This document shows, in pieces, positions 1 through 64,000 of a stretch of 64,000 nucleotides of DNA. The notes beneath the pieces were generated by a model. It did not search any database. It saw only the letters and a list, made by a program, of their open reading frames with translations, and was not told where the DNA came from. Source of the stretch: Nocardia iowensis (GTDB lineage: Bacteria; Actinomycetota; Actinomycetes; Mycobacteriales; Mycobacteriaceae); assembly GCF_019222765.1 (NCBI RefSeq), contig NZ_CP078145.1:3534001-3598000 (forward strand), in the 5' to 3' direction. Numbering within the stretch: position 1 is the first letter of the stretch; every line of letters begins with the position of its first letter. The position numbers were made by a program, and so were the translations under genes.

Positions 1-844
1 TGCCGCCCCAGGGATAGCCGAGTAGCGGAATAGCGGACCCGTGCACCACCCGGGCAGCCGCGGCGCAGGCGGCGAGCAGGACGGGGAAGGCAGTCGCCCG
101 CCCGCCGTCCGTAATCGGCAACCGATGCAGGGCGGACCCGACCGTCCTATCGTCCCCGCGCGGGCCCGGGCCACCGGGCCTGATGTCGGCGAGGCGTCGC
201 ATCCAATAGTCGACCGAGCGCGTGCCCGACGCGCGTTCCTCCACTGCCAGTTGGGTATTCACGCTTTCGCGGTACTCCGCCACCGACGAGACGGCGATCG
301 CCCCTGGCCCGAGACCCGCCCGATAGGCGGTGGAGAGATCACCCAGTATCCGGCCCAACGACTGTTCGTCACACGCGGCATGGTCCAGGACGATCGCCAG
401 AATCTCCGTGGCGTTCGCGATGTCCTCCGCGAGGAACAACCGCAACGGTGGTCCCGCGGCCTCCCATCCGGCCAGCGCCCGGGGCAGGGCGTCGTCGACG
501 GTCTCCTCGGGGGCGGGCACCACGCGGATCACGGGGACGGCGGGGTCGTCGACCAGACGCAGGACCGGCGTACCCCGCAGCACTGCGGGACGGGCCCGCA
601 ACGCCGGGTGGGTGGCCGCCAAATAACCTGCGGCGCAAGCCAACCGGTCTGCGTCGACGGTGCCGTGGGGGAAAGAGAAGAACAGCGGGACGAGATCGGG
701 CCGCCCGCCCGGCCTGAGGTGACGGGCAAGCAGGAATCGGCGTTGGGCACCGGTGACCGGGAGTATTCGGGCCGGGTCGCCGCTCTCGGCCACCTGCCGG
801 TATCGGGCGAGGTATCCAGCGGTGATGCTGATATGTGAAGTCAT
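1..844 (-). CDS. Condensation-domain protein, cut by the left edge
   Basis: The frame starts with ATG at 844 and runs open to the window edge (about 281 codons seen). It reads like the N-terminal half of an NRPS-type condensation domain. An early TGAQRRFLL stretch (residues 31-39) matches the C1 core, and LDHAACDE (about 153-160) sits where the HHxxxDG active site belongs. The second His and the Asp are kept, but the first His is Asp and the final Gly is Glu. Its ATG overlaps the stop of the exporter upstream (ATGA), so the two are probably translated together. Such stand-alone proteins acylate or esterify natural products or cell-wall lipids. The substrate cannot be judged, and the rest of the gene and perhaps of a cluster lies to the left. 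Confidence 0.75.
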   Translation of the reverse strand, partial: MTSHISITAGYLARYRQVAESGDPARILPVTGAQRRFLLARHLRPGGRPDLVPLFFSFPHGTVDADRLACAAGYLAATHPALRARPAVLRGTPVLRLVDDPAVPVIRVVPAPEETVDDALPRALAGWEAAGPPLRLFLAEDIANATEILAIVLDHAACDEQSLGRILGDLSTAYRAGLGPGAIAVSSVAEYRESVNTQLAVEERASGTRSVDYWMRRLADIRPGGPGPRGDDRTVGSALHRLPITDGGRATAFPVLLAACAAAARVVHGSAIPLLGYPWGG

Positions 845-2193
845 AGCGATGAGGACGTCCGTCTCGAAGACTGCATCGACCGGTCCGCATCGGCAGCCGG
901 ATCGGGAAGATCCCGCAGTCGACGTAACGGGGAAAGCAGCAAAGGCACGGGCACGGCGAGCATTCCGACCGCGCACACCCAGACGGCCGTGCGCGGCCCG
1001 GCCGCTCCCGCGATGGCACCTCCGGCCAGCGCGCCGAGCGGCATCGTGCCCCAGACCATGAAGCGCAGTGTGGCGTTGACGCGCCCCAGCAGCTCATCGG
1101 GACACAACAATTGGCGGAAGCTGACCTGAGCCACGTTGTAGACCACCGCACCGAAGAAGACGACACCCGAACCGAGCGCGAACCAACCGGCCACCGCGCC
1201 GTGCCCGGCCAGCGGCCACAGCAGCGCGAACGGGCCCGTGACAACCGTCGACAGCCAGATGACCCTGGCCTGCCCGACCATCCGGGCTGCCGCCCCGGCG
1301 AACAGCGCACCGCCGAGTCCACCCACCGCCGCCGCCGAAAGCAGCAATCCCAAAGCGGCAGGAGGCAATTCGAGGACGCGGACGAGGAAAACCGTCTGGA
1401 CCGAGACCAACATAGCCGTGAAGAAGTTCGCCACCGCTGTCGCCATGGCGATCATGCGCAGGATCCGGTGCCGCGCAACGAAGGCGATACCCTCGGCCAC
1501 CTGGCTGCGCAATGAGAGGCCCGGCGTAGGTTCCGGTTGCGGCTCGCGCGTGCGGATACCTCGCAGGAACAGTGCCGACGCCAGGTAGCCGAGCGCGTTC
1601 GCCAGGATCGTCAGCGGCGCTCCCAACACCTGCACCAGCCAGCCACCCAGTCCGGGCCCGGCCACCTGGGCCGCCGACCGTGCCGTCTCCAAAGCCCCAT
1701 TGCCCGCGACCAATTGGTCCCGCGGCAGCAGACGCGGCAGATAGCTCTGATGCGCGACATCGAAGAACACCGTCGCGACACCGGTAGTCAGTGCTACCAC
1801 GTATAGCTGCACCATGGTGAGCCTCCCGGCCACGGTCGCCAGCGGAACGCTGACCATCACCGCCGCGCGCACCAGATCCGCCCGGATGAGGATCGGCAGC
1901 CGCCGCATCCGATCCACCCACGCTCCGGCGGGAAGCCCGATCAGCAGGAACGCGGCGGTCTCTGCGGCGGTCAGCAGGCCCACCTCGAAAGCGGACGCCT
2001 CCAGGTAGACCACGGCGACCAGCGGTAGCGCCACCAGGGTCACGTGCGCGCCGACCTGACTCACCGCAGCTCCGCCGAGTAACAGCCGAAAGTCGCGGTG
2101 GCGCAACGGCCTGCGATAGGCAATCGACCGAAATGTGAACCTGCGTTGATGCTCGCGGGCGATGTTCAACTTGTCAACTTCGCTGCGTATCAC
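841..2193 (-). CDS. MFS exporter, DHA3/EntS type
   Basis: A 450-residue membrane protein with about 12 hydrophobic segments. The first cytoplasmic loop carries WVDRMRRLPILI, the MFS_3/enterobactin-exporter form of the conserved loop. The start is GTG at 2193 with AGAAGGG about nine bases upstream. It ends in an ATGA overlap with the condensation-domain gene, so it probably exports that protein's product. The family contains siderophore and macrolide efflux pumps. Substrate is inferred only from the neighbour. A TTGACA-type dyad element lies about 110 bp upstream and points at this gene. Confidence 0.85.
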   Translation of the reverse strand: MIRSEVDKLNIAREHQRRFTFRSIAYRRPLRHRDFRLLLGGAAVSQVGAHVTLVALPLVAVVYLEASAFEVGLLTAAETAAFLLIGLPAGAWVDRMRRLPILIRADLVRAAVMVSVPLATVAGRLTMVQLYVVALTTGVATVFFDVAHQSYLPRLLPRDQLVAGNGALETARSAAQVAGPGLGGWLVQVLGAPLTILANALGYLASALFLRGIRTREPQPEPTPGLSLRSQVAEGIAFVARHRILRMIAMATAVANFFTAMLVSVQTVFLVRVLELPPAALGLLLSAAAVGGLGGALFAGAAARMVGQARVIWLSTVVTGPFALLWPLAGHGAVAGWFALGSGVVFFGAVVYNVAQVSFRQLLCPDELLGRVNATLRFMVWGTMPLGALAGGAIAGAAGPRTAVWVCAVGMLAVPVPLLLSPLRRLRDLPDPAADADRSMQSSRRTSSSL

Positions 2194-2300
2194 GAGATAA
2201 CCCTTCTACCAATATAATTGGCATCGGCACCGCTTACATCAGTTGCTGTACAACAGAGTTCGTATAGGGAAACGGTCACGACATCTGCGCCCCTGACACT

Positions 2301-2340
2301 CGACAAGTCCAGACCGTGCCGTCACGGCACTGTCAAATCC
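2301..2340 (-). promoter_or_regulatory. TTGACC-dyad element, copy A
   Basis: On the minus strand it reads TTGACA, then a GC-rich dyad (GTGCCGTGACGGCAC) and GACTTGTC. The inverted-repeat core covers 2312-2334. It lies about 110 bp before the GTG of the MFS exporter and points toward it. It is one of seven related elements; the 17-bp step from TTGACA to the end of the dyad is the same in all. It could be a promoter with an operator in the spacer or a repeated hairpin. Confidence 0.55.
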
Positions 2341-2664
2341 GAATCAGACTGAGCCATCACGCATTTGGGGCCGCTCTGATCTTGGATCCCGGGTGGCTGT
2401 CAGCTGCTGACGCGATTTGACCGTGTCGAGGCGGCATGGTTTTGACTGTCACCCGAGGCGGTGAGCGTGGCCGATGCCCGGTGGGCGATACGTGATGTGA
2501 GGTCAGCTGATTCAAGGCAGCACGCGCTGAGCACCGGATCCGACGGCAGCGCACTCGTCGAGCTGCTTACCCGTGACCTCTACCTCTGGCCAATGGCAGA
2601 ACCTGACCCAGCTCGCGAAGTCGAAGGGGACTGATATGCAATGCCTTCGGCCCGCAGTGACGGG
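2341..2664. other. Intergenic stretch between exporter and catA
   Basis: No convincing gene was seen here. The only recognisable structure is a plus-oriented copy of the TTGACC dyad at 2417-2446, which has no gene directly after it and may be the relic of a lost gene's control region. Confidence 0.5.
2417..2446 (+). promoter_or_regulatory. TTGACC-dyad element, copy E
   Basis: Plus strand: TTGACC at 2417-2422, a dyad arm GACCGTGTC (2419-2427) opposed to GGCATGGTT (2433-2441), then TTTTGACTGTC. It has the spacing of the other copies but points away from the exporter and has no intact downstream gene. Confidence 0.45.
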
Positions 2665-3516
2665 TCAGACGGGTTCGAGGTCGAAGTCGTATCTGGCGCG
2701 CAACAGGCCGTCGCCGAGACGAACAGGGGCGAGGATGAGCTCGTCCTTGGTGGCGCTCGCGACATCGGAGTCGAGCCAGTCGCCACCCTGGAAGTACAGC
2801 TGGGTGGTGATCTGCCGGTATCCGGTAGCGCAGACCATCAGGTGCAGATGGGCCGGGCGCCAGGGATGCCAGCCCGCGGCGGTGAGGAGTGCGCCGGTGG
2901 GGCCGTCCGTGGGGATCCGGTACGGCGCGGGCCGGACGGTGGTGATCTCGAACCGGCCCTGCTCGTCGGTGGTGATCACGCCACGGAGGTTTCCGTCGGG
3001 AATGTGCGGGGCGAAGCCGGAATAGTAACCGTCGGCGTCGGCCTGCCAGATGTCCACTTCGGCGCCGCCGAGCGGGGTTCCGTCGAGGGCGCGGACCTGG
3101 CCGGTGAGGACGAGGGTGTCGCCCTTCTCGTCGTCACGCTGCGGGAGGGTAGCCGTCGCGGGCAGGCGTTTCTGGCCGGGCAGGTAGTAGGGACCCTGGA
3201 TGGTGCCCTTGGTGCCGTGCTGTGTGCGTTCGGCAATCTTCTCGACCTCGTGCTCGACGAACACATCGAGGAACAGCGGCCATTCTCCGGCCTCGCCGAG
3301 GTCCATCAGCCATTGCTCGGCGGTCCGGAACTCCGGGTAAGTGATCTCGTGGTCGCGGATCACACCCCGGACGGCGTCGACGAGGGCTTGCACGACGGTG
3401 CTGACACGCTGTCGGTCGGCGGGGGCAGGACCGCTCCGGGTGACGCTGGCGCGGAAGGCGGCAGTGGCGTTCGTGCCGGATCCGGCGGCAGTGGGTGACG
3501 CTGGGGAGGTGGTCAT
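2665..3516 (-). CDS. catA: Catechol 1,2-dioxygenase
   Basis: An intradiol ring-cleaving dioxygenase (283 residues) that would convert catechol to cis,cis-muconate. The four Fe(III) ligands of the family are visible: a Tyr in DADGYYSGF (about 165), Tyr199 in PAPYRIPTDGPTG, and His223 and His225 in PAHLHLMV. The N-terminal helical dimerisation region is present and the length is normal. I chose ATG 3516 because AGGAG lies eight bases upstream; the open frame extends further but without homology. No catB or catC lies beside it, so this is an isolated ring-cleavage gene. Hydroxyquinol dioxygenase is the main alternative, but the C-terminal TTQLYFQGGDWLDSD is CatA-like. A degenerate TTGACC dyad lies about 150 bp upstream. 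Confidence 0.9.
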   Translation of the reverse strand: MTTSPASPTAAGSGTNATAAFRASVTRSGPAPADRQRVSTVVQALVDAVRGVIRDHEITYPEFRTAEQWLMDLGEAGEWPLFLDVFVEHEVEKIAERTQHGTKGTIQGPYYLPGQKRLPATATLPQRDDEKGDTLVLTGQVRALDGTPLGGAEVDIWQADADGYYSGFAPHIPDGNLRGVITTDEQGRFEITTVRPAPYRIPTDGPTGALLTAAGWHPWRPAHLHLMVCATGYRQITTQLYFQGGDWLDSDVASATKDELILAPVRLGDGLLRARYDFDLEPV

Positions 3517-3647
3517 GATGTGCTCCTGGGGACCGTTACCGGGAGAGGAATTTTGCGACGGCAGCCAGTGCCTGGTCGAGCTGCGGCGGGACCGGTTGCC
3601 TTGTGCTGCCGCACTCAGCACGGTCTCCGTCGAATCGACCGACAGTG

Positions 3648-3676
3648 TCGGCTGTGACGTAGCGGCATGGTCAAGC
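3648..3676 (-). promoter_or_regulatory. TTGACC-dyad element, copy F (degenerate)
   Basis: The minus strand reads TTGACC (3674-3669) then ATGCCGCTACGTCACAG and CCGACACTGTC. It keeps the TTGACC and ACTGTC ends, but the dyad is imperfect. It points at catA about 155 bp downstream. Confidence 0.4.
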
Positions 3677-3837
3677 ATCCCGGTCGCGACGAGCCGACCG
3701 CCTGCCCCGGCACGACGTGGTCGGCACCGAAGCCTTCGCAGGCACACCGGAGAGCGGCCTGTGAACCCCATCCAACGGTCGAATCCTGCATTTCCACAGG
3801 CGAACTGATCGCCAACCAATACCGCAACGCGATCGCC

Positions 3838-4151
3838 ATGCTCGAAACCCGCTGGCACATCGAAGAATGCTTCCAGCAGGCCAAAAACGAAGCCGGACTC
3901 GACCACTACCAGGTCCGCTCCTGGCGGGCCTGGTACGCGCACGTCACCTTGTCCATGCTCGCCCCGGCCTGGCTCGCAACCTCGAAAACCATTGCTACAA
4001 AAGGGGAACCAGCGCACTCGATGACGGCATGATCGCGCTGACACTACCGGAGATCCGCCGCTTGCTAATCGCGTTCGCCCTGACCCGACACCACCGCCCG
4101 CCGCGGCGGGGTGGTATCACGACCAACCATCCGAAGACGGACGACTCCTGA
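3838..4151 (+). pseudogene. IS701-type transposase, C-terminal remnant
   Basis: The plus strand encodes [20 protein letters not shown] and [17 protein letters not shown], the conserved C-terminal part of IS701-type transposases. After a stop the match resumes in another frame with LTLPEIRRLLIAFALTRHH, the usual tail. The N-terminal two thirds are missing. It is a dead fragment directly upstream of catA, and the first of several IS701 relics in the window. Confidence 0.75.
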
Positions 4152-4183
4152 TCTCGCAAGTCACCGGCCCTATCGCAACCTGA

Positions 4184-5434
4184 TCACCGACCGCTCGTGT
4201 CGTCAGGATTTTGGGCAGTCCGTTCATTATGCGCCGGAAGTGTTTTCGGAGTGCGTCGCCACCCTGGGATGGACAGATAGGTGGCGGCGCGCAGCAACCA
4301 TTCCACGGGACCGTACCTGTGGTAGTGCAACCACCACGCGCTCAACACCAACTGGACGGCATAGGTGAGCAGCCCGATCCCGATCACCGCCGCAGGCGGC
4401 ACCTTGTCGACCAACGCGAAACCGTAACCGGTGTAGATCACCATGAGCACCAACGATTGGAAGATGTAGTTCGTAGCCGCCATCCGGCCGGCAGGCGCCA
4501 AACGGCCCATCAGTGCGGCAGCGCGGGAGGACTGGGTGAGGCAGAGAGCGCCCGCGATATAGGCAAAGGTCATCAGCGGATTGACGAGGTCCTGCACACC
4601 GGCCCAGAAGGACGGCAGCGTGAGCCACGCCATCGCGCCTGCGAAGGTTACTGCCGAGACAGGCAAACCGATCGCCATGCCGCCGACCAATACCCTAGGC
4701 GCCCAACGCCGCAGGAGGTCCCGATCGTCGAACAGTTCCCGCTTGCCGGCAGCCAACCCGACCAGGAACATCCCGAGAGTTGGCACGCTCTTGAACCAGA
4801 TCAGTGCTATGAACTTCGGCGCCAGCCACACCTGGTTGGCGAAGGTGTCCCCGAACGAGCCCGTGTAACCCTCGTGCATCCGCTCGACATCGAAGAGACT
4901 CGCTATCGCGGCGATTCCGGCGCCCTGGTCGCTCGGGATTGTCACCAACACGGACCACAGCACATACAAAACCGCACCGGTGACGAGCGCCGTGCGGGGC
5001 TGCAGATTCTTCAATGCGATCAGAATCAAACACAGGGCTGCGTAGAGCGTGAGGATGTCACCGGTCCACAAGAGAAACGCGTGCGCAAGACCGATTACCA
5101 TCAGCGCCGCACAGCGACGGATCAGACGAGCATTCGCCGATACTCCAGCCCGCTTCGCCGCCGCGATCTGCAAGGTGAATGAGTACCCGAACAGGAACGC
5201 GAACAATAGATAGAACCGGCCCGCGAAGAGCGCCCCGATCAGCCCCCTCACAGCTTGGTCGACTGGACCGTCCCATCGCACCCGCGGTAAGTCGCTCGAG
5301 CCCGTGTATGACCACAATGTCGTCGCGAAGATGACATTGGCGATGAGGATGCCGAACAACGCGAAGCTGCGCAGAATGTCGACCTCGGCGATCCGTCGAT
5401 GCGCGGGGGCGGCAGGTAGAACTGATTCGGGCAT
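4184..5434 (-). CDS. DUF418 (YeiB-like) membrane protein
   Basis: A 416-residue integral membrane protein. It starts with the typical RIAEVDILRSFALFGILIAN segment and has about ten transmembrane helices. The C-terminal DUF418 block is visible as GRMAATNYIFQS, followed by YGPVEWLLRAATY near residue 390. Members of the family occur across actinobacteria and are suspected transporters or acyltransferase-like proteins; no biochemical role can be assigned. GGAGA lies a few bases before the ATG. It stands alone between two IS701 relics. Confidence 0.85.
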   Translation of the reverse strand: MPESVLPAAPAHRRIAEVDILRSFALFGILIANVIFATTLWSYTGSSDLPRVRWDGPVDQAVRGLIGALFAGRFYLLFAFLFGYSFTLQIAAAKRAGVSANARLIRRCAALMVIGLAHAFLLWTGDILTLYAALCLILIALKNLQPRTALVTGAVLYVLWSVLVTIPSDQGAGIAAIASLFDVERMHEGYTGSFGDTFANQVWLAPKFIALIWFKSVPTLGMFLVGLAAGKRELFDDRDLLRRWAPRVLVGGMAIGLPVSAVTFAGAMAWLTLPSFWAGVQDLVNPLMTFAYIAGALCLTQSSRAAALMGRLAPAGRMAATNYIFQSLVLMVIYTGYGFALVDKVPPAAVIGIGLLTYAVQLVLSAWWLHYHRYGPVEWLLRAATYLSIPGWRRTPKTLPAHNERTAQNPDDTSGR

Positions 5435-5712
5435 GCCGAGTCTCCATTCGATGCACGGCCGATTGGGCCGTGTGGAAATTCATTGCACAGGCAGGCGGAA
5501 TGCCATCGACCCTTACACCGGGTCCTTGCAGCGCTCTTGCACCCCACTGGCATGCAGCACCACACCAATTCGGAATACCCGCTCAGCCAACCGGGGTCGA
5601 TCGACGCATGTCCGGAATTCGGCACTACCGGATGCCCTGCGCGGCAGAAGATCTCGCACACGGCACGCGTGGCGACTTGGCCGCAGAACCGCCACCAATA
5701 CTGCAACGGCAT

Positions 5713-5797
5713 TTAGGTGAGTGGTCGTCCTCTGCGCCGGTAGTGGCTCAGTCGGGCTTGGTGTTGTCGGCGGCGGCGCCAGGAGCAGGTAGGCGTG
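5713..5797 (-). pseudogene. IS701-type transposase tail
   Basis: The minus strand ends with WRRRRQHQARLSHYRRRG and a stop at 5713, the usual C-terminus of IS701 transposases. Only about 28 codons remain. It abuts the 3' end of the damaged monooxygenase gene and may mark an old insertion end. Confidence 0.55.
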
Positions 5798-6279
5798 GAC
5801 GGATTACTCAGACAGCCGGGCCATGCGGTGGAGATGGAAATCGGCGTATCCCTTGTCGGCGGCATCTCGCAAGATTGTCTGGTAGACCGAACCGGTGCCG
5901 ATATAGACCATGTAAACGCGGGGTTTACCAGGGATATTGGCGCCGGTATACCAGGAGTCGGCGCTCGGTAGGAGGGTGCGGTCGGCCAGTTCGTTGGTGT
6001 GGGTGACCCATCGGTCCTGCGCATCACGTGTCGGCTCGATCGACACGACATCGTGGGCCCGCATATAGGCGATGCAGTCGCTGATCCAGTTGACATGGTT
6101 CTCGATCGAGATCGGCGTGATCGAGAGCGCGGCCGGGCACTGCGGCCCGGTGATCATGAACAGATTGGGGAAGCTGTGGGTCATGAGACCGAGGTGGGTC
6201 CGTGGGCCCGCCGACCACGCATCGTTGAGGGTGAGTCCGGCTCGGCCGGTGATCCCCATCCGGAGCAGGGGACCGGTCA

Positions 6280-7512
<1,233 letters not shown>

Positions 7513-7539
7513 CTATGCATGTGACCAGTACTCGGACGG

Positions 7540-7573
7540 CAGTCTCGACCGTGCCGCGGCGGCATGGTCAACG
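7540..7573 (-). promoter_or_regulatory. TTGACC-dyad element, copy D
   Basis: Minus strand: TTGACC, then ATGCCGCCGCGGCACGG and TCGAGACTGCC. The dyad arms are GACCGTGCC (7547-7555) and GGCATGGTC (7561-7569). It sits about 35-60 bp before the monooxygenase ATG and points at it. Confidence 0.5.
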
Positions 7574-7712
7574 TTCCGGTCTCGAGGGCTGCAATTCGGC
7601 CGATAGCGCCAGTCTGTAACTCACGCCGCGATCCATCGCGTCGTCCGACCAACTCCGACAGCGCGCCTGCCGCGGGCACAATGTAGTCGGCGCGTCGAAC
7701 TATCGGTGCGGC

Positions 7713-8273
7713 TCATTGGGTGTGCGAGCCCCATGTTTCAGGCAGCGGTTTGTGGTAGATCATGAAGTCGCAAGGTGTGGCCAACAGCGGGGCCAGGTGC
7801 GGATAGCTGTCTTCGAGAGCACCGCGGCGGACGACGCGATAGCCGATGCGGGTGTACCACTCGTCAAGGAACTTCTTCGCCGGATGGGTCCAATCTCTCG
7901 GGACGAGAAGTTCCAATTGCATGGTGTGAGCACCGTTTTCGGCGCTGCGCCGTTCCGCGAACCGGACCAGCTCGCGCCCGATACCGGTACCACGCCGACC
8001 GGGTGCGGCGACCAGCATGCCGAACTCGCCGAGCCCGTCGCCCAGCCGCTGAATCCGCACCGAGCCCACGAGCTCCCCATCCGGATCGCGGGCCACCGCG
8101 ATCTCACCCGCCGCGACGAGATTTGCCACCTCCGCGTGCGTGGTGCGGGCGGCGCCGTCCACCCATATTCCCGCCTCGGCGACCTCGTACACCTGATTGA
8201 TCAGCGCGGTCGGCTCGGCAACCAGCTGGTCCTCGGAAGCCGCTGTGCTCGGAAGCATATCGATGCGAACCAC
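7713..8273 (-). CDS. GNAT-family N-acetyltransferase
   Basis: 186 residues with the acetyl-CoA pyrophosphate loop VAAPGRRGTGIGRELV (about 89-104), preceded by a beta-strand that ends FGML. Single GNAT domain. The start is GTG 8273, with AGGAG about nine bases upstream. The substrate cannot be read from sequence; amines, N-terminal residues or a toxic compound are possible. It stands alone, with a near-perfect copy of the TTGACC dyad about 80 bp upstream. Confidence 0.85.
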   Translation of the reverse strand: MVRIDMLPSTAASEDQLVAEPTALINQVYEVAEAGIWVDGAARTTHAEVANLVAAGEIAVARDPDGELVGSVRIQRLGDGLGEFGMLVAAPGRRGTGIGRELVRFAERRSAENGAHTMQLELLVPRDWTHPAKKFLDEWYTRIGYRVVRRGALEDSYPHLAPLLATPCDFMIYHKPLPETWGSHTQ

Positions 8274-8314
8274 GGCAGTTTCTCCTTACATGAGCGGTAT
8301 ACCGGCCACACACA

Positions 8315-8385
8315 CGCCGGATACGCGACAGTCAAGACCGTGCCGCCGGGGCACGGTCAACTCGCCATCAGACCGCTGCGTCTCG
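8315..8385 (-). promoter_or_regulatory. TTGACC-dyad element, copy B
   Basis: A perfect 9-bp stem with a 5-nt loop: GACCGTGCC (8336-8344), GCCGG, GGCACGGTC (8350-8358). On the minus strand it begins TTGACC and continues TCTTGACTGTC. About 71 bp here match the copy at 18085-18155 at roughly nine bases in ten. It precedes the acetyltransferase start. Confidence 0.65.
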
Positions 8386-8597
8386 ATGTCAGGACAGCAG
8401 GGCTCACAACCGAAAATCCTGCTCGTCTGCGGCCGTCGGGCAGCGTTGCCGCGCAGGAGGAATCGAGCGAGGCGACAATCGCGACCGTGCTGAACGCCGG
8501 CACTCCACCGCGCCTACCGAGCTTGTGTGATCTCGGAATCAGTTGCGCGCGTTTGCGTGTCATCAGTGGATGTGATGTGGATCTTGCAGGGCTGATC
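8386..8597. other. Spacer without a recognisable gene
   Basis: Lies between the acetyltransferase control region and the plus-facing copy G. No frame here has family motifs on either strand. Confidence 0.5.
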
Positions 8598-8634
8598 TTG
8601 ACTATGCCGTCGCGGCGAGGTGTTCGGTGACAGC
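8598..8634 (+). promoter_or_regulatory. TTGACC-dyad element, copy G
   Basis: Plus strand: TTGACT (8598-8603), ATGCCGTCGCGGCGAGG, then TGTTCGGTGACAG. It points at the truncated amidase gene that starts at 8693, so the element follows gene orientation rather than one strand. Confidence 0.45.
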
Positions 8635-8692
8635 CGCGGTCCGGCGTCACCGTTCGCAGAATTGCCAGGTATCGATCTCGGAGGAAGTGAAT

Positions 8693-8842
8693 ATGCAGTA
8701 CCAGGAGCTTTCCGAGCAGACCCGTTGGCTGGATGCGACCGATCAGGCCGCACTCGTCGCGTCGGGGGAGGTGAGACTGCGGCGCCGTGGCGGGACCGCC
8801 GTCCGATGCTGTAGCCCCGGATCAGGCCAGAACCAGGATTAG
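8693..8842 (+). pseudogene. Amidase N-terminal remnant
   Basis: A short frame starting MQYQELSEQTRWLDATDQAA, with GGAGGAAGTGA just upstream. The DAT-x-QAALVASGEV segment is the usual N-terminus of amidase-signature enzymes. Homology stops after about 30 residues and the frame ends at 8842. The downstream sequence (8860-9024) may contain further amidase pieces, but I cannot support them firmly. The good ribosome site suggests an intact gene was lost by deletion. Confidence 0.5.
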
Positions 8843-9148
8843 TGATGCCCGGCCAACACCGCGGGCACTCGGTCCGTGGAAGGGCTTGCCGCGGAATGTG
8901 TTCGAGGTTCATGGCCGATCAGTGCCGGCGTCGGGCTGGAGGCGCTCCGCACGATAATCAGCAGCCTTGTGCGAGGACGATGAGTCAGACCCTGGCCGCG
9001 TTGGCGCGCTTTGTGGAACGCTGACCCGAATAACACGGCACGCAGCCACGACAAGCAGAGCTGGACACGCGGGGGGTGAACGCACCCGCAACGGTGGCGG
9101 ATGTTGCGCGGCAGTGGATCTCGCTTTACACGTCACCCCGAGACCGAC

Positions 9149-9327
9149 CCGGTGTCGGCGTCGGCGCGTTCGGTCACAGCGGAGCCGGGGGACAACTGGC
9201 GTTGGTCGACCCACGCCACGAGCTGTCCTAGGCCTTCCTGCGCCGCTGCTTCCTGTTCCCCGCTCGCGCCGATGCCGACCACCTGCGACTGCTGAGTGCG
9301 CTGGTCACCGCCGCGCAGCAGGCCTGA
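9149..9327 (+). pseudogene. Beta-lactamase-fold serine hydrolase, C-terminal remnant
   Basis: The plus strand encodes GAFGHSGAGGQLALVDP, the HxGxGG block near the C-terminus of class-C beta-lactamase-like esterases (EstB/LpqK type). An in-frame TAG near 9228 interrupts it, and the same frame continues to a stop at 9325-9327. The N-terminal catalytic SxxK and YxN motifs are absent. This is a decayed gene end. Confidence 0.5.
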
Positions 9328-9589
9328 TCGACAACGAGGACGGCGTGAAGTTCTGATAGTGCACGGTGGTTGGATGATCGGTTTCGATCGATCTTCGAAT
9401 CCGATTCTGCAGCTTCTTGACGCACGCAGAAATCTTTGTTTGACTCCAAGGGCGTCGAGCTGTATTCGACGCCCGAGGTGCGCCCAGCCGGTAATCGGTG
9501 AACAACCTGAGCCCGGCCCCAGTCGCCAGGACGGATTCTGATTCCGTCCGAGGCGGGGTCGCCACCCGCAGTAGTCAGTGGGTATCAAG

Positions 9590-10411
9590 ATGAGCATCAA
9601 TCATGTTCGGGTATCGGCCGCAACTGGCTTGGTTGTCGCTTGCGTATCGGTCATCCTCCTCGCTTCGGCCGGGTCGACATCCGCTGCGCCGCCCGTGGCG
9701 CTACCGACGCCGCATGCCGAATTCGATTACCAAATCGGCGCGCCGTACACCCCGCCTCCCGGCGTCAGCGTGATTTCGCGTGACTACACCAAGGAGCCGG
9801 TGCCAGGCGTTTACAACATCTGCTATGTGAACGCATTCCAAACCCAAAAGGGCGCCCAGGGACAGTGGGATCCAGATCTCCTGCTGCGCAACGAGAACGG
9901 TGACGTTATCGAGGATGAGGAATGGGGCGGCGAGGCGATCTTGGATCTGCGCGAGGACGGCAAGCGTAAGCGCATCGCCGCGAAGGTCAACGGCTGGATC
10001 GACATCTGCGCCGCGAAGGGCTTCCAGGGTGTCGAACCCGACAATTACGACAGCTATGAACGGTCGCAAGGTCTGTTCTCCACGAACGAGGCGCAGCTGT
10101 TCATTCAGCTGCTGTCGGCGCACGCACACGATAAGGGTCTGGCGATCGCACAGAAGAACACCTCCGATCTACTCGGCGCCGCCCGAAAGAACGGCCTCGA
10201 CTTCGCCGTCGCCGAAGAATGTGGTCAGTTCGGTGAATGCGACAAATACGCGGCGGCTTTCAATGATCATGTGGTCGTCATCGAATATTCCGCCAAAGGT
10301 CTGGCGGATGCGTGTGCGGATTTCAAGGACCGGCTGAGTATTGTGCGGCGCGACAAGATGGTGACCGCGCCCAATAGCGGCGAATATATCCGCGAAACCT
10401 GCCGCAAGTGA
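9590..10411 (+). CDS. Secreted GH114 endo-alpha-1,4-polygalactosaminidase
   Basis: The first 33 or so residues are a Sec signal peptide (hydrophobic core LVVACVSVILLASAG, cut before APPV). The mature protein is a GH114 barrel: SVISRDYTKEPVPG and VYNICYVNAFQ lead, and GVEPDNYDSY (about 147-156) carries the acidic pair of the family. GH114 enzymes hydrolyse alpha-1,4-linked galactosamine, as in fungal galactosaminogalactan. The start is uncertain: ATG 9590 gives a clean signal peptide, while GTG 9578 adds four residues; neither has a strong ribosome site. The stop overlaps the start of the ABC binding protein (GTGA). It is therefore the secreted first step of an uptake operon. Confidence 0.8.
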   Translation: MSINHVRVSAATGLVVACVSVILLASAGSTSAAPPVALPTPHAEFDYQIGAPYTPPPGVSVISRDYTKEPVPGVYNICYVNAFQTQKGAQGQWDPDLLLRNENGDVIEDEEWGGEAILDLREDGKRKRIAAKVNGWIDICAAKGFQGVEPDNYDSYERSQGLFSTNEAQLFIQLLSAHAHDKGLAIAQKNTSDLLGAARKNGLDFAVAEECGQFGECDKYAAAFNDHVVVIEYSAKGLADACADFKDRLSIVRRDKMVTAPNSGEYIRETCRK

Positions 10412-11706
10412 ATTCGGTGACCACGCTGACTCGCCGCACTGCACTTCGCGGCGGTGCCGCGATTGCGCTGGGCATGGTTTCGGCGGCGTGTAGTGGCGGA
10501 TCCAAAGGCGGTGTCGGGCCGGACGGTCGGGTGACGATCCAGCTCTGGCACGGGCAGAACGAACGAAACCGGGTGGTGGTCGAAGAACTGGTCGCTGATT
10601 TCGAACGGGCATATCCGAACATCCGGGTCGACCTGGGCGGCGGCGGCGTGGTCGCCGACGAAATGCTGCAAAAGGTGCTGGCGGCCTTGGCTTCCGGATC
10701 CTTCCCGGACATCGCTTACATCTTCGGTTCGGACCTGGCCAGTATCGCCCGCAGTCCGAACGTCGTAGACCTCACCGACGCATTGCCCCGATGGAACGAC
10801 CTCTGGAAGCCGGTGCAGACCGCGGTGACCCTCAATGGCCGGGTGCGTGCCGCTCCCGCTTTGACCGACTCCCTTGCGGTGGTCTGCAACAATGCGGTAT
10901 TCGCCAAGGCCGGTGTCGCGCTGCCGGTCACGGGGTGGTCGTGGAAAGACTTCACCGATACCGCCCGCAAGCTGACCGATGCCGACCGCGGGACCTTCGG
11001 GACCGGCTGGCCCGGCGTGGGCGACGAGGACACTACGTGGCGGCTCTGGCCGATGGTGTGGGATTTGGGCGGAGATGTGATCGCTGCCGACGGCAAGTCC
11101 GTCGGGTTCGCCGACGTCGGCGAGCGCGCTCTACAGGTGGTTGCCGATCTCGCCCGGGATAAGAGCGTCTATATCGACGCCAAACCGGGTACCGAACAGA
11201 TGTATCAGGTGTTCAAGTCCGGGCTGATGGGCATGGTGATCACCGGACAGTGGCAGCTGGCCGAGATCATCGACGCGAAGGTGGACTACACCGTTGAGCC
11301 GATGCCCAGCTTCAGCGGTGAACCGATAACGATTTCGGGTCCGGACACCTGGACACTGTTCGACAACGGCGAGGCCCGGGTCCACGCGGCACGGACATTC
11401 GTCAATTGGCTCAACGATCCTCAGCAGGACGTGCGCTGGGATATCGGGGCAGGCAGCCTGCCGCTCAGTCGGGCGGCGCAGGCGCTGCCCGAATGGCAGC
11501 ACCAGGTCGAAGACATCAAAGGCCTCGATGTGTTCACCCGCGCCTTGGAGTATTCGCGAGCCCGTCCGGTGCATCCGGCCTATCCACAGGTCTCTCAGGC
11601 GTTGGGCCAGGCGATTGTGTCTGTTCTGTACGGCAGACGTAGTCCAGCGGAAGCGTTGCGGCGTTGTCGCCGCGAGGCCGATGCCGCTTTGCATATTCCC
11701 CGTTGA
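10408..11706 (+). CDS. ABC sugar-binding lipoprotein
   Basis: 432 residues of the extracellular solute-binding family 1. The N-terminus has TRRTALRGG followed by a lipobox (SAAC, about residues 25-28), so it is probably a membrane-anchored lipoprotein and perhaps Tat-exported. The family region VTIQLWHGQNERNRVVVEEL follows. Tryptophan-rich stretches such as EDTTWRLWPMVWDLGGDV suit oligosaccharide binding. It starts at GTG 10408 inside the stop of the GH114 gene and leads into two permeases. No ATPase is encoded in the operon, so a shared MsmK/MsiK-type ATPase is likely. Confidence 0.9.
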   Translation: MNSVTTLTRRTALRGGAAIALGMVSAACSGGSKGGVGPDGRVTIQLWHGQNERNRVVVEELVADFERAYPNIRVDLGGGGVVADEMLQKVLAALASGSFPDIAYIFGSDLASIARSPNVVDLTDALPRWNDLWKPVQTAVTLNGRVRAAPALTDSLAVVCNNAVFAKAGVALPVTGWSWKDFTDTARKLTDADRGTFGTGWPGVGDEDTTWRLWPMVWDLGGDVIAADGKSVGFADVGERALQVVADLARDKSVYIDAKPGTEQMYQVFKSGLMGMVITGQWQLAEIIDAKVDYTVEPMPSFSGEPITISGPDTWTLFDNGEARVHAARTFVNWLNDPQQDVRWDIGAGSLPLSRAAQALPEWQHQVEDIKGLDVFTRALEYSRARPVHPAYPQVSQALGQAIVSVLYGRRSPAEALRRCRREADAALHIPR

Positions 11707-11714
11707 GGAGTCCC

Positions 11715-12641
11715 GTGTCTCCCGTTCCTATTGCCCTGACACCGCTGTCGCAGGATGCGCGCCGACGTCGGCGCGAGTCGACCACCGCGTGGCTGTTCAT
11801 CTCGCCGTCTGTTCTGGTCATTCTTGGCTTGAGCATGATTCCGGTGATCTGGTCGCTGCTTTTGTCGTTCCAAGCCAACGACTTGGTCACACCCAGTCGC
11901 TGGGTCGGGATGGACAACTACAGCGCTTTGTTCCAGGATCCGAATTTCGGTCAGGCTGTGCGGAATACGCTGATCTATACGGTGTTGTTCGTGCCGCTGA
12001 GCATCGCCTTCGGGCTGGCGCTGGCGCTGGCGCTCAATCGACGCGTGCGGCTCGTAAGCCTGTATCGGACGCTGTTCTTCGTGCCGTTCGTCGTGTCGGC
12101 GACCGCTCAGGGCGTGTTGTTCTCCTTCATGCTCGACCCGCAGGTCGGTGTGGCGAATTCGTTGCTGCACCGCTTGGGGTTGTCTCCGCAGGGATTCCTC
12201 ACCGACCCTGCACAGGCACTGTTCGTCCTGATCGCGATTACCTTGTGGAGCGGGTCGGGGTTTTGTGTCGTGGTGTATCTGGCTGCGCTGCAGGATGTGC
12301 CGCAGACATTGCTCGAGGCCGCGCGTCTCGATGGCGCCGGTCGCTGGAACCTGCTGCGGCACATTGTTTTTCCCACGGTAATGCCGGTGACGATGTTCCT
12401 TCTGGTGTGGCAGACGATCACCGCGCTGCAGGTGTTCGACCTGGTGTACGTATCGACCAAAGGAGGCCCGCTCGGCTCGACGACCTTGATCGTCTTCTTC
12501 ATCTGGCAGCAGGCTTTCCGTAACTTCACCGCGGGCTACGGTGCCGCGGCGGCCTATGTCCTCGCGGTTGCCCTGTTGGGGCTTGGCCTGGCGCGACGGC
12601 TCCTGGCGCGTCGCCGCTCTCCGGAAGGGAATTTGCGGTGA
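11715..12641 (+). CDS. ABC sugar permease (MalF/UgpA type)
   Basis: 308 residues with six transmembrane segments. The EAA loop EAARLDGAGRWNLLRHIVFP (about 211-230), which docks the ATPase, is intact. I chose GTG 11715 because GAGGAG lies four bases upstream; an earlier in-frame start at 11664 would overlap the binding protein without a ribosome site. It overlaps the next permease by GTGA. Confidence 0.9.
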   Translation: MSPVPIALTPLSQDARRRRRESTTAWLFISPSVLVILGLSMIPVIWSLLLSFQANDLVTPSRWVGMDNYSALFQDPNFGQAVRNTLIYTVLFVPLSIAFGLALALALNRRVRLVSLYRTLFFVPFVVSATAQGVLFSFMLDPQVGVANSLLHRLGLSPQGFLTDPAQALFVLIAITLWSGSGFCVVVYLAALQDVPQTLLEAARLDGAGRWNLLRHIVFPTVMPVTMFLLVWQTITALQVFDLVYVSTKGGPLGSTTLIVFFIWQQAFRNFTAGYGAAAAYVLAVALLGLGLARRLLARRRSPEGNLR

Positions 12642-13516
12642 TCGCCCACGCGCAAAGTCGTATTCGACTGCCGTCCAACGGTGCCGCTGCTGCTCGTCGG
12701 CGCCGGCTGCCGTTCAGTGCGTGGCACTTGCTGCTGGCTCCGTTAGCGCTGCTCTTCGCGGCGCCGCTGATCTGGTTGACGCTCAGCTCGGTGATGACCG
12801 ACGCGGAGATCAACAAGTTCCCGCCCACGCTGTGGCCCTCGGGCGTTCATCTCGATGGCTACCGGTTCGTGTTGTCGAACGCCAAGTTCCCGACCTGGTT
12901 CGTCAACTCGTTGATCGTCTCAGGTACCGCGGTCGTTTCGAATCTCGCCTTCGGAACGCTAGGCGGATATGCGTTCGCTCGGATGCGGTTCATCGGGTCG
13001 CGAACGATGCTGGTGATGATGCTGGCGACGCTGGTCGTACCGTTCCAGCTCACGATGATTCCGACATTCATCGTGATGAAGTGGCTGGGCCTCATCGACA
13101 CCCTCGGCGCGCTGATCGTGCCGGCCCTGGTCACGCCGTTCGCGGTGTTCTTGATGCGGCAGTTCTTCCTGTCGCTGCCGCGCGAGCTGGAAGAGGCAGC
13201 GTGGATCGATGGCTGTTCGACGTTGCGCGTGTTGTGGCAAATCGTGCTGCCACTCTCGCGCCCGGCGCTGAGCACCGTCGCAGTGCTGACCTTCCTGACC
13301 ACGTGGAACGACCTGACCTGGCCATTGATCGCCATCAACCACGACAGCACCTACACCCTGCAGCTGGGCATGACGACCTTCCACGGACAGCATCAGACTC
13401 ACTGGTCTGCGGTGATGGCGGGCAACGTGATCACCGTGGCGCCCGTGCTGCTGGCGTTCCTCGGTGCACAGAAGGCATTCATCGAGTCCATAGCCGGTAG
13501 TGGGTTGAAAGGATGA
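12638..13516 (+). CDS. ABC sugar permease (MalG/UgpE type)
   Basis: 292 residues and six transmembrane segments. The EAA loop EEAAWIDGCSTLRVLWQIVL lies at about 185-204. It begins with GTG 12638 inside the stop of the first permease and ends overlapping the kinase start (ATGA). Partner of the preceding permease in one importer. Confidence 0.9.
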   Translation: MIAHAQSRIRLPSNGAAAARRRRLPFSAWHLLLAPLALLFAAPLIWLTLSSVMTDAEINKFPPTLWPSGVHLDGYRFVLSNAKFPTWFVNSLIVSGTAVVSNLAFGTLGGYAFARMRFIGSRTMLVMMLATLVVPFQLTMIPTFIVMKWLGLIDTLGALIVPALVTPFAVFLMRQFFLSLPRELEEAAWIDGCSTLRVLWQIVLPLSRPALSTVAVLTFLTTWNDLTWPLIAINHDSTYTLQLGMTTFHGQHQTHWSAVMAGNVITVAPVLLAFLGAQKAFIESIAGSGLKG

Positions 13517-14451
13517 CCATGATCGACCTGCTGGTCATCGGGGATGCCAACCCCGACGTGATCATCGGACCGCTGGCCGGACCGCTGGAATTCGGTCAGC
13601 GAGAACAGCTTGCGTCCTCGGGGGTGCTCACATTGGGCGGCTCCGGGGCGATCATGGCCTGCGGCGCCGCTCGCCTCGGACTGACCGTCGCTTTCGCCGG
13701 CCGCGTGGGGGCCGACGAGAGCGGGCGATTTGTGCGAGATGCCCTCGAGGCGCACGGGATAGACACCTCGGGCCTGATCACCGACCCCGAGCTGGCCACT
13801 CCGCTCACGGTGGTGGTCACACGTGACGACGACCGGGCGATCGTCACCGCGCCTGGGACGCTGGCGGCGACCACCACGGCCGATGTGCCGCGCGCGCTGC
13901 TGAGGAGCTGCCGGCACGTCCATGCCGCGTCGTACTTCCTGATGCCCGCACTGGCTGCCCAGCTTCCGGCTCTGTTCGCCGAAGTCCGGTCGCTTGGGCG
14001 CACCACGTCCCTCGACACCAACGACGATCCGGCCGGGCGGTGGAAGGTGCCGGGAATGTACTCCGAGGTCGATTTCCTTTTGCCCAATGCCGCGGAAGCC
14101 ATGCATTTGGCCGGCGCGGACACCGTCGAGGCCGCGGCCATCGCGCTTGCTGGGCACGGCCCGACAGTGGTGGTGAAGAACGGTGCCGCCGGAGCGCTGT
14201 CCTACGACGGCCGGAATCTGTTGAGAATCAAAGGAATACCTGTTATTGCAGCGGACAGTGTCGGCGCCGGCGACAGCTTCGACGCGGGCTTCGTCGCCGC
14301 AACCCTCGCGGGCAGCACGGCGCAGCAAGCGCTCGAGATCGCTGCGATCTGTGGGGCACTGTCCACGCGCGGCATCGGCGGCACGACCGCCCAACCGACC
14401 TGGGGCGAAGCGATGGCGACGTTCCACGGAATGGAAAGAATCCATGACTAA
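13513..14451 (+). CDS. PfkB-family sugar kinase
   Basis: 312 residues of the ribokinase/PfkB fold. The N-terminal glycine-rich sugar-binding part is LGGSGAIMACGAARLG (about 39-54). The catalytic anion hole is AADSVGAGDSFDAGF (about 245-259), including the base Asp of GAGD. It would phosphorylate a sugar brought in by the ABC importer. A galactosamine, N-acetylgalactosamine or tagatose-type substrate is an inference from the operon, not from the protein. The 3' end overlaps the GH4 start by eight bases. Confidence 0.85.
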   Translation: MTMIDLLVIGDANPDVIIGPLAGPLEFGQREQLASSGVLTLGGSGAIMACGAARLGLTVAFAGRVGADESGRFVRDALEAHGIDTSGLITDPELATPLTVVVTRDDDRAIVTAPGTLAATTTADVPRALLRSCRHVHAASYFLMPALAAQLPALFAEVRSLGRTTSLDTNDDPAGRWKVPGMYSEVDFLLPNAAEAMHLAGADTVEAAAIALAGHGPTVVVKNGAAGALSYDGRNLLRIKGIPVIAADSVGAGDSFDAGFVAATLAGSTAQQALEIAAICGALSTRGIGGTTAQPTWGEAMATFHGMERIHD

Positions 14452-15745
14452 GATTGCATTCGTCGGCGCGGGCAGCGTTGAGTTCACTCAGGGATTGCTT
14501 GCGGATCTGCTGGCATTTCCCGAGCTACAGCAAGCGCATATCGCGTTGCACGACATCGACGAGGAACGGCTGGAAACTGCCGAGATGGCCGCGAAATTCA
14601 TCGCTGAGGCCCGCGGCGCGGCTCCGAACATCACCGCGCATACCAACCGGCGTACCGCGCTGGAAGGCGCCGATTTCGTCATCAATACCGTCCAGATCGG
14701 CATGGGCGCGGCCACCGAAATCGACTTCGACATCCCGGCCCGCTACGGCTTGCGGCAGACGATCGGCGACACCCTCGGGATCGGCGGCATCTTCCGTGGC
14801 CTGCGTACGTTTCCTTTCCTCGAGGCGCTCGGCGCGGACATCGCGCAGGTTTGCCCGGAAGCGTGGTTGCTGAACTACACCAACCCGATGGTGATGAACG
14901 TGCAGTACCTGCGCGAGGTCACCGGCCTGACCCGGGTGCTCGGGGTGTGCCATTCGGTGTACTGGACCATGCGGGGACTCGCGGAGCTGGTCGATGTGCC
15001 GTTCGAGGAGGTGTCTTACCGTGCGGCCGGGGTGAACCATCAGGCTTGGGTGCTGGAATTCACCCATGCCGGCGAGGACCTGTACGACCGCCTCGATGCA
15101 TTGATCGAGAATGATCCAGAACTGCGTCGCCGCGTGCGCGTCGACATGTACCGGCGGCTGGGTTACTACCCGACCGAGACCAGCGAGCACTCGTCTGAAT
15201 ATGTGCCCTGGTACCTGCACCATGGCAGTGAAGTGAAGCGGCTGCGGATACCTGTCGGTGAATACCTCGGCATCGTGGCCGAAAACGTGGCGGTATACGA
15301 ACTCACCCGGCGTTTGCTGGCCGAAGGAAGACCGCTGGAGGTGCAGGGCACGATGGAATACGCACCCCAGATCATCCACAGCATCGTCAGCGACACACCT
15401 CGAACTGTGTACGGCAATGTCCCGAACCGCGGCCTGATCACCAACCTGCCCGACGGCATCGTCGAAGTTCCCTGCGTCGTCGACGGGTCAGGCGTTCACC
15501 CCCAACCGATAGGCGCACTTCCGCCGCAATTGGCGGCCTTGAACCGGGCCTACCTGAGCGTGACGGGACTGGTCGTGTCCGCCGCGGTTGACAACGAACC
15601 CCGCCACATCCGGCACGCGGCGATGGTGGATCCAGCCACTGCGGCGACGTTGACGGTGGATGAGATCTGGGCTCTGTGCGATGAGATGGTCCAGGCTCAC
15701 TCCGGTCTGCTGCAACCCTCGTTGCGCGGCACATTGGTGCCCTGA
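14444..15745 (+). CDS. GH4 glycosidase, probably alpha-galactosidase type
   Basis: 433 residues of glycoside hydrolase family 4, which uses NAD+ and Mn2+ in a redox-elimination mechanism. The NAD motif is FVGAGSVEFT (6-15). The metal ligands are Cys169 in VCHSVYW and His199 in GVNHQAW. IGDTLGIGG lies near 107-115. The CHSV variant at the metal site is the one I recall for alpha-galactosidases, as opposed to phospho-glucosidases (CDMP, CNVP). It is cytoplasmic and would release galactose or a uronic or amino sugar from imported oligosaccharides. It starts at ATG 14444 within the kinase gene. Confidence 0.8.
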   Translation: MTKIAFVGAGSVEFTQGLLADLLAFPELQQAHIALHDIDEERLETAEMAAKFIAEARGAAPNITAHTNRRTALEGADFVINTVQIGMGAATEIDFDIPARYGLRQTIGDTLGIGGIFRGLRTFPFLEALGADIAQVCPEAWLLNYTNPMVMNVQYLREVTGLTRVLGVCHSVYWTMRGLAELVDVPFEEVSYRAAGVNHQAWVLEFTHAGEDLYDRLDALIENDPELRRRVRVDMYRRLGYYPTETSEHSSEYVPWYLHHGSEVKRLRIPVGEYLGIVAENVAVYELTRRLLAEGRPLEVQGTMEYAPQIIHSIVSDTPRTVYGNVPNRGLITNLPDGIVEVPCVVDGSGVHPQPIGALPPQLAALNRAYLSVTGLVVSAAVDNEPRHIRHAAMVDPATAATLTVDEIWALCDEMVQAHSGLLQPSLRGTLVP

Positions 15746-15786
15746 ACTCTGACGATTCCGCAGGCTTCGGAAAGGCGGTCCCACAA

Positions 15787-16569
15787 ATGAACCGGCACGC
15801 GCGCCTTATCACACTGCTCGAGCTCATCACCTCGCAAGGGCATGCCGATGTCGACGACACCGCCAAAAGGCTGGGTGTCTCCAGTGTCACGATCCGCCGG
15901 GACCTCAATTGCCTGCACGAACGCGGACTCGTGTGGCGCACGCACGGTGGGGCGGTCGACCGGACCGCCGACCGTTCGGGCGCACTCCAGGACGCAGGCA
16001 GTGGCCAGAGTTCGAGGAAGCGGCGCATTGCTCGGGTGGCCGCCGACATGGTCGCGGCCGGTGCCACAGTGGGTCTCAACGGCGGTACCACGACCCTCGA
16101 AGTTGCCCGCGCGATCGCGAGTAGGGCGTCGCGGATGCCCGAGGACTGCCGTCGCGTCACGATCGTTACCAACGCCATCGCGGTGGCCGGAGAGTCGACG
16201 GTCTGCGGGGAAGTGAAACTTGTGGTGACCGGTGGGATGGCACTACCGGACTCGACGGAGTTGACCGGATCGGTCACCGGCGACACCCTGCGCCAAGTCG
16301 ACCTCGACCTTGCGATACTCGGAGTCGATGCTTTCGGCATCGATATCGGTGCGCGAACGCGCTGTGCAGCCGAATCCAGCATCGGCAGGCTGATGACGAC
16401 TCGGGCCCGCCGAGTCGTCATCGTCGCCGACAGCCCCAAACTTGTCGCCGAAGCTGCGGCGTTGATCTGCCCGGCGAGTGCAGTCCACGATCTCATCACC
16501 GACCGTGACGCACCTGCAGATCTGCTCCGCCGCTTCGTGGACATAGGCGTCGCTGTGTACGTGGTGTAG
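15787..16569 (+). CDS. DeoR-family regulator
   Basis: 260 residues. The N-terminal winged helix shows the DeoR signature: VDDTAKRLGVSSVTIRRDLN (about 20-39), then LVWRTHGGAV. The C-terminal sugar-phosphate sensor of the family has GLNGGTTTLEVARAI. It lies 41 bp after the GH4 gene on the same strand and is probably a repressor of the sugar operon, released by the phosphorylated sugar made by the PfkB kinase. Confidence 0.88.
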   Translation: MNRHARLITLLELITSQGHADVDDTAKRLGVSSVTIRRDLNCLHERGLVWRTHGGAVDRTADRSGALQDAGSGQSSRKRRIARVAADMVAAGATVGLNGGTTTLEVARAIASRASRMPEDCRRVTIVTNAIAVAGESTVCGEVKLVVTGGMALPDSTELTGSVTGDTLRQVDLDLAILGVDAFGIDIGARTRCAAESSIGRLMTTRARRVVIVADSPKLVAEAAALICPASAVHDLITDRDAPADLLRRFVDIGVAVYVV

Positions 16570-16639
16570 CCACGGCTGTTCCGCGACTTGCCCGACCCAC
16601 TAGCCGCAACGCCGCTGAATCTAGTGTCGTGCCTGGTTG

Positions 16640-16811
16640 TCAACCAGGCACGGTTCGGACGGTGATCTCGGTTCTGTAGGTGGTGCGGTCGATCGGGCCG
16701 ATCCGGGCAAGCCACGACCGGTCGCCCAGCTGTTTGATCGAGGGCACCGGACGGCTGTCCTTGCAGCGGATCAAATAGGAGCCGAACACGGCGTCGATCG
16801 ACAAACTCGGC
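16640..16811 (-). pseudogene. IS4-type transposase fragment
   Basis: The minus strand reads SYLIRCKDSRPVPSIKQLGD, then RSWLARIG and TYRTEITVRTV. This resembles the strand-loop-strand region of actinobacterial IS4-family DDE transposases (pattern LIRCKSNRRLPV...DGSWLS). The catalytic residues are missing. It sits directly against the 3' end of the P450 gene. Confidence 0.45.
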
Positions 16812-16814
16812 ACC

Positions 16815-18038
16815 TCAGTCCAGATGGACCGGCAGTGTTGCGTGGCCGTTGGACATGAAGCTGGTGGTGTGTGCCAATTCCGTTGGGTCGATGGCGAATC
16901 GCAGGTTGGGGAAGCGCTCGAACAGCGCCGGAAGCGCGATCGTGGCTTCCAATCGAGCCAGCGGAGCACCCAGACAGTGGTGGACCCCATGCCCGAAGGC
17001 GAGGTGCTGATCCCGGCTGGCGCGGTGCACGTCGAACTCGTCGGCTGTCGGCCCGTGCACCTTCCGATCGCGGCCGGCGCCCGCGAAGGAGGCCAGAATC
17101 GCGTCGCCCTTTGCGATGTGGAACCCCTCGCCGTCGATGTCGTCCACGGCGTAATGCAGCGGGTGGTGGGCGACCGGCGCCTGGTAGCGCAGCGCCTCCT
17201 CCACCACGTCCGCCCACGGCACCCGGCCGTCGAGCACCTCGGCGCGCTGGTCGGGATGGGTCAGCAGTGCGGTGATGGCGTGATCGAGCAGGTTCACCGT
17301 CGTCAGGTGGCCCGCGTTGAAAACCAGGGTCAGCGTGTCGATCAGTTCCTCCTCGGTGAGCTGGGAACCGTCGTCCTCGTCGCGGGTTGTGATCAGCATG
17401 CTGGTGATGTCCTCGCCCGGATTCTTCCGCCGAAAATCTACCAATTCGCCGACCAGGCCGGACATTTCGAGGGAACTGGCCTGTACCTCCTCCCCGGTGC
17501 TCGACGGGTCCAAGAGAATGTCGGTGCATTCCAGCATGCCCGAGACCAAATGCCCAGGCACGCCCAGCAATTCGGTGATCACCCGGATCGGTACCGGGTA
17601 GGCGTAGCGCTCACGTAGGTCGACCGATTCGCCGGGCCGGGTGCCCGCCAGTCCGTCGAGCAGTTCGCGAGCGATCTCAGCGATGCGGGGCTGCAGCGCG
17701 ATGGTGCGGCGATGGGTGAAGGCCGGGGACACCAGCTTACGCAGCCGCCGGTGTTCGGGACCGTAGGCGGACAGCATGTTGTTGACCGCCACCAATGGCA
17801 GTAGCGGCCATGCCTCGGTGATCTCACCGTCGATGAACGCCGGCCAGTGCTGCCGGGCGTCCCTGGAGACCCGCGGGTCGGCCAGCAGCTGTTTGAGCAC
17901 GGCGTAATCGGTGACCGACCAGGCGGGCACACCACCGGGTAGATGCACCAGCGTGACCGGTCCGCGCTCGCGGATCCGTGCGGATTCGCCTTGGATATCG
18001 GCCCCGAACGGGTCCAGGACGATCGGGTCGTGCTGCAT
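16815..18038 (-). CDS. Cytochrome P450 (bacterial class I)
   Basis: 407 residues. The heme motif is [17 protein letters not shown] (Cys about 355). The K-helix ExxR is in [11 protein letters not shown]. The I-helix oxygen-activation segment is [10 protein letters not shown], with Leu where many relatives have Glu (AGHETT). I chose ATG 18038 because AGGAGG lies nine bases upstream. No ferredoxin or reductase gene lies next to it. The substrate is unknown; the family hydroxylates macrolides, terpenes and xenobiotics. A nearly perfect TTGACC dyad lies about 50 bp upstream. Confidence 0.92.
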
Positions 18039-18084
18039 CGCACAGCCTCCTTGCAAGGGCAGTAAACCGGTCACGGCACTCGCG

Positions 18085-18155
18085 CGCCGGATACTCGACA
18101 GTCCAGACCGTGCCGCCGGGGCACGGTCAAGTCGCCATCAGACCGCCACGTCTCG
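18085..18155 (-). promoter_or_regulatory. TTGACC-dyad element, copy C
   Basis: Perfect stem GACCGTGCC (18106-18114), loop GCCGG, GGCACGGTC (18120-18128). The minus strand starts TTGACC and continues TCTGGACTGTCGAG. It is nearly identical to copy B at 8315-8385 and points at the P450 start. Confidence 0.65.
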
Positions 18156-18621
18156 AGAGGAGGCCGGGAAAGCCTGAGCGTGGTCAGCGTCGTCGTCACC
18201 ATCCACCGCATCATCAGCGGCACCGCACCACGCGGGTGGCTGATGAGCGCGCTTTGAGAAGTGCCGTTAGCCAACGCTCTGGACATCCGACCAACGCCCG
18301 CCCCGCGGGACGTCCGTGCCTTCACGTCGACCGGGGCAATCTCGGATCAGTCAGCCGTCTAAAACGCGATCTTTGGGGAATCTCCCGTGAAACCTTGGTT
18401 GCGGCAATACTCTGGCTACTTCATGTAGAGCAGTGATCACTGCTCGGTATTCGAAGCCTGCCCGGCGCGTGGCGGTCGCTAATCGCCAGGGGGTCCTTTA
18501 GGGCGGCGGCTCAGCAGACTGGCTGCTTTGGCGTGTATTGCTCGCCGTTTGCAGTGCCGAAGGGGGTTCGGCCAGGGGTAGCACTGTGATCTCGTACTCC
18601 AATTGGCACGGTTGCCTTTCG
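18156..18621. other. Intergenic stretch with one large palindrome
   Basis: No convincing gene on either strand between the P450 promoter region and the VOC operator. A perfect 18-bp palindrome lies at 18428-18445. Confidence 0.5.
18428..18445. promoter_or_regulatory. Perfect 18-bp palindrome
   Basis: GAGCAGTGATCACTGCTC reads the same on both strands. It looks like a dimeric-regulator site, but it is about 390 bp from the P450 start and 250 bp from the VOC start, and no second copy was noticed. Confidence 0.4.
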
Positions 18622-18642
18622 ATAGGACTTTGGCTGACCTAT
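18622..18642 (+). promoter_or_regulatory. WYL-regulon operator and promoter, site 1
   Basis: ATAGGACT-TTGGC-TGACCTAT, followed by TGGCTTCTTACCGTGG, about 50 bp before the VOC gene start. The right arm and the promoter-like TATTGGCTTC-TACCGT match the sites at 54670, 57757 and 61570; the left arm has two mismatches. Confidence 0.65.
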
Positions 18643-18694
18643 TGGCTTCTTACCGTGGTTACGTACCGGCAATCAGACGATCAGAGGAGGAGTA

Positions 18695-19132
18695 ATGGCT
18701 GTCAAGGAAACCCTGCAACTGTTCACCCCCATGCTGTATGTGAAGGATTCGATCGAGGCGATCGCGTTCTACAGCGACGTGTTCGGCGTGGAAGAGATCA
18801 AAGAACGCACCATGCTCCTGAGTCAGGTGCCCGGCATGGAGAACACTCCTGGCGCGGATCAGCAGGCTGTTTACTCCAAGCTCCAGTTCAGCGACGGCAG
18901 CGCTCTCAGTGTGGCGGAGTTGAACTTCGAGGGCGCCACGGTGGGCAACAACATCCATATCGGATTGCAGTACACCGACACCACGGCCCAGAAGCAGGCG
19001 TTCGACAAGCTCGCCGAGGGCGGTGAGGTGCTAGAGGCCCTGGAGGCGAAGTTCTGGGGCGTGGTCTATGGCATCGTGCGCGACAAGTACGGCGTTGTCT
19101 GGGAATCCAACGCCTACACCACACAAGACTGA
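18695..19132 (+). CDS. VOC (glyoxalase/PhnB-like) protein
   Basis: 145 residues, two beta-alpha-beta-beta-beta modules. PMLYVKDSIEAIAFYSDVFG is the usual opening of the family, and IVRDKYGVVWESNAY the closing strand. PhnB-like members bind or sequester small molecules and some give bleomycin-type resistance. A very good ribosome site (GAGGAGG) precedes the ATG. It is a lone gene, but its operator matches those of the WYL cluster 36 kb away, so it is probably the distant member of that regulon. Confidence 0.85.
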   Translation: MAVKETLQLFTPMLYVKDSIEAIAFYSDVFGVEEIKERTMLLSQVPGMENTPGADQQAVYSKLQFSDGSALSVAELNFEGATVGNNIHIGLQYTDTTAQKQAFDKLAEGGEVLEALEAKFWGVVYGIVRDKYGVVWESNAYTTQD

Positions 19133-19311
19133 GCGCGAGGGCGTCGCTGGCGCGTTGAACAGTCCGGTTCTGCGCCCGGCGGCGCCTTTCGCTGCCGTCG
19201 CACCAAGGGCAAATCGGGGACCGATAGCGAAAGGCGGGCCCAGGGTTGCCAGTTTTGTAGGCCGACTCTGTCTTCTGCGCCTGACGTACCCGCATACGAA
19301 CCGCGTGGTGC

Positions 19312-19680
19312 TCACCGAAACGGCACCCCGGCGGCGAGTACCCGCTCCAGCATGGTGATCACCTGCCGCGGTTTAGTGGCGAACTCGACCTCGCCGGGGA
19401 TGCCCGCGTCCCGGCAACGGTCACGGTCACCGGTCCACGACTGGGGCAGATACCGTTCCCGGTCGATCAACGCGTGCCCATGCCGGGACGCGTAGGCCAA
19501 AAACACTCCGATCTGGCAGTTTTCGGTCCGTCCGGCCGTTCCCGAGTACTGCCGTTGCACCCCAGCCGATTTCACACCCTTTTCAGGAACCCGGTCTCAT
19601 CGGCGGCCAGCACCGCCTCCGGGTCACCGAGATGTTCGATGACGTAATCGCGCACAATTCCGCCACAACACGCGCCAACA
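19312..19680 (-). pseudogene. IS701-type transposase, N-terminal half
   Basis: Clear match: [20 protein letters not shown], then [20 protein letters not shown] and [20 protein letters not shown]. One base is missing between GFLK and GVKSAG (near 19578), which breaks the frame. The fragment ends at AAGVPFR without the C-terminal catalytic part. Confidence 0.8.
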
Positions 19681-19703
19681 CCACACAACAGAACTACCAG
19701 CGC

Positions 19704-19935
19704 CTACTCAGGTGAGGGGTGGCCGCGACGTCGGTAGTGGGAGAGTCGGGCAGGCGGGCGGTGGCCGGGCTGTCGCAAGTTAGTAGGCGATATCGGTGGG
19801 TTTGGTGATGCTGCGCCGGGTCAGCAGCCAGAGTCCGCGCCCGGTCGTCCAAGTGCCGTCGATCTGGCGTCGTGCCCAGTCGTCTTCGCGGGGTCCAGAT
19901 CTACCAGCAGCGACTCGCACAGGGGTTGTTGCGGT
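19704..19935 (-). pseudogene. IS701-type transposase, middle and tail
   Basis: The minus strand reads GLWLLTRRSITKPTDIAYY (the segment before the catalytic core), then a stop, then RLSHYRRRGHPSPE with a stop at 19704 (the usual C-terminus). The catalytic helix region is deleted. It lies upstream of the N-terminal fragment at 19312-19680, so two decayed copies are nested here. Confidence 0.6.
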
Positions 19936-19936
19936 A

Positions 19937-21136
19937 CTAGCCGGGCCGGATCTCGTCCCAAGCGACCGGCAAGGGCGCTGGTGCGGTGTTGGGGGTGCCG
20001 GTCTTGAACGTGACTTCCTCGAACGGAACCGCCAGGCGCAGGGACGGGATGCGGCGCGCCAGGGTGCTGAGGACCACGGTCAGTTCCAGCCGGGCCAGCT
20101 GCTGTCCGACGCACCGGTGCGGACCGAAGCCGAAGCCCAAGTGCTCGCGGGTGTCACGGCGGAAATCGAGCCGGTCGGGATCGGAGAACTGGGCCGGGTC
20201 ATGGTTCGCGCCCTGGACGGACACCACGATGTAGTCTCCGGCGGTGATCGGCGTGCCGGCGATCTCGGTGTCGGTCTCGGCGATGCGCAGTAACCCGGTT
20301 CCCACGCCGAGTTGGCGCACGAACTCCTCCACGGCTCCGGGTACCACTGCGGGGTCCTCGCGGAGCAAGGCGAACTGTACGGGGTCTGCCAGCAGCGCCA
20401 AAGTTGCGTTACTGATCATGCTCGACGTTGTGTCGTAGCCGGCGAACAGCAGGGTGACGGCCGTGATGAGCAGTTCCAGATCGGTGAAGTCCTCGCGGCG
20501 GCCAACGAGGATGCCGAGCGCATCCTCGGCCGGTTCGGTCCGGCGTCGTGCGATCAAGTCCTGCAGGCAGGCATAGAGCGGCATCTTCGCCGCGTCCAAG
20601 TCGTCGGCGTCACCGTTGAAGAACGACTCGGCACCCCGCAGGAACAGCTCTCGCGCCGAGGCGGGCACGCCGAGCAGTTCAGCGATCACCGCCGAGTTGA
20701 CCGGTTTGGCGAACTGCTCGTGCAAGTCGACCGGCTGTGCTCGGGTGGCAAGCTCATCGAGCATGTCGTCGACGATGCGCTGTACCACCGGCTGGATCGC
20801 AGTCATCCGCTTCGCGGTCGAAATCGCGGGGGCGAGCGCGTGGCGGAACCGGAGGTGATCGGCGCCCTCCATCCGCGGAAACTCCCCCGGGTTGATCGGG
20901 GCGTCCGGCGGGTGGTTCGCCAGGATGTGTCCGGCCGTGCCTGCCCGGACACTGAACCGGCGTGGATCGCCGAGTACTTCGCGGACATCGGCGTAGCGGG
21001 TCACCAGCCAGGCCTCGATTCCGGTCGGGCACGAAACCCGCGGCAGCGACGCGCTTTCCCGGATAGCACTGATCTCCGGCGGGGGACCGAAGGGACACGT
21101 CGCACTGTTCGGTAAGGGAAGTGTGGATGACGACAC
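19937..21136 (-). CDS. Cytochrome P450 (bacterial class I)
   Basis: 399 residues. The heme loop is FGFGPHRCVGQQLARLE, the I-helix AGYDTTSSM, and the ExxR helix is in VEEFVRQLGVG. I chose GTG 21136, which gives a normal-length protein opening PLPNSATCPFGPPPE, with AGAGGA about eight bases upstream. The frame is open further but without homology. It is the last gene of a minus-strand set (MFS transporter, ROK regulator, SDR, P450). The substrate is unknown. Confidence 0.9.
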   Translation of the reverse strand: MSSSTLPLPNSATCPFGPPPEISAIRESASLPRVSCPTGIEAWLVTRYADVREVLGDPRRFSVRAGTAGHILANHPPDAPINPGEFPRMEGADHLRFRHALAPAISTAKRMTAIQPVVQRIVDDMLDELATRAQPVDLHEQFAKPVNSAVIAELLGVPASARELFLRGAESFFNGDADDLDAAKMPLYACLQDLIARRRTEPAEDALGILVGRREDFTDLELLITAVTLLFAGYDTTSSMISNATLALLADPVQFALLREDPAVVPGAVEEFVRQLGVGTGLLRIAETDTEIAGTPITAGDYIVVSVQGANHDPAQFSDPDRLDFRRDTREHLGFGFGPHRCVGQQLARLELTVVLSTLARRIPSLRLAVPFEEVTFKTGTPNTAPAPLPVAWDEIRPG

Positions 21137-21257
21137 GGAACTGTCCTCTCTGTGGCGGGACGCTCGCGTCCCGGCGACGGTCGACGAAGGCGGGTTGGTC
21201 GCTGTCGAGAAGTGGTGATGGCCTTCCACGACGGCGAAATTCGTTGGTCGGTATCAA

Positions 21258-21971
21258 CTACGTAGTCGGCTCGCGCAGTACGGCCGTCATCGCGCCGTCC
21301 ACGGTGACGGTCGCGCCGGAGACGAGCCTGGCCTGATCACTGAGCAGGAAGGTCACCACCCGAGCGATGTCGTCCGGCTGAGCCAGTTCGCCGAGCGGCT
21401 GCACCTCGGTCAACGCGTCACGGGTGGCCGCATCCTGCCAGCGATGCGCGTTGCGGGGCACCATGACGAACCCGGGCCGGACGACGTTGCACCGAAGCCC
21501 GCGCGGGCCCAGCTCCACGGCGGCCGCGCGACCGAGTGCCTCCAACGCGGCCTTGGCCATCGCGTACGGCGCTTGCCCACCCCAGGACAACGCCGCGTGG
21601 ATCGAACTGACCAGCACCGCGGCGCACGGCTCTCCACCAGCTCGGGCGAGCAGCTGTTGCAACGGCTCCAACGCGGACACCGCACCGATGTTCAGCACGC
21701 TGAGCACCGCGTCCGAAGTCTGCTCGGCCAGTGGGGCGCGATGCTCACTCAACAGGCAATGCACCAGCCCGGTCGTGCTCCCGAGCGCGTCGAACGCGGC
21801 GCCGATCACGGCTGGGTCGGTGGCGTCGCCGACGATCCACGGCACGTCTGCCAGCTCCAGCGGCGGTGGCGCGATGTCCACTACCGCGACCTGTCGTCTT
21901 TCAGCCAGGAGCGCACGCACTATGGCCGAGCCGATACCACCCGCACCGCCGAGCACCACTACACCACTCAC
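21258..21971 (-). CDS. Short-chain dehydrogenase/reductase
   Basis: 237 residues of a classical SDR. The cofactor motif is VVLGGAGGIGSAIV at the N-terminus. Ser of SSIHAALSW and YAMAK (Tyr and Lys) form the catalytic set; Ser-Tyr spacing is normal. VDI after the second strand suggests NAD over NADP. GTG 21971 is preferred because GGGAAGGG lies seven bases upstream. It could act with the neighbouring P450 on one substrate. Confidence 0.85.
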   Translation of the reverse strand: MSGVVVLGGAGGIGSAIVRALLAERRQVAVVDIAPPPLELADVPWIVGDATDPAVIGAAFDALGSTTGLVHCLLSEHRAPLAEQTSDAVLSVLNIGAVSALEPLQQLLARAGGEPCAAVLVSSIHAALSWGGQAPYAMAKAALEALGRAAAVELGPRGLRCNVVRPGFVMVPRNAHRWQDAATRDALTEVQPLGELAQPDDIARVVTFLLSDQARLVSGATVTVDGAMTAVLREPTT

Positions 21972-22058
21972 AACCACATCCCTTCCCAGGCAGGATCGGC
22001 GAGTTCCGGCGTGATCCCATTCACGCGGCATGCACGAAATCGCCCGTCCCGCAACAAC

Positions 22059-23201
22059 TCACACATTCCATTCGGCGCTTCCGGTGGTGAAGAAGGCGCG
22101 CACGACGAGTCCAGCCGCCGCAGTGACAAGCGTGTTGCCAGTTGAACGCGGCCGGACCAGCGCTTCCGGTGGGGTCGTCTCGACGCGGTCGCGCACCACC
22201 TCGAGCCATCGGTCCGACGGTGCGCCGCTACCACCGAGGATGATCAGGCGCGGCCGCATCAGGTCGTACACCGTGTCGGCAACCGCGGCGACCTGGGCGC
22301 TGCGCGCCTCGAGGAGCCCGATCGCGATCGGATCCGCTTCGGCCAGGCGAATTAGGTCCGTCAGCGAGGTCACCGCGAGTCCAGCGGATCGAGCCGCGGC
22401 CAGCAGCGCCACGTCCGTCCCGCACTCGCCGAGGCGCGCGTAACCGCCGCCGGTGAGGTCGGGCACGAGGATGCGGCCGAAGCTGCCCTGGACGATGCCG
22501 TCCGGGCCCGTCGCCCTCGGTCGGCCGAGGAACCCCATCTCCGCGACGTTGCCGACGAACAGGTACAGCACGCTGTGCTGGCCCAGCCCTGCTCCGAAGG
22601 TGAGTTCGGCGCCGAGCAGGGCGCACACGTTGCCATCCACCACGACGTCGAACCCGGTCCGCTCACGCAACCGATCGGCGACCCGGACATCGACCCACCC
22701 CAGGACGTCGTTGCGCACGACCCGGCCAGCCGCCCGGTCCACCTCGCCGCCGACTGCCACACCGATGCCAAGCACTGGGCCGGGAGCGCAACCGGCCATC
22801 TCGGCGGCCAGTTCGGCGGCGCGCCACAACGTGCCGATGCGGTCGGCCGGATCGTGGTTCTCGGTGTGTGCTCTGAGGCAATGACCGACCAAATCGGTCA
22901 GTCCGACCGTAATTCGCTCGAGGCCGAAGTGCACGCCGACCGCGTACCGACTGGACGGGTCCAGCTCCACCGGCACCCGGGGCCGGCCGACCCCGGTGGA
23001 CTGCTCGACGAGTTCACGGACGATGCCGACGGACAGCAAAGGCTCGATGATCCTGCTGACGCTGCCGTGGTTGAGGGAAAGCTCCTTGGCGATGTCGGCG
23101 CGCGCCAGCGGGCCGCGCTGGACAAGTAACTGGAGCACGGCGGCCGTGTTGGCCTGCCGGGCCTGGCGCGGTTGGGTTCCGCTGAGGGCTGGCTGGTTCA
23201 C
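22059..23201 (-). CDS. ROK-family transcriptional regulator
   Basis: 380 residues. The N-terminal winged helix (LLVQRGPLARADIAKELSLN, about 27-46) is followed by a ROK sugar-kinase fold with GVAVGGEVDRAAGRVV. The cysteine-rich zinc motif of ROK proteins is mostly gone: only one Cys remains, in GECGTDVA. GTG 23201 overlaps the stop of the MFS gene. It probably controls the linked MFS/SDR/P450 genes in response to a sugar or glycoside. Confidence 0.85.
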   Translation of the reverse strand: MNQPALSGTQPRQARQANTAAVLQLLVQRGPLARADIAKELSLNHGSVSRIIEPLLSVGIVRELVEQSTGVGRPRVPVELDPSSRYAVGVHFGLERITVGLTDLVGHCLRAHTENHDPADRIGTLWRAAELAAEMAGCAPGPVLGIGVAVGGEVDRAAGRVVRNDVLGWVDVRVADRLRERTGFDVVVDGNVCALLGAELTFGAGLGQHSVLYLFVGNVAEMGFLGRPRATGPDGIVQGSFGRILVPDLTGGGYARLGECGTDVALLAAARSAGLAVTSLTDLIRLAEADPIAIGLLEARSAQVAAVADTVYDLMRPRLIILGGSGAPSDRWLEVVRDRVETTPPEALVRPRSTGNTLVTAAAGLVVRAFFTTGSAEWNV

Positions 23202-24544
23202 ACTTGCACCGGTTTCCCGGACTCGACGCGGTTGGCTTCCTCGAGCTCGACACCGGTGGTGGCCAGCCACGGCGCCGCCAGCACGATCAACGCGCTGACC
23301 AGGAATGCGCAGGAGTACCACGCGACAACCGTGATGCCGTGATTTTGCACGAGCATGGGCGCTAGGAACACGTTGAGCCCGATTGCGAGCCGGGTCGCGC
23401 ACTGAGCGATACCGGAACCTAGGCCCCGCAGCGCGGTGGGGAACGCCTCGGTGCTCCACACCCAGGACAGCACACCCGGGCCGAACCAGGTCAACGTGGC
23501 GTAGGCGACCCAGAAGATCACCAGGCCAACGCCGGGCTGCTCGCCAGTGACCGCGATACCCAACCCGGCAGCGAACACGCCGAGGCACGTCCACACACCC
23601 AGCCAGCGGCGGTTGATCCGGTCGATGACCAACGTGCCGAGCACCACCGCGACCAGCCCCACCACAAAACTCAGCAAGGAGAAGTACAGCGTGTTGGACA
23701 CTCCGATGCCGATACTGCTGATGATCAACGGACCCGCGACCGTCGCCACCGCGCCGCCGAAGGCCTGGATGGCGAAGAACGCCGTCACCGTCACCAGCCG
23801 CCGCCACGCCCCACCGGCCAACAGCGCCCGGTAGTTCCGCTTCTCGACGACCTCGCACTTCGGCGGCTCCAGCCCCAGCACGTCATAAACCCGCTGCGCC
23901 TCCTCAGCGCGGCCCTTGGCACGGAGCCAGCGCGGCGACTCCGGCAGGAACTGCCGCGCCAGCAGTACCGCGGCCGCGGGCAGCGCAGCCAGACCGAACA
24001 ACCACCGCCAGGTCTCGTCGCCGAACACCGGGGCGAGCGCGAGTGCGAGCAGCACCGAGACAATGGCGCCACCGAGCCACATCATGTTGGGCAGGCTGCC
24101 TGCGATGCGGCCACGCCGGGACTTGGGGGCGATCTCGGTGAGGAACGCGTGCGAGGTCGGGATGTCCATACCCACCGCGACACCGAGCACGAACCGGGCC
24201 ACCACCAACTGCCACACCTCTTGAACGAACGCCGCGGCGATCGAGGCCACCACGAAGAAGCCCAGGTTGATCATGAAGATCACGCGGCGGCCGAACCGGT
24301 CGGACAGGTCGCCGAACACCAGCAGGCCCACCGCGGCACCCACGAACGCCGCCGCCGTGACCACCCCCACCTGGAAGGCCGTGAGGCCGAAGTAGGGCCG
24401 GAGGAACAGCATCGCGGCACCGATGACCAGCAGGTCGTAGCCGTCGATGAACTCCCCGAACGCGACCAGCCTACTGGTCCAGTGGCGGACGAACCGAGCT
24501 CGCCTCGGCGACATCGACGGTTGGTCCGCTACGGCCAAGGTCAT
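23198..24544 (-). CDS. MFS transporter, sugar/aromatic acid porter type
   Basis: 448 residues with 12 predicted helices. Family motifs: GDLSDRFGRRVIF in loop 2-3, PESPRWL after helix 6 and DRINRRWLG in loop 8-9, as in the sugar porter and aromatic-acid:H+ symporter groups. I chose ATG 24544, six bases after GGGGAG; a TTG lies six bases further upstream. It is the first gene of the MFS-ROK-SDR-P450 set and probably imports the compound the set acts on. Confidence 0.88.
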   Translation of the reverse strand: MTLAVADQPSMSPRRARFVRHWTSRLVAFGEFIDGYDLLVIGAAMLFLRPYFGLTAFQVGVVTAAAFVGAAVGLLVFGDLSDRFGRRVIFMINLGFFVVASIAAAFVQEVWQLVVARFVLGVAVGMDIPTSHAFLTEIAPKSRRGRIAGSLPNMMWLGGAIVSVLLALALAPVFGDETWRWLFGLAALPAAAVLLARQFLPESPRWLRAKGRAEEAQRVYDVLGLEPPKCEVVEKRNYRALLAGGAWRRLVTVTAFFAIQAFGGAVATVAGPLIISSIGIGVSNTLYFSLLSFVVGLVAVVLGTLVIDRINRRWLGVWTCLGVFAAGLGIAVTGEQPGVGLVIFWVAYATLTWFGPGVLSWVWSTEAFPTALRGLGSGIAQCATRLAIGLNVFLAPMLVQNHGITVVAWYSCAFLVSALIVLAAPWLATTGVELEEANRVESGKPVQV

Positions 24545-24581
24545 CTGCAACTCCCCGCGAATCCTTTATGTGCGACGAACA

Positions 24582-24815
24582 CTAAAGTATGACCAGGTAA
24601 TCCGCAACAGCTGATACGTCAACGCGGCCAACGCTTTCCAACTGTTCGACCACGTAATCACGCACGTCGTCACGGAGCCTGTCGACATCCCGGTCCGCTT
24701 GCCGCAACAACCGTTGCGTCCCCTGCGGGGCCTGGCTCGCCGGCGTGAGCCTGCGGCCACTCCTCACCTGACCGGCGAGTGTCGTTGCAGTATCAAGTAC
24801 GAATTCTGGCGCCAC
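24582..24815 (-). pseudogene. IS701-type transposase, N-terminal fragment
   Basis: PQGTQRLLRQADRDVDRLRD and DVRDYVVEQL match the N-terminal region of IS701 transposases (pattern HLLxRAxWDADxVRDxxRxYVVEHL). The rest is missing. It lies in the promoter region of the MFS gene. Confidence 0.5.
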
Positions 24816-24924
24816 TTATCGGGGAATTCTGACGTCACTCAGAGGTGATCCGCGGGCGCGGTCGTATCCATGAATTTCGACGTCACCCCATCAGCGGGTC
24901 CAATCGCCGGGCGTGTCAGACAGG

Positions 24925-25300
24925 CCCGGCGGGGCGCCCCAGCTGGGCAAGTTCGGCGTCGATGTCGACCTTGCGCCGCCCGGTCGCGTTCCACTCACGC
25001 AACATCGCGACCGCGATCAGCAGGTCCGTTGCCGCGGTACCCCCGGCGAACGGCACCGCCGACAACACCGCCGGGTGAACTGCCGCAGATAGTTGTACGA
25101 CAAATCCAGCGCCTCCAGATGCCCGTGATCACACTCCATCGCACCCGCCGGGCGCCAGCCCAGATACCGCGCCACCAACCGCACATGCTCGGTGCGTGTC
25201 TGCGCACGCCGCCCGTACGAACGAAGCTGCGCCGCATCAACTTTCAACTGCTCAGCCAGCCGCGCCACCGCCACCCAGCCCCGGTCGCCCGCGAGGCGGA
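24925..25300 (-). pseudogene. Tn3-family transposase fragment
   Basis: The minus strand gives LAEQLKVDAAQLRSYGRRAQ, TRTEHVRLVARYLGW, LDLSYNYLRQF and, in another frame, VLSAVPFAGGTAATDLLIAV followed by LREWNATGRRKVDID. These are successive conserved blocks of the Tn3 transposase N-terminal half, joined with a large deletion and a frameshift. No Tn3 inverted repeat was recognised. Confidence 0.65.
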
Positions 25301-25487
25301 TGCCGGGATAGAGTCCCAAGGTCGCGAAAAACGATGCTCCGCGGAGCCAGCCGCCCGCCGAACATCGCGCATACATCGATACAGGACCGTTCTGATCGAT
25401 GAGCGTCTCCTTGCCGAGATCGGGCATCCCGTCCGCTCCCGGCGCCGACCAGCACCGGCGCGTGCCGGCACAACAGAGGAGCGCAAT

Positions 25488-26609
25488 ATGGAGAAGACCA
25501 TCGCCATCGTCGGAGCGGGACTGGGCGGGCTGACGCTCGCCCGGGTGTTTCAGGCTCACGGCGTCGCCACGACGATCTACGAGAGCGAGACTTCGGCGAC
25601 GACCCGCGCGCAGGGCGGCCTGCTCGACATCCACGAAGAGACCGGACAGGTCGCGCTTCGCGCAGCCGGTCTGTACGACGATTTTCGCACTCTGGTGCGC
25701 CCCGGCGAGGACGCCAAACGCGTGGTCGACCGCCACGGCACGATCCTGTTCGACCGACCCGCAGACCCCGGTTCGGCCCGTCCGGAGGTGGATCGTGGCG
25801 AACTCAGGCGCCTGCTCATCGACTCGCTGACGCCCGAGACGATCAGGTGGGGCCACAAGCTCGCCTCGATCCGGCACCGTCCGGAAGGTGGTTGCGACCT
25901 CACCTTCGCGAACGGTTCCGCCGCGCGCGCCGACATTGTCATCGGCGCGGACGGTGCCTGGTCCACGGTGCGTCCGCTGCTCACCCCTGCCACGCCTCGC
26001 TACAGCGGAACCTGCTTCATCGAGATCGCTCTTGCCCCAGGCGATCCGAACCATCGGGCTAGTGTGGCCGCAATCGGCAGCGGCACTCTGATAGCGGCCG
26101 CGCCGGGCAAAGGCATCACCGTCCATCGCTACGCCAACGGGCTCGTGCGCGGCTACGTGGTGCTGAACAAGCCCGAGGGGTGGATGAGGTCGATCGACTT
26201 CGGCGACCCGTCCGCTGGCCTGCGTCAAGTCTGCGACGAGTTCGACGGCTGGTCACCGCTGCTCACCGCCTTCGTGACAGCGAGCGACGCGAAACCGTTG
26301 CTCCGACCCATCTATGCCCTTCCCGTCGGGCTCAGATGGGACCGGACGCCCGGCGTGACGCTCGTCGGCGACGCCGCTCATTTGATGTCACCCTTTTCCG
26401 GCGAGGGCGCGAACCTCGCCATGTACGACGGTGCCGACCTGGCCAGCGAGCTGGTCGAGCAACCCGACATCGAGGTCGCGCTCGCCGCCTACGAAGCGCG
26501 GCTATTCCCGCGTAGTAGCGAGGTCGCCGACCGCTCGGCGCAGAACCTGGAGATCTTCTACGGCCCGGACGCACCGCAGAGCGTAGTCACTCTCTTCGAT
26601 AACCCCTGA
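25488..26609 (+). CDS. FAD-dependent monooxygenase, TetX-like
   Basis: 373 residues of the PHBH/TetX flavoprotein group. FAD motif AIVGAGLGGLTLARVF (5-20), then TRAQGGLLDIHEETGQVALR, which parallels the TetX 'GGTLDLH' segment. The second FAD motif is GVTLVGDAAHLMSPFSGEGA (about 291-310). GAGGAG lies eight bases before ATG 25488. Relatives inactivate tetracyclines or hydroxylate aromatics; which applies cannot be read from sequence. It follows a Tn3 remnant, so transfer is plausible. No linked tetR gene. Confidence 0.85.
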   Translation: MEKTIAIVGAGLGGLTLARVFQAHGVATTIYESETSATTRAQGGLLDIHEETGQVALRAAGLYDDFRTLVRPGEDAKRVVDRHGTILFDRPADPGSARPEVDRGELRRLLIDSLTPETIRWGHKLASIRHRPEGGCDLTFANGSAARADIVIGADGAWSTVRPLLTPATPRYSGTCFIEIALAPGDPNHRASVAAIGSGTLIAAAPGKGITVHRYANGLVRGYVVLNKPEGWMRSIDFGDPSAGLRQVCDEFDGWSPLLTAFVTASDAKPLLRPIYALPVGLRWDRTPGVTLVGDAAHLMSPFSGEGANLAMYDGADLASELVEQPDIEVALAAYEARLFPRSSEVADRSAQNLEIFYGPDAPQSVVTLFDNP

Positions 26610-27311
26610 ACGAAGGACCATGAGTTCAGCATTCCCGCCTTGAACGTGCGGCCTGCTCAGCACGGCGACGATCAGGACGGCGCCGGAGTTCAGCGCCTGG
26701 CGTCGAGCGGATGCTCCTCGATCGGCGCGCGACCAACGCTTGGACAACGTCGGCGTACTCGACGGCGGTCTGAACGCGGCGACCAGACGCAGCAGATCAG
26801 CGGCAGCGACGAGCCTCGGACTGTTTGTGCCCGCGCGAAATGGCGCGGTTACCTCGAGGAAGCCCGCAAATCCGGCAGCGTGACTGCGTACCGGCACTAC
26901 GCGAAAAGGTGAGCGGCGGCGACCAACACCCGCTCGCGAGACTCGCGGGCTCGCAACTGTTTCGGCCGCTACCACCGCGGAGGCTGTCACCGCGCCCCCC
27001 GTCGTCGCCGCACCGGCCGCGACGATTCTGCCGACAAACTAGGTCGCCGCCCGATCTCCCGACACCGCTCGGGCGGGCCGTGCATCACCCCCGACTACAA
27101 GGTGCGGATTACCGCCAAGGCGCCAGAGCAGTTCCATGACAGCGAACTACCCAGTATGCGCGAGGGGCGATACGACGAAATTGATTGCTGGAACGGCTGG
27201 AATGGCATCAACCTTTCGAAGCAGCCATAACCCACTCCGCCAGTCCCAGGGACCGAGATGGCCGGTACGTCCGGCGATTGCTTGCTGATGGCTGGACATC
27301 GGCACACCCTG

Positions 27312-27340
27312 CAACGGCCCGAGTTAACCTCGGGCCGTTG
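27312..27340. terminator. Perfect 12-bp stem-loop
   Basis: CAACGGCCCGAG (27312-27323), loop TTAAC, CTCGGGCCGTTG (27329-27340), followed by ATCTTT. It is a strong terminator-like hairpin that could stop plus-strand transcription from the gene end near 27230. No intact gene is directly upstream. Confidence 0.6.
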
Positions 27341-27533
27341 ATCTTTCGCGGGATGCTACGCACAGCAACCGGCCGAACCACACGCGGACGTTCTCTAATA
27401 ACGGTGCCTGGCCGCTTCAACTCATTGCACTCATGCCAATTTCAGTGCATCGGCTCAGCTGGGGATGCCCACTAGTGCCGTCTCATCCGCCGATGAGGTG
27501 CATCATCGACCGGCTGGAAAACACACTCTTCTG

Positions 27534-27592
27534 CCGCTGCGCGAGCGTTCTGCGTGGCTAGATCGACTGCGGCGCAGAACATCCGGTCTTGC
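27534..27592. repeat. Diverged direct repeat, copy 1
   Basis: Contains AGATCGACTGCGGCGCAG and ACATCCGG, matching 28576-28635 over about 58 bp at roughly three bases in four, in the same orientation. The two copies flank the small membrane-protein gene at 27903-28388. Confidence 0.5.
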
Positions 27593-27902
27593 CGAATACC
27601 GGCTGTCGGGGAACGATCCCGTAGTCCTCATCAGGCCATGAAGCATGGACAGCATGGCATCGAGAGCAGCGTGCTGGACGTTCTCGCGCACCTCGTTGTC
27701 AGCTCCGGGTGCCGTAGTTCTGGTGTCCCGGGCGTTCGCAGTCTGCAGCATCCATCTTCGTCATCCCGGCATGCCTTCTGACGGATCCGTTGTCGGCCTG
27801 TGGGTTTCGGCCGGAGGCACGCCGGGTACAGGATTTCGCTGCGGATGGGCTGCGCGGGTAGCGTCGCCCGCGGAGAGGTCGCTCAGATCGGACGGAGGCA
27901 TG

Positions 27903-28388
27903 ATGGTGTCGCTGGGGCGGTGGTGGCGCTGCGTCACCTGCTGGCGCGTGTTGACCCTGGTCCTGGTCGCATTACCACAGGTGCTCACTGCGGACTTCCC
28001 GGAGCTGCCGGACAGCGACGCCGGGGCGATCCACAGCGACGCCGAGGCGATCCACTTCAAGGCCATCGGGGTGGCCTACCTGCCGACGCGGCCGCTGCTC
28101 GAGCAATGGCTCGTATATGTCGCAGAGTCCGGCCTCGTGGTGCTGCTGCCCGCAGTCGTATTCGCGCTGCCGCGCAGGCATTACCGGCTCGGAACGCGCT
28201 GGGCCGCAGGCATTCTGGCCGTTCTCGGCGCGGTAGACGGATATCTCGGGATGAAGGCGCTCGAGCACAACGACACGGCGGGATGGGATTTGCTGCTCTT
28301 GTCGCCGTTCTACCTGTTGGCGGCGGGCGCGCTCGTGCTGAGTGAGCGGCAGCACCGGCCCGAGACGAGTGAGCCCGCGACGAGCTAG
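27903..28388 (+). CDS. Small membrane protein of unknown function
   Basis: 161 residues. Hydrophobic segments at about 10-30 (LTLVLVALPQVL), 75-90 (SGLVVLLPAVVFALP), 100-118 (WAAGILAVLGAVDGYLG) and 128-147 (WDLLLLSPFYLLAAGALVL) suggest four transmembrane helices. The region between the first two is acidic (DFPELPDSDAGAIHSDAEAI). GGACGGAGGC precedes the ATG. I do not recognise the family. A terminator-like hairpin follows at 28428. Confidence 0.65.
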   Translation: MVSLGRWWRCVTCWRVLTLVLVALPQVLTADFPELPDSDAGAIHSDAEAIHFKAIGVAYLPTRPLLEQWLVYVAESGLVVLLPAVVFALPRRHYRLGTRWAAGILAVLGAVDGYLGMKALEHNDTAGWDLLLLSPFYLLAAGALVLSERQHRPETSEPATS

Positions 28389-28427
28389 CGTTGCAATGAC
28401 ACAACACTAGGGCGTGTCTCTCGATAG

Positions 28428-28465
28428 CCTCAGCCGGGCGACCTGGCCCAGCTGAGGCGGTTTCA
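28428..28465 (+). terminator. Terminator-like hairpin after the membrane-protein gene
   Basis: CCTCAGC (28428-28434) pairs with GCTGAGG (28451-28457), with GGG/CCC pairing partly extending the stem, then CGGTTTCAT. It lies 40 bp after the stop at 28388. Confidence 0.5.
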
Positions 28466-29087
28466 TATCCCCCACACCGGAGACCACGCACAACATGACC
28501 AACGACAGGAGCTGTCGGCAGCTGAGTGTTGTCACGTTTGGCGAACAGCAGCTCGGCGCCTCACGAACGTCCGGTATTGCCGCGGTGCGGGCGTTTGCGT
28601 GACGAGATCGACTGCGGCGCAGTACATCCGGTATAGGCGATTACCGCGTGCTCTCCGGTGTTCTGAAACCGCCTGGTCGTGGTCGGACGCGCCGACCCGG
28701 CCATAGATCTTGGTGATGGTCGCTGGGCCACGAGCACGATCCGACACCAGCCGACAGGTCTACCGGCACCGAACCACGCGAGTGCAGTTGCAGTACTAGG
28801 CGAGTCTGAGTGGGCCACGCCCAGAATTCGCAGAACGCTCCGACGAACCGAATGCTCATGGCCGATCGGAACGCACTCTCTTGCCGCGACCCGCGCGGTT
28901 CGAGGCGGTCATGCGGCATGCTCGAAAGATCAACCTGCCGAGATCATCTCGGGGGGCGAGACGCACCATATAGCCGGTCTCAGTGCCGACCGCTACCGTC
29001 CGATCGGTCGAAACGTGGCCGAATACACTGGACTCTCAGGTCAATTCACGTGGCCGCCCCAGAGCCCGTTCTGGTTGAATCGCCCGC
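28466..29087. other. Stretch without a recognisable gene
   Basis: No frame has family motifs. Copy 2 of the direct repeat is at 28576-28635. A promoter for the hydrolase at 29088 may lie near its right end. Confidence 0.5.
28576..28635. repeat. Diverged direct repeat, copy 2
   Basis: Shares AGATCGACTGCGGCGCAG and ACATCCGG with 27534-27592, same orientation, about 1 kb away. On the minus strand both copies encode a related peptide (RMYCAAVDLVTQ / RMFCAAVDLATQ), so they may be relics of one duplicated coding segment. Confidence 0.5.
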
Positions 29088-30317
29088 ATGGCAACCAGCG
29101 TGCGCATCCCCGGCCTGGTACTCACCGAGCACGAGTTCTCCGTCCCCCTCGACCATTCCCGCCCTGACGGCCCGAAGATCACCGTCTTCGCTCGGGAGAT
29201 CGCCGATCCGGACGGGCTCGACCGGCCGTTTCTCCTCTACCTCCAAGGCGGGCCCGGGCACGAGGCGCCGCGGCCGTCGCGTGGGGCGCCGAGCTGGCTG
29301 CCGCGGGCGTTGCAGGAGTACCGAGTGCTGATGCTCGACCAGCGCGGCACCGGACGGTCCACGCCGGTCGGCACGTTGTCCGGCACTCCGGCCGAGCAGG
29401 CCGAATACCTCACCCACTTCCGCGCCGACGCGATAGTCCGCGACGCGGAGTTCGTGCGGCGGCAGCTGAGCGTCGAGAAGTGGAGCGTGCTCGGGCAGTC
29501 GTTCGGCGGGTTTTGCACGCTCGCCTACCTTTCCCACGCTCCCGAAGCCCTGGCCGAGGCCTTCTTCACCGGCGGGCTGCCGCCGATCGCGCGGCATCCC
29601 GACGAGGTCTACACCGCGACGTTCGCCAACCTGATCGAGCGCAACCGCCAGTACTACCTCCGCTATCCGGGCGATCGCGGCCGGGTCGAGGCGCTGCTGC
29701 CGATGCTCGACGACGGGGCCGTCGTCCTGCCCGACGGCAGTCCGCTCACCGCGCGGTTGTTCCAGCAGCTCGGGTACGTCCTCGGTGCCAGCGGCGGCGA
29801 GGAGGCGCTGCATTATCTGCTCGAACGCGACCCGAAGTCCTCCGCCTTCGCGCACGACGTCGCCAACTCGCTGCCGTTCACCACGCGCAATCCGCTGTAC
29901 TCGGTGATCCACGAGTCGTCCTACTCCGACGGATTCCCCACCCGCTGGTCCGCCGAGCGCGTGCTGCCGGACATGTTCCGCACCGACCGGACACTGTTCA
30001 CCGGAGAGCACGTGTTCCCCTGGCTCTTCGACGACTTCCACGGTCTCCGGCCGATGAAGGAGACCGCCGAGCTGCTCGCCGCACACGAGTGGCCGCGCCT
30101 GTATGACGCCGACGTGCTGCGCGAGTGCACGGTCCCGGCGGCGGCCGCGATCTACGCCAACGACATGTACGTCGAGCGGAAGTTCTCCGAGGAGACCGCG
30201 CGGTTGATCCCGACACTGCGGCCGTGGATCACCAACGAGTACGAGCACAACGGGCTGCGCGCGTCGGGCGATCACGTGCTCGGGCGGTTGATCGACCTCG
30301 TCCGCGGCCGGGTCTGA
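29088..30317 (+). CDS. Alpha/beta hydrolase, proline iminopeptidase-like
   Basis: 409 residues of the S33 peptidase type. The oxyanion strand is LLYLQGGPGHEAP (about 45-57, HGGPG with Gln for His). The GXSXG nucleophile is GQSFGG (about 141-146, Ser143). LDQRGTGRS lies in between. The acid and His lie in the C-terminal cap region near YEHNGLRASGDHV. Cytoplasmic, no signal peptide. The family releases N-terminal proline or hydrolyses amide prodrugs. No clear ribosome site before ATG 29088, so a leaderless transcript is possible. Confidence 0.88.
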   Translation: MATSVRIPGLVLTEHEFSVPLDHSRPDGPKITVFAREIADPDGLDRPFLLYLQGGPGHEAPRPSRGAPSWLPRALQEYRVLMLDQRGTGRSTPVGTLSGTPAEQAEYLTHFRADAIVRDAEFVRRQLSVEKWSVLGQSFGGFCTLAYLSHAPEALAEAFFTGGLPPIARHPDEVYTATFANLIERNRQYYLRYPGDRGRVEALLPMLDDGAVVLPDGSPLTARLFQQLGYVLGASGGEEALHYLLERDPKSSAFAHDVANSLPFTTRNPLYSVIHESSYSDGFPTRWSAERVLPDMFRTDRTLFTGEHVFPWLFDDFHGLRPMKETAELLAAHEWPRLYDADVLRECTVPAAAAIYANDMYVERKFSEETARLIPTLRPWITNEYEHNGLRASGDHVLGRLIDLVRGRV

Positions 30318-30702
30318 CGAGTTGTGAGGGAACCTGAGGGACTCTGATTCACCTGGAAGCTGGTGCGCAGTTGCGAAAGTCGTGGCGGCCATCCATCGAT
30401 TCGTTCTGCCCGACGACGCCGAACACCGGCCGTAGGCGCATTCCGCTATCGCCGCCGACCGCGCTGACCGAGCCAGCCAGCGGGCCGATGAGCGAGAGCT
30501 ATTATTCGCTCGCAACGCTTTTCGCCTTGCCAGTTGCGATACCCGACGTCGCAAGTCGTTCTACATCAAACGGTTCTGGAATCCGTCCCGCTGACTTCAG
30601 TTGACGCAAGTACACTCTCATGCCGCCGGGCGCGCGTTGGACGGCCGTCCAAACCGGTTGGCTGACAGCACATCCAAACGCGCGCACATGCCGATGCGCG
30701 CG
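30318..30702. other. Stretch without a recognisable gene
   Basis: Between the hydrolase and a convergent small gene. No coding motif or clear terminator was seen. A weak GAGCGA/TCGCTC inverted repeat lies near 30489. Confidence 0.5.
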
Positions 30703-31167
30703 CTACGGATCCTGCGGGAGTCGTCCCAATTCCTGACGGGCGAGATCTACAAAAGCCAGATAAGCGGTGCGCATCTGCTGCTCGTCCTCATCGTTCGAAG
30801 CTCGGTTCCAGGCCGCCATGAGCTCGCGAGCGCGGGGGCTGCCGAATGTCGCTACGGCTATGCCCGCGTCCATCTCGAGTCGTACGCGTTCGGATTTTGT
30901 CCAGGTCTGTTCGATCTCGGCCAGCTTGGCCGCCTTGCCCTGGCGGGCATAGCGTTTGCGGCGCAAGTTCAGATCAGCTGCTCGGAGCGCGGTGAAATAC
31001 GCCTCACGTCGTTCCGCTACCGATCGGCTGAGTGCGGCCGATTCCTCACCGCGCCGAGCCATCCATTCCACCTGCCTGCGTCCCTGATGGCCGCTGAGCC
31101 ACGTGAAGAAGACACCGGTCACCGCTGCCACACCGGTCGCCGTCGGACCCACCCATTCCCATGCCAT
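30703..31167 (-). CDS. Small membrane-anchored protein of unknown function
   Basis: 154 residues. One hydrophobic segment near the N-terminus (VGPTATGVAAVTGVFFTWLS, about 6-25). A strongly charged helical region follows, rich in Arg and Glu (RRQVEWMARRGEESAALSRS), probably a coiled coil. The start at ATG 31167 gives a clean N-terminal anchor. Its ribosome site is weak. I do not recognise the family; similar single-pass proteins are common on actinobacterial mobile DNA. It directly follows a truncated IS21 gene. Confidence 0.55.
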   Translation of the reverse strand: MAWEWVGPTATGVAAVTGVFFTWLSGHQGRRQVEWMARRGEESAALSRSVAERREAYFTALRAADLNLRRKRYARQGKAAKLAEIEQTWTKSERVRLEMDAGIAVATFGSPRARELMAAWNRASNDEDEQQMRTAYLAFVDLARQELGRLPQDP

Positions 31168-31194
31168 CGTATGATTTTGCCTGCGGCAACGGCC

Positions 31195-31636
31195 AAGCGC
31201 GAGAACGGTTTCGAGTGCCGAATCCCGACGGGACATCTGCTGGCGGGAACCATAGGTCGCGCTGGGCGAGCTCGCCGGCCTGATACTCAGTGCGCGAGGC
31301 CGGGTCTGGCGGCGTGAACAACGGCCGCAGCTGCTGCACCCGTTCGAAGAACACCGTCTTGCCGCGCTGCCAGCCAATCCGTTCCATGATCACCGTGGTC
31401 GGCATGTCCGGGAACTCCGATAGCAGCGCCCGAATTTGCGGTTCGAACGCATCGACCGCCGAGCCCTTCGCCGCCCGTTGATATCTCGGGGGTTCGTGCG
31501 CAGCTAGGGCTTTCTTCACGGTGTTCTTCGAGACGTGCATACGCCGGGCGATGGCCCGGATCGGCATGCCTTCGGCCCGATGCAATCGGCGGATTCCCGC
31601 CCAGTCCTCCATGTTGAGCACCTCATGATTCGGCAC
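31195..31636 (-). pseudogene. IS21-family IstA transposase, N-terminal part
   Basis: The protein opens MEDWAGIRRLHRAEGMPIRA, then a helix-turn-helix (IARRMHVSKNTVKKALAAHE) and PDMPTTVIMERIGWQRGKTV. This is the N-terminal DNA-binding half of IS21 IstA. Homology ends abruptly after LWFPPADVPSGFG, before the DDE core, and no IstB follows. It is a truncated element. Confidence 0.8.
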
Positions 31637-31916
31637 AGGGTGGGTCAGCGTTCGCCCGGAACTACGGGGTCAGGATCGCACCGGAATCGACACGCAGTCT
31701 CCCCAAAGGCCGTGCAGGTGGGTGGACTGCTGGCCGAAGGTTTCGGGCGGAGCGGTTGTCTGGCGCGACGGCCTGGAACAGCCAGCGGGAGTTGCGGTTC
31801 GCATGTTCGTGCGTTGGTCGGTCGGGTCGAGGACCAGTGCGGCGCGGCTCTACTCATCGAGGTGAATAGCGCATGTCTCGAGTCTCGACATTTCACTATT
31901 TGAACTCTCGCAGTCG
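31637..31916. other. Spacer without a recognisable gene
   Basis: Lies between the IS21 remnant and the radical SAM gene. No coding motif or repeat was recognised. Confidence 0.45.
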
Positions 31917-32879
31917 TCAAAGTAGCGGCAGCTGTTCGCCCGCGTGGGTGGGCGGTTTCAGGTTGTGGACGTACTGTTTCCAGGTGGGGAGTCCGTGTCC
32001 GGCGGCGCGGGCATGCACATGGCGGGCCAGCTCGGTGGTGTAGTCGGTGGGCATGGCCCGGTGGTGGCGGTAGCGGGCGGCGAGGCGGTGGTACAGCCGT
32101 GGGGGCAGGGTGTCGGCGGCGCGCTGCAGGAACCAGGGACGCAGGGCCGGGTCGATGCGCATGACATCGGGGAAGACGGTGACCGCGCCAGCCTCGGTGC
32201 AGGCGTCGACGAGTGCGTTCAGGGCGGCGGGGTGATCGCCGACGTGGGGGATGATTGGGGCGAGCAGTGCGCCGGTGGGCACCCCGGCGCGGTTAAGGGT
32301 CCGGATGAGGTCGAGCCGCAGCTTTGGGGGCGCGGCGGCGGGTTCGAAGGCGCGGCGGACGCGGTCGTCGAGGCTGCCGAGCGACACCATGACCAGGACG
32401 TCGGCGTGGCGGGCGGCGCGGGCGAACAAGTCGGTGTCACGGGCGAGCAGGGCGCTTTTGGTGGCGATGGTGAAGTCGATGCGATAGTCGCCTAACGCTG
32501 CGAGGATCTCGGGCATGAGCCGGTAGCGGGCTTCGGCGCGCTGGTAGCAGTCGGTGGCGGTGCCGACCATGACCCAGCCGCCGGTGCCGCGGCCGCGCCG
32601 CAACTCGCTGCGCAAAACGGCGGCGGCGTTGGTTTTCACCACGATCTGGGTGCTGAAGTCCTCGCCGATGTCCCAGCCCAGGTGACGGTGACCGCGGCGA
32701 GCGAAGCAGTAGGTGCAGGCGTGCGCGCAGCCCCGGTATGGGTTGAGCGTCCAGGCGATCTCGCCCCCGCCGGACATCGGGTTGAGCAGCGACTTGGCGC
32801 GTTGTTCGTGGAAGGTCATGGCGCCGAACGCATCGACACCACTGGCGTCGGGATCAGGGACAGCGAACAGTCCGTCCAT
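31917..32879 (-). CDS. Radical SAM protein, Rv2578c/SPL-like family
   Basis: 320 residues. The cluster-binding motif is CAHACTYCFARRGHR (about 51-65; Cys x3 Cys x2 Cys) after LNPYRGC. IATKSALLARDTDLF and SLGSLDD are typical of the spore-photoproduct-lyase-related group that includes mycobacterial Rv2578c. Those proteins are thought to act on nucleic acid, but the reaction is unproven. The ATG is one base from the stop of the UvrB-like gene, so the pair is translationally coupled, which supports a nucleic-acid role. Confidence 0.85.
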   Translation of the reverse strand: MDGLFAVPDPDASGVDAFGAMTFHEQRAKSLLNPMSGGGEIAWTLNPYRGCAHACTYCFARRGHRHLGWDIGEDFSTQIVVKTNAAAVLRSELRRGRGTGGWVMVGTATDCYQRAEARYRLMPEILAALGDYRIDFTIATKSALLARDTDLFARAARHADVLVMVSLGSLDDRVRRAFEPAAAPPKLRLDLIRTLNRAGVPTGALLAPIIPHVGDHPAALNALVDACTEAGAVTVFPDVMRIDPALRPWFLQRAADTLPPRLYHRLAARYRHHRAMPTDYTTELARHVHARAAGHGLPTWKQYVHNLKPPTHAGEQLPLL

Positions 32880-32880
32880 G

Positions 32881-33768
32881 TCACCGCGTCCCGGCTGCGG
32901 GTGGGGTCGGCGATGCGCTCACGGTGTGTGCTGTGATGCCGTGTCGCTGATTGTGGGTGAGTTGACGTGCGCGGCGGCGGTCGGTCTCGGTGATGGCAGC
33001 GTGCATGGCCGGGGTGGTGGTGTCGGCGTAGAGGTGCATTTCCCCGGCGATATTGCGGGCGGCGCGGCCGATGGTCTGGATCAGCGCGGCGGGGATGCGC
33101 TGCGCCAGGGCGATGTGGCGCTTGGTGGGGAAGATCATGAGTTTGTCGGTCGGCTCGGCGAGGCGGCCGGTGTCTGGTTCGAGGTGGTGCATGGCCTCGA
33201 TCTCGTCGCCGAAGGATTCGATGCGACAACTCCCGCCACCCCAGGTGGGCATGACCTCGATGGTGTCTCCTCGCAGCCGGAAGCCGCTGCGCTGCAACCG
33301 AGTATCGTCGCGGCGGTAGACGATCGCGACCAGATCGTCGAGCAGTTGTTGATGCGAGTAGGTCGTGGTGCCGGTCCTCAGGGTGAGGGCGTGGTCGTAG
33401 TAGTCGGCCGGTGTGGCCATGCCGTAGATGGCGGAGACGGTGGCGACGACGATGACGTCGCGCCGAACCAGCAGCGATTCCAGCGCCTGGTAGCGGGCGG
33501 CGTCGACCGCGCCGTCGGTGATGGCGTCCTTGGGCAGGTAGCGGGCGAGCAGCTTGTTCGGGGCGATGATGAGCATAAGGAGTTGCACGCGTTCGGCCAG
33601 CCAGGCCAGGGTCGCGGTCTTGCCGATGCCGGTCGCGCCGTGCAGCAGCGAATGTCGTTCTCCCGCGGCGATCCGGGCGGCCAGGGTAGCGATAGCTGCT
33701 GGTTGATCCCCGGCGGGGCGCATGGACGTGACCACACGAAAGGCGGTGTCAGGGTGGACGGGTTGCAT
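32881..33768 (-). CDS. Shortened UvrB-like protein ('mini-UvrB')
   Basis: 295 residues against about 670 in UvrB, yet in one open frame. Present: Walker A GATGIGKTATLAWLAE, APNKLLARYLP (motif Ia), VRRDVIVVATVSAIYGM, the domain-2 block YRRDDTRLQRSGFRLRGDTI, and motif VI QTIGRAARNIAGEMHLYAD with ETDRRRARQLTHNQRHGIT. Missing: the YYDYYQPEAY beta-hairpin that locks DNA, the DExH box and motifs III to V, and the C-terminal UvrA/UvrC-binding domain. ATG 33768 has AAGGAG six bases upstream. It cannot be a normal helicase. It may be a regulatory or scaffold form or a recently collapsed gene; clean ends and coupling to the radical SAM gene favour a used protein. Confidence 0.75.
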   Translation of the reverse strand: MQPVHPDTAFRVVTSMRPAGDQPAAIATLAARIAAGERHSLLHGATGIGKTATLAWLAERVQLLMLIIAPNKLLARYLPKDAITDGAVDAARYQALESLLVRRDVIVVATVSAIYGMATPADYYDHALTLRTGTTTYSHQQLLDDLVAIVYRRDDTRLQRSGFRLRGDTIEVMPTWGGGSCRIESFGDEIEAMHHLEPDTGRLAEPTDKLMIFPTKRHIALAQRIPAALIQTIGRAARNIAGEMHLYADTTTPAMHAAITETDRRRARQLTHNQRHGITAHTVSASPTPPAAGTR

Positions 33769-33918
33769 GGATACTCCTTCGGCCGGGGTGAGCGTTCGAC
33801 GGTAGGAGTTCATTAGGACGACCAATGTCCGCCCAGTGCCGGATGTGACCAGGCTCGCCGCAGGGTCACAGGCTCGGTGGTCCCTGTTCGATACGGCGCA
33901 GCGTGGCGGTGGCGCCGA

Positions 33919-34155
33919 TCAGCTGTGCTGGTCGGTTGAGTGCAGCGGCGGAATGGCGGGGACCTCGGGTGCGGTGTTGATGTCGGTGTCGGTCATCCGG
34001 AACTGTTCGGGATACAGCTCGGGTTGAGTGCGGCGCGGGGGTTCGGTGGTGCGCCAGGTGTAGAGGCAGCGCGTGCACTGCAGTACCTGCCACGTGTCGG
34101 CTACCGGGGCGTGGGCAAGAACATGGGTTTCGGTGTTGTCACAGCGCGGGCACAT
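33919..34155 (-). CDS. Hydroxyarylic acid decarboxylase subunit D (VdcD/BsdD)
   Basis: 78 residues. CPRCDNTETHVLAHAPVADT and VLQCTRCLYTWRTTEPPRRT give two CxxC pairs, a small zinc ribbon, as in VdcD/BsdD of the non-oxidative vanillate/4-hydroxybenzoate decarboxylases. The subunit is needed for full activity of the UbiD-type partner. ATG 34155 has GAGGA five bases upstream; ATG 34167, which overlaps the stop of the UbiD gene, is an alternative. Confidence 0.85.
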   Translation of the reverse strand: MCPRCDNTETHVLAHAPVADTWQVLQCTRCLYTWRTTEPPRRTQPELYPEQFRMTDTDINTAPEVPAIPPLHSTDQHS

Positions 34156-34163
34156 AGGGGTCC

Positions 34164-35594
34164 TCATTTCCTGCGGTCGGCGATGAGAGCTGATAGTCGG
34201 GTGATCCACTCGCCGGTCTCGGGCAGGTCACGAACCGGTTGGTGGTAGTGCCCGCGGCTGTCGGGTGGGACCGGGGTGGTGGCGTCGATGATCAGTTTGT
34301 TGCTGATGCCGGGCGGTTGTGATCCTGGATCCAGTTCCAGGACAGAGAGATTCGGCAGATTGATCAGGTCACCTGCGGGGTTGACTTTGGTCGAGAGCGC
34401 CCACATGACCTGGGGCAGGTTGAACGGGTCGACGTCTTCGTCGACGACGACGACGATTTTCAGGTAGCCGAGCCCGTGGGGGGTGGTGATGGCGCGCAGA
34501 CCGACGTCCTTGGCGAAGCCGCCGTAGCGTTTGCCGGTGGCGATGATCGCGAGCAGCCCGTGGGTGTACATGGCGTTGACCGCGCGGATCTCGGGGAACT
34601 CGGCGCTGAGTTGTTTGTAGAGCGGCACGCAGGTGGCTGGGCCGATGAGGTAGTCCAGTTCGGTCCAGGGCATGCCGAGGTAGAGGGATTCGAAAATGGG
34701 GTCGGTGCGGTAGTGGACGCGGTCGATACGGATGACCGGCATGCGTCGTCCGCCGGAGTAGTGACCGGTGAATTCGCCGAACGGGCCTTCGATTTCGCGG
34801 GTCCGTGCTTCGATGACACCTTCGAGCACCACTTCGCTGCCCCACGGGACGTCGAAGCCGGTGAGTGGGGCGCGCGAGAGCACCGCGGGCGCGCCGCGCA
34901 GGGCGCCGGCGAGCTCGTATTCGCTCTGGTCGTAAGCCAGGGGGATGGCGGCGACAAAGGTGGTGACCGGGTCGTTGCCCAGACTGATCGCGACCGGTAG
35001 GTCGTGTCCTTGCTCTTCTGCCTTGGCCAGTTGCAGTGCGATGTCGTGCATCGGCACCGGCTGGATGCCGAGCCGGTTGCGGCCTTTGACCTGTAGCCGG
35101 TAGATCCCGACGTTCTGTTTGCCGAAGTTGTCGAGATCGTACGGGTCGCGGCTGACGATGGCCGCCTTGTCGATGTAGAAGCCACCGTCGCCATCATTGA
35201 GCCGGAACAGCGGCAGCACCCCGAACAGGTCGACGTCGTCGCCTTCGGCGGTGTTCTGTGCCCACGGTGGATCATCTCGCCAGCGCGGCGCGACCGGGAA
35301 TTGATCCCAGCGGCGGGCGAATTCGTCGATTTGGGCTCGTACCGGGGTGTCTTTGGGCAGCCCGAGAGCCAGGGCGTGGTTGGCCCAGGAACCGTGCACA
35401 CCCAGGGCCACCCGGGCGGCGTCGAATCCGTGGATCCGGTCGAAATACAGGGCGGGTGCGGTGTCGCCGAGGCGTGCTTGAGCGTTGGCGGCTGCGGCCA
35501 GGTCAGGTTCCGCGGCCACCTCGTCGGAGATGCGCAGCAACTGACCGTTGTCGTCGAGGGCGGTGAGAAACGCCCGTAGGTCGTCGTAGGGCAT
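34164..35594 (-). CDS. UbiD-family aromatic acid decarboxylase (VdcC/BsdC)
   Basis: 476 residues. The family motif EIEGPFGEFTGHYSGG (about 267-282) supplies the catalytic Glu, and KQNVGIYRLQVKGRNRLGI (about 159-177) the prenylated-FMN and metal site. It removes CO2 from a hydroxylated benzoate, for example vanillate to guaiacol or 4-hydroxybenzoate to phenol. With the UbiX-type and D genes in the same operon this is the full B-C-D set. A four-base gap separates it from the aldehyde dehydrogenase gene. Exact substrate is inferred from the aldehyde and alcohol dehydrogenases beside it. Confidence 0.9.
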   Translation of the reverse strand: MPYDDLRAFLTALDDNGQLLRISDEVAAEPDLAAAANAQARLGDTAPALYFDRIHGFDAARVALGVHGSWANHALALGLPKDTPVRAQIDEFARRWDQFPVAPRWRDDPPWAQNTAEGDDVDLFGVLPLFRLNDGDGGFYIDKAAIVSRDPYDLDNFGKQNVGIYRLQVKGRNRLGIQPVPMHDIALQLAKAEEQGHDLPVAISLGNDPVTTFVAAIPLAYDQSEYELAGALRGAPAVLSRAPLTGFDVPWGSEVVLEGVIEARTREIEGPFGEFTGHYSGGRRMPVIRIDRVHYRTDPIFESLYLGMPWTELDYLIGPATCVPLYKQLSAEFPEIRAVNAMYTHGLLAIIATGKRYGGFAKDVGLRAITTPHGLGYLKIVVVVDEDVDPFNLPQVMWALSTKVNPAGDLINLPNLSVLELDPGSQPPGISNKLIIDATTPVPPDSRGHYHQPVRDLPETGEWITRLSALIADRRK

Positions 35595-35597
35595 TGT

Positions 35598-37055
35598 TCA
35601 GCTCACCTTTGCCGATGTCGTTGCCGAGGCCAGGGTGATCCAGCGCAGTTCGGTGAACGCCTCGAGGTTGGCCGTCCCGCCGAAACGCGAGCCCGATCCC
35701 GACTGGCGCATGCCGCCCATGGGGGCGATGGCGTCGTCGGCGATGGTTTGGCCGTTGATGTGCACGATTCCGGTGGGGATCCGGGCCGCCAGATCCAGGC
35801 CGGCGACCGGGTCGGCGGTCAAGATGCCCAGTGAGAGACCGTATTGGGAGTCCGCGGCCATGGCGAGGCCCAGCTCGATATCGGTGAAGGTGCGCACCGG
35901 TGCGACCGGGCCGAAGATTTCCTGGGCGTAGGCGGGAGTCGAGTCGGAGACGCCGGTGAGCACGGTGGGCCGGTAGAACAGCCCGTCGTAGCAGCCGCCG
36001 GCGGCGAGTTGGGCGCCGGCGGCGACGCTGTCGGTGACCACGGCGTGGATGCGGTCGCGCTGGGTTTCGTCGATGATGGGGCCGAGGTCGACTGCTGGGT
36101 CGCGGGGATCGCCCACGCGCAGTGAGTCGGCGATCTGCACGAGCTGTTCGATGTAGTCTGCGGCGATATCGGCGTGTACCAGGTGCCGGCCGGTAGCCAT
36201 GCAGATTTGGCCTTGGTGGAAGAACGAGCCAGCCGCGCCGGTGCGTGCTGCCCATTCCACGTCGACATCGGGCAGCACCAGCACCGCGGAGTTACCGCCG
36301 AGTTCGAGGTGGGCTCGCTTGAACGTGTGCGCGGCGCGCACACCGATATGCTGGCCAACGGCGGTAGATCCGGTGAACGACACGACATCGACCGCGGGAT
36401 GCTCGCGCATGATCGTGCCGATCGAGGAGTCCCCGGTCAGGACCGACAGCACACCGGTGGGCACCCCTGCCTTTTCGAAGACCCGTGCGATGCTCACTCC
36501 GCCGCAGATCGCGGTGCGGCGATCGGGCTTGAGGACCACCGCGTTTCCCAGGGCGAGTGCCGGGGCGACCGAGCGCATCGCCAACTCCAGCGGAGCGTTG
36601 AACGGCGCGATCACCGCGACTACCCCGCATGGGACCCGCATGGTGAGGTTCAACGGGAATTCCGCGCTGGGCAGCACTTCGCCGAGGGCCCGTCCGGCCA
36701 GATCAGCGGCCGCGAAGCACTCCTGGATGACCAGGTCGATCTCGAAACTGGCCTTCGCGTGTGCACTGCCCGATTCGCGGATCAGCCAGGTCTGGATCTC
36801 GTCACGGTGCCGGTCGAACAGCTCACCCGCCCGACGCAATACTGCTGCGCGCTCCTGATAACTCGCTGCTGCCCATTGCCGCTGGGCGCGGGCCGCGAGG
36901 GCGCAGGCTCGGGCGGCGGCCTGCGGACTGGGAACCCCGACACTGGCGAGGTGCTCACCGGTCGCTGGCTCCACCGAGGGACGGCTCGACTCGGCCGACT
37001 CCCAGCCGTCGATGAAGACGCGATCGGTCCAGATCTTCGAATCCAACAGAGTCAC
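35598..37055 (-). CDS. Aryl-aldehyde dehydrogenase (vanillin/benzaldehyde type)
   Basis: 485 residues. General base Glu251 in LELGGN, nucleophile Cys285 in QGQICMATGR, NAD loop FTGSTAVG (about 227-234). IAPFNAPLELAMRSVAPALA is typical of the vanillin/salicylaldehyde group. GTG 37055 has AGGAGAA six bases upstream and overlaps the UbiX-like stop (GTGA). It would make the aromatic acid used by the decarboxylase downstream. Confidence 0.9.
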   Translation of the reverse strand: MTLLDSKIWTDRVFIDGWESAESSRPSVEPATGEHLASVGVPSPQAAARACALAARAQRQWAAASYQERAAVLRRAGELFDRHRDEIQTWLIRESGSAHAKASFEIDLVIQECFAAADLAGRALGEVLPSAEFPLNLTMRVPCGVVAVIAPFNAPLELAMRSVAPALALGNAVVLKPDRRTAICGGVSIARVFEKAGVPTGVLSVLTGDSSIGTIMREHPAVDVVSFTGSTAVGQHIGVRAAHTFKRAHLELGGNSAVLVLPDVDVEWAARTGAAGSFFHQGQICMATGRHLVHADIAADYIEQLVQIADSLRVGDPRDPAVDLGPIIDETQRDRIHAVVTDSVAAGAQLAAGGCYDGLFYRPTVLTGVSDSTPAYAQEIFGPVAPVRTFTDIELGLAMAADSQYGLSLGILTADPVAGLDLAARIPTGIVHINGQTIADDAIAPMGGMRQSGSGSRFGGTANLEAFTELRWITLASATTSAKVS

Positions 37056-37711
37056 AGCGCTTCTCCTGCCTGTGCGGCGTGCGTGTGTGGCGTCGGGACG
37101 TGCCCGATACCGTTGGCGGTGCGTGCTTGTGCGAAGCCCTGCCATTCGTAGTTGTCGGTCTCGCCCAACTCGACCTGGTCGAGTAGGCGTGAGACGGTGT
37201 GATCCACCAGTGCATCGAGGGTTTCTGGGCGGCGATAGAACGCGGGCATCGGCGGGGCGATCACCACGCCCATCCGGCTCAGTGCGAGCAGGTTGTCGAG
37301 GTGGATGTCGTTGAGCGGGGTCTCGCGGGGCACGAGGACCAGCTTGCGTCGCTCTTTCAACGTGACATCGGCCGCGCGGGCGAGTAGCCCGTCGGCGTAT
37401 CCGCTGCGGATGGCGGCTACCGTCTTCATGCTGCACGGGGCCACGATCATGCCGATGGTGCGGAACGAGCCCGAGGAGATGGCGGCGGCCTGGTCATCAG
37501 GGCTGTAACTGACATCTGCCAGTGCCGACACCTCCCGTACCGTCCTCGATGTCTCCCATTCGATGGTGCTACGCGCCCATCGGCTGATCACCAAATGGGT
37601 TTGCACCTCAGGGATCTCGCGTAATCGTTCGAGTAGCCGCACCCCGATGATCGCGCCGGTCGCACCGGACATGCCGACGACGAGCCGGGCCGGTGTGTGC
37701 CGAGCAGACAT
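37052..37711 (-). CDS. UbiX/Pad1-type flavin prenyltransferase (VdcB/BsdB)
   Basis: 219 residues. FMN-binding motif GMSGATGAIIGVRLLE (13-28), IGMIVAPCSMKTVAAIRSG in the centre, and RKLVLVPRETPLNDIHLDNL for the dimethylallyl-phosphate pocket. It makes the prenylated FMN cofactor required by UbiD enzymes. The C-terminal extension (about residues 190-219, His- and Pro-rich) is unusual. AAGGAG lies nine bases before ATG 37711. Confidence 0.92.
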   Translation of the reverse strand: MSARHTPARLVVGMSGATGAIIGVRLLERLREIPEVQTHLVISRWARSTIEWETSRTVREVSALADVSYSPDDQAAAISSGSFRTIGMIVAPCSMKTVAAIRSGYADGLLARAADVTLKERRKLVLVPRETPLNDIHLDNLLALSRMGVVIAPPMPAFYRRPETLDALVDHTVSRLLDQVELGETDNYEWQGFAQARTANGIGHVPTPHTHAAQAGEAL

Positions 37712-37740
37712 AGGCGTATCTCCTTTCCTGAGCGCGAGCC

Positions 37741-38775
37741 CTATGGCCGGACCATGACCTTGATGGATTTGCGGTCGGCCATCGCGGCATAGCCGCGGGC
37801 GACATCGTCGAGGACTACCTCGGTGTCGAAGATCGGCGAGGGATCGATGCGCCCTGCCAAGACGTCGTCGAGCAGCTCCGGCAGATAGGCGCGCGCGGGG
37901 GACAGACCGCCCGCGACGCCGATATTGCGGCTGTAGAGGGTGGTGAGGGGTAGCCCGTCGATGCCGACCGGTTTGCCGACATAGCCGATCGTCGCGCCGT
38001 CGCGGGCGATATCGATCGCGGTTTGCCAGGTCTGGGCTCCGCCGACACATTCGAGTACCGCGCTCGCGCCCAGCCCGCCGGTCAACTCCAGCACCCGCGC
38101 CACCGCCTCTTCACCCCGCTCGGACACGATGTCGGTCGCACCGAATCGGCTCGCTATCTCGGCTCGTTCGGTGTGGTGGCTCAGCGCGATGACCTGTTGT
38201 GCCCCCAGCGATTTCGCTGCCAGCACGGCGCACAGCCCGACCGCGCCGTCACCGATCACCGCCGCCACCGACCCGTGCTCCACGCGCGCGCATCGGGCGG
38301 CGTGGCGGCCGGTGGCCAGCACATCCGACAACGCAAGCAGCTTCGGCAGCATCGAGTCGTGCACCGGCGGCGGTACCCGTACCAGCGTCCCGTCGGCGAA
38401 GGGCACCCGCACCGCCTCGCCCTGCCCGCCGTCGACCCCGCCGGTGCCCCACACGCCCCCGTTGGGGCACGAACTGTGCAGTCCGGCAAGGCAATACGGG
38501 CAGGTCCCGTCGCTCCACCGGAACGGGGCGATCACGAAATCGCCGACGGCGACGGTGCGTACTTCCGGGCCTGCGTCGATGATCTCGCCCACGAATTCGT
38601 GTCCTGCCCGCCGGCCGGGCTCGACCTGCTGGTCACCCCGGTACAGCCACAGGTCGGTACCGCAGATACCGCTGGCGTGCACTCGGACCACCGCGTCGGT
38701 GGGTTCGCGGACAACGGGGTCGGCGACCTCATCGATCTCGATGTCACCCGTGGCGTGGACAACAGCTGCTCGCAT
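37741..38775 (-). CDS. Zinc-dependent alcohol dehydrogenase
   Basis: 344 residues of the medium-chain dehydrogenase family. Catalytic zinc: GICGTDLW (Cys) and GHEFVG (His-Glu). Structural zinc: CPYCLAGLHSSC, which has three clear Cys. Rossmann motif VIGDGAVGLCAVLAA. In this operon it would oxidise an aryl alcohol to the aldehyde taken by the next enzyme. AAGGAG precedes ATG 38775. Confidence 0.9.
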   Translation of the reverse strand: MRAAVVHATGDIEIDEVADPVVREPTDAVVRVHASGICGTDLWLYRGDQQVEPGRRAGHEFVGEIIDAGPEVRTVAVGDFVIAPFRWSDGTCPYCLAGLHSSCPNGGVWGTGGVDGGQGEAVRVPFADGTLVRVPPPVHDSMLPKLLALSDVLATGRHAARCARVEHGSVAAVIGDGAVGLCAVLAAKSLGAQQVIALSHHTERAEIASRFGATDIVSERGEEAVARVLELTGGLGASAVLECVGGAQTWQTAIDIARDGATIGYVGKPVGIDGLPLTTLYSRNIGVAGGLSPARAYLPELLDDVLAGRIDPSPIFDTEVVLDDVARGYAAMADRKSIKVMVRP

Positions 38776-38917
38776 GGTCACCTCTCCTTGTCCGGTGTCT
38801 TGTCCTGTCTTCAGCGTGCCGCCGTGGCGGGTGCATCGACGCTGTTGGTGCGGCGCGGGTTTGCTCGACGCGGCTGTGCCCGCGCACAACCAGCGACACG
38901 CCAGCCGAGACCCTTCC

Positions 38918-39277
38918 TTACGAGTCGCGCGGCACTGCCCGATCACCCATACGGAGCGGCTGGGCCGCGAAGGGGCCCTCATGCGCGAGCACCGGTCGAC
39001 GGTCGCCGGCCAGCTCCGGGTACTGCGTCTCGAGCCGTTGGCGCCGGGTCATCACTTGATGCCAATGGCGGATTGTGTCGCGATCACCGTTGCCGGTCGC
39101 GCGCCAGCTGGCCGGTGCCCGCGCCCGGTCGGGTCCGGGGTCGGCGTGACCGACCAGGCCCCCACCGGGAAGGCGGTGCGCTGGTGTCCCGCACGCCGAG
39201 CAGATCATTTCGGTGTCCGGCGGTGCCAGGTGTTCGAAACGGTGGCCGCGCCGGCATTTGTATTCGTAGAGAATCAT
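38918..39277 (-). CDS. FmdB-like zinc-ribbon protein
   Basis: 119 residues. The first 35 are an FmdB ribbon: YEYKCRRGHRFEHLAPPDTE, then MICSACGTPAHRLPGG. The canonical first CxxC is reduced to a single Cys before RRGH, while CSAC is intact. The remainder is polar, without motifs. ATG 39277 or GTG 39280 may be the start. Such proteins accompany amidases and aromatic operons, possibly as metal carriers or regulators. Confidence 0.75.
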   Translation of the reverse strand: MILYEYKCRRGHRFEHLAPPDTEMICSACGTPAHRLPGGGLVGHADPGPDRARAPASWRATGNGDRDTIRHWHQVMTRRQRLETQYPELAGDRRPVLAHEGPFAAQPLRMGDRAVPRDS

Positions 39278-39286
39278 CACAGCCGC

Positions 39287-40102
39287 CTAGCGGTAATGCC
39301 CGTGGGGCGCGAATCGCAGACTGTCCTTCTGGTGTTCGTCATGGCCGAAAATGACCTGGGCGTCGGTGCGCTCGGCGATCTGGCGCAGCCGCTGCACGCT
39401 CTCGAGCCACCGCACGTTGTCCCACACGATCGCCGCGCCCGCGGCCGGTGGACCCCAGTTGGCCTCCAGATACACCGCGTCGGAGGTGAACAGTTTGGTC
39501 CCCTCCTCGGGCAGATCCACCTGCAGCGACATGGTTCCCCAGCTATGGCCCGGTGACTCGACCAAGGTGACCCCGTCCAAAATTTCGGTGTCGCCGCTGA
39601 CGGGCTCGAAATTGATGCCGTCGAAGTCGTCAATGATGTAGGCGCCTGTCGATTCCGGCAGCCCGGCGACGCCGTCGATCTCGTCGGTGTGCGCGAATAT
39701 GCGGGTGTGGCCGCCGGTGAACATTTGCGCATTGGCGGCGTGGTCGAGATGCAGGTGCGACAGCACGAGGATGTCGATATCGTCGGGAGCCAGTTCCAGC
39801 TCCGCCAGCGCCGAATCCAGGAACCCTGGACCATCGACCGGCTCGCGCACCGGGAAATACTCCTCGAATCCCGTTGCTGACCACCGCGTTTCCCAATCCC
39901 GGGGTACGCCGGTGTCCCACAGCAGCGTCGCATCGGGATGGCGGATCAGCACGGCATGGGTGGGGCAGCCGACCCAGCGGCGGCGCATGTCCCGATGATG
40001 TCGATCCGCGATCGTGCGCCCACCCTGCAGGAGCAACCATGTTTCGTCGCATTCCATCGTGCCGGTGTCGAGTAGCTGCACCGTCATGTCCTGGCTGGTC
40101 AA
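39287..40102 (-). CDS. Metallo-beta-lactamase-fold hydrolase, AHL-lactonase-like
   Basis: 271 residues. The metal site SHLHLDHAANAQMF (HxHxDH) is complete. SPGHSWGTMSLQVDLP supplies the third His and LFTSDAVYLEANWG the bridging Asp. IFGHDEHQ gives the last His. The WDTGVPRDW segment before the motif resembles lactonases of the AttM/AiiA type. I prefer TTG 40102, five bases after a strong AGGAGG; ATG 40087 lies 19 bases away from it. First gene of the aromatic operon, so it could open an aryl lactone or ester. Confidence 0.8.
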   Translation of the reverse strand: MTSQDMTVQLLDTGTMECDETWLLLQGGRTIADRHHRDMRRRWVGCPTHAVLIRHPDATLLWDTGVPRDWETRWSATGFEEYFPVREPVDGPGFLDSALAELELAPDDIDILVLSHLHLDHAANAQMFTGGHTRIFAHTDEIDGVAGLPESTGAYIIDDFDGINFEPVSGDTEILDGVTLVESPGHSWGTMSLQVDLPEEGTKLFTSDAVYLEANWGPPAAGAAIVWDNVRWLESVQRLRQIAERTDAQVIFGHDEHQKDSLRFAPHGHYR

Positions 40103-40453
40103 AGCACCCTCCTGACTGGGGTTTGGTCGGCACGAGATTGCCGCTGCTCTATTCCGATACCGCACGGCGGGCACGGTCTTCCCAGAAGAACTCGACTCGA
40201 CGCGGGTCGGGTCCTTGCCCGCGAAGGACACGTCGGCAACCGATTGCCCGGTCACCAGTGCGAGGGTGCACCTCGGCTCGACCAGTAGCGACTACTGTTG
40301 ACGCCCATAGCTACACGTTTGCACGACCCGCCCGCCGCGGGCATGGACGCCGGACCCATACTTGCGCCCGTTCGTTGTGCCCCCAGACACCCGAGCCCCG
40401 AACCGGTCGGCATCGACATGCACCGCACGCCGTGCGGCACCGGCACACACCGT
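40103..40453. other. Upstream region of the aromatic operon
   Basis: No gene was seen. It probably holds the promoter of the operon that runs leftwards from 40102. A perfect 6-3-6 inverted repeat lies at 40283-40297. Confidence 0.5.
40283..40297. promoter_or_regulatory. Inverted repeat CAGTAG-CGA-CTACTG
   Basis: A perfect 6-bp inverted repeat with a 3-bp spacer, about 180 bp before the lactonase-like gene and just downstream of the PucR gene. A possible operator for that regulator; only one copy was noticed. Confidence 0.35.
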
Positions 40454-41653
40454 CTATCGCGTCTCGGGTCGGTCGGGGAATAGTTCGCAGGCTCGCAAAG
40501 CAACGCGTAGCTCGGCGGTCGATACCGGATCGTCGAAGCTGACGCCGGTCAATTCCTGCACTCGCTGCAGCCGGTAGCGCACCGTATTGCGGTGGCAATG
40601 CAGGCGATTGGCCGCCTGGGGAGTCGAGCCGGCCGCGTCGAACCAGGCCCGGATCGTCTCGAGCAGCATATCCCGGTCCTGGACAGCTAGCGCCCGCACG
40701 GCGCCGAGGCGCCGGGTGATGAGTTCTGTTGCCTCCCGCGGTGCGGCCAGCAGAACTATCGCCAGCGGGTCGTCTCCGTAGACGCCGGCGCGTCGCGTGG
40801 TCCCCGCCAGACTCGCCAGCGCACGCCGGGCCTGCCGCAGCGCTTCGGCGGTTTCACCGATGTCGGCATACTCGATGCTGAGCCCGATCCGCGCGTCGGG
40901 ATGATCGTTGCAGAACTGCTGAACGAGTCGGCAGTCCGAATCGGCCAGGGACACGATCGCGACCTGCTCGTCGGCCGTGAGCCTGCGGACAATCCGCGCT
41001 GAATCGTTGGGTCGGCGTTGTATACCGACACCGACTGCCTCGAAGGGTTTGTCCTGGCGCGCTACCGCGACACAAAATCGACCGCGTAACGGTAGTCCCA
41101 GCGATTCGGCGACCGTTCCTTGCACGTCGGGATCTCGGCCGCGCCCGGCAAGCAGCGCCTCGATCAGAGTGCTCAGCCGCTGGGTGTCACGCTGGGCGCG
41201 CTCGACCGCCGCCTGCTGGTAGCCCTCGAGCAGTGTGCGGGTGCCCACGTTCACCGCGCTGAACATTCGATCGCTCAGCATTTCCCGCAGCACACGGTCG
41301 TCGTCGGGGATCAGCGCCGCAGCCGCCTCTCGGAACATACGCGTGGTTTCGAGCACCACCGAAACTATTGCGGCGAACGGAAACCCTGCCTCGGCGCGCT
41401 GCCAACCAGCCAGGAACAGATGATCGACGCGCATATCCGCTCCGGTCAAATGATTGCAGATCTGATCCAGCACCTCCCGCAACGAGCGTTCCATCCGGGA
41501 CTGCTGCTCGGGATCGAGATCGGCGACCTCGGGGATGACCTCGCGGGCGCGCGCGATCATCCTGCGCGCCAATTCCGGCACCCGATCACGCAACTGGCCG
41601 AAGACCGCTTCAGCCCGCGCATCCATGTCGTCGTGCACTCCAACTCGACCCAC
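40454..41653 (-). CDS. PucR/CdaR-family transcriptional regulator
   Basis: 399 residues. An N-terminal helical domain, a GGDEF-like central part, and a C-terminal helix-turn-helix: TPQAANRLHCHRNTVRYRLQ, then RVQELTGVSFDDP. This HTH_30 region is the hallmark of the family. GTG 41653 was chosen because AGGAGG lies seven bases upstream. It follows the P450 gene by 44 bp on the same strand and precedes the aromatic operon, so it could control either. Confidence 0.88.
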   Translation of the reverse strand: MGRVGVHDDMDARAEAVFGQLRDRVPELARRMIARAREVIPEVADLDPEQQSRMERSLREVLDQICNHLTGADMRVDHLFLAGWQRAEAGFPFAAIVSVVLETTRMFREAAAALIPDDDRVLREMLSDRMFSAVNVGTRTLLEGYQQAAVERAQRDTQRLSTLIEALLAGRGRDPDVQGTVAESLGLPLRGRFCVAVARQDKPFEAVGVGIQRRPNDSARIVRRLTADEQVAIVSLADSDCRLVQQFCNDHPDARIGLSIEYADIGETAEALRQARRALASLAGTTRRAGVYGDDPLAIVLLAAPREATELITRRLGAVRALAVQDRDMLLETIRAWFDAAGSTPQAANRLHCHRNTVRYRLQRVQELTGVSFDDPVSTAELRVALRACELFPDRPETR

Positions 41654-41697
41654 CACCACACCTCCTCGGAAACCCTGGATGCCGCTCACCTCGGCGT

Positions 41698-43074
41698 TCA
41701 ACCCCGGCCGCATTGTTTAGCTGGCGTATGGCTGGGGCCACCGCGCCGCCGGGCCACCATTGGTAGCCGCTCGGGCCGGATGACCACACCGCGAACAGTC
41801 GTGCGAACAGTGGTGTGCGGTACCGGCTCGAAGCGCCACTGCGTGGCGATAGTGGCCAGTTGAATGAGCAGTTCGGTCATGGCGAAGGAGTCTCCGGGGC
41901 ATTTGCGGGCCCCGGCGCTGAAAGGAATCGCGGCTTCATGACCGAATCCTTGACCGCGTTCGGGTGACCACCGCTGCGGATCGAACCGGTCGGGGTCGGG
42001 GAAGAACCGGGGGTCGTGATGGATCAGATACAGGCTCACCGCCACGACGCTGCCTGCCGGTATCACCGTCCCGCCTATCCGGAGGTCGGATTCGGTACGC
42101 ATCGGCACAATCCACGACGAGTACTTCCGCAAGACTTCCTGGATCACCCACCGCGTGAAGGGCAAGGCGTCCAGATGCTCGGCGGTCACGGGCCCGCCGC
42201 ATAGGACCGCGTCGAGTTCGGCGTACAACTGCTCGGCGATCGCGGCGTGTTCGGCGATCTCGTAGAGCGCCCATCCGAGCGCGGTAGCGGGTGTGTCGAC
42301 CCCGGCCTCGAGCAGTCCGCACATTTCGTCGACCACTTCGCTGTGGCTGAGCGGGCGGCCGAGTTCGGCGTCGGTGTCGAACAGCAGGGCCGATACCAGG
42401 TCACCGGTGTTCCCGCGGGTGCGTGCTTGTTGCACGACATCGCTCATGACCTGCCGCAATGCCGCTCCACAGCTACGCAGCCGACGATGGGATCGCAACA
42501 TCGACCACCGCAATGGCGCCGGTACCGCCCCCAGGTCGAAAGCCGCGGTGACGGCCCTGGGGAGGTGTGTCTGGACCGTGCGCAATTGTGCGGGTGCGAG
42601 GTGGGTGCCATACAACGCAGCGCACATGGTGGCCAGCGAGACAGTGAGCAGTTGCTGGTCGAGGTCGAGCGCCGCACCGTCGTGCCAGCTCCCCGTGACC
42701 GCCCGCGTTTGCTGCTCGATCGCGGCGACGTAACGCGGGATGGCTTGGGCGCGCAGGGGTGGGCTGTAGAGGCGGCGGCGGGCCCGATGCGCACGGCCGC
42801 TGATCACCGCCAGGGAACGGCCGAACAGCGCCTGACCGGCATCGGCCAGGCCGTCGCGGTTGACCCGTCCGCAGCGGCCGATCAGCAGCTCGTGTGCCAG
42901 GTGCGGATCGGTGAAGAGATAGACCGGTCGAGGGCCGAGCTGAAGTCGAACGATGTCCCCGTGTTCAGGCAGTGAACGCAGAAAGCCCAGCGGGTCGCGC
43001 CGCACCGGCAATGCGTGGCCGAGCAGCGGAAGCCGTCCGGGCGCGACGCCGACTCGGATTGCGGAACTATCCAT
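41698..43074 (-). CDS. Cytochrome P450 (class II-like)
   Basis: 458 residues, longer than the other two P450s. Heme motif PFSAGARKCPGDSFAMTE; I-helix LLEAGVDTPATALGW; ExxR in VIQEVLRKYSSW; PERF-type region DRFDPQRW. An N-terminal PPGP-like GRLPLLGHALPV is present without a membrane anchor. This layout is typical of CYP102/CYP110-like oxidases acting on fatty acyl or terpene chains. It lies 37 bp after the UbiA-type gene and should modify the product of that operon. Confidence 0.92.
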   Translation of the reverse strand: MDSSAIRVGVAPGRLPLLGHALPVRRDPLGFLRSLPEHGDIVRLQLGPRPVYLFTDPHLAHELLIGRCGRVNRDGLADAGQALFGRSLAVISGRAHRARRRLYSPPLRAQAIPRYVAAIEQQTRAVTGSWHDGAALDLDQQLLTVSLATMCAALYGTHLAPAQLRTVQTHLPRAVTAAFDLGAVPAPLRWSMLRSHRRLRSCGAALRQVMSDVVQQARTRGNTGDLVSALLFDTDAELGRPLSHSEVVDEMCGLLEAGVDTPATALGWALYEIAEHAAIAEQLYAELDAVLCGGPVTAEHLDALPFTRWVIQEVLRKYSSWIVPMRTESDLRIGGTVIPAGSVVAVSLYLIHHDPRFFPDPDRFDPQRWSPERGQGFGHEAAIPFSAGARKCPGDSFAMTELLIQLATIATQWRFEPVPHTTVRTTVRGVVIRPERLPMVARRRGGPSHTPAKQCGRG

Positions 43075-43111
43075 GGCTTGTTCCTTCCTCGAAGCGGGGT
43101 GGATTCGTTTG

Positions 43112-44035
43112 CTACCGCGGCAGTGCGGCGTGGGCGAGGAAGCCCAGGCAGCAGACCACGGCGAAAGCCACCGCCGTGGCGACCGGCCAGCTGCGGGTGC
43201 GTCGGAATCGCAGGGCGCCGTAGAGCGGCAGGATCAGCGCCAGCTGCGGGACCAGGGCGATCGCCAGGGCGCTGTGCTGGAACTGCCACGGCCGCGTCAG
43301 GCTCGCGTGCACCACCGACACCAGCACCGCCAGCGCCACGGTGATGGTGGCGCTGAGACCGGGGCCCAGCACGTCGCTGTAGAGGCGTTCTCCGTATTCG
43401 CCAGGGCGGGTCTTGCGCGCGAATTCGACGTGCATGAACAGTGCACAGAACACCACCATCAAGCCCACCAGCACCCTCGCGTCGGCGCGCACAGCTCCGG
43501 CCAGGACCAGTGACAGATAGAGGTAACCGCTCAGCAGCAGGTGAATGGGCACGGCCAGAACAAGATTGACGACGATGTCCGCACGCGCGGGCGGCCAGGT
43601 GTTCTCCACCGCCCACAACAGCAGGCCCGCGCCGAGGACGAGCAGCACGGCGACGCAGAGCGCGGGGGAGTACATATTGAGCAGCAACACCAGACCGGCG
43701 GTTATCCACCGGCCGGTCCGCAAATCGGTTGTCCGCACCGCACCGGTGACCAGCGGCCGACCCGGGTGGTGTATCCGGTCGTAGTCGAGATCCTTGTGTT
43801 CATCGACCATCCGCAGAAACAGCAACACCAGCACCACAGTCACCGCTCGGTCCACGCTGCCGATCCCCGGTGACCACGGCCGGTGACTGCCCACCGACAC
43901 CGTCAAGGCCTCGAACGACCACGCCAGCAACAACGCGACAGGTCCATGGACCCACGGCGGAAATCGCACGGCGACAAACCGGGTCAACCGCCCGAAACCA
44001 CTGTCGCGGGCCGAGGATTCAACCTCGATCGTCAT
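43112..44035 (-). CDS. UbiA-superfamily membrane enzyme
   Basis: 307 residues, about eight to nine transmembrane helices. The first Asp-rich motif is MVDEHKDLDYDRIHHPGRPL (about 76-95), the modified NDxxDxxxD loop. The second site is weaker (EYGERLYSDVLG). UbiA proteins transfer prenyl groups to aromatic or lipid acceptors; some cyclise terpenes. It overlaps the nitroreductase by 17 bases. AAGGAGGA precedes ATG 44035. Acceptor unknown. Confidence 0.75.
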   Translation of the reverse strand: MTIEVESSARDSGFGRLTRFVAVRFPPWVHGPVALLLAWSFEALTVSVGSHRPWSPGIGSVDRAVTVVLVLLFLRMVDEHKDLDYDRIHHPGRPLVTGAVRTTDLRTGRWITAGLVLLLNMYSPALCVAVLLVLGAGLLLWAVENTWPPARADIVVNLVLAVPIHLLLSGYLYLSLVLAGAVRADARVLVGLMVVFCALFMHVEFARKTRPGEYGERLYSDVLGPGLSATITVALAVLVSVVHASLTRPWQFQHSALAIALVPQLALILPLYGALRFRRTRSWPVATAVAFAVVCCLGFLAHAALPR

Positions 44036-44693
44036 CGGTGCCGTCCTCCTTCCACGCGTTCCAATGCACCCGGCCGGTGAGCTCAGCCCGCGCAGCAGGC
44101 TGGTGTGTGCGACCGGTGCGAAATCCCACCGGCAGCAACGCGATCTGCGTGATGCGCTCGTGGGGAATCCCGAGCACCGCGGCGACCTCGCGCTCGTAAG
44201 CCAGGTGCACGGTCGTGAGGGAGGAGCCGAGCCCACGTGCGTGCGCGGCGAGAAGAAAACTCCAGATCGCCGGGTAGATGGAGCCGTAATAGCCTGATAG
44301 GCGGGGATGGCCCGCCGCCAATGGCGGGCGCCCGTCCTGGCACACCAGCACGAGCACGGGCACTCGATGCAAATGGTGAGCGAGGAACCGCGCCGAATCC
44401 AGCACTCGCCGTGCCTCGGCGGGTACGTCCAGCTCCGATCCGATAGTCAGGCGCGCTTGATATTGGTCGAAGGCGTGCCGATAGAGTTCGGCCACGGCCA
44501 GTTTGGTGGCCGGATCGTCGATGGCGAGGAACTGCCACGCCTGACGGTTCGCCCCCGAGGGCGCGTAGCGTGCCACCTGCAGGCATTCATCGATGACTGC
44601 GCGCGGCACCGGCCGATCCAGATCCAGTCGGCGCCGGATCGCCCTGGTGGTGGTCAGCGCCTGGTCGATGTTCGATGTGGTCGAGGTGTTCAT
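44019..44693 (-). CDS. Nitroreductase-family flavoprotein
   Basis: 224 residues. The FMN-binding opening TTRAIRRRLDLDRPVPRAVI and APSGANRQAWQFLAI (about 44-58) are characteristic, as is SIYPAIWSFLLAAHARGLGS in the dimer region. It would reduce or desaturate a conjugated group using NAD(P)H or F420H2. ATG 44693 overlaps the AfsA-like stop (ATGA), with GGGAGG upstream. In the operon it may do the enone reduction that follows AfsA-type condensation. Confidence 0.85.
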   Translation of the reverse strand: MNTSTTSNIDQALTTTRAIRRRLDLDRPVPRAVIDECLQVARYAPSGANRQAWQFLAIDDPATKLAVAELYRHAFDQYQARLTIGSELDVPAEARRVLDSARFLAHHLHRVPVLVLVCQDGRPPLAAGHPRLSGYYGSIYPAIWSFLLAAHARGLGSSLTTVHLAYEREVAAVLGIPHERITQIALLPVGFRTGRTHQPAARAELTGRVHWNAWKEDGTDDDRG

Positions 44694-45667
44694 GTGCGAG
44701 CCACCTCCCACTGTTCGACGGCCCGGTTCGGCGATGGTGCTGAGGCAGCGGACCAGCCCAGGTTGATCTCGGCAACGGTCCTGTCGTGCTGGCGCAGGCG
44801 GCTGCGGGTCGAACCGTCGTCGGTGAGTTCGGTGTGGCAGGACAACGTCACATCCGGTTCGGCGATGAAAGCGAATTCCGCGCGCAGCGACCGTAATTGG
44901 AGGTGGCGTCCCCGGGCCGGGCACGCGATGGTCGAGAGCTGACGTGCGGCCTCGAGCTGGGCCATCCCGGGCACGTGATCGACCGGGTGATCGAACAGCG
45001 TGGGGTTGCGGGAGTCGGCGACGACCGTGGCCTCGATCGCGCCGTCACCCGGCACCACCGCCTCGATCAGCACGTTGAGCGGGTTGGTCCGCCCCACCGT
45101 GTAGGGGTGTAACCGGGTCGGTTCGACCCGGGCCGAGGGGGGATAGCCCAGCCCGCAAGAGGCCCGCCACTCGCGGCGCAGACGCTCGAACAGCTCCGGC
45201 GGCATCCAGGACGCGGAGAAATCGATCCGGGCAACCGTGCGGTCGCCGACCCGTACCTCGTTCTCGCAGATTGCGCCGACGAGCTGCTGCTCGCGGTGGA
45301 AACGCCGCACGAGCCGGCAGTGACAGACCACATCGAGCGGAGTGTCGCCGATGCGCAGGGCATCAGGTTCGAGGATCTGCGCGTTGACCCAGCGAATGAG
45401 GAACTGCTGGGGCAGTGGCACTGCCTCGTAGGTGTGGGCCAAAGCGAACGATCCTTGCCGAGCGACCTCCACGAGCAGCAGCAGATCGTGGCAGGCATGC
45501 GGGTCGTCGCAGCCGTCGGAGAAAAACGGGTGCCAGCGCGGCAGTTGCGCGGCGAAGCCGTAGTGGTTCTCGTCGACTCGGTCGACCGCGGTGACGAATA
45601 CCTCGCTGTTGGCGTGCCGGTGCACCAGTCGCCGATCCAGGGTGTGCGCGAAATTCAGTGCGGTCAT
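44690..45667 (-). CDS. AfsA-like gamma-butyrolactone synthase (double hotdog)
   Basis: 325 residues. Two AfsA repeats: LVHRHANSEVFVTAVDR (14-30) with LLVEVARQGSFALAHTYEAV (64-83), and FDHPVDHVPGMAQLEAARQL near 228-247. The ExxRQ catalytic pairs are present in both (EVARQ, EAARQ). AfsA/ScbA enzymes join a beta-ketoacyl thioester to dihydroxyacetone phosphate to build butyrolactone signals. Here the gene is not next to a TetR receptor but inside a seven- or eight-gene operon. Overlaps both neighbours by ATGA. Confidence 0.85.
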   Translation of the reverse strand: MTALNFAHTLDRRLVHRHANSEVFVTAVDRVDENHYGFAAQLPRWHPFFSDGCDDPHACHDLLLLVEVARQGSFALAHTYEAVPLPQQFLIRWVNAQILEPDALRIGDTPLDVVCHCRLVRRFHREQQLVGAICENEVRVGDRTVARIDFSASWMPPELFERLRREWRASCGLGYPPSARVEPTRLHPYTVGRTNPLNVLIEAVVPGDGAIEATVVADSRNPTLFDHPVDHVPGMAQLEAARQLSTIACPARGRHLQLRSLRAEFAFIAEPDVTLSCHTELTDDGSTRSRLRQHDRTVAEINLGWSAASAPSPNRAVEQWEVART

Positions 45668-46581
45668 GACACACCTACCCCGCGGGCCGAAGCTGTCCGG
45701 ACCATCGGCAGCACTGCGGATCCGACGACGATGCTGTCCCAGGGATCGGGTGTTTCGTCGTGCTGATAGGCCAGGCGCAGGACGGCGGCCAGCCGGGCGC
45801 TACGATCGTTGCCCGCCGCGTCCCACGCGACGCGCACCGCGTCGGCGAAACCATTGTCCGCCTGCTTGATTCGCTGGCGCGCCCAGTGTTCCAGCGCGTC
45901 GGCGGCATCATCGAAATGCAGGCTGCGCGCCGGAGTCCGGTCGTAGAGTTCACCGATCAGCGCCTCGGCCTCGGCACTGCGATCGCGGCCCGTCAGTGCC
46001 TCGGTGATGACGTGGGTGCGGGTGAGTTCGTCGAAGTAGATCGCGAGCTCGCGTATCAGGTCGGCGGAGTCGTCGGGGGTGTGCACCAGGTTGAGCAGGT
46101 AACCGAAATCGCCAAGAGTTTCGCGTAATTGGCCGGGTGTGCGCGCACGAGGATCAGCGGGTCCCTTGGCGGCGGTCAAGGCCGCCGTTGCCGCAACCGT
46201 GTCGGTGCCGGGGGTGAGTACGAGTACCAGCGCGTCGGCGAGTCCGCACAGCAGATCTGCCAGTATTCGCCGTTCCCGGCTGGCGTGGCGCCACGGTTGG
46301 GTCCACAACGCGCGCGCCAGGTGCCGGTCGGGGCGTCCGCACCGGGCGGCGACAATCCGGAAATCGTTGGCCGCCAGCCATTGCAGGCACGGTTGGAGTC
46401 GGCGCCCGATGACGGCATCGGGTTTGCACAACAAGATCGCGTGCTGGTGCGCGAACGCCACCGGGTCCTCGACCAGTGCGCTCAGCTGCTCGAAGCTTTC
46501 GGAGAAATAGAGGTCCTCCTCGACATAGCGGCGCAGCTTGTCGGTATCGGCGCTTAGCGGCGCATCCAGTGCCAGAGTCAT
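45664..46581 (-). CDS. NDP-kinase-like domain protein
   Basis: 305 residues. Residues about 47-185 follow nucleoside diphosphate kinase: ILLCKPDAVIGRRL (Lys53 of KPDAV), WLAANDFRIVAARC, KGPADPRARTPGQLRETLGD and LNLVHTPDDSADLIREL, in which His167 sits at the phospho-His position. The usual GSD after it is TPDD. A C-terminal helical extension of about 120 residues is unlike housekeeping NDP kinase. It may use or bind a nucleotide for the nucleotidyltransferase encoded just upstream. Overlaps both neighbours. Confidence 0.7.
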   Translation of the reverse strand: MTLALDAPLSADTDKLRRYVEEDLYFSESFEQLSALVEDPVAFAHQHAILLCKPDAVIGRRLQPCLQWLAANDFRIVAARCGRPDRHLARALWTQPWRHASRERRILADLLCGLADALVLVLTPGTDTVAATAALTAAKGPADPRARTPGQLRETLGDFGYLLNLVHTPDDSADLIRELAIYFDELTRTHVITEALTGRDRSAEAEALIGELYDRTPARSLHFDDAADALEHWARQRIKQADNGFADAVRVAWDAAGNDRSARLAAVLRLAYQHDETPDPWDSIVVGSAVLPMVRTASARGVGVS

Positions 46582-48248
46582 CGAGATTCCTTTCCGGCGT
46601 CGTCGAGCACGCCATAGGCTTCCTCGTAGCGCAGGCCCAGACCCAGGGTGAGATTGAGCTGTCCCCAGGTGCGCCCGACCTGATCCATCCGTTCGATGGC
46701 TTCGCTGGACTCGAGGTAGGTGCGCACCCGATCGCAGCCGCTGACCTTGCCCACGTCCGCGGCCAAACGGTCCAGCAGTCCCAGCCGGTGCGCGCCATCG
46801 TCGGCTGAGCTGATGGGGCCGGCCGCGGCGCGCGCGGTGGAGTCGAACATGGTGCGGTGCTCGCACCGTAATCGGCGCAGGGTGAGCATGACGTCGCTGT
46901 CGGGGGGCAGCGGTTCGATCCCGTGGGCGGTGAGGATTTCTCGGGCGAGGTAGGTGAGCATTGCTGTCGAGGCCGCGGTCGCGGCCGTCCAGTCCTGTTG
47001 TGCGAGCGCGCCGATCATGTCCTCGCGAGTGGCGGCGAAAAAGATGACGGCCCACAACAATTCGGTTCCGCATCGGGCAAAGCGTGGCGCGGGCAGCGGC
47101 GAGAGGGTGATGTCGTCGTCGGGTGCGATCGGGGCGCCGGATAGTGTCAGCGTGATATCGGTGCGGGCAGGCGGGGGAGTCAGCGGCGCGAGGGGTGGGC
47201 ATTCGGGCTGCCAGGGGATCAGGGGGGCCTCGGCGTCGTGGCCCAGAGTGATGAAGCCCAGCCGCAGGAACTCGGCTACGGTCGCGGCTTGATCGGGGTG
47301 CGCGGCGAGTGTCTCGGTGAGTGGCTGGTCGGCTCGTAGGTTGCGCCACAGCTGGGCGGCGTTGTCGTTGAGCACGAAAACGTCGGTTCGGTCGCGGATG
47401 AGGTGCATTCGTCCTGAGGAGTCGAATTCCGCGACGTTCTCCGCCGGGGTAAGGACCAGGCACGCAGGTGTGTCGGTGACCGTCGACCACCCGGTGTGGC
47501 GGGCGAGGTCAAGGGCGGCGGTAGTGAATTGCGCGGGGCCGCAACCGTCTGCGCGTCCGGCACTGTCGAGGAGATCACGATATTCGGCGGCGAGCGGGCC
47601 ACTGCATCGATCCAGTTGGTGGTCGAGCCATTTCATCTTCAGATAGCTCTCACCGCGCCGCGCGACATATGCCTTCATGGCCTGCTGCAGGCCGTTGCGT
47701 GCCCAGCCCGCGGCCGACTCGTGCTGCGAGAGTGCGTTCAGCCCCACCGCGTACCACAGCGATCGGCGGGCCTGCATCGCCCACCAGCGCGACACGATGT
47801 AGGCGAGCTCCTCGCGGGGCAAAACAGCGCGCAGTTCGTCGGCGAGGTCGGGGTTGGCCAGCACGACCCCGCCCAGGAACCGTTGGCAGCGGTCGAGGTC
47901 ATCCTCGGTGAGTTGGTCGAGACCGGTCTCGGACGTGGCACTGGCCTTGATCCACCGCAGTTGCACGGCGAGCTGACCCGCCGACAGCATTCGTACTTCG
48001 ACGCGGCGCCCCGGCGGGTACAGGATCTTGCGCAGCAGCGGGTACTCCTGGTCACCGGGGTGAATGAGCAGGAAGTCGACGTCGGAGCTGCTATTGGCGA
48101 ACCCCTCCGCGTGTGAACCCTCGAGCAGGACCGCCGCCTCGGAGGGCACATCCACCGACGCGGCGACCGAGGCCAGCAGCGTTGCCATCTCATGCGGCGT
48201 GATAGCACTGCCGACGCTCGGCTCGTTCGAGATAGCCAGGTCGATCAT
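46578..48248 (-). CDS. Nucleotidyltransferase with internal PqqD-like segment
   Basis: 556 residues. The pol-beta-type nucleotidyltransferase site is LLEGSHAEGFANSSSDVDFL (41-60): GS with the DxD pair Asp56 and Asp58. A helical HEPN-like region follows. Residues about 285-337 resemble the PqqD/RiPP-recognition fold: VFVLNDNAAQLWRNLRADQP, then TVAEFLRLGFITL. The C-terminal 200 residues are helical with no motif I know. I infer transfer of a nucleotide or phosphate-linked group to a carrier or small molecule. Overlaps both neighbours by ATGA. Confidence 0.65.
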   Translation of the reverse strand: MIDLAISNEPSVGSAITPHEMATLLASVAASVDVPSEAAVLLEGSHAEGFANSSSDVDFLLIHPGDQEYPLLRKILYPPGRRVEVRMLSAGQLAVQLRWIKASATSETGLDQLTEDDLDRCQRFLGGVVLANPDLADELRAVLPREELAYIVSRWWAMQARRSLWYAVGLNALSQHESAAGWARNGLQQAMKAYVARRGESYLKMKWLDHQLDRCSGPLAAEYRDLLDSAGRADGCGPAQFTTAALDLARHTGWSTVTDTPACLVLTPAENVAEFDSSGRMHLIRDRTDVFVLNDNAAQLWRNLRADQPLTETLAAHPDQAATVAEFLRLGFITLGHDAEAPLIPWQPECPPLAPLTPPPARTDITLTLSGAPIAPDDDITLSPLPAPRFARCGTELLWAVIFFAATREDMIGALAQQDWTAATAASTAMLTYLAREILTAHGIEPLPPDSDVMLTLRRLRCEHRTMFDSTARAAAGPISSADDGAHRLGLLDRLAADVGKVSGCDRVRTYLESSEAIERMDQVGRTWGQLNLTLGLGLRYEEAYGVLDDAGKESR

Positions 48249-50926
48249 TGTTGCGTCCTTTCGTTCGTGTCCTGGGCCGCGGCCTGCTCGGCGGCGGCGA
48301 GGATGGTGATCGAGCCGGTCCCGCCGTCGATGCGTAGCCGGGTGCCGGTGGTTAGGCGGTCGGTGATGCCGGGTGCCTGGACGATGGTGGGGATGCCGAG
48401 TTCGCGGGCGACGATCGCCAGATGGGTCAGCGGGCTGCCGCGTTCGATGATCAGTCCCGACGCTGAGGGCAGTACCGAAACCCACCCTGGGTCGGTGCGG
48501 TAGGCCACCAGGATTCCGCCCTCGGCGTCGACCGGGGTGTCGGTGACCACGGCGGCGGCCTCCACCACACCGGCACACGACGGGATGCCCTGCAACACGG
48601 GTCCCTGGCTGGGTGTGGGGGAGTCGGTGGCGACGAATCCGGCGTCGCGCAACAGGTTCGCGTCGTAGGGAAAGCCGTGGGTGTCGAATCGTGCCGGTGC
48701 ACGCAGCTTTTCGTCGGCGGCCAGTCGCGCTCGGCGTAGCTCGACCACCCGGGCCAGGTCTGCGGGGTCGGCCGTGCCTTCGAAGCAACCGCGCAGTTCC
48801 TCGAGACGCAGCAAGAAGACGTCGGTGTCACGGGCCAGGACTCCTCGACGCGTGAGGCCACGCCCGAGCGCACGCATCATCCGCTTCTTCGTGCCGAAGG
48901 TTCGGGTGCGGCAGAAGCGGACTCGTTCTCGGTAGCCCAGCCCGCGGCGAACCTTACGGCGCAGCCATTCGAAAACCAACCGGCGCGGGCCGTGCAGATG
49001 CTGGGCCAGATATTGCTGCGCGGCGTCGTTGCCCTCGGCGCGAGTGACCGGTACCTGCCGTAGGAAGGTGACCAGCAGTGCGGGGTCATCACGCAGGCTC
49101 GGTGATTCCAGCTTCAATTCGTCGGGACTGCGGTAACCGAAATCGTCGAGATAGCGGTCGATGTCGGCCAGCAGCGAGGTTTTGCCGGCCGCCCGCAATG
49201 CGTCGAGCAGTTCGGCGGGCGGGACTCGATCCAGCAGCGTCGCGGCATCGGGGTCGGCCTGAATCGCGGTGGACAGCTCGATCAGCGCCGCCGCGGGCTC
49301 GGCCGATTCGATGTCGGGTCCCGGTGCGACGACCGCCCAGGGAAACCAGGTGGGCGCGTGAGGCAGCCACCGGTTGGCCAGACCGAACAACAATGCCCCG
49401 CAGGTGAGCAGGACCGCATCCAGGACGAGTATCGGCCCGGTGGCGATGACGTCATCGCGTTCGAATTCCCGCAGCAGCCGATAGATTTCGTCAGCGGAGA
49501 AGGTTTCGTAGTCGATGCGCTCGTAGCGAGCCTGCCAGCCGGGGTACTCACGCAGATAATGCTCGGCGAGCCGTTCGACGGTCACTATCTTGCGCAGATA
49601 CACCAGCGCCGAGCGGGTCCGCCACCACAGGGCGCGCGGGCGTGAGCTGAAATCGAACGGGTGTAGCTGCTGGGCGAGTTCGTCGTCGAGGGGCTCCGCG
49701 ACACCGAGTGAGACTTCGAGCATCGCGCGGTTGAGCCGATATCCCGGCGCGATGCGCACCATCCGATACCAGTGCAGCAGGTTGTAGTGCACCCGATGAT
49801 GGAAGCTGCCCAGCATGTAGGGAAGCCAGCGGTCCATCTGCAACAGCTGCTGTTCGGGAACCGCCAGCGACCGCGCATACTCCCGATACAGCCGACCGTA
49901 CATATCGGCGGCGACGGTGAAGGTCAGCGGCGAGGACGCGCCGCCGAAGTTCTCGACAATATTCGAGTTGTCCCAGATACGTAGTTCGCCTCCACCAGGA
50001 TCGAGGTCTGCGGCCGGGCCGGTGGTGATCGGGCGCGACTGCAGGACCCACACGGTGTCGTCCGTGATGGCCCACTCGATGTCCTGATCGGTGCCGAACA
50101 CGGCCCGCACCCGATCCGCGAGATCGCACAGTCGGCCTATTTCGCTGTCGGACAACGAGAAACGGGCACGGTCGGCGTCAGGCACCGATTGGACCGCCAA
50201 TCCGCCGTTGGCCGCGCACACCGTTTCGAGCTGTTTGTTCCCGACGGTTCTGGTCACGACGTCGCGCCGGTTGTCCAGGACGATGGTGTCGGCATCGACC
50301 ATTCCCGACACCAATCCTTCGCCGAGACCGAAGACCGAACTGATGATCGTGCGCCGCGCTCCGGTGATCGGATCGCGGGTGAACATCACCCCGCTGCAAT
50401 CGGCGTCGACCATGGTCTGCACGATCACCGCGATTCCGTCGGAAGACAACGGAATACCGCGCTGGCACCGATATCGCAGGGCGCGTTCGGAATACGCCGA
50501 CGCCCAGCAGTCGATGATCGCCTCGACCACGGCTTCGAAATCGAGCACATTCAAAAAAGACGCGAATTGTCCCGCGAACGAATGGCGGTTGCCGTCCTCC
50601 TCCAGCCCCGACGAACGCACAGCCACGGGAAACCCGCCCACCCGGTCCACCGCACGCGCGGCCGCATAACGCAGCCCTGACGAAGAGGAAAGCCGCCGCA
50701 ACAGCGCCGCGATGTCGTCGGCGGCCTCGCCCGGCTCACGATCCTCGGCTCGGCTGATCAACGCTTCCCAATCGGCGCCGACATCGTGACCGTCGAGGAA
50801 GTTGCGAAAGTCTGCTATCTCCAGCACTGTCCATTTCGGCACGAGCAGACCGCGATCACCCAGTATCCGAAGGTTATTCGCCTTTCCGCCGATACCCGGC
50901 CGGGGAACATCATTTCCCGTACTCAT
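48245..50926 (-). CDS. PEP-synthase-like phosphotransferase
   Basis: 893 residues in the three-part layout of rifampin phosphotransferase and PEP synthase. An ATP-grasp-like N-terminus has GGKANNLRIL, FPVAVRSSGLEEDGNRHSFA and SGVMFTRDPITGARRTIISS, with VWVLQSRPIT at its end. A long central part carries SNIVENFGGASSPLTF. The C-terminal swivel His domain has ERGSPLTHLAIVARELGIPT (His about 835). PEP synthase has a PEP/pyruvate barrel that is not seen here. It therefore resembles enzymes that phosphorylate a small-molecule hydroxyl with the beta-phosphate of ATP. First gene of the operon; ATG 50926 follows GGAGG. Confidence 0.8.
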   Translation of the reverse strand: MSTGNDVPRPGIGGKANNLRILGDRGLLVPKWTVLEIADFRNFLDGHDVGADWEALISRAEDREPGEAADDIAALLRRLSSSSGLRYAAARAVDRVGGFPVAVRSSGLEEDGNRHSFAGQFASFLNVLDFEAVVEAIIDCWASAYSERALRYRCQRGIPLSSDGIAVIVQTMVDADCSGVMFTRDPITGARRTIISSVFGLGEGLVSGMVDADTIVLDNRRDVVTRTVGNKQLETVCAANGGLAVQSVPDADRARFSLSDSEIGRLCDLADRVRAVFGTDQDIEWAITDDTVWVLQSRPITTGPAADLDPGGGELRIWDNSNIVENFGGASSPLTFTVAADMYGRLYREYARSLAVPEQQLLQMDRWLPYMLGSFHHRVHYNLLHWYRMVRIAPGYRLNRAMLEVSLGVAEPLDDELAQQLHPFDFSSRPRALWWRTRSALVYLRKIVTVERLAEHYLREYPGWQARYERIDYETFSADEIYRLLREFERDDVIATGPILVLDAVLLTCGALLFGLANRWLPHAPTWFPWAVVAPGPDIESAEPAAALIELSTAIQADPDAATLLDRVPPAELLDALRAAGKTSLLADIDRYLDDFGYRSPDELKLESPSLRDDPALLVTFLRQVPVTRAEGNDAAQQYLAQHLHGPRRLVFEWLRRKVRRGLGYRERVRFCRTRTFGTKKRMMRALGRGLTRRGVLARDTDVFLLRLEELRGCFEGTADPADLARVVELRRARLAADEKLRAPARFDTHGFPYDANLLRDAGFVATDSPTPSQGPVLQGIPSCAGVVEAAAVVTDTPVDAEGGILVAYRTDPGWVSVLPSASGLIIERGSPLTHLAIVARELGIPTIVQAPGITDRLTTGTRLRIDGGTGSITILAAAEQAAAQDTNERTQQ

Positions 50927-51292
50927 CACACCTCCGCATCGCGCCGGACATTGTTTCGGCTCACGACTCCACTGTGGGCGCGTGCGGCGTTGTCGACGCT
51001 GTGCCGACGGCGCGGCTTAGCTGCGCTGCCTTATGCGCGGGCACAAGCCGCCGCCATTCCGAACCCGGCCAGCACCGGTGCCAGGGCCGTTCATCACCGC
51101 GTGCCGCGACTGCGGATACGTGCCGCGACTGCGGATAGTCGACGAAACCGTCCGTCGTCCGGTGGGCCGTGCGTCGGGACAATGGGCCGTCGCCTAGCGC
51201 AAGCGGCGAATTGTTGGGCCACCGAACAATGGCGAGCGGGTATTCGGCCGGTTTTATGAAAGCACTGTCGATTCCCCAACCGAGGACCACTT
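50927..51292. other. Divergent promoter region
   Basis: Separates the minus-strand operon (start 50926) from the plus-strand oxidoreductase (start 51293), so promoters for both should lie here. No gene was recognised. It holds a 19-bp tandem repeat at 51101-51138. I saw no clear autoregulatory element of the butyrolactone-receptor type. Confidence 0.5.
51101..51138. repeat. 19-bp tandem repeat in the divergent promoter
   Basis: GTGCCGCGACTGCGGATAC at 51101-51119 is repeated at 51120-51138 with only the last base changed. Confidence 0.85.
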
Positions 51293-52135
51293 ATGCGACC
51301 GGACATCGGAAAGATCGGAGTGTGGCGACTGGCCTCCGAGCTGTCGATCGGTCTGATCCGGCAACTCGAACAACTCGGTTACGCCACCGTCTGGATCGGT
51401 GGCTCCCCGCCCGGTGATCTGGCACTGGCCGAGTCACTGCTGGACGCAACCGAACACGTCACGATCGCCACCGGCATCGTCAACGTCTGGAGCTGTTCCC
51501 CCCACGAGGTCGCCCACAGCTACCACCGCATCGCCGACCGGTACGGCAGCCGGTTCCTGCTCGGGATCGGGGTGGGCCATCGGGAGGGAACAGCGCGATA
51601 TGAGCGACCCTACGACACGCTGACCCGCTGGCTCGACGAACTCGACGCCGCCGGTGTGCCCACCGACCGGCGTGTGCTCGCGGCCCTGGGCCCCAAGGTC
51701 GTGTGTCTGGCCGGGTCGCGCACGGCCGGCGCGCACACCTACCTGACGACTCCCGAACACACCCGTCGAACTCGTGTGCTGCTCGGGGCCGGCCCGTTGC
51801 TGGCCGTGGAGCAGAAGGTGGTGTTCGATACCGATGCCCAGCGAGCCCGGGCGCTGGGTCGAGCGGTGATCGTCAACCCGTACCTCGGGTTGACCAACTA
51901 CATCAACAATCTTCTGCGACTGGGCTACTCGCGCGATGAGCTGCGCCAGGGCGGCAGTGACCGCCTTATCGACGCGCTCGCCCTGCACGGCGACGCGAGC
52001 ACCATTGCCGGCGGGCTGCGCGCTCACCTCGACGCCGGCGCCGACCACGTATGCCTGCAGTTGCTTTGCCAGCCGGGCGAGGACCCTGTGCCGGCCTATC
52101 GCGCGCTGGCAGCAACCTTGATCGATCCGGCGTGA
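51293..52135 (+). CDS. LLM-class F420/FMN-dependent oxidoreductase
   Basis: 280 residues of the luciferase-like barrel. LEQLGYATVWIGGSPPGDLA, VTIATGIVNVWSCSP and GSRFLLGIGVGH are the recurring blocks of mycobacterial/Nocardia F420-dependent oxidoreductases of the TIGR03620 kind. GAGGA lies seven bases before ATG 51293. It is divergent from the PEP-synthase-like operon and could supply a redox step to it, or may be independent. Confidence 0.85.
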   Translation: MRPDIGKIGVWRLASELSIGLIRQLEQLGYATVWIGGSPPGDLALAESLLDATEHVTIATGIVNVWSCSPHEVAHSYHRIADRYGSRFLLGIGVGHREGTARYERPYDTLTRWLDELDAAGVPTDRRVLAALGPKVVCLAGSRTAGAHTYLTTPEHTRRTRVLLGAGPLLAVEQKVVFDTDAQRARALGRAVIVNPYLGLTNYINNLLRLGYSRDELRQGGSDRLIDALALHGDASTIAGGLRAHLDAGADHVCLQLLCQPGEDPVPAYRALAATLIDPA

Positions 52136-52162
52136 CCGGGTCGAGTTCGACAGGAGGATCCG

Positions 52163-53587
52163 ATGGTTCCGATTATCTCGCGTCGCGGAAGGTATCGCTG
52201 CGGGGCAGTCCTGCTCGCGTTGGCCGTCGTAGCCGGCACGCCCGCCGCGACCGCTGCCCCTGAGGACACCCCTGGGGCCCCACCGGTTCCGGTACAACCG
52301 GCATTGCCGTTCCCGATACCGCCGCTACCGCCAGAATTCGATTCCCAGTTCTATTCGCCGCCGCCCGAGGTCGTCGCCGGCAAGCAGCCGGGCCAGATCA
52401 TCGCCGCACGCGAGGTCCATCTCGCGTTCTACTCGGTCATCCCCCTCAACATCGACGCCTGGCAGCTGTCCTACCGCTCCACCAACACCCGCGATGAGCC
52501 GATCGCGGCGGTTACCACGGTGATGAAACCGCGCGGCGATGATGGTGGCCGCCCGCGCCCGCTGCTGTCGTATCAGTTCCCCGAGGACGCCAACGCCCAA
52601 TACTGCGCACCGTCCTACTCCTTACAGCAGGCTTCGATTCCGGGTAACATCTCCGGCCAGTTCGACATACCGTTCGAATTCTTGCTCGCACCCCTGACCG
52701 CCCTCGCGGCCGGGTGGGCGGTGGCCATGCCCGACCATGAGGGCCCGAACTCGGCATTCGCGGCCGGCCCGCTGGCCGCCAGAATTGTCCTGGACGGCAT
52801 CAGAGCGACCGAGAGCTTCGCGCCCATGGGCCTGACCCCCGACACCGAGGTCGGCCTGGCCGGATACTCCGGCGGGGCGATCGCCACCGGCCACGCCGCC
52901 GAGCAGCACGGCTCCTACGCGCCCGAACTCAATATCGTCGGCGCGGCCGAGGGCGGGGTGCCCGCTGACCTGAAAGCCATGATCAACCTGTCCAACAACA
53001 ACCTCGGCTCCGGCCTGATTCTCTCCGGAATCCTCGGGGTGGCCCGCGAATACCCGCAACTGGCTGCCTACCTCGACCAGCGGATGAACGGCTTCGGCAA
53101 GGCGATCGCGCCGATCAAGAACTCGTTGTGCCTGTACTCAGCCGCGATCTTCCCGTTCATGAACAACAAGGGCCTGATCGACTCTCCGGGGGACCCCCTC
53201 GACGATCCGGTGCCCGCCGCCGTCTTGGACACCATCCGCATGGGTCACGCGGTCCCTGATGTCCCCATGTTCATCTATCAAGCCAACCCGGACTGGATCG
53301 CGCCCGTCGGCCCGGTCAACGCTTTGGTCGACACCTACTGTGCCGACCCCCGAGCGCGGGTGCAGTATGTGCGCGACCACTTCAGCGAACACATCTCATT
53401 GGAGATCATCGGAATCCCTCGCGCGTTGCTGTGGCTGGCCGACCGCTTCGCCGGACTTCCCGCCGACGGCTGCGGCACGCACGACGAAGGCTCGATGGCC
53501 CTGGACCCCAGGACCTGGCCGCAGTGGCTGCAAACCGCTGGAGCCATCCTCGCGGGAGTCTTCCAGCAACCCATCGGCAGCCGCTGA
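52163..53587 (+). CDS. Secreted lipase, LIP family
   Basis: 474 residues. A signal peptide of about 31 residues (core VLLALAVVAGTPAATAAPE) precedes a Pro-rich linker. The lipase fold of the secretory LIP family has WAVAMPDHEGPNSAFAAG and the nucleophile GLAGYSGGAIATGHAAEQ (GYSGG). The Asp and His lie near PDWIAPVGPVNALVD and FSEHISLEI. Cys pairs (QYC, SLC, TYC, GCG) suggest disulphides. Likely a triacylglycerol or wax-ester lipase acting outside the cell. AGGAGG precedes the ATG. Confidence 0.9.
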   Translation: MVPIISRRGRYRCGAVLLALAVVAGTPAATAAPEDTPGAPPVPVQPALPFPIPPLPPEFDSQFYSPPPEVVAGKQPGQIIAAREVHLAFYSVIPLNIDAWQLSYRSTNTRDEPIAAVTTVMKPRGDDGGRPRPLLSYQFPEDANAQYCAPSYSLQQASIPGNISGQFDIPFEFLLAPLTALAAGWAVAMPDHEGPNSAFAAGPLAARIVLDGIRATESFAPMGLTPDTEVGLAGYSGGAIATGHAAEQHGSYAPELNIVGAAEGGVPADLKAMINLSNNNLGSGLILSGILGVAREYPQLAAYLDQRMNGFGKAIAPIKNSLCLYSAAIFPFMNNKGLIDSPGDPLDDPVPAAVLDTIRMGHAVPDVPMFIYQANPDWIAPVGPVNALVDTYCADPRARVQYVRDHFSEHISLEIIGIPRALLWLADRFAGLPADGCGTHDEGSMALDPRTWPQWLQTAGAILAGVFQQPIGSR

Positions 53588-53682
53588 TGGCAGCTTCGCG
53601 CCTCGTTGCGCCCGCGCCAGTGGATACACCGAGCTCGCTGTCTGGCGATGTGTCGGAATCGAACAGGATCAGTGCTCGGGGA

Positions 53683-54648
53683 TCAGTGGTCGTCGGCGAG
53701 TGCGGCCAGGGCTCGGTGTGCGAGTCTGCGCAGCAGCGGGGTGAGTTCAGGTGGGTCGAGCAGGGTGTAGGGGACCGGCAGGACGGCGAGTTGGGCGGCG
53801 AGGTATTCGACGGTGTCGGGATAGGTGGTCAGGACGCAGGTGTTCTCGTCGGCCGGTTCGAGGATGCCTTGGCGGGCACTGAGCCGGCGTTGCGCGCTGG
53901 CGAGGGGTTCGTGCAGCAGCACGCGCGCTTGACGGGTGCCGACGGTGCGGCGCAGCGAGCGGGTCAGCCAGGTGGCGGCGTCCATGCCGTCGGGCAGGTC
54001 GCGGGCCGGGACGCGCACGCCGGTGTGGTGCACGGCGGTGATGCGGTCGAGTCGGAAGGTGCGCCAGTCGCCGCGGTCGTTGTCGAAGGCGATGAGATAC
54101 CAGCGGGGTCCGGCGGCGACGAGGCGGTGCGGTTCGGCCAGTCGTTTGGTGGCCTCGGTGCCGGGTTTGGTGTAGGTGAAGCGGACCTTCTCGTGCGCGC
54201 GGGCGGCCGCGGCGAGGGCGGCGAGGGTGTCGGGGTCCACGGGCGGGCCGGTCGGGGTGTCGACGAGCTCGGTGTGCGACAGGTCCGAGACGCGGCGGCG
54301 CAGGCGGCTGGGCAGGACCTGTTCGAGTTTGGCCAGCGCGCGCAGCGACGCGTCCTCGATGCCGACCACGGCCGCAGTGGCGGCGGCCCGCAGGCCGAGC
54401 GCGATGGCGACGGCTTCCTCGTCGTCGAGCAGCAGCGGCGGCATCGCGGTGCCCGCCGCCAGACGGTAGCCGCCGATATTGCCCTGTGTGGCGTGCACCG
54501 GATAGCCGAGCTCGCGCAATCTGTCGATGTCTCGGCGAATAGTGCGGGGGGTGACCTGCAAACGTTCGGCAAGCTCCACTCCGGTCCATTCGCGCGGGGA
54601 CTGCAACAGCGACAACAACGCCAACAACCGAGCCGATGGATCACGCAT
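53683..54648 (-). CDS. WYL-domain HTH regulator (YafY/DeoR-like)
   Basis: 321 residues. N-terminal winged helix: WTGVELAERLQVTPRTIRRD (21-40) with GYPVHATQGNIGGYRL as the wing. The WYL domain has PRWYLIAFDNDRGDWRTFRL with Trp183-Tyr184-Leu185, plus the Arg-rich LDRI. A WCX-type C-terminus follows. ATG 54648 or 54657 may start it; neither has a good ribosome site, and the transcript may be leaderless. It is divergent from the reductase/UvrA genes, with a perfect inverted repeat in the gap. The same motif occurs before three other genes, so it is probably their regulator. Confidence 0.9.
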   Translation of the reverse strand: MRDPSARLLALLSLLQSPREWTGVELAERLQVTPRTIRRDIDRLRELGYPVHATQGNIGGYRLAAGTAMPPLLLDDEEAVAIALGLRAAATAAVVGIEDASLRALAKLEQVLPSRLRRRVSDLSHTELVDTPTGPPVDPDTLAALAAAARAHEKVRFTYTKPGTEATKRLAEPHRLVAAGPRWYLIAFDNDRGDWRTFRLDRITAVHHTGVRVPARDLPDGMDAATWLTRSLRRTVGTRQARVLLHEPLASAQRRLSARQGILEPADENTCVLTTYPDTVEYLAAQLAVLPVPYTLLDPPELTPLLRRLAHRALAALADDH

Positions 54649-54669
54649 GACGCCCATTCTGACACGCAT

Positions 54670-54690
54670 ATAGGTCACTGAATGACCTAT
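54670..54690. promoter_or_regulatory. WYL-regulon operator, site 2
   Basis: A perfect inverted repeat, ATAGGTCA-CTGAA-TGACCTAT, in the gap between the divergent WYL regulator and reductase genes. It is followed by TGGGGTTCTACCGTCGGGAC, the promoter-like part shared with the other sites. Its position allows control of both directions, including autoregulation. Confidence 0.8.
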
Positions 54691-54736
54691 TGGGGTTCTA
54701 CCGTCGGGACGTACGCAAGCGAAAGGAGATCCAACG

Positions 54737-55438
54737 ATGCGGTTCGCGATACTGGGCACCGGGGCCGGTGCCCGCGCGCACACCGGGAAACTGCTACAGC
54801 TCGGCCATGACGTGGTCGTCGGGACGCGGGATCGCGCGGCGACGCTGGCGCGCACCGAACCGGACATGATGGGCACGCCACCGTATCGGGAGTGGCTCGA
54901 GCAGCATCCGATGGCCACTCTGCTGCCCTTCGCCGAGGCCGCCGCCCACGGCGAGGTGATCATCAACGGCATCTCCGGCGACCACGCGCTCGCCACGCTT
55001 GCGCCGCTCACCGAGCAACTGCGCGGCAAGCCTTTGCTGGATTACGCGGTCCCCTACGTCTACAACCCCGCCCGCGACCACCCGTGGCCGACCCCGTGGG
55101 GGGTGATGCCCGCGTTGAATCCCTGCGACAGCGACAGCCTGGGCGAGCAGATCCAGCGCGCCCTGCCCGCCACCCAGGTCGTGAAGGTGTTCGTCACCCA
55201 GGAGCAGGAGACCGTCGTCGACCCGAAGGCCATCGAAGAGGGGGACCACACGATGTTCCTCGCCGGTGACCACGACGACGCGAAAGCCGTGGCCACGCAG
55301 CTGCTCCACGATTACGGCTGGACACACATCGTGGATCTGGGGCCGCTGGTGTCCGCGCGCGGGATGGAGATGTACGCGCACTTGCACACCGCGGTCGGGT
55401 TCGCGCTCGGCCGCCGATTCGGAGTCAAGATCGTATGA
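54737..55438 (+). CDS. NADP-binding reductase, F420-NADP reductase-like
   Basis: 233 residues. An N-terminal Rossmann motif, FAILGTGAGARAHTGKLLQL with VVVGTRD (Arg after the second strand favours NADP), then a C-terminal helical part with VKVFVTQEQETVVDP. This is the layout of NADPH-dependent F420 reductases and related NAD(P)-binding proteins. AAAGGAG lies eight bases before the ATG. The stop overlaps the UvrA-like start. It opens the WYL-controlled set. Confidence 0.75.
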   Translation: MRFAILGTGAGARAHTGKLLQLGHDVVVGTRDRAATLARTEPDMMGTPPYREWLEQHPMATLLPFAEAAAHGEVIINGISGDHALATLAPLTEQLRGKPLLDYAVPYVYNPARDHPWPTPWGVMPALNPCDSDSLGEQIQRALPATQVVKVFVTQEQETVVDPKAIEEGDHTMFLAGDHDDAKAVATQLLHDYGWTHIVDLGPLVSARGMEMYAHLHTAVGFALGRRFGVKIV

Positions 55439-57762
55439 GTGGCACCACCGGCAGCGGCACCGATCACCGCGGGGATGTCGCTCGGGATCCGAGGAAGTGG
55501 ATCGTCATCGACGGCGCGCGTGAGCACAATCTGCGCTCGGTGTCGGTGGCGATCCCCAAGGACGCGATCACGGTGTTCACCGGGGTGTCCGGGTCGGGCA
55601 AGTCGTCGCTGGTGTTCTCCACCGTCGCGGTGGAGTCCCAGCGTCAGCTCAACGAGACGTTCCCGACCTTCGTGCGAAACCGGTTGCCGCGGTACGAGAA
55701 ACCGGAGGTCGACCGCATCGAGGGAGTGAGCACGGCGGTGGTGGTGGACCAGAAGCCGATCGGCGGCAGCGCCCGCTCTACGGTCGGCACCGCCACCGAC
55801 ATCTACTCGATCATCCGGGTGCTGTTCTCCCGCGCCGGTGAGCCGTCGGCGGGAATGGCAACAGCGTACTCGTTCAACACTCCCGAGGGCGCGTGTCCGC
55901 GATGCGACGGGCTCGGCCGCACGACCACGGTCGATCTGGACGCGATGATCGACAAGACCAAATCGCTCAATGAAGGGGCGCTGCGGTTTCCGCTCTTCGC
56001 GCCCGGCATGGTGCAGTGGCAGATGTTCGCCGCGTCCGGCTTGTTCGACCTGGACAAGCCGGTGGGGCGCTACAGCGAGACCGAATGGCGCAACCTCGTC
56101 TACGGCCCGGATGATGGAGTGCAACTCGAGCGGTCGGGTCCGTGGACCAGCTATGAGGGGCTGCTCGACAAATTTCAGCGGCTGTATCTGAACCGGGACC
56201 TGTCGAGTTTGTCGGCCCGGACGCGAAAAGCCGTGCAGCAGTTCACCACACAGGGCGTGTGCCCGCTGTGCCACGGGGCGCGGCTGAACCAGGCGGCACT
56301 GGCGACCAAGCTCGACGGCTACACCATCGACGACTACGCGAACATGGAGGTCGTCGAGCTCGTCGAGGTGCTGGGCAAGATCGATCACCCGCTCGGTGTG
56401 CAGCTGGCCGCGCAGGCCATCGCCGGGCTGCGGCGCTTGGACGAGATCGGGTTGGGATATCTGCATCTGGGGCGGGAGACGACCACCCTGTCCGGTGGCG
56501 AGGCGCAGCGGTTGAAGATGGTGCGGTTCCTGGGCTCGTCGCTGACCGGGATGACCTACATCTTCGACGAACCCAGCGTCGGGCTGCACCCGCGCGATGT
56601 GGGACGGATGAATCGGCTGCTGACCCAGCTGCGGGACAAGGGCAACACCGTGCTTGTGGTCGAGCACGACCGTGACGTCATCACCGTTGCCGACCACGTC
56701 GTCGACATGGGCCCGGCGGCGGGCGTGCACGGCGGTGAAGTGGTGTTCGAGGGAACCGTCGCCGACCTGCGCGCCGCCGACACCGCGACGGGGCGGGCGC
56801 TGCGGCGTCGCAGCGCGATCAAATCCGGAATCCGCACGCCCACCGGCTATTTGAAGGTCACGGGCGCGAGTTTGCACAATCTGTGTGACGTCAGTGTGGA
56901 CATTCCCACCGGGGTGCTCACGGTCTTCACCGGCGTGGCCGGGTCGGGCAAGTCGACGCTGGTGAGCGAGGTGTTCGCCGCCGAGCACCCGGAGGCGATC
57001 ATCGTGGACCAGGCGGGCCTTGGCACTTCCACCCGCTCCACGCCGGTCAGTCATCTCGGTGTCATGGACGCCATCCGTAAGGCCTTCGCGGCGGCGAATT
57101 CCGTTGATGCCGGGCTGTTCTCGTTCAACAGCAAGGGCGCGTGCCGGGCCTGTGGCGGACGCGGGGAGGTGACCGCGGACATGGCGTTCATGGATCCGGT
57201 CACCACCGTGTGCGAACGCTGCCACGGCGACCGCTACGACCCCGACGTGCTCGGCTACACGCTGGGCGGCAAGTCCATCGTCGAGGTGCTCGCCCTGACC
57301 GCCGAGGAGGCCGTCGACTTCTTCACCGACCGCGCCGTGCGCCGCAAGATCGGCTCCCTGGTCGAGGTCGGGCTCGGCTACCTCACACTGGGGCAACCGC
57401 TGTCGAGCCTGTCCGGTGGTGAACGCCAGCGGCTGAAACTGGCCGGGGAACTCGGCAAGTCCGGCGGGCTCTACATTCTCGACGAACCCACCACCGGCCT
57501 GCACATGTCCGACATCGACACCCTGCTGAGGTTGTTGGACCGGCTCGTCGACGCCGGCAATACGGTCCTGGTCATCGAACACGACCTCGATGTGATCGAG
57601 CACGCCGACCACATCATCGACCTCGGCCCCGACGGCGGCCGCCACGGCGGCCAGGTGGTCTTCGAGGGAACCCCCGCCCAACTGCTCGACGCGCGGAACT
57701 CCTACACCGCACAGTACGTGCGCCGTGACCTCGGTCGCACCGCGGCACCCAGCGACCAATAG
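55435..57762 (+). CDS. UvrA paralogue (UvrA2/DrrC-like ABC ATPase)
   Basis: 775 residues against about 940-970 in housekeeping UvrA. Two ABC modules: Walker A GVSGSGKSSL (about 49-58) and GVAGSGKSTL (about 501-510), signatures LSGGEAQRL and LSGGERQRL, and Walker B YIFDEPSVGL and YILDEPTTGL. Zinc knuckles CPRCDGLG/CPLCHGA and CRACGGRG/CERCHGD are intact. The UvrB-binding insert is shortened. Such paralogues (UvrA2, DrrC) protect producers of DNA-binding drugs. Coupled to the reductase. A WYL-type operator overlaps its stop codon. Confidence 0.9.
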   Translation: MSGTTGSGTDHRGDVARDPRKWIVIDGAREHNLRSVSVAIPKDAITVFTGVSGSGKSSLVFSTVAVESQRQLNETFPTFVRNRLPRYEKPEVDRIEGVSTAVVVDQKPIGGSARSTVGTATDIYSIIRVLFSRAGEPSAGMATAYSFNTPEGACPRCDGLGRTTTVDLDAMIDKTKSLNEGALRFPLFAPGMVQWQMFAASGLFDLDKPVGRYSETEWRNLVYGPDDGVQLERSGPWTSYEGLLDKFQRLYLNRDLSSLSARTRKAVQQFTTQGVCPLCHGARLNQAALATKLDGYTIDDYANMEVVELVEVLGKIDHPLGVQLAAQAIAGLRRLDEIGLGYLHLGRETTTLSGGEAQRLKMVRFLGSSLTGMTYIFDEPSVGLHPRDVGRMNRLLTQLRDKGNTVLVVEHDRDVITVADHVVDMGPAAGVHGGEVVFEGTVADLRAADTATGRALRRRSAIKSGIRTPTGYLKVTGASLHNLCDVSVDIPTGVLTVFTGVAGSGKSTLVSEVFAAEHPEAIIVDQAGLGTSTRSTPVSHLGVMDAIRKAFAAANSVDAGLFSFNSKGACRACGGRGEVTADMAFMDPVTTVCERCHGDRYDPDVLGYTLGGKSIVEVLALTAEEAVDFFTDRAVRRKIGSLVEVGLGYLTLGQPLSSLSGGERQRLKLAGELGKSGGLYILDEPTTGLHMSDIDTLLRLLDRLVDAGNTVLVIEHDLDVIEHADHIIDLGPDGGRHGGQVVFEGTPAQLLDARNSYTAQYVRRDLGRTAAPSDQ

Positions 57763-57781
57763 GACATTCATCGTCCTATTG
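57757..57781 (+). promoter_or_regulatory. WYL-regulon operator, site 3
   Basis: Perfect 9-bp arms: CAATAGGAC (57757-57765), ATTCATC, GTCCTATTG (57773-57781), then GCTTCCTACCGTGG. The outer ATAGG...CCTAT spacing equals that of site 2, although the inner bases differ (GGAC/GTCC for GGTC/GACC). It overlaps the stop of the UvrA-like gene and lies 51 bp before the glycosylase ATG, giving it an own promoter. Confidence 0.75.
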
Positions 57782-57831
57782 GCTTCCTACCGTGGTGGCG
57801 TCAGCGCGATTCGATCCGAAAGGCGAGAGCA

Positions 57832-58863
57832 ATGGCATCGAAGACAAAGGCATCGACGTCGGCGGCACCGAGAATATCGGCGGCCCGGTCCAGCAATGGG
57901 TTCGACCTCACCGCGTGCGCCACCCGCACGCTGAGCCCGCCCGCGCCGTTCGCTTTCGACCCGACCACGGCGAAACCGTCCACCCTGCCCGACCCCACCC
58001 ACCATCACGAGCCCGGGGTGCACTGGCAGACGCTGCGCTGGGACGGCCGCGACCTGGGAATCCGCCTGGAGGACCGGGGAACTCGCGACGATCCCGAGAT
58101 CGGGCTGGCGGTGTTCGCCGAACGGCCGGTGCCCGAGCAGGTGGTGAACTCGCTCGTCGAGGAGCTGACCTGGCGCTACGACCTGGACACCGACCTGTCC
58201 TGGTTCTGCCGCCATTTCGCCGACGATCCCGTGCTGGCCGGGCCGATCGGCCGCATCGGCGGCATGCGTGTCAGTTGCGCATTCTCGTTGTATGAATGGG
58301 TGAGCATCCTGGCACTGCTGCAGATGGCTACCGCAGGGCGGATCAGCAAGATGACCGCCGCGGTGTTCGAGAACTACGGTCGCCGTGTCCGTTTCGACGG
58401 TCGAGAGCTGTTCGTGTTCTGGCGGCCGGCCGATATCGCCGCCGCCGGTGAACAGCCGATGCGCGCGCTGAAACTGGGCTATCGCGCCAAATCGCTGGTA
58501 CGCATCGCCGAATCGTTCCTCGGCGGCGGCTACGACGAGGACGCGATCCGCGCCATGGACCGCGCCCAGGCGCGCAAGGCGCTGCTGCGGCTCTACGGGA
58601 TCGGCCCGACCTCGGTGGGTTATCTGCTGTTCCAGACCTTCCACCACTACGACAGCCTCGATGTCATCCCGCCATGGGACGCCAGGCTCTACGCGCGTCT
58701 GCTCTACGACACCGACACCGCCGACCCGGCGCGGATGGTCACCGACATGACCGCCCGCTACGGCCGGTTCCGGGCCCTGGCTTCGGCTTACATGCTCGAG
58801 GACCTGTTCGCCCGGCATCAGCGCGAGCCGATCGACTGGCTCGCCGCCGAGATCCGCATGTGA
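57832..58863 (+). CDS. HhH-GPD DNA glycosylase (AlkA-like)
   Basis: 343 residues. The helix-hairpin-helix is LLRLYGIGPTSVGYLLF (251-267), followed by DSLDVIPPWDARLY, in which Asp283 is at the catalytic position of the superfamily. An AlkA/OGG-type N-terminal beta-sheet covers about 60-110, and the first 55 residues are low-complexity. AlkA-like enzymes remove alkylated bases. Beside a UvrA paralogue, this points to repair of drug-DNA adducts. GAAAGGCGAGAG precedes the ATG. Confidence 0.8.
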   Translation: MASKTKASTSAAPRISAARSSNGFDLTACATRTLSPPAPFAFDPTTAKPSTLPDPTHHHEPGVHWQTLRWDGRDLGIRLEDRGTRDDPEIGLAVFAERPVPEQVVNSLVEELTWRYDLDTDLSWFCRHFADDPVLAGPIGRIGGMRVSCAFSLYEWVSILALLQMATAGRISKMTAAVFENYGRRVRFDGRELFVFWRPADIAAAGEQPMRALKLGYRAKSLVRIAESFLGGGYDEDAIRAMDRAQARKALLRLYGIGPTSVGYLLFQTFHHYDSLDVIPPWDARLYARLLYDTDTADPARMVTDMTARYGRFRALASAYMLEDLFARHQREPIDWLAAEIRM

Positions 58864-58929
58864 TAACTCCGCGGCCGGGATCCCCGGGCGCGCATCGAGA
58901 TTCACCGATATACGAATAGGAGAAACATC

Positions 58930-59754
58930 ATGGGTTTCATGGATCCTGGCAACATCGTTTGGTTCGAGATCGCCACCGGTGATGCCGAATCGGTGCAGAA
59001 GTTCTATTCCGAGCTGCTGGAGTGGACCTACGAAGTCGACGAAGATTCCTCGGTCGATGGCAGGCGCTACATCCGGATCATCGCACCGAACGCGCCGTTC
59101 CCGATGGGCGCGATCAGGGAAGCAGCCGGTCAGCCGACCACGATGAACATGTCGATTGTCTCCGCAGATGTTCCCGACGACACTCAGCGGCTGGAGAAAC
59201 TGGGTGCGACCGTCCAGATTCCGCCGACCCAGGTCGCCGACGTCACCTGGTTCGCGGTGCTCACCGACCCGAAGGGCAACGCGTTTTCGTTGTTCTCCCA
59301 GTCCAAGTCCGAGCGTTTCGCCGAGCGTATGGAGCAGGGCGGCAAGGCCATGAGCGAGGCCGCCTACGCGCCGAAGCCGGGTGCGATGGGTTGGTTCGAG
59401 ATCGGCACCACCGACGCGGCGGCCACCCAGGACTTCTACCGGCGAGGCTTCGGCTGGAAGTTCGAATTCGACGACTCCGCCGGCGGCAAGCCCTACTACA
59501 GCATTGTCACCACCACCGAGTGGCCCTCGGGCGGGATGTATGACCATGGCAAGGATGGCGTCGACTACCTGATGCCCAGCTTCCTCGCCGCCGACGTCGC
59601 CGCGGTGACCACCCGGGGCGAAAAGCTCGGCGCCACCGTCGAAGTCGCGCCGGAGTCCAATCCGGGCGGGCTGGTCTTCGCCCGGCTGCTCGATCCAGAC
59701 GGCAACCGGTTCGGGCTGTTCTCGCTACCGGATTCGACGAAGTCGGGACAATGA
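58930..59754 (+). CDS. Two-domain VOC protein
   Basis: 274 residues with two glyoxalase folds: NIVWFEIATGDAESVQKFYS (8-27) with LTDPKGNAFSLF, and GAMGWFEIGTTDAAATQDFY (about 151-170) with LLDPDGNRFGLFSL. Similar to the CFP32/27-kDa antigen type of VOC protein. Probably binds or detoxifies a small electrophile. ATAGGAG precedes the ATG. Its stop overlaps the aldo-keto reductase start. Confidence 0.85.
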   Translation: MGFMDPGNIVWFEIATGDAESVQKFYSELLEWTYEVDEDSSVDGRRYIRIIAPNAPFPMGAIREAAGQPTTMNMSIVSADVPDDTQRLEKLGATVQIPPTQVADVTWFAVLTDPKGNAFSLFSQSKSERFAERMEQGGKAMSEAAYAPKPGAMGWFEIGTTDAAATQDFYRRGFGWKFEFDDSAGGKPYYSIVTTTEWPSGGMYDHGKDGVDYLMPSFLAADVAAVTTRGEKLGATVEVAPESNPGGLVFARLLDPDGNRFGLFSLPDSTKSGQ

Positions 59755-60557
59755 TGCCCCACGCTCACGCGCCCAGGCCGGTCCTCCCTGCGATCGGTTT
59801 GGGCACCTGGCAGATCAAGGGCGAAGACGCCTACCGGGCGGTGCGGTGTGCGCTCGAGGCGGGCTACCGCCAGATCGATACCGCCCGCCTCTACGGCAAC
59901 GAAGCCCAGGTCGGCCGCGCGCTTGCCGACAGTGGCATCGACCGCGACCAGATATTCCTGACCACCAAATACGCCCAATACCGTCCTGGTGGCGAGGAGC
60001 GTGCGCTATCCGAGAGCATCGAGAAACTCGGCGTGGACCGCGTCGATCTGTGGTTGATGCATTTCCCGCTGAAGGATCCGGCCGAGAACCTGGCGGTGTG
60101 GGAGTGGTTCCTCGGTGCCGCCGACGCTGGGCGGGTTGCCGCGGCCGGGGTCAGCAATCACAGCATCGAGCAGATCGATGCGCTCACCACCGCCAGCGGC
60201 GTGGCCCCGGCGGTCAACCAGGTCAAGTTCAACCCCGCTCGTTACGACCCGGACCTGGTCGCGGCGCATCGTGATCGCGGCATCACGCTGCAAGCCCACA
60301 GCCCGCTGCGGCAGCCGCGGCTGGATCACCCGACGCTGGCCGCCGTGGCCGAGCGCCGCGGCGCGACACCCGCGCAGGTGGTGCTGGCCTGGCATCTCGC
60401 CCACGGAGTCCCGGTCATTCCGAAATCCGTTCACCCCGAACGGATCGCCGAGAACTACGCGGCTTTGGGGCTGCGGCTGACCACTGCCGACATCGCCGAG
60501 ATCGACGCCCTCGGCCGCCACGAAAGCTCACTACACGCCTCAGGAGGACAACACTGA
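59751..60557 (+). CDS. Aldo-keto reductase
   Basis: 268 residues. The catalytic set is visible: Asp and Tyr in IDTARLYGNEAQVGRAL, Lys in FLTTKYAQY, and His in DLWLMHFPL. NADPH-binding residues lie in the C-terminal VIPKSVHPERIAEN. It reduces aldehydes or ketones to alcohols. Translation is coupled to the VOC gene (ATGA) and to the next oxidoreductase (TGATG). Fits carbonyl detoxification. Confidence 0.9.
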   Translation: MMPHAHAPRPVLPAIGLGTWQIKGEDAYRAVRCALEAGYRQIDTARLYGNEAQVGRALADSGIDRDQIFLTTKYAQYRPGGEERALSESIEKLGVDRVDLWLMHFPLKDPAENLAVWEWFLGAADAGRVAAAGVSNHSIEQIDALTTASGVAPAVNQVKFNPARYDPDLVAAHRDRGITLQAHSPLRQPRLDHPTLAAVAERRGATPAQVVLAWHLAHGVPVIPKSVHPERIAENYAALGLRLTTADIAEIDALGRHESSLHASGGQH

Positions 60558-61501
60558 TGAAAATCGCTTTGCTGGGAACCGGATTCGGCCAAGCCCACGC
60601 CGCGGTGTACGCGGCCCGCGGCGACGTCGAGGTGGTCATGTTCGGCCGTGACCCGGACAAGACCGCGAAGGCTGCCGAGCAGTTCGGCTTCGAGCACGCC
60701 ACCGACATGGACGCGGCGTTCACCGATGATTCGTTCGACCTGGTCGACATCTGCCTACCCATCGGACTGCACGCCGACCATGTGCTGCGCGCGCTGGAAG
60801 CGGGCAAGCACGCGCTGGTCGAACTGCCGCTGGCGGACGATCTCGCCGATGCCCAGCGCGTCATCGACGCCACCGCGCGCAGCGACCGGCAGGTGTTCGT
60901 GGACATGTTCGAACGGTTCATCCCCGCCAACCAGGCCCTGTTCGACGCCGTCGGTGACGGCACCTATGGTCGGCTCGAACAGCTGAACCTGTGGAACACC
61001 ACCGCCCACCTGTGGCCGGGCGCCTCACTCGGGCTGAAGGTGCTGCCGCTCGAGGCCATGCACAGCGACATGGACATCGTCACCCGTATTCTCGGTATGC
61101 CACAAGACATTTCCGTCGCCACCCACGCTCGTGACGAAAAGTCCGGGTCCATCGACGCCCTGCTCACCTTCCCCGGTGCCATGGTCCGCGACAGCGTGTC
61201 GGCGTTGATGCCGATGCCGTGGGGCGCACGCGGCGGCTACACCGCCACCTTCACCGACGGTGTCCTGGAAGCCGCCTCCACCATGGGCTTCGACGGCAAA
61301 CCCACCGGGACCGTCACCGCCTACACCGCCCACGGCGTGACAGAACTCGACCTCCCGCCCGCCGACCAGTACACCGCCATGATCGACCACGTTCTAGCGG
61401 TGCTGCGCGGGCAGGCCGAGAACCAGATAACGCCCGCCAGCGTGCTCGACGCGCTCACACTCACCCTCGACCTCGACCGGGCCGTCAACAGCACCCAGTG
61501 A
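60557..61501 (+). CDS. Gfo/Idh/MocA-family oxidoreductase
   Basis: 314 residues. NAD(P) motif IALLGTGFGQAHAAVYAARG (3-22), then the family's DICLPIGLHADHVLRALEAG and KHALVELPLADDLADAQ, where the usual catalytic Lys of EKP is replaced by Leu (ELPLA). The C-terminal sheet domain is complete. GGAGG lies upstream. Sugar or cyclitol dehydrogenase by family, but the changed EKP motif makes the usual activity doubtful. Confidence 0.8.
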   Translation: MKIALLGTGFGQAHAAVYAARGDVEVVMFGRDPDKTAKAAEQFGFEHATDMDAAFTDDSFDLVDICLPIGLHADHVLRALEAGKHALVELPLADDLADAQRVIDATARSDRQVFVDMFERFIPANQALFDAVGDGTYGRLEQLNLWNTTAHLWPGASLGLKVLPLEAMHSDMDIVTRILGMPQDISVATHARDEKSGSIDALLTFPGAMVRDSVSALMPMPWGARGGYTATFTDGVLEAASTMGFDGKPTGTVTAYTAHGVTELDLPPADQYTAMIDHVLAVLRGQAENQITPASVLDALTLTLDLDRAVNSTQ

Positions 61502-61569
61502 CGGCCTCCCCGGCGTATGCCGACGCGGTGCCCGAGATCCCGGCCACATCTGCAGCCACCGGCCCGCTA

Positions 61570-61590
61570 ACCGGACATTGAATGACCTAT
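61570..61590 (+). promoter_or_regulatory. WYL-regulon operator, site 4
   Basis: ACCGGACA-TTGAA-TGACCTAT, then TGGCTTCCTATCGTCG. The right arm and the promoter part match sites 1 to 3; the left arm is degenerate. It lies about 60 bp before the DHA2 exporter gene. Confidence 0.65.
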
Positions 61591-61651
61591 TGGCTTCCTA
61601 TCGTCGAGCAGTCAAATCCCCCGACGAGTGCACGACGAGAGGAAGCCTTCC

Positions 61652-63106
61652 ATGGTTACCGGGACCTCCACCCAGCCCGTGGTCGCGGCCGATCCGCGCC
61701 GCTGGATAGCGCTGGCCATTCTGCTGACAGCGGCGTTCATGGACACCGTCGACGTCACGGTCGTCAATATCGCCATCCCCAGCCTGCAACGCGACCTCGG
61801 CGCGAGCGCCGCCGACATCCAATGGATCGTCGGCGGTTACGCGCTCACCTTCGCCGCCGGACTGATCACCGGCGGGCGGCTCGGCGACCTCTACGGCCGC
61901 AAACGCATCCTCATGATCGGCCTGGCCGCCTTCACCGCCACCTCACTGCTGTGCGGAATCGCGCCCAACCCCGACGTGCTGCTGATCGGGCGACTGGCCC
62001 AAGGCGCCGCCGCAGCGCTGATGGTGCCGCAGGTGCTCTCCATCGTCAACGTCATCTTCCCCGACGAGGAACGCTCCAAGGTCTTCGGCATCTACGGCGG
62101 CGTGCTTGGGCTCGGTACCGTGGCCGGGCCGATCATCGGTGCACTGCTGCTCGAATGGGACCTGTTCGGCCTCGGGTGGCGACCGATCTTCCTGATCAAC
62201 CTGCCACTCGGCGTGGCCGGGCTGATTCTCGGCAACGCCGTCATCGGTGAATCCCGCGCCGAACACGCCCGCCGCCTGGACCTGGCCGGCGTCGGTTTGC
62301 TCACCGCCGCGCTGTTCATGATCATGCTGCCGCTGACCCAGGGCCGCGAACTGGGTTGGCCCGCCTGGTCGATCGCGTGCCTGGTCGGTGCGGTGCCGGT
62401 GCTGGCGCTGTTCGTCGCTCACCAGTACCGTCTCGACCGCACCGGCGGCCAGCCGCTAGTACCGCCGCACCTGTTCGGCCTGCGCTCCTTCTCCGGTGGC
62501 CTGGGCGTGCAGCTGATGTTCGGCCTCGCCTCCGGCGTCTTCTTCCTGGCGTGGGCCCTGTACCTACAGGTCGCTCTCGGCTGGTCGCCGCTGAAAGCCG
62601 GACTGGCCGGTCTGCCGATGTCGCTGGCGCTAATGGCCGGTGCGGGGGTGTCCTCGCAGGTGCTCGTGCCGCGCTTCGGTCGCGCCGTCCTGCAGGTCGG
62701 TGCCGTGCTCGCCGCCGTCGGCGCGCTGGGCTATCACCTGCTCGTCGTGCATTACGCCGCGGACTTGGCGACCTGGCAGGCCATCGTGGCGATCGTGCCC
62801 ATGGGACTGGGGCTCGGCTTGATCATCGCCCCACTGGCCGACCTGATTCTGGCCGACGTCCCCAAAACCGACTCCGGCGCGGCCTCGGGCGTGCTCAACA
62901 CCACCACCCAGCTCGGCCAAGCCCTCGGCATCGGCCTGTGCTCGGTGGTGTTCTTCGGCCGCCTCGACCACGGCACCGGCCTCCCGGCCGCGTTCGCACA
63001 CTCACTGTGGTACGTCGCCGCCGCGTTCGTTCTGGCCTTCGCGCTGCTGTTCACCGTCCGCAACCGGCCTGCCCCCGCGCCGACAGCGGGCACCGTCGCG
63101 TCCTGA
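61652..63106 (+). CDS. MFS drug exporter, DHA2 (14-TMS) family
   Basis: 484 residues, 14 predicted helices. The DHA2 motif D1 is FMDTVDVTVVNIAIPSLQRD, loop 2-3 GGRLGDLYGRKRIL and motif C GGVLGLGTVAGPIIGALL. Relatives are EmrB/QacA/LfrA-type antibiotic efflux pumps. I chose ATG 61652, seven bases after GAGGAAG; GTG 61628 is in frame upstream but has no ribosome site. Last gene of the WYL regulon and its likely efflux arm. Confidence 0.9.
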   Translation: MVTGTSTQPVVAADPRRWIALAILLTAAFMDTVDVTVVNIAIPSLQRDLGASAADIQWIVGGYALTFAAGLITGGRLGDLYGRKRILMIGLAAFTATSLLCGIAPNPDVLLIGRLAQGAAAALMVPQVLSIVNVIFPDEERSKVFGIYGGVLGLGTVAGPIIGALLLEWDLFGLGWRPIFLINLPLGVAGLILGNAVIGESRAEHARRLDLAGVGLLTAALFMIMLPLTQGRELGWPAWSIACLVGAVPVLALFVAHQYRLDRTGGQPLVPPHLFGLRSFSGGLGVQLMFGLASGVFFLAWALYLQVALGWSPLKAGLAGLPMSLALMAGAGVSSQVLVPRFGRAVLQVGAVLAAVGALGYHLLVVHYAADLATWQAIVAIVPMGLGLGLIIAPLADLILADVPKTDSGAASGVLNTTTQLGQALGIGLCSVVFFGRLDHGTGLPAAFAHSLWYVAAAFVLAFALLFTVRNRPAPAPTAGTVAS

Positions 63107-63668
63107 CCACTTCTGTTGGCGCGCTGTCGTAGACCGTGCCCGCGATGTCACCTGGCGCGCACGTGCGGATCAGTGTTTGTGTTCGGCTAGGACATCTTGG
63201 GGCGGTATGGGGAGTGTCCTGCTATTTGGCCACGGTGGCGTGTCGGGTCCTTGCCGCCAGGTCAGATGGACTTGGACCGGGACCAAATGGGCTGGTTAAC
63301 AATGGTCTCCCGATCCGACCAGCACGCAACACCGCCATGATCACTGCCGCTGGCGAACTCCCACCGATACCGCAGACGTGCAGCGTTTCCGGACCTAGGG
63401 GGGCGGGAACGTCGGCGGAGTCAACGTCGAAAACCGAGCAGCCGTATCGAGATCAGCTGGCGATGGGCTATCAGCACTGCTAGCGGGGCTTTTTCCCGGC
63501 GTGGATGCGCTTGCCAAAGTCGAGTTGCCCTGATGCCTGTCCGGGAGAATGATAGGGCACAATGCATTTCGGCAGTGCGGGCGGACAAGGAAGGCTCGTC
63601 GGCAGTATACGCGTGCGAAAAAGGCCCTGACGCTGCGGCTTATGCGGCGCGTGAACGGGGGATCATCG
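63107..63668. other. Stretch without a recognisable gene
   Basis: A 115-codon plus-strand frame from 63136 has no family motif and an unlikely composition, so I left it out. The right end should carry the promoter of the partial gene at 63669. Confidence 0.5.
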
Positions 63669-64000
63669 ATGACATTGCAAGCCGATCTGGAAAAGCTGGG
63701 CATGATGTCCAATGCGCTGCACAGCTTGGGCGGCGAAGCGGCCGGACTGACATTTAGCGCGGGTCCGGCCGGGACATTCTTGGATCCCACGACGAACTCG
63801 CTACGCTCAATCGGCGAGATGCAGAGGCTGGCGCACAATATTCAGACCGGTTTGGTGCCCGTGTTGTCGAGTCGACTGCATGAGATCGGGGACCTCATGC
63901 ACCAGGCCACGATCGAGTTCCGCACAACCGAGGCCGATAATGCGGCCGACATCCTGGCCGCAACCTACACCTCCTCCTCCGGTGAATGGGTTGCCCCGGA
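63669..64000 (+). CDS. Partial ESX-associated (EspC/WXG-like) protein
   Basis: About 110 codons before the window ends, still open. The protein is helical and starts MTLQADLEKLGMMSNALHSL. A second amphipathic helix is SIGEMQRLAHNIQTGLVPVL, then SSRLHEIGDLMHQATIEFRT and TYTSSS. The size, hydrophilic heptad pattern and lack of a signal peptide fit small type VII secretion substrates or DUF2580-like proteins. GGGGGA lies seven bases before the ATG. The full length and neighbours are needed to be sure. Confidence 0.5.
   Translation, partial: MTLQADLEKLGMMSNALHSLGGEAAGLTFSAGPAGTFLDPTTNSLRSIGEMQRLAHNIQTGLVPVLSSRLHEIGDLMHQATIEFRTTEADNAADILAATYTSSSGEWVAP

Follow-up and report, generated by a model that had tools for sequence, protein, structure and literature searches.

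An operon of Nocardia iowensis places an AfsA-type gene beside genes for three proteins of phosphoryl- or nucleotidyl-transfer type and a membrane prenyltransferase-like enzyme, raising the question of what such a set would make. AfsA is the key enzyme of γ-butyrolactone signals and is established elsewhere to convert a β-ketoacyl thioester and dihydroxyacetone phosphate into a butenolide phosphate. We analysed the operon within a window of 64,000 nucleotides (contig NZ_CP078145.1, 3,534,001–3,598,000), whose first letter is position 1 below.

The operon is genuine. Eight open frames follow one another on the minus strand, encoding a phosphoenolpyruvate (PEP)-synthase-like phosphotransferase (PPS-like, 48245–50926), a stand-alone, DUF6001-like nucleotidyltransferase (NT, 46578–48248), a nucleoside diphosphate kinase (NDPK)-like protein with a helical C-terminal extension (45664–46581), an AfsA-type butenolide or γ-butyrolactone synthase (44690–45667), a nitroreductase-family flavoenzyme and proposed butenolide reductase (44019–44693), a UbiA-like membrane transferase (43112–44035), a cytochrome P450 (41698–43074) and a PucR-type regulator of uncertain membership (40454–41653, from a GTG start). 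Successive spacings are −4, −4, −4, −4, −17, +37 and +44 bp. The original prediction of seven packed genes with five overlaps was right as to the overlaps, which are shared by six core genes; the P450, 37 bp downstream of the UbiA-like gene, is the seventh. The predicted 44-bp gap between P450 and regulator stands if GTG 41653 is the PucR start, as assumed here; were translation to begin at the ATG at 41713 instead, the two genes would overlap.

Pfam cut-offs were passed by the PPS-like protein (PPDK_N and PEP-utilizers), the NDPK-like protein (NDK), AfsA (in two stretches), the nitroreductase (Nitroreductase), the P450 (p450) and the regulator (PucR HTH_30). In the PPS-like protein, the ATP-binding PPDK_N and His-bearing PEP-utilizers regions are matched and the PEP-binding barrel is unmatched; His835 is retained and 12 of 187 conserved columns differ. 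It exceeds the cut-off of the phosphoenolpyruvate synthase equivalog NF004881 (937.9 versus 883) and matches the RedH, PigC and rifamycin phosphotransferase models below cut-off. The nearest solved sequences, 5fbs and 5hv1, are deposited as phosphoenolpyruvate synthase, and we take them to be rifampin phosphotransferase. The AfsA match is strong in Pfam (2.2e-36) and slightly under cut-off against the NCBIfam model ScbA_BarX_GamBu (198.3 bits, cut-off 200), and none of the 31 conserved nitroreductase columns differs. The NDPK-like protein keeps K53, N164 and H167, and its predicted model (pLDDT 92.5) is matched by Foldseek to NDPKs. The UbiA-like copy had no match in a Pfam search and matches an NCBIfam prenyltransferase model far below cut-off; two of its relatives match Pfam UbiA slightly below cut-off, and the motifs D78/D82/D86 and E204-x-ARKT are retained, with 6 of 33 conserved columns differing.

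NT has no Pfam family over cut-off, matching NTP_transf_2 and DUF6001 below it, and literature searches on DUF6001 found nothing that helped. Its predicted model (mean pLDDT 91.1) resembles nucleotidyltransferases. Residues 1–255 (47484–48248, minus strand) adopt an aminoglycoside-nucleotidyltransferase-like fold with G44, S45, D56, D58 and E84. Residues 264–338 (47235–47459, minus strand) form a small domain that resembles RiPP recognition elements, a middling match that may be due to chance; we rejected a RiPP cluster, as this stretch aligns in 28 of 28 NT relatives and is not specific to the window. Residues 386–507 (46728–47093, minus strand) form a HEPN-like helical domain. We also rejected plasmid-borne spread, NT having no match among PLSDB plasmids.

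Whether these genes belong together was decided by their relatives. Genes for PPS-like, NT, NDPK-like, AfsA and UbiA-like proteins lie on one strand and in the same order, which is that of the window, in all 70 named loci that carry all five, AfsA and UbiA being exchanged in five of the 70. These loci span several actinomycete families (Nocardia, Streptomyces, Kutzneria, Salinispora and others). The counts of conserved columns given here leave aside matches covering less than 60% of the query, class II loci (those without AfsA) and non-spt AfsA loci (spt being the salinipostin cluster). Some loci are truncated by contig ends, and genes cut there were scored as missing in the locus survey. Because gene set and order are kept across genera, the operon goes beyond chance, and the prediction that AfsA and its phosphoryl- and nucleotidyl-transfer partners form one pathway is supported by the very check proposed for it, co-occurrence in other actinobacterial genomes. 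A set of chance neighbours, or a new and unrelated pathway, could appeal to the missing Pfam name for NT and to literature searches that found no paper describing the gene set; the constancy of strand and order refutes chance adjacency, and we regard this explanation as scarcely credible. The P450 is less regular, one of at least 30% occurring in 23 of the 70 named loci. The flanking lipase, LLM oxidoreductase and metallo-β-lactamase genes, and PucR, were rejected as pathway members: they had no relatives at E 1e-8 in 112 related loci, among which some species are present twice, and a repeated search by tblastn gave a best E of 0.004, with 782 and 306 matches for core-protein controls in the same two databases.

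The conserved set leads to a known product class. Salinispora locus L125 (11.16 kb) comprises PPS, an AMP-binding ligase, NT, an NAD_binding_4 reductase, NDK, UbiA, a luciferase-like oxidoreductase and AfsA, and L127 gives the same matches in the same order. In these two Salinispora genomes, the sole AfsA found in each (two stretches in one frame) falls in this locus. One published listing gives spt as butyrolactone, salinipostin, 11.1, with a range, RS20900–RS20940, that implies nine locus tags (PMC7888443) versus the eight clear genes that we count; a table in another source gives 13,368 under a column heading that we did not identify (PMC8609351). By anatomy, length and single AfsA, the Salinispora locus fits spt. 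Because its gene set recurs there, the window operon is probably a divergent spt-like biosynthetic cluster of the salinipostin/cyclipostin type. The original prediction knew of no described pathway with this set, and named a match to a known cluster as what would overturn that view; the fit to spt leaves it unsupported. Salinipostins, cyclipostins and cyclophostin are described as bicyclic enolphosphates, structural kin of the A-factor-type butanolides (PMC6681047).

The likeness is incomplete. The two loci share their PPS-like, NT, NDPK-like, UbiA-like and AfsA genes, which occupy a single strand in broadly the same arrangement, but UbiA precedes AfsA in Salinispora and follows it in the window. 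The window has a nitroreductase in the place that Salinispora gives, between its UbiA and AfsA genes, to a luciferase-like/F420-type oxidoreductase, and the P450 is an addition of the window. Above all, the Salinispora cluster has an acyl-AMP ligase and a thioester reductase, both absent from the window. Among 95 loci with PPS, NT and AfsA, a thioester reductase (NAD_binding_4) stands between NT and the NDPK-like gene in every one, and a fatty-acyl-AMP ligase occurs in 81 (70 of 70 and 58 of 70, respectively, in named records alone); in most NT relatives, the ligase is fused to NT or directly precedes it. Without reaching the curated cut-offs, the relatives' ligase most resembles fatty-acyl-AMP ligase models, and their short-chain dehydrogenase/reductase (SDR) has the thioester reductase domain as its closest model. 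In the window, the 4-nt overlap of PPS and NT leaves no space for a ligase, and tblastn across its whole length gave a best E of 0.57 for the ligase; no thioester reductase was found there either (best E 0.15). We therefore rejected displacement of the alkyl-chain genes to elsewhere in the window. Genome-wide, beyond a second cluster described below, the best-scoring reductase match is 32% and the best-scoring ligase match 38% identical, one of the two comparisons having scored 150 of 195 candidates; both matches lie outside the window. A ligase is not strictly defining for spt-like loci: Streptomyces loci such as L121 and L142, and L179 and L180 from two species of the window's own genus, likewise have none between PPS and NT. 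These loci keep the thioester reductase. The joint absence of ligase and reductase is the truly unusual feature of the window operon, which, since the reductase is present in all 95 AfsA-bearing loci, is best called a variant that would function like spt and not a full member.

The same genome holds a complete spt-like copy (L037, about 2.118–2.129 Mb, with a P450 extending to 2.133 Mb). L037 has counterparts of the window's six core genes and P450 and, unlike the window, a ligase–NT fusion of 1176 residues and a reductase. The P450 about 3 kb past this cluster is the best match of the window P450 in its own genome (291.6 bits; next 233.1). The two copies are only 35–49% identical in their proteins and widely separated on the tree, and we rejected a recent duplication on both counts. 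A quick concatenated tree (41 chosen rows, from 86 PPS, 89 NT, 78 NDK and 79 UbiA sequences, L186 lacking PPS and L139 lacking NDK, with the same 60% coverage filter) favours the spt-like reading by grouping the window copy, with an SH-aLRT of 100, on the side of Streptomyces, Kutzneria and Salinispora. Against that reading, the window AfsA groups apart from that of Salinispora, which occupies a separate branch, and the window's terminal branches are long.

Such long branches could also mean that the operon is the remnant of an spt-like cluster in decay, drifting now that ligase and reductase are gone. NT has 24 of 82 conserved columns broken, compared with 19 in the worst control row, and the flanking genes are not common to other loci. 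Yet all eight frames are open with the six core genes overlapping, breaks in PPS, NDK, AfsA, nitroreductase and UbiA are no more numerous than in the worst control row for each, and the presumed catalytic residues are retained. Moreover, the closest relative is Nocardia sp. NPDC050175 (proteins P0008 and P0033, each listed with a contig of 740,547 bases), and 16 of 23 NT breaks lie at positions also broken in P0008, 6 of them with the same letter. Being shared with another Nocardia, these NT changes appear to be ancient and preserved, as would be expected of a rare sub-type that is being maintained; decay is accordingly unlikely in our estimation. A plain γ-butyrolactone signal cluster, whose phospho enzymes only make or trim the free butyrolactone, would account for AfsA itself, and the Salinispora spt cluster is said, in work by Kudo from 2020, to yield free butyrolactones too. 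Yet, of ten further AfsA loci, only L186 is spt-like and the other nine are without PPS, NT, NDK and UbiA, so ordinary AfsA loci manage without these genes. Nor was a TetR family member seen among the 20 proteins scanned in the 34–59 kb part of the window (one of them, 39277–39933, probably not a gene), which did include PucR and WYL regulators. The window shares AfsA with classical AfsA/ScbA/GblA signal loci, which in Rhodococcus are described as gblA with the TetR receptor gblR and often gblE, in flanks that are not conserved (PMC5735094). We consider a signal cluster of this kind quite improbable.

On the spt-like reading, AfsA would form a butenolide phosphate from a β-ketoacyl thioester and dihydroxyacetone phosphate, and the nitroreductase would reduce it. 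From the product class, the PPS-like, NT and NDPK-like proteins may activate the phosphate and the UbiA-like enzyme may help to couple it to an alkyl group, giving a phosphodiester or a cyclic enol-phosphotriester, part of which the P450 would oxidize last. The assembly of the rare salinipostin/cyclipostin phosphotriester is not known to have been worked out. In canonical clusters, the fatty-acyl-AMP ligase and thioester reductase would supply a long alkyl alcohol. The window copy may have lost these genes or never had them; without them, it cannot by itself make salinipostin by the assumed route, so its alkyl group would be borrowed (for example, from the second cluster), short or of another kind. 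The most likely predicted product is a butyrolactone phosphoester with an alkyl group supplied from elsewhere.

More speculatively, and with a modest chance of being right, the window and Nocardia sp. NPDC050175, the latter placed by its NT and NDPK-like proteins only, may represent a rare sub-type without fatty-alcohol genes of its own, in which the UbiA-like enzyme attaches some other group to the butyrolactone phosphate, such as a prenyl chain later oxidized by the P450. The outcome would be a new class of natural phosphoester that inhibits serine hydrolases or serves as a signal, and the remodelled NT C terminus, which includes the HEPN-like domain, would once have partnered the ligase and reductase. 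The UbiA-like gene, for which the original prediction suggested prenylation as a possibility, is regular in spt-like loci, even those with the fatty-acid ligase and reductase. Lipases are among the serine hydrolases on which salinipostin/cyclipostin-type compounds act, and antimalarial and antimycobacterial activity is reported for such compounds (PMC6681047). The window copy amounts to a natural gene removal in which the phospho and butyrolactone genes are kept and both presumed alkyl-chain genes are absent, and a comparison between what it makes and what the complete copy makes within one cell would separate the enzymes of phosphate chemistry from those that set the tail.

The clue to the identity of the cluster lies in two Salinispora loci, L125 and L127. 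L125 spans 11.16 kb (from the PPS-like gene at 5611 to the AfsA end at 16768) and carries genes for a PPS-like protein, an AMP-binding ligase, a nucleotidyltransferase (NT), an NAD_binding_4 reductase, an NDPK-like protein (NDK), UbiA, a luciferase-like oxidoreductase and AfsA, with an opposite-strand trypsin-like frame beyond AfsA. The AfsA search gave one gene in each of the two Salinispora genomes, with coordinates inside these loci. Homologous clusters reportedly occur in many actinomycetes (Kudo 2020), and spt-like clusters are said to exist outside Salinispora (Creamer 2021). The salinipostin cluster of S. tropica, spt, appears in a published table as butyrolactone type, product salinipostin, with the entry 11.1 (PMC7888443); PMC8609351 names spt as one of two cluster families with the widest distribution among those it studied in Salinispora, and a table there gives 13,368 for it in a column of uncertain meaning.

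The genes named in the original prediction are present in the window, and we recomputed their limits and spacings. Successive genes along the series PPS-like, NT, NDPK-like, AfsA, nitroreductase (NTR) and UbiA-like overlap by 4, 4, 4, 4 and 17 nt. A gap of 37 bp separates the UbiA-like gene from the P450, and one of about 44 bp the P450 from PucR, provided that the PucR GTG start is correct. Pfam and NCBIfam support the PPS-like, NDK, AfsA, nitroreductase, P450 and PucR assignments, with weak profile matches for NT and UbiA. The window lies at 3.534–3.598 Mb of an 8.95-Mb single-contig genome.

That prediction proposed conserved gene order across genera as a sign of a single pathway, and such order is found: PPS, NT and NDK, followed by AfsA and UbiA, lie on a single strand in all 70 of the 70 named loci holding all five. 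UbiA precedes AfsA in five of these, every one from Micromonosporaceae (L110, L112, L115, L125 and L127). Across overlapping genome sets, NT matches were found in 28 of 301 family, 71 of 150 genus and 8 of 396 phylum genomes, counts that include weak matches (E about 4e-4; one, one and two, respectively). Aligning NT to a named genome collection gave 146 encoding stretches; the best 80 of these 146, some cut by contig ends, which affects the counts, hold NT in 80, the thioester reductase (SDR) in 79, PPS in 78, NDK in 72, AfsA in 71, UbiA in 71, a fatty-acyl-AMP ligase (FAAL) in 67, NTR in 40 and P450 in 36.

Two of these genes are absent from the window. PPS, NT and AfsA occur together in 95 of 112 related loci. 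All 95 carry the reductase in the interval from NT to NDK (70 of 70 if only named records are counted), and 81 have a ligase with 35% identity or more (58 of 70). By profile, the ligase comes closest to models of fatty-acyl-AMP ligases and the SDR to a thioester reductase domain, all under curated cut-offs; we infer that together they produce the long alkyl alcohol. Because PPS/NT and NT/NDK each overlap by 4 nt, the window operon has no space for either, and tblastn across the whole window finds neither reductase nor ligase (best E 0.15 and 0.57, respectively). Genome-wide outside the second cluster described below, the top-scoring matches, both beyond the window, are 32% identical for the reductase and 38% for the ligase (150 of 195 candidates scored). 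Some Streptomyces clusters and those of two species of the same genus (L179 and L180) likewise have no ligase between PPS and NT, but retain the reductase.

Whether the copy is decaying was addressed at positions with at least 97% conservation across the other alignment rows, every other row serving as a control. The window breaks 12 of 187 such positions in PPS (worst control 16), 2 of 35 in NDK (6), 1 of 25 in AfsA (6), 0 of 31 in NTR (16) and 6 of 33 in UbiA (12). NT breaks 24 of 82, above its worst control (19). With P0008, a 557-aa stand-alone NT of Nocardia sp. NPDC050175, added to the alignment, the window count is 23 of 81, and these breaks are concentrated past residue 345 (16 of 34 versus 7 of 47; Fisher p 0.0024). 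P0008 itself shows 20 breaks; 16 coincide with window-broken positions, 6 carrying the identical letter. The NDPK-like protein of the same strain, P0033, is 53% identical to that of the window and its best match besides the window's own. We read the two copies, the second judged by these two proteins, as a rare sub-type with a putatively remodelled NT rather than as decay, two members being few.

The genome has three AfsA genes (six matched stretches, three places): that of the window, one in a complete second cluster at about 2.118–2.129 Mb (L037), whose closest named loci are from Nocardia, which suggests a Nocardia host, and one at 4.83 Mb, with no PPS, NT, NDK or UbiA found in the 12-kb stretch examined around it. 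Kutzneria sp. CA-103260 also has two spt-like clusters (L066 and L186); in the stretch of L186 examined, NT directly follows PPS, without a ligase. In a quick concatenated PPS–NT–NDK–UbiA tree (41 rows, midpoint root, no bootstrap), the window copy groups with Streptomyces, Kutzneria, Rhodococcus rhodnii and Micromonosporaceae (SH-aLRT 100), apart from the Nocardia-type copy that the genome also carries. The long end branch of the window copy (1.07) leaves its exact place unsure. The AfsA tree agrees only weakly (fork 92/76); in it, the AfsA of Salinispora and Paractinoplanes stands apart, next to a Kutzneria AfsA that is not part of such a cluster (99/89), a grouping that the program flags as long branches meeting. 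Together with UbiA preceding AfsA in Micromonosporaceae, this suggests that AfsA may have been swapped in their clusters, unsure as the long branches make it.

The best other match of the window P450 in its own genome (29 matches, itself counted) is a P450 about 3 kb past the second cluster (291.6 bits; next best, 233.1), and a P450 with 30% identity or more occurs within the examined part of 38 of the 95 loci with PPS, NT and AfsA. Both observations favour the P450 as part of the pathway; PucR is not so supported. Divergent from the operon, 51293–53587 encodes a secretory lipase (LIP) alongside an F420-dependent LLM oxidoreductase. Because cyclipostin-type compounds hit lipases, this lipase could serve as a target or confer resistance; no relative of it was found in the 112 related loci. 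Elsewhere in the window, adjoining minus-strand genes at 34164–38775 for a UbiD decarboxylase, an aldehyde dehydrogenase, a UbiX-like flavoprotein and a zinc alcohol dehydrogenase likely form an aromatic-acid pathway.

The product class, in a passage of PMC6681047, is that of bicyclic enolphosphates related to A-factor-type butanolides. Synthesis of such a product would have three requirements. Candidates for the butyrolactone are AfsA and a flavin- or F420-type reductase, those for the alkyl alcohol are the ligase and the thioester reductase, and those for the two new phosphate ester bonds are the PPS-like, NT, NDPK-like and UbiA-like enzymes. A long chain is not required, since cyclophostin, by its chemical name in the same passage, bears a methoxy group (PMC6681047). 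A sister class of loci (L090, L103, L109 and L131, also L041, L042, L058 and L181) combines ligase–NT and the thioester reductase with a PPS-like gene, a distant one, and has no AfsA, NDK or UbiA; L103 adds an ABC transporter, an FtsX permease and two thymidylate-kinase-like proteins. This composition fits a separable phospho-alkyl module, and the window is its converse, with butyrolactone and phospho genes present and alkyl genes absent.
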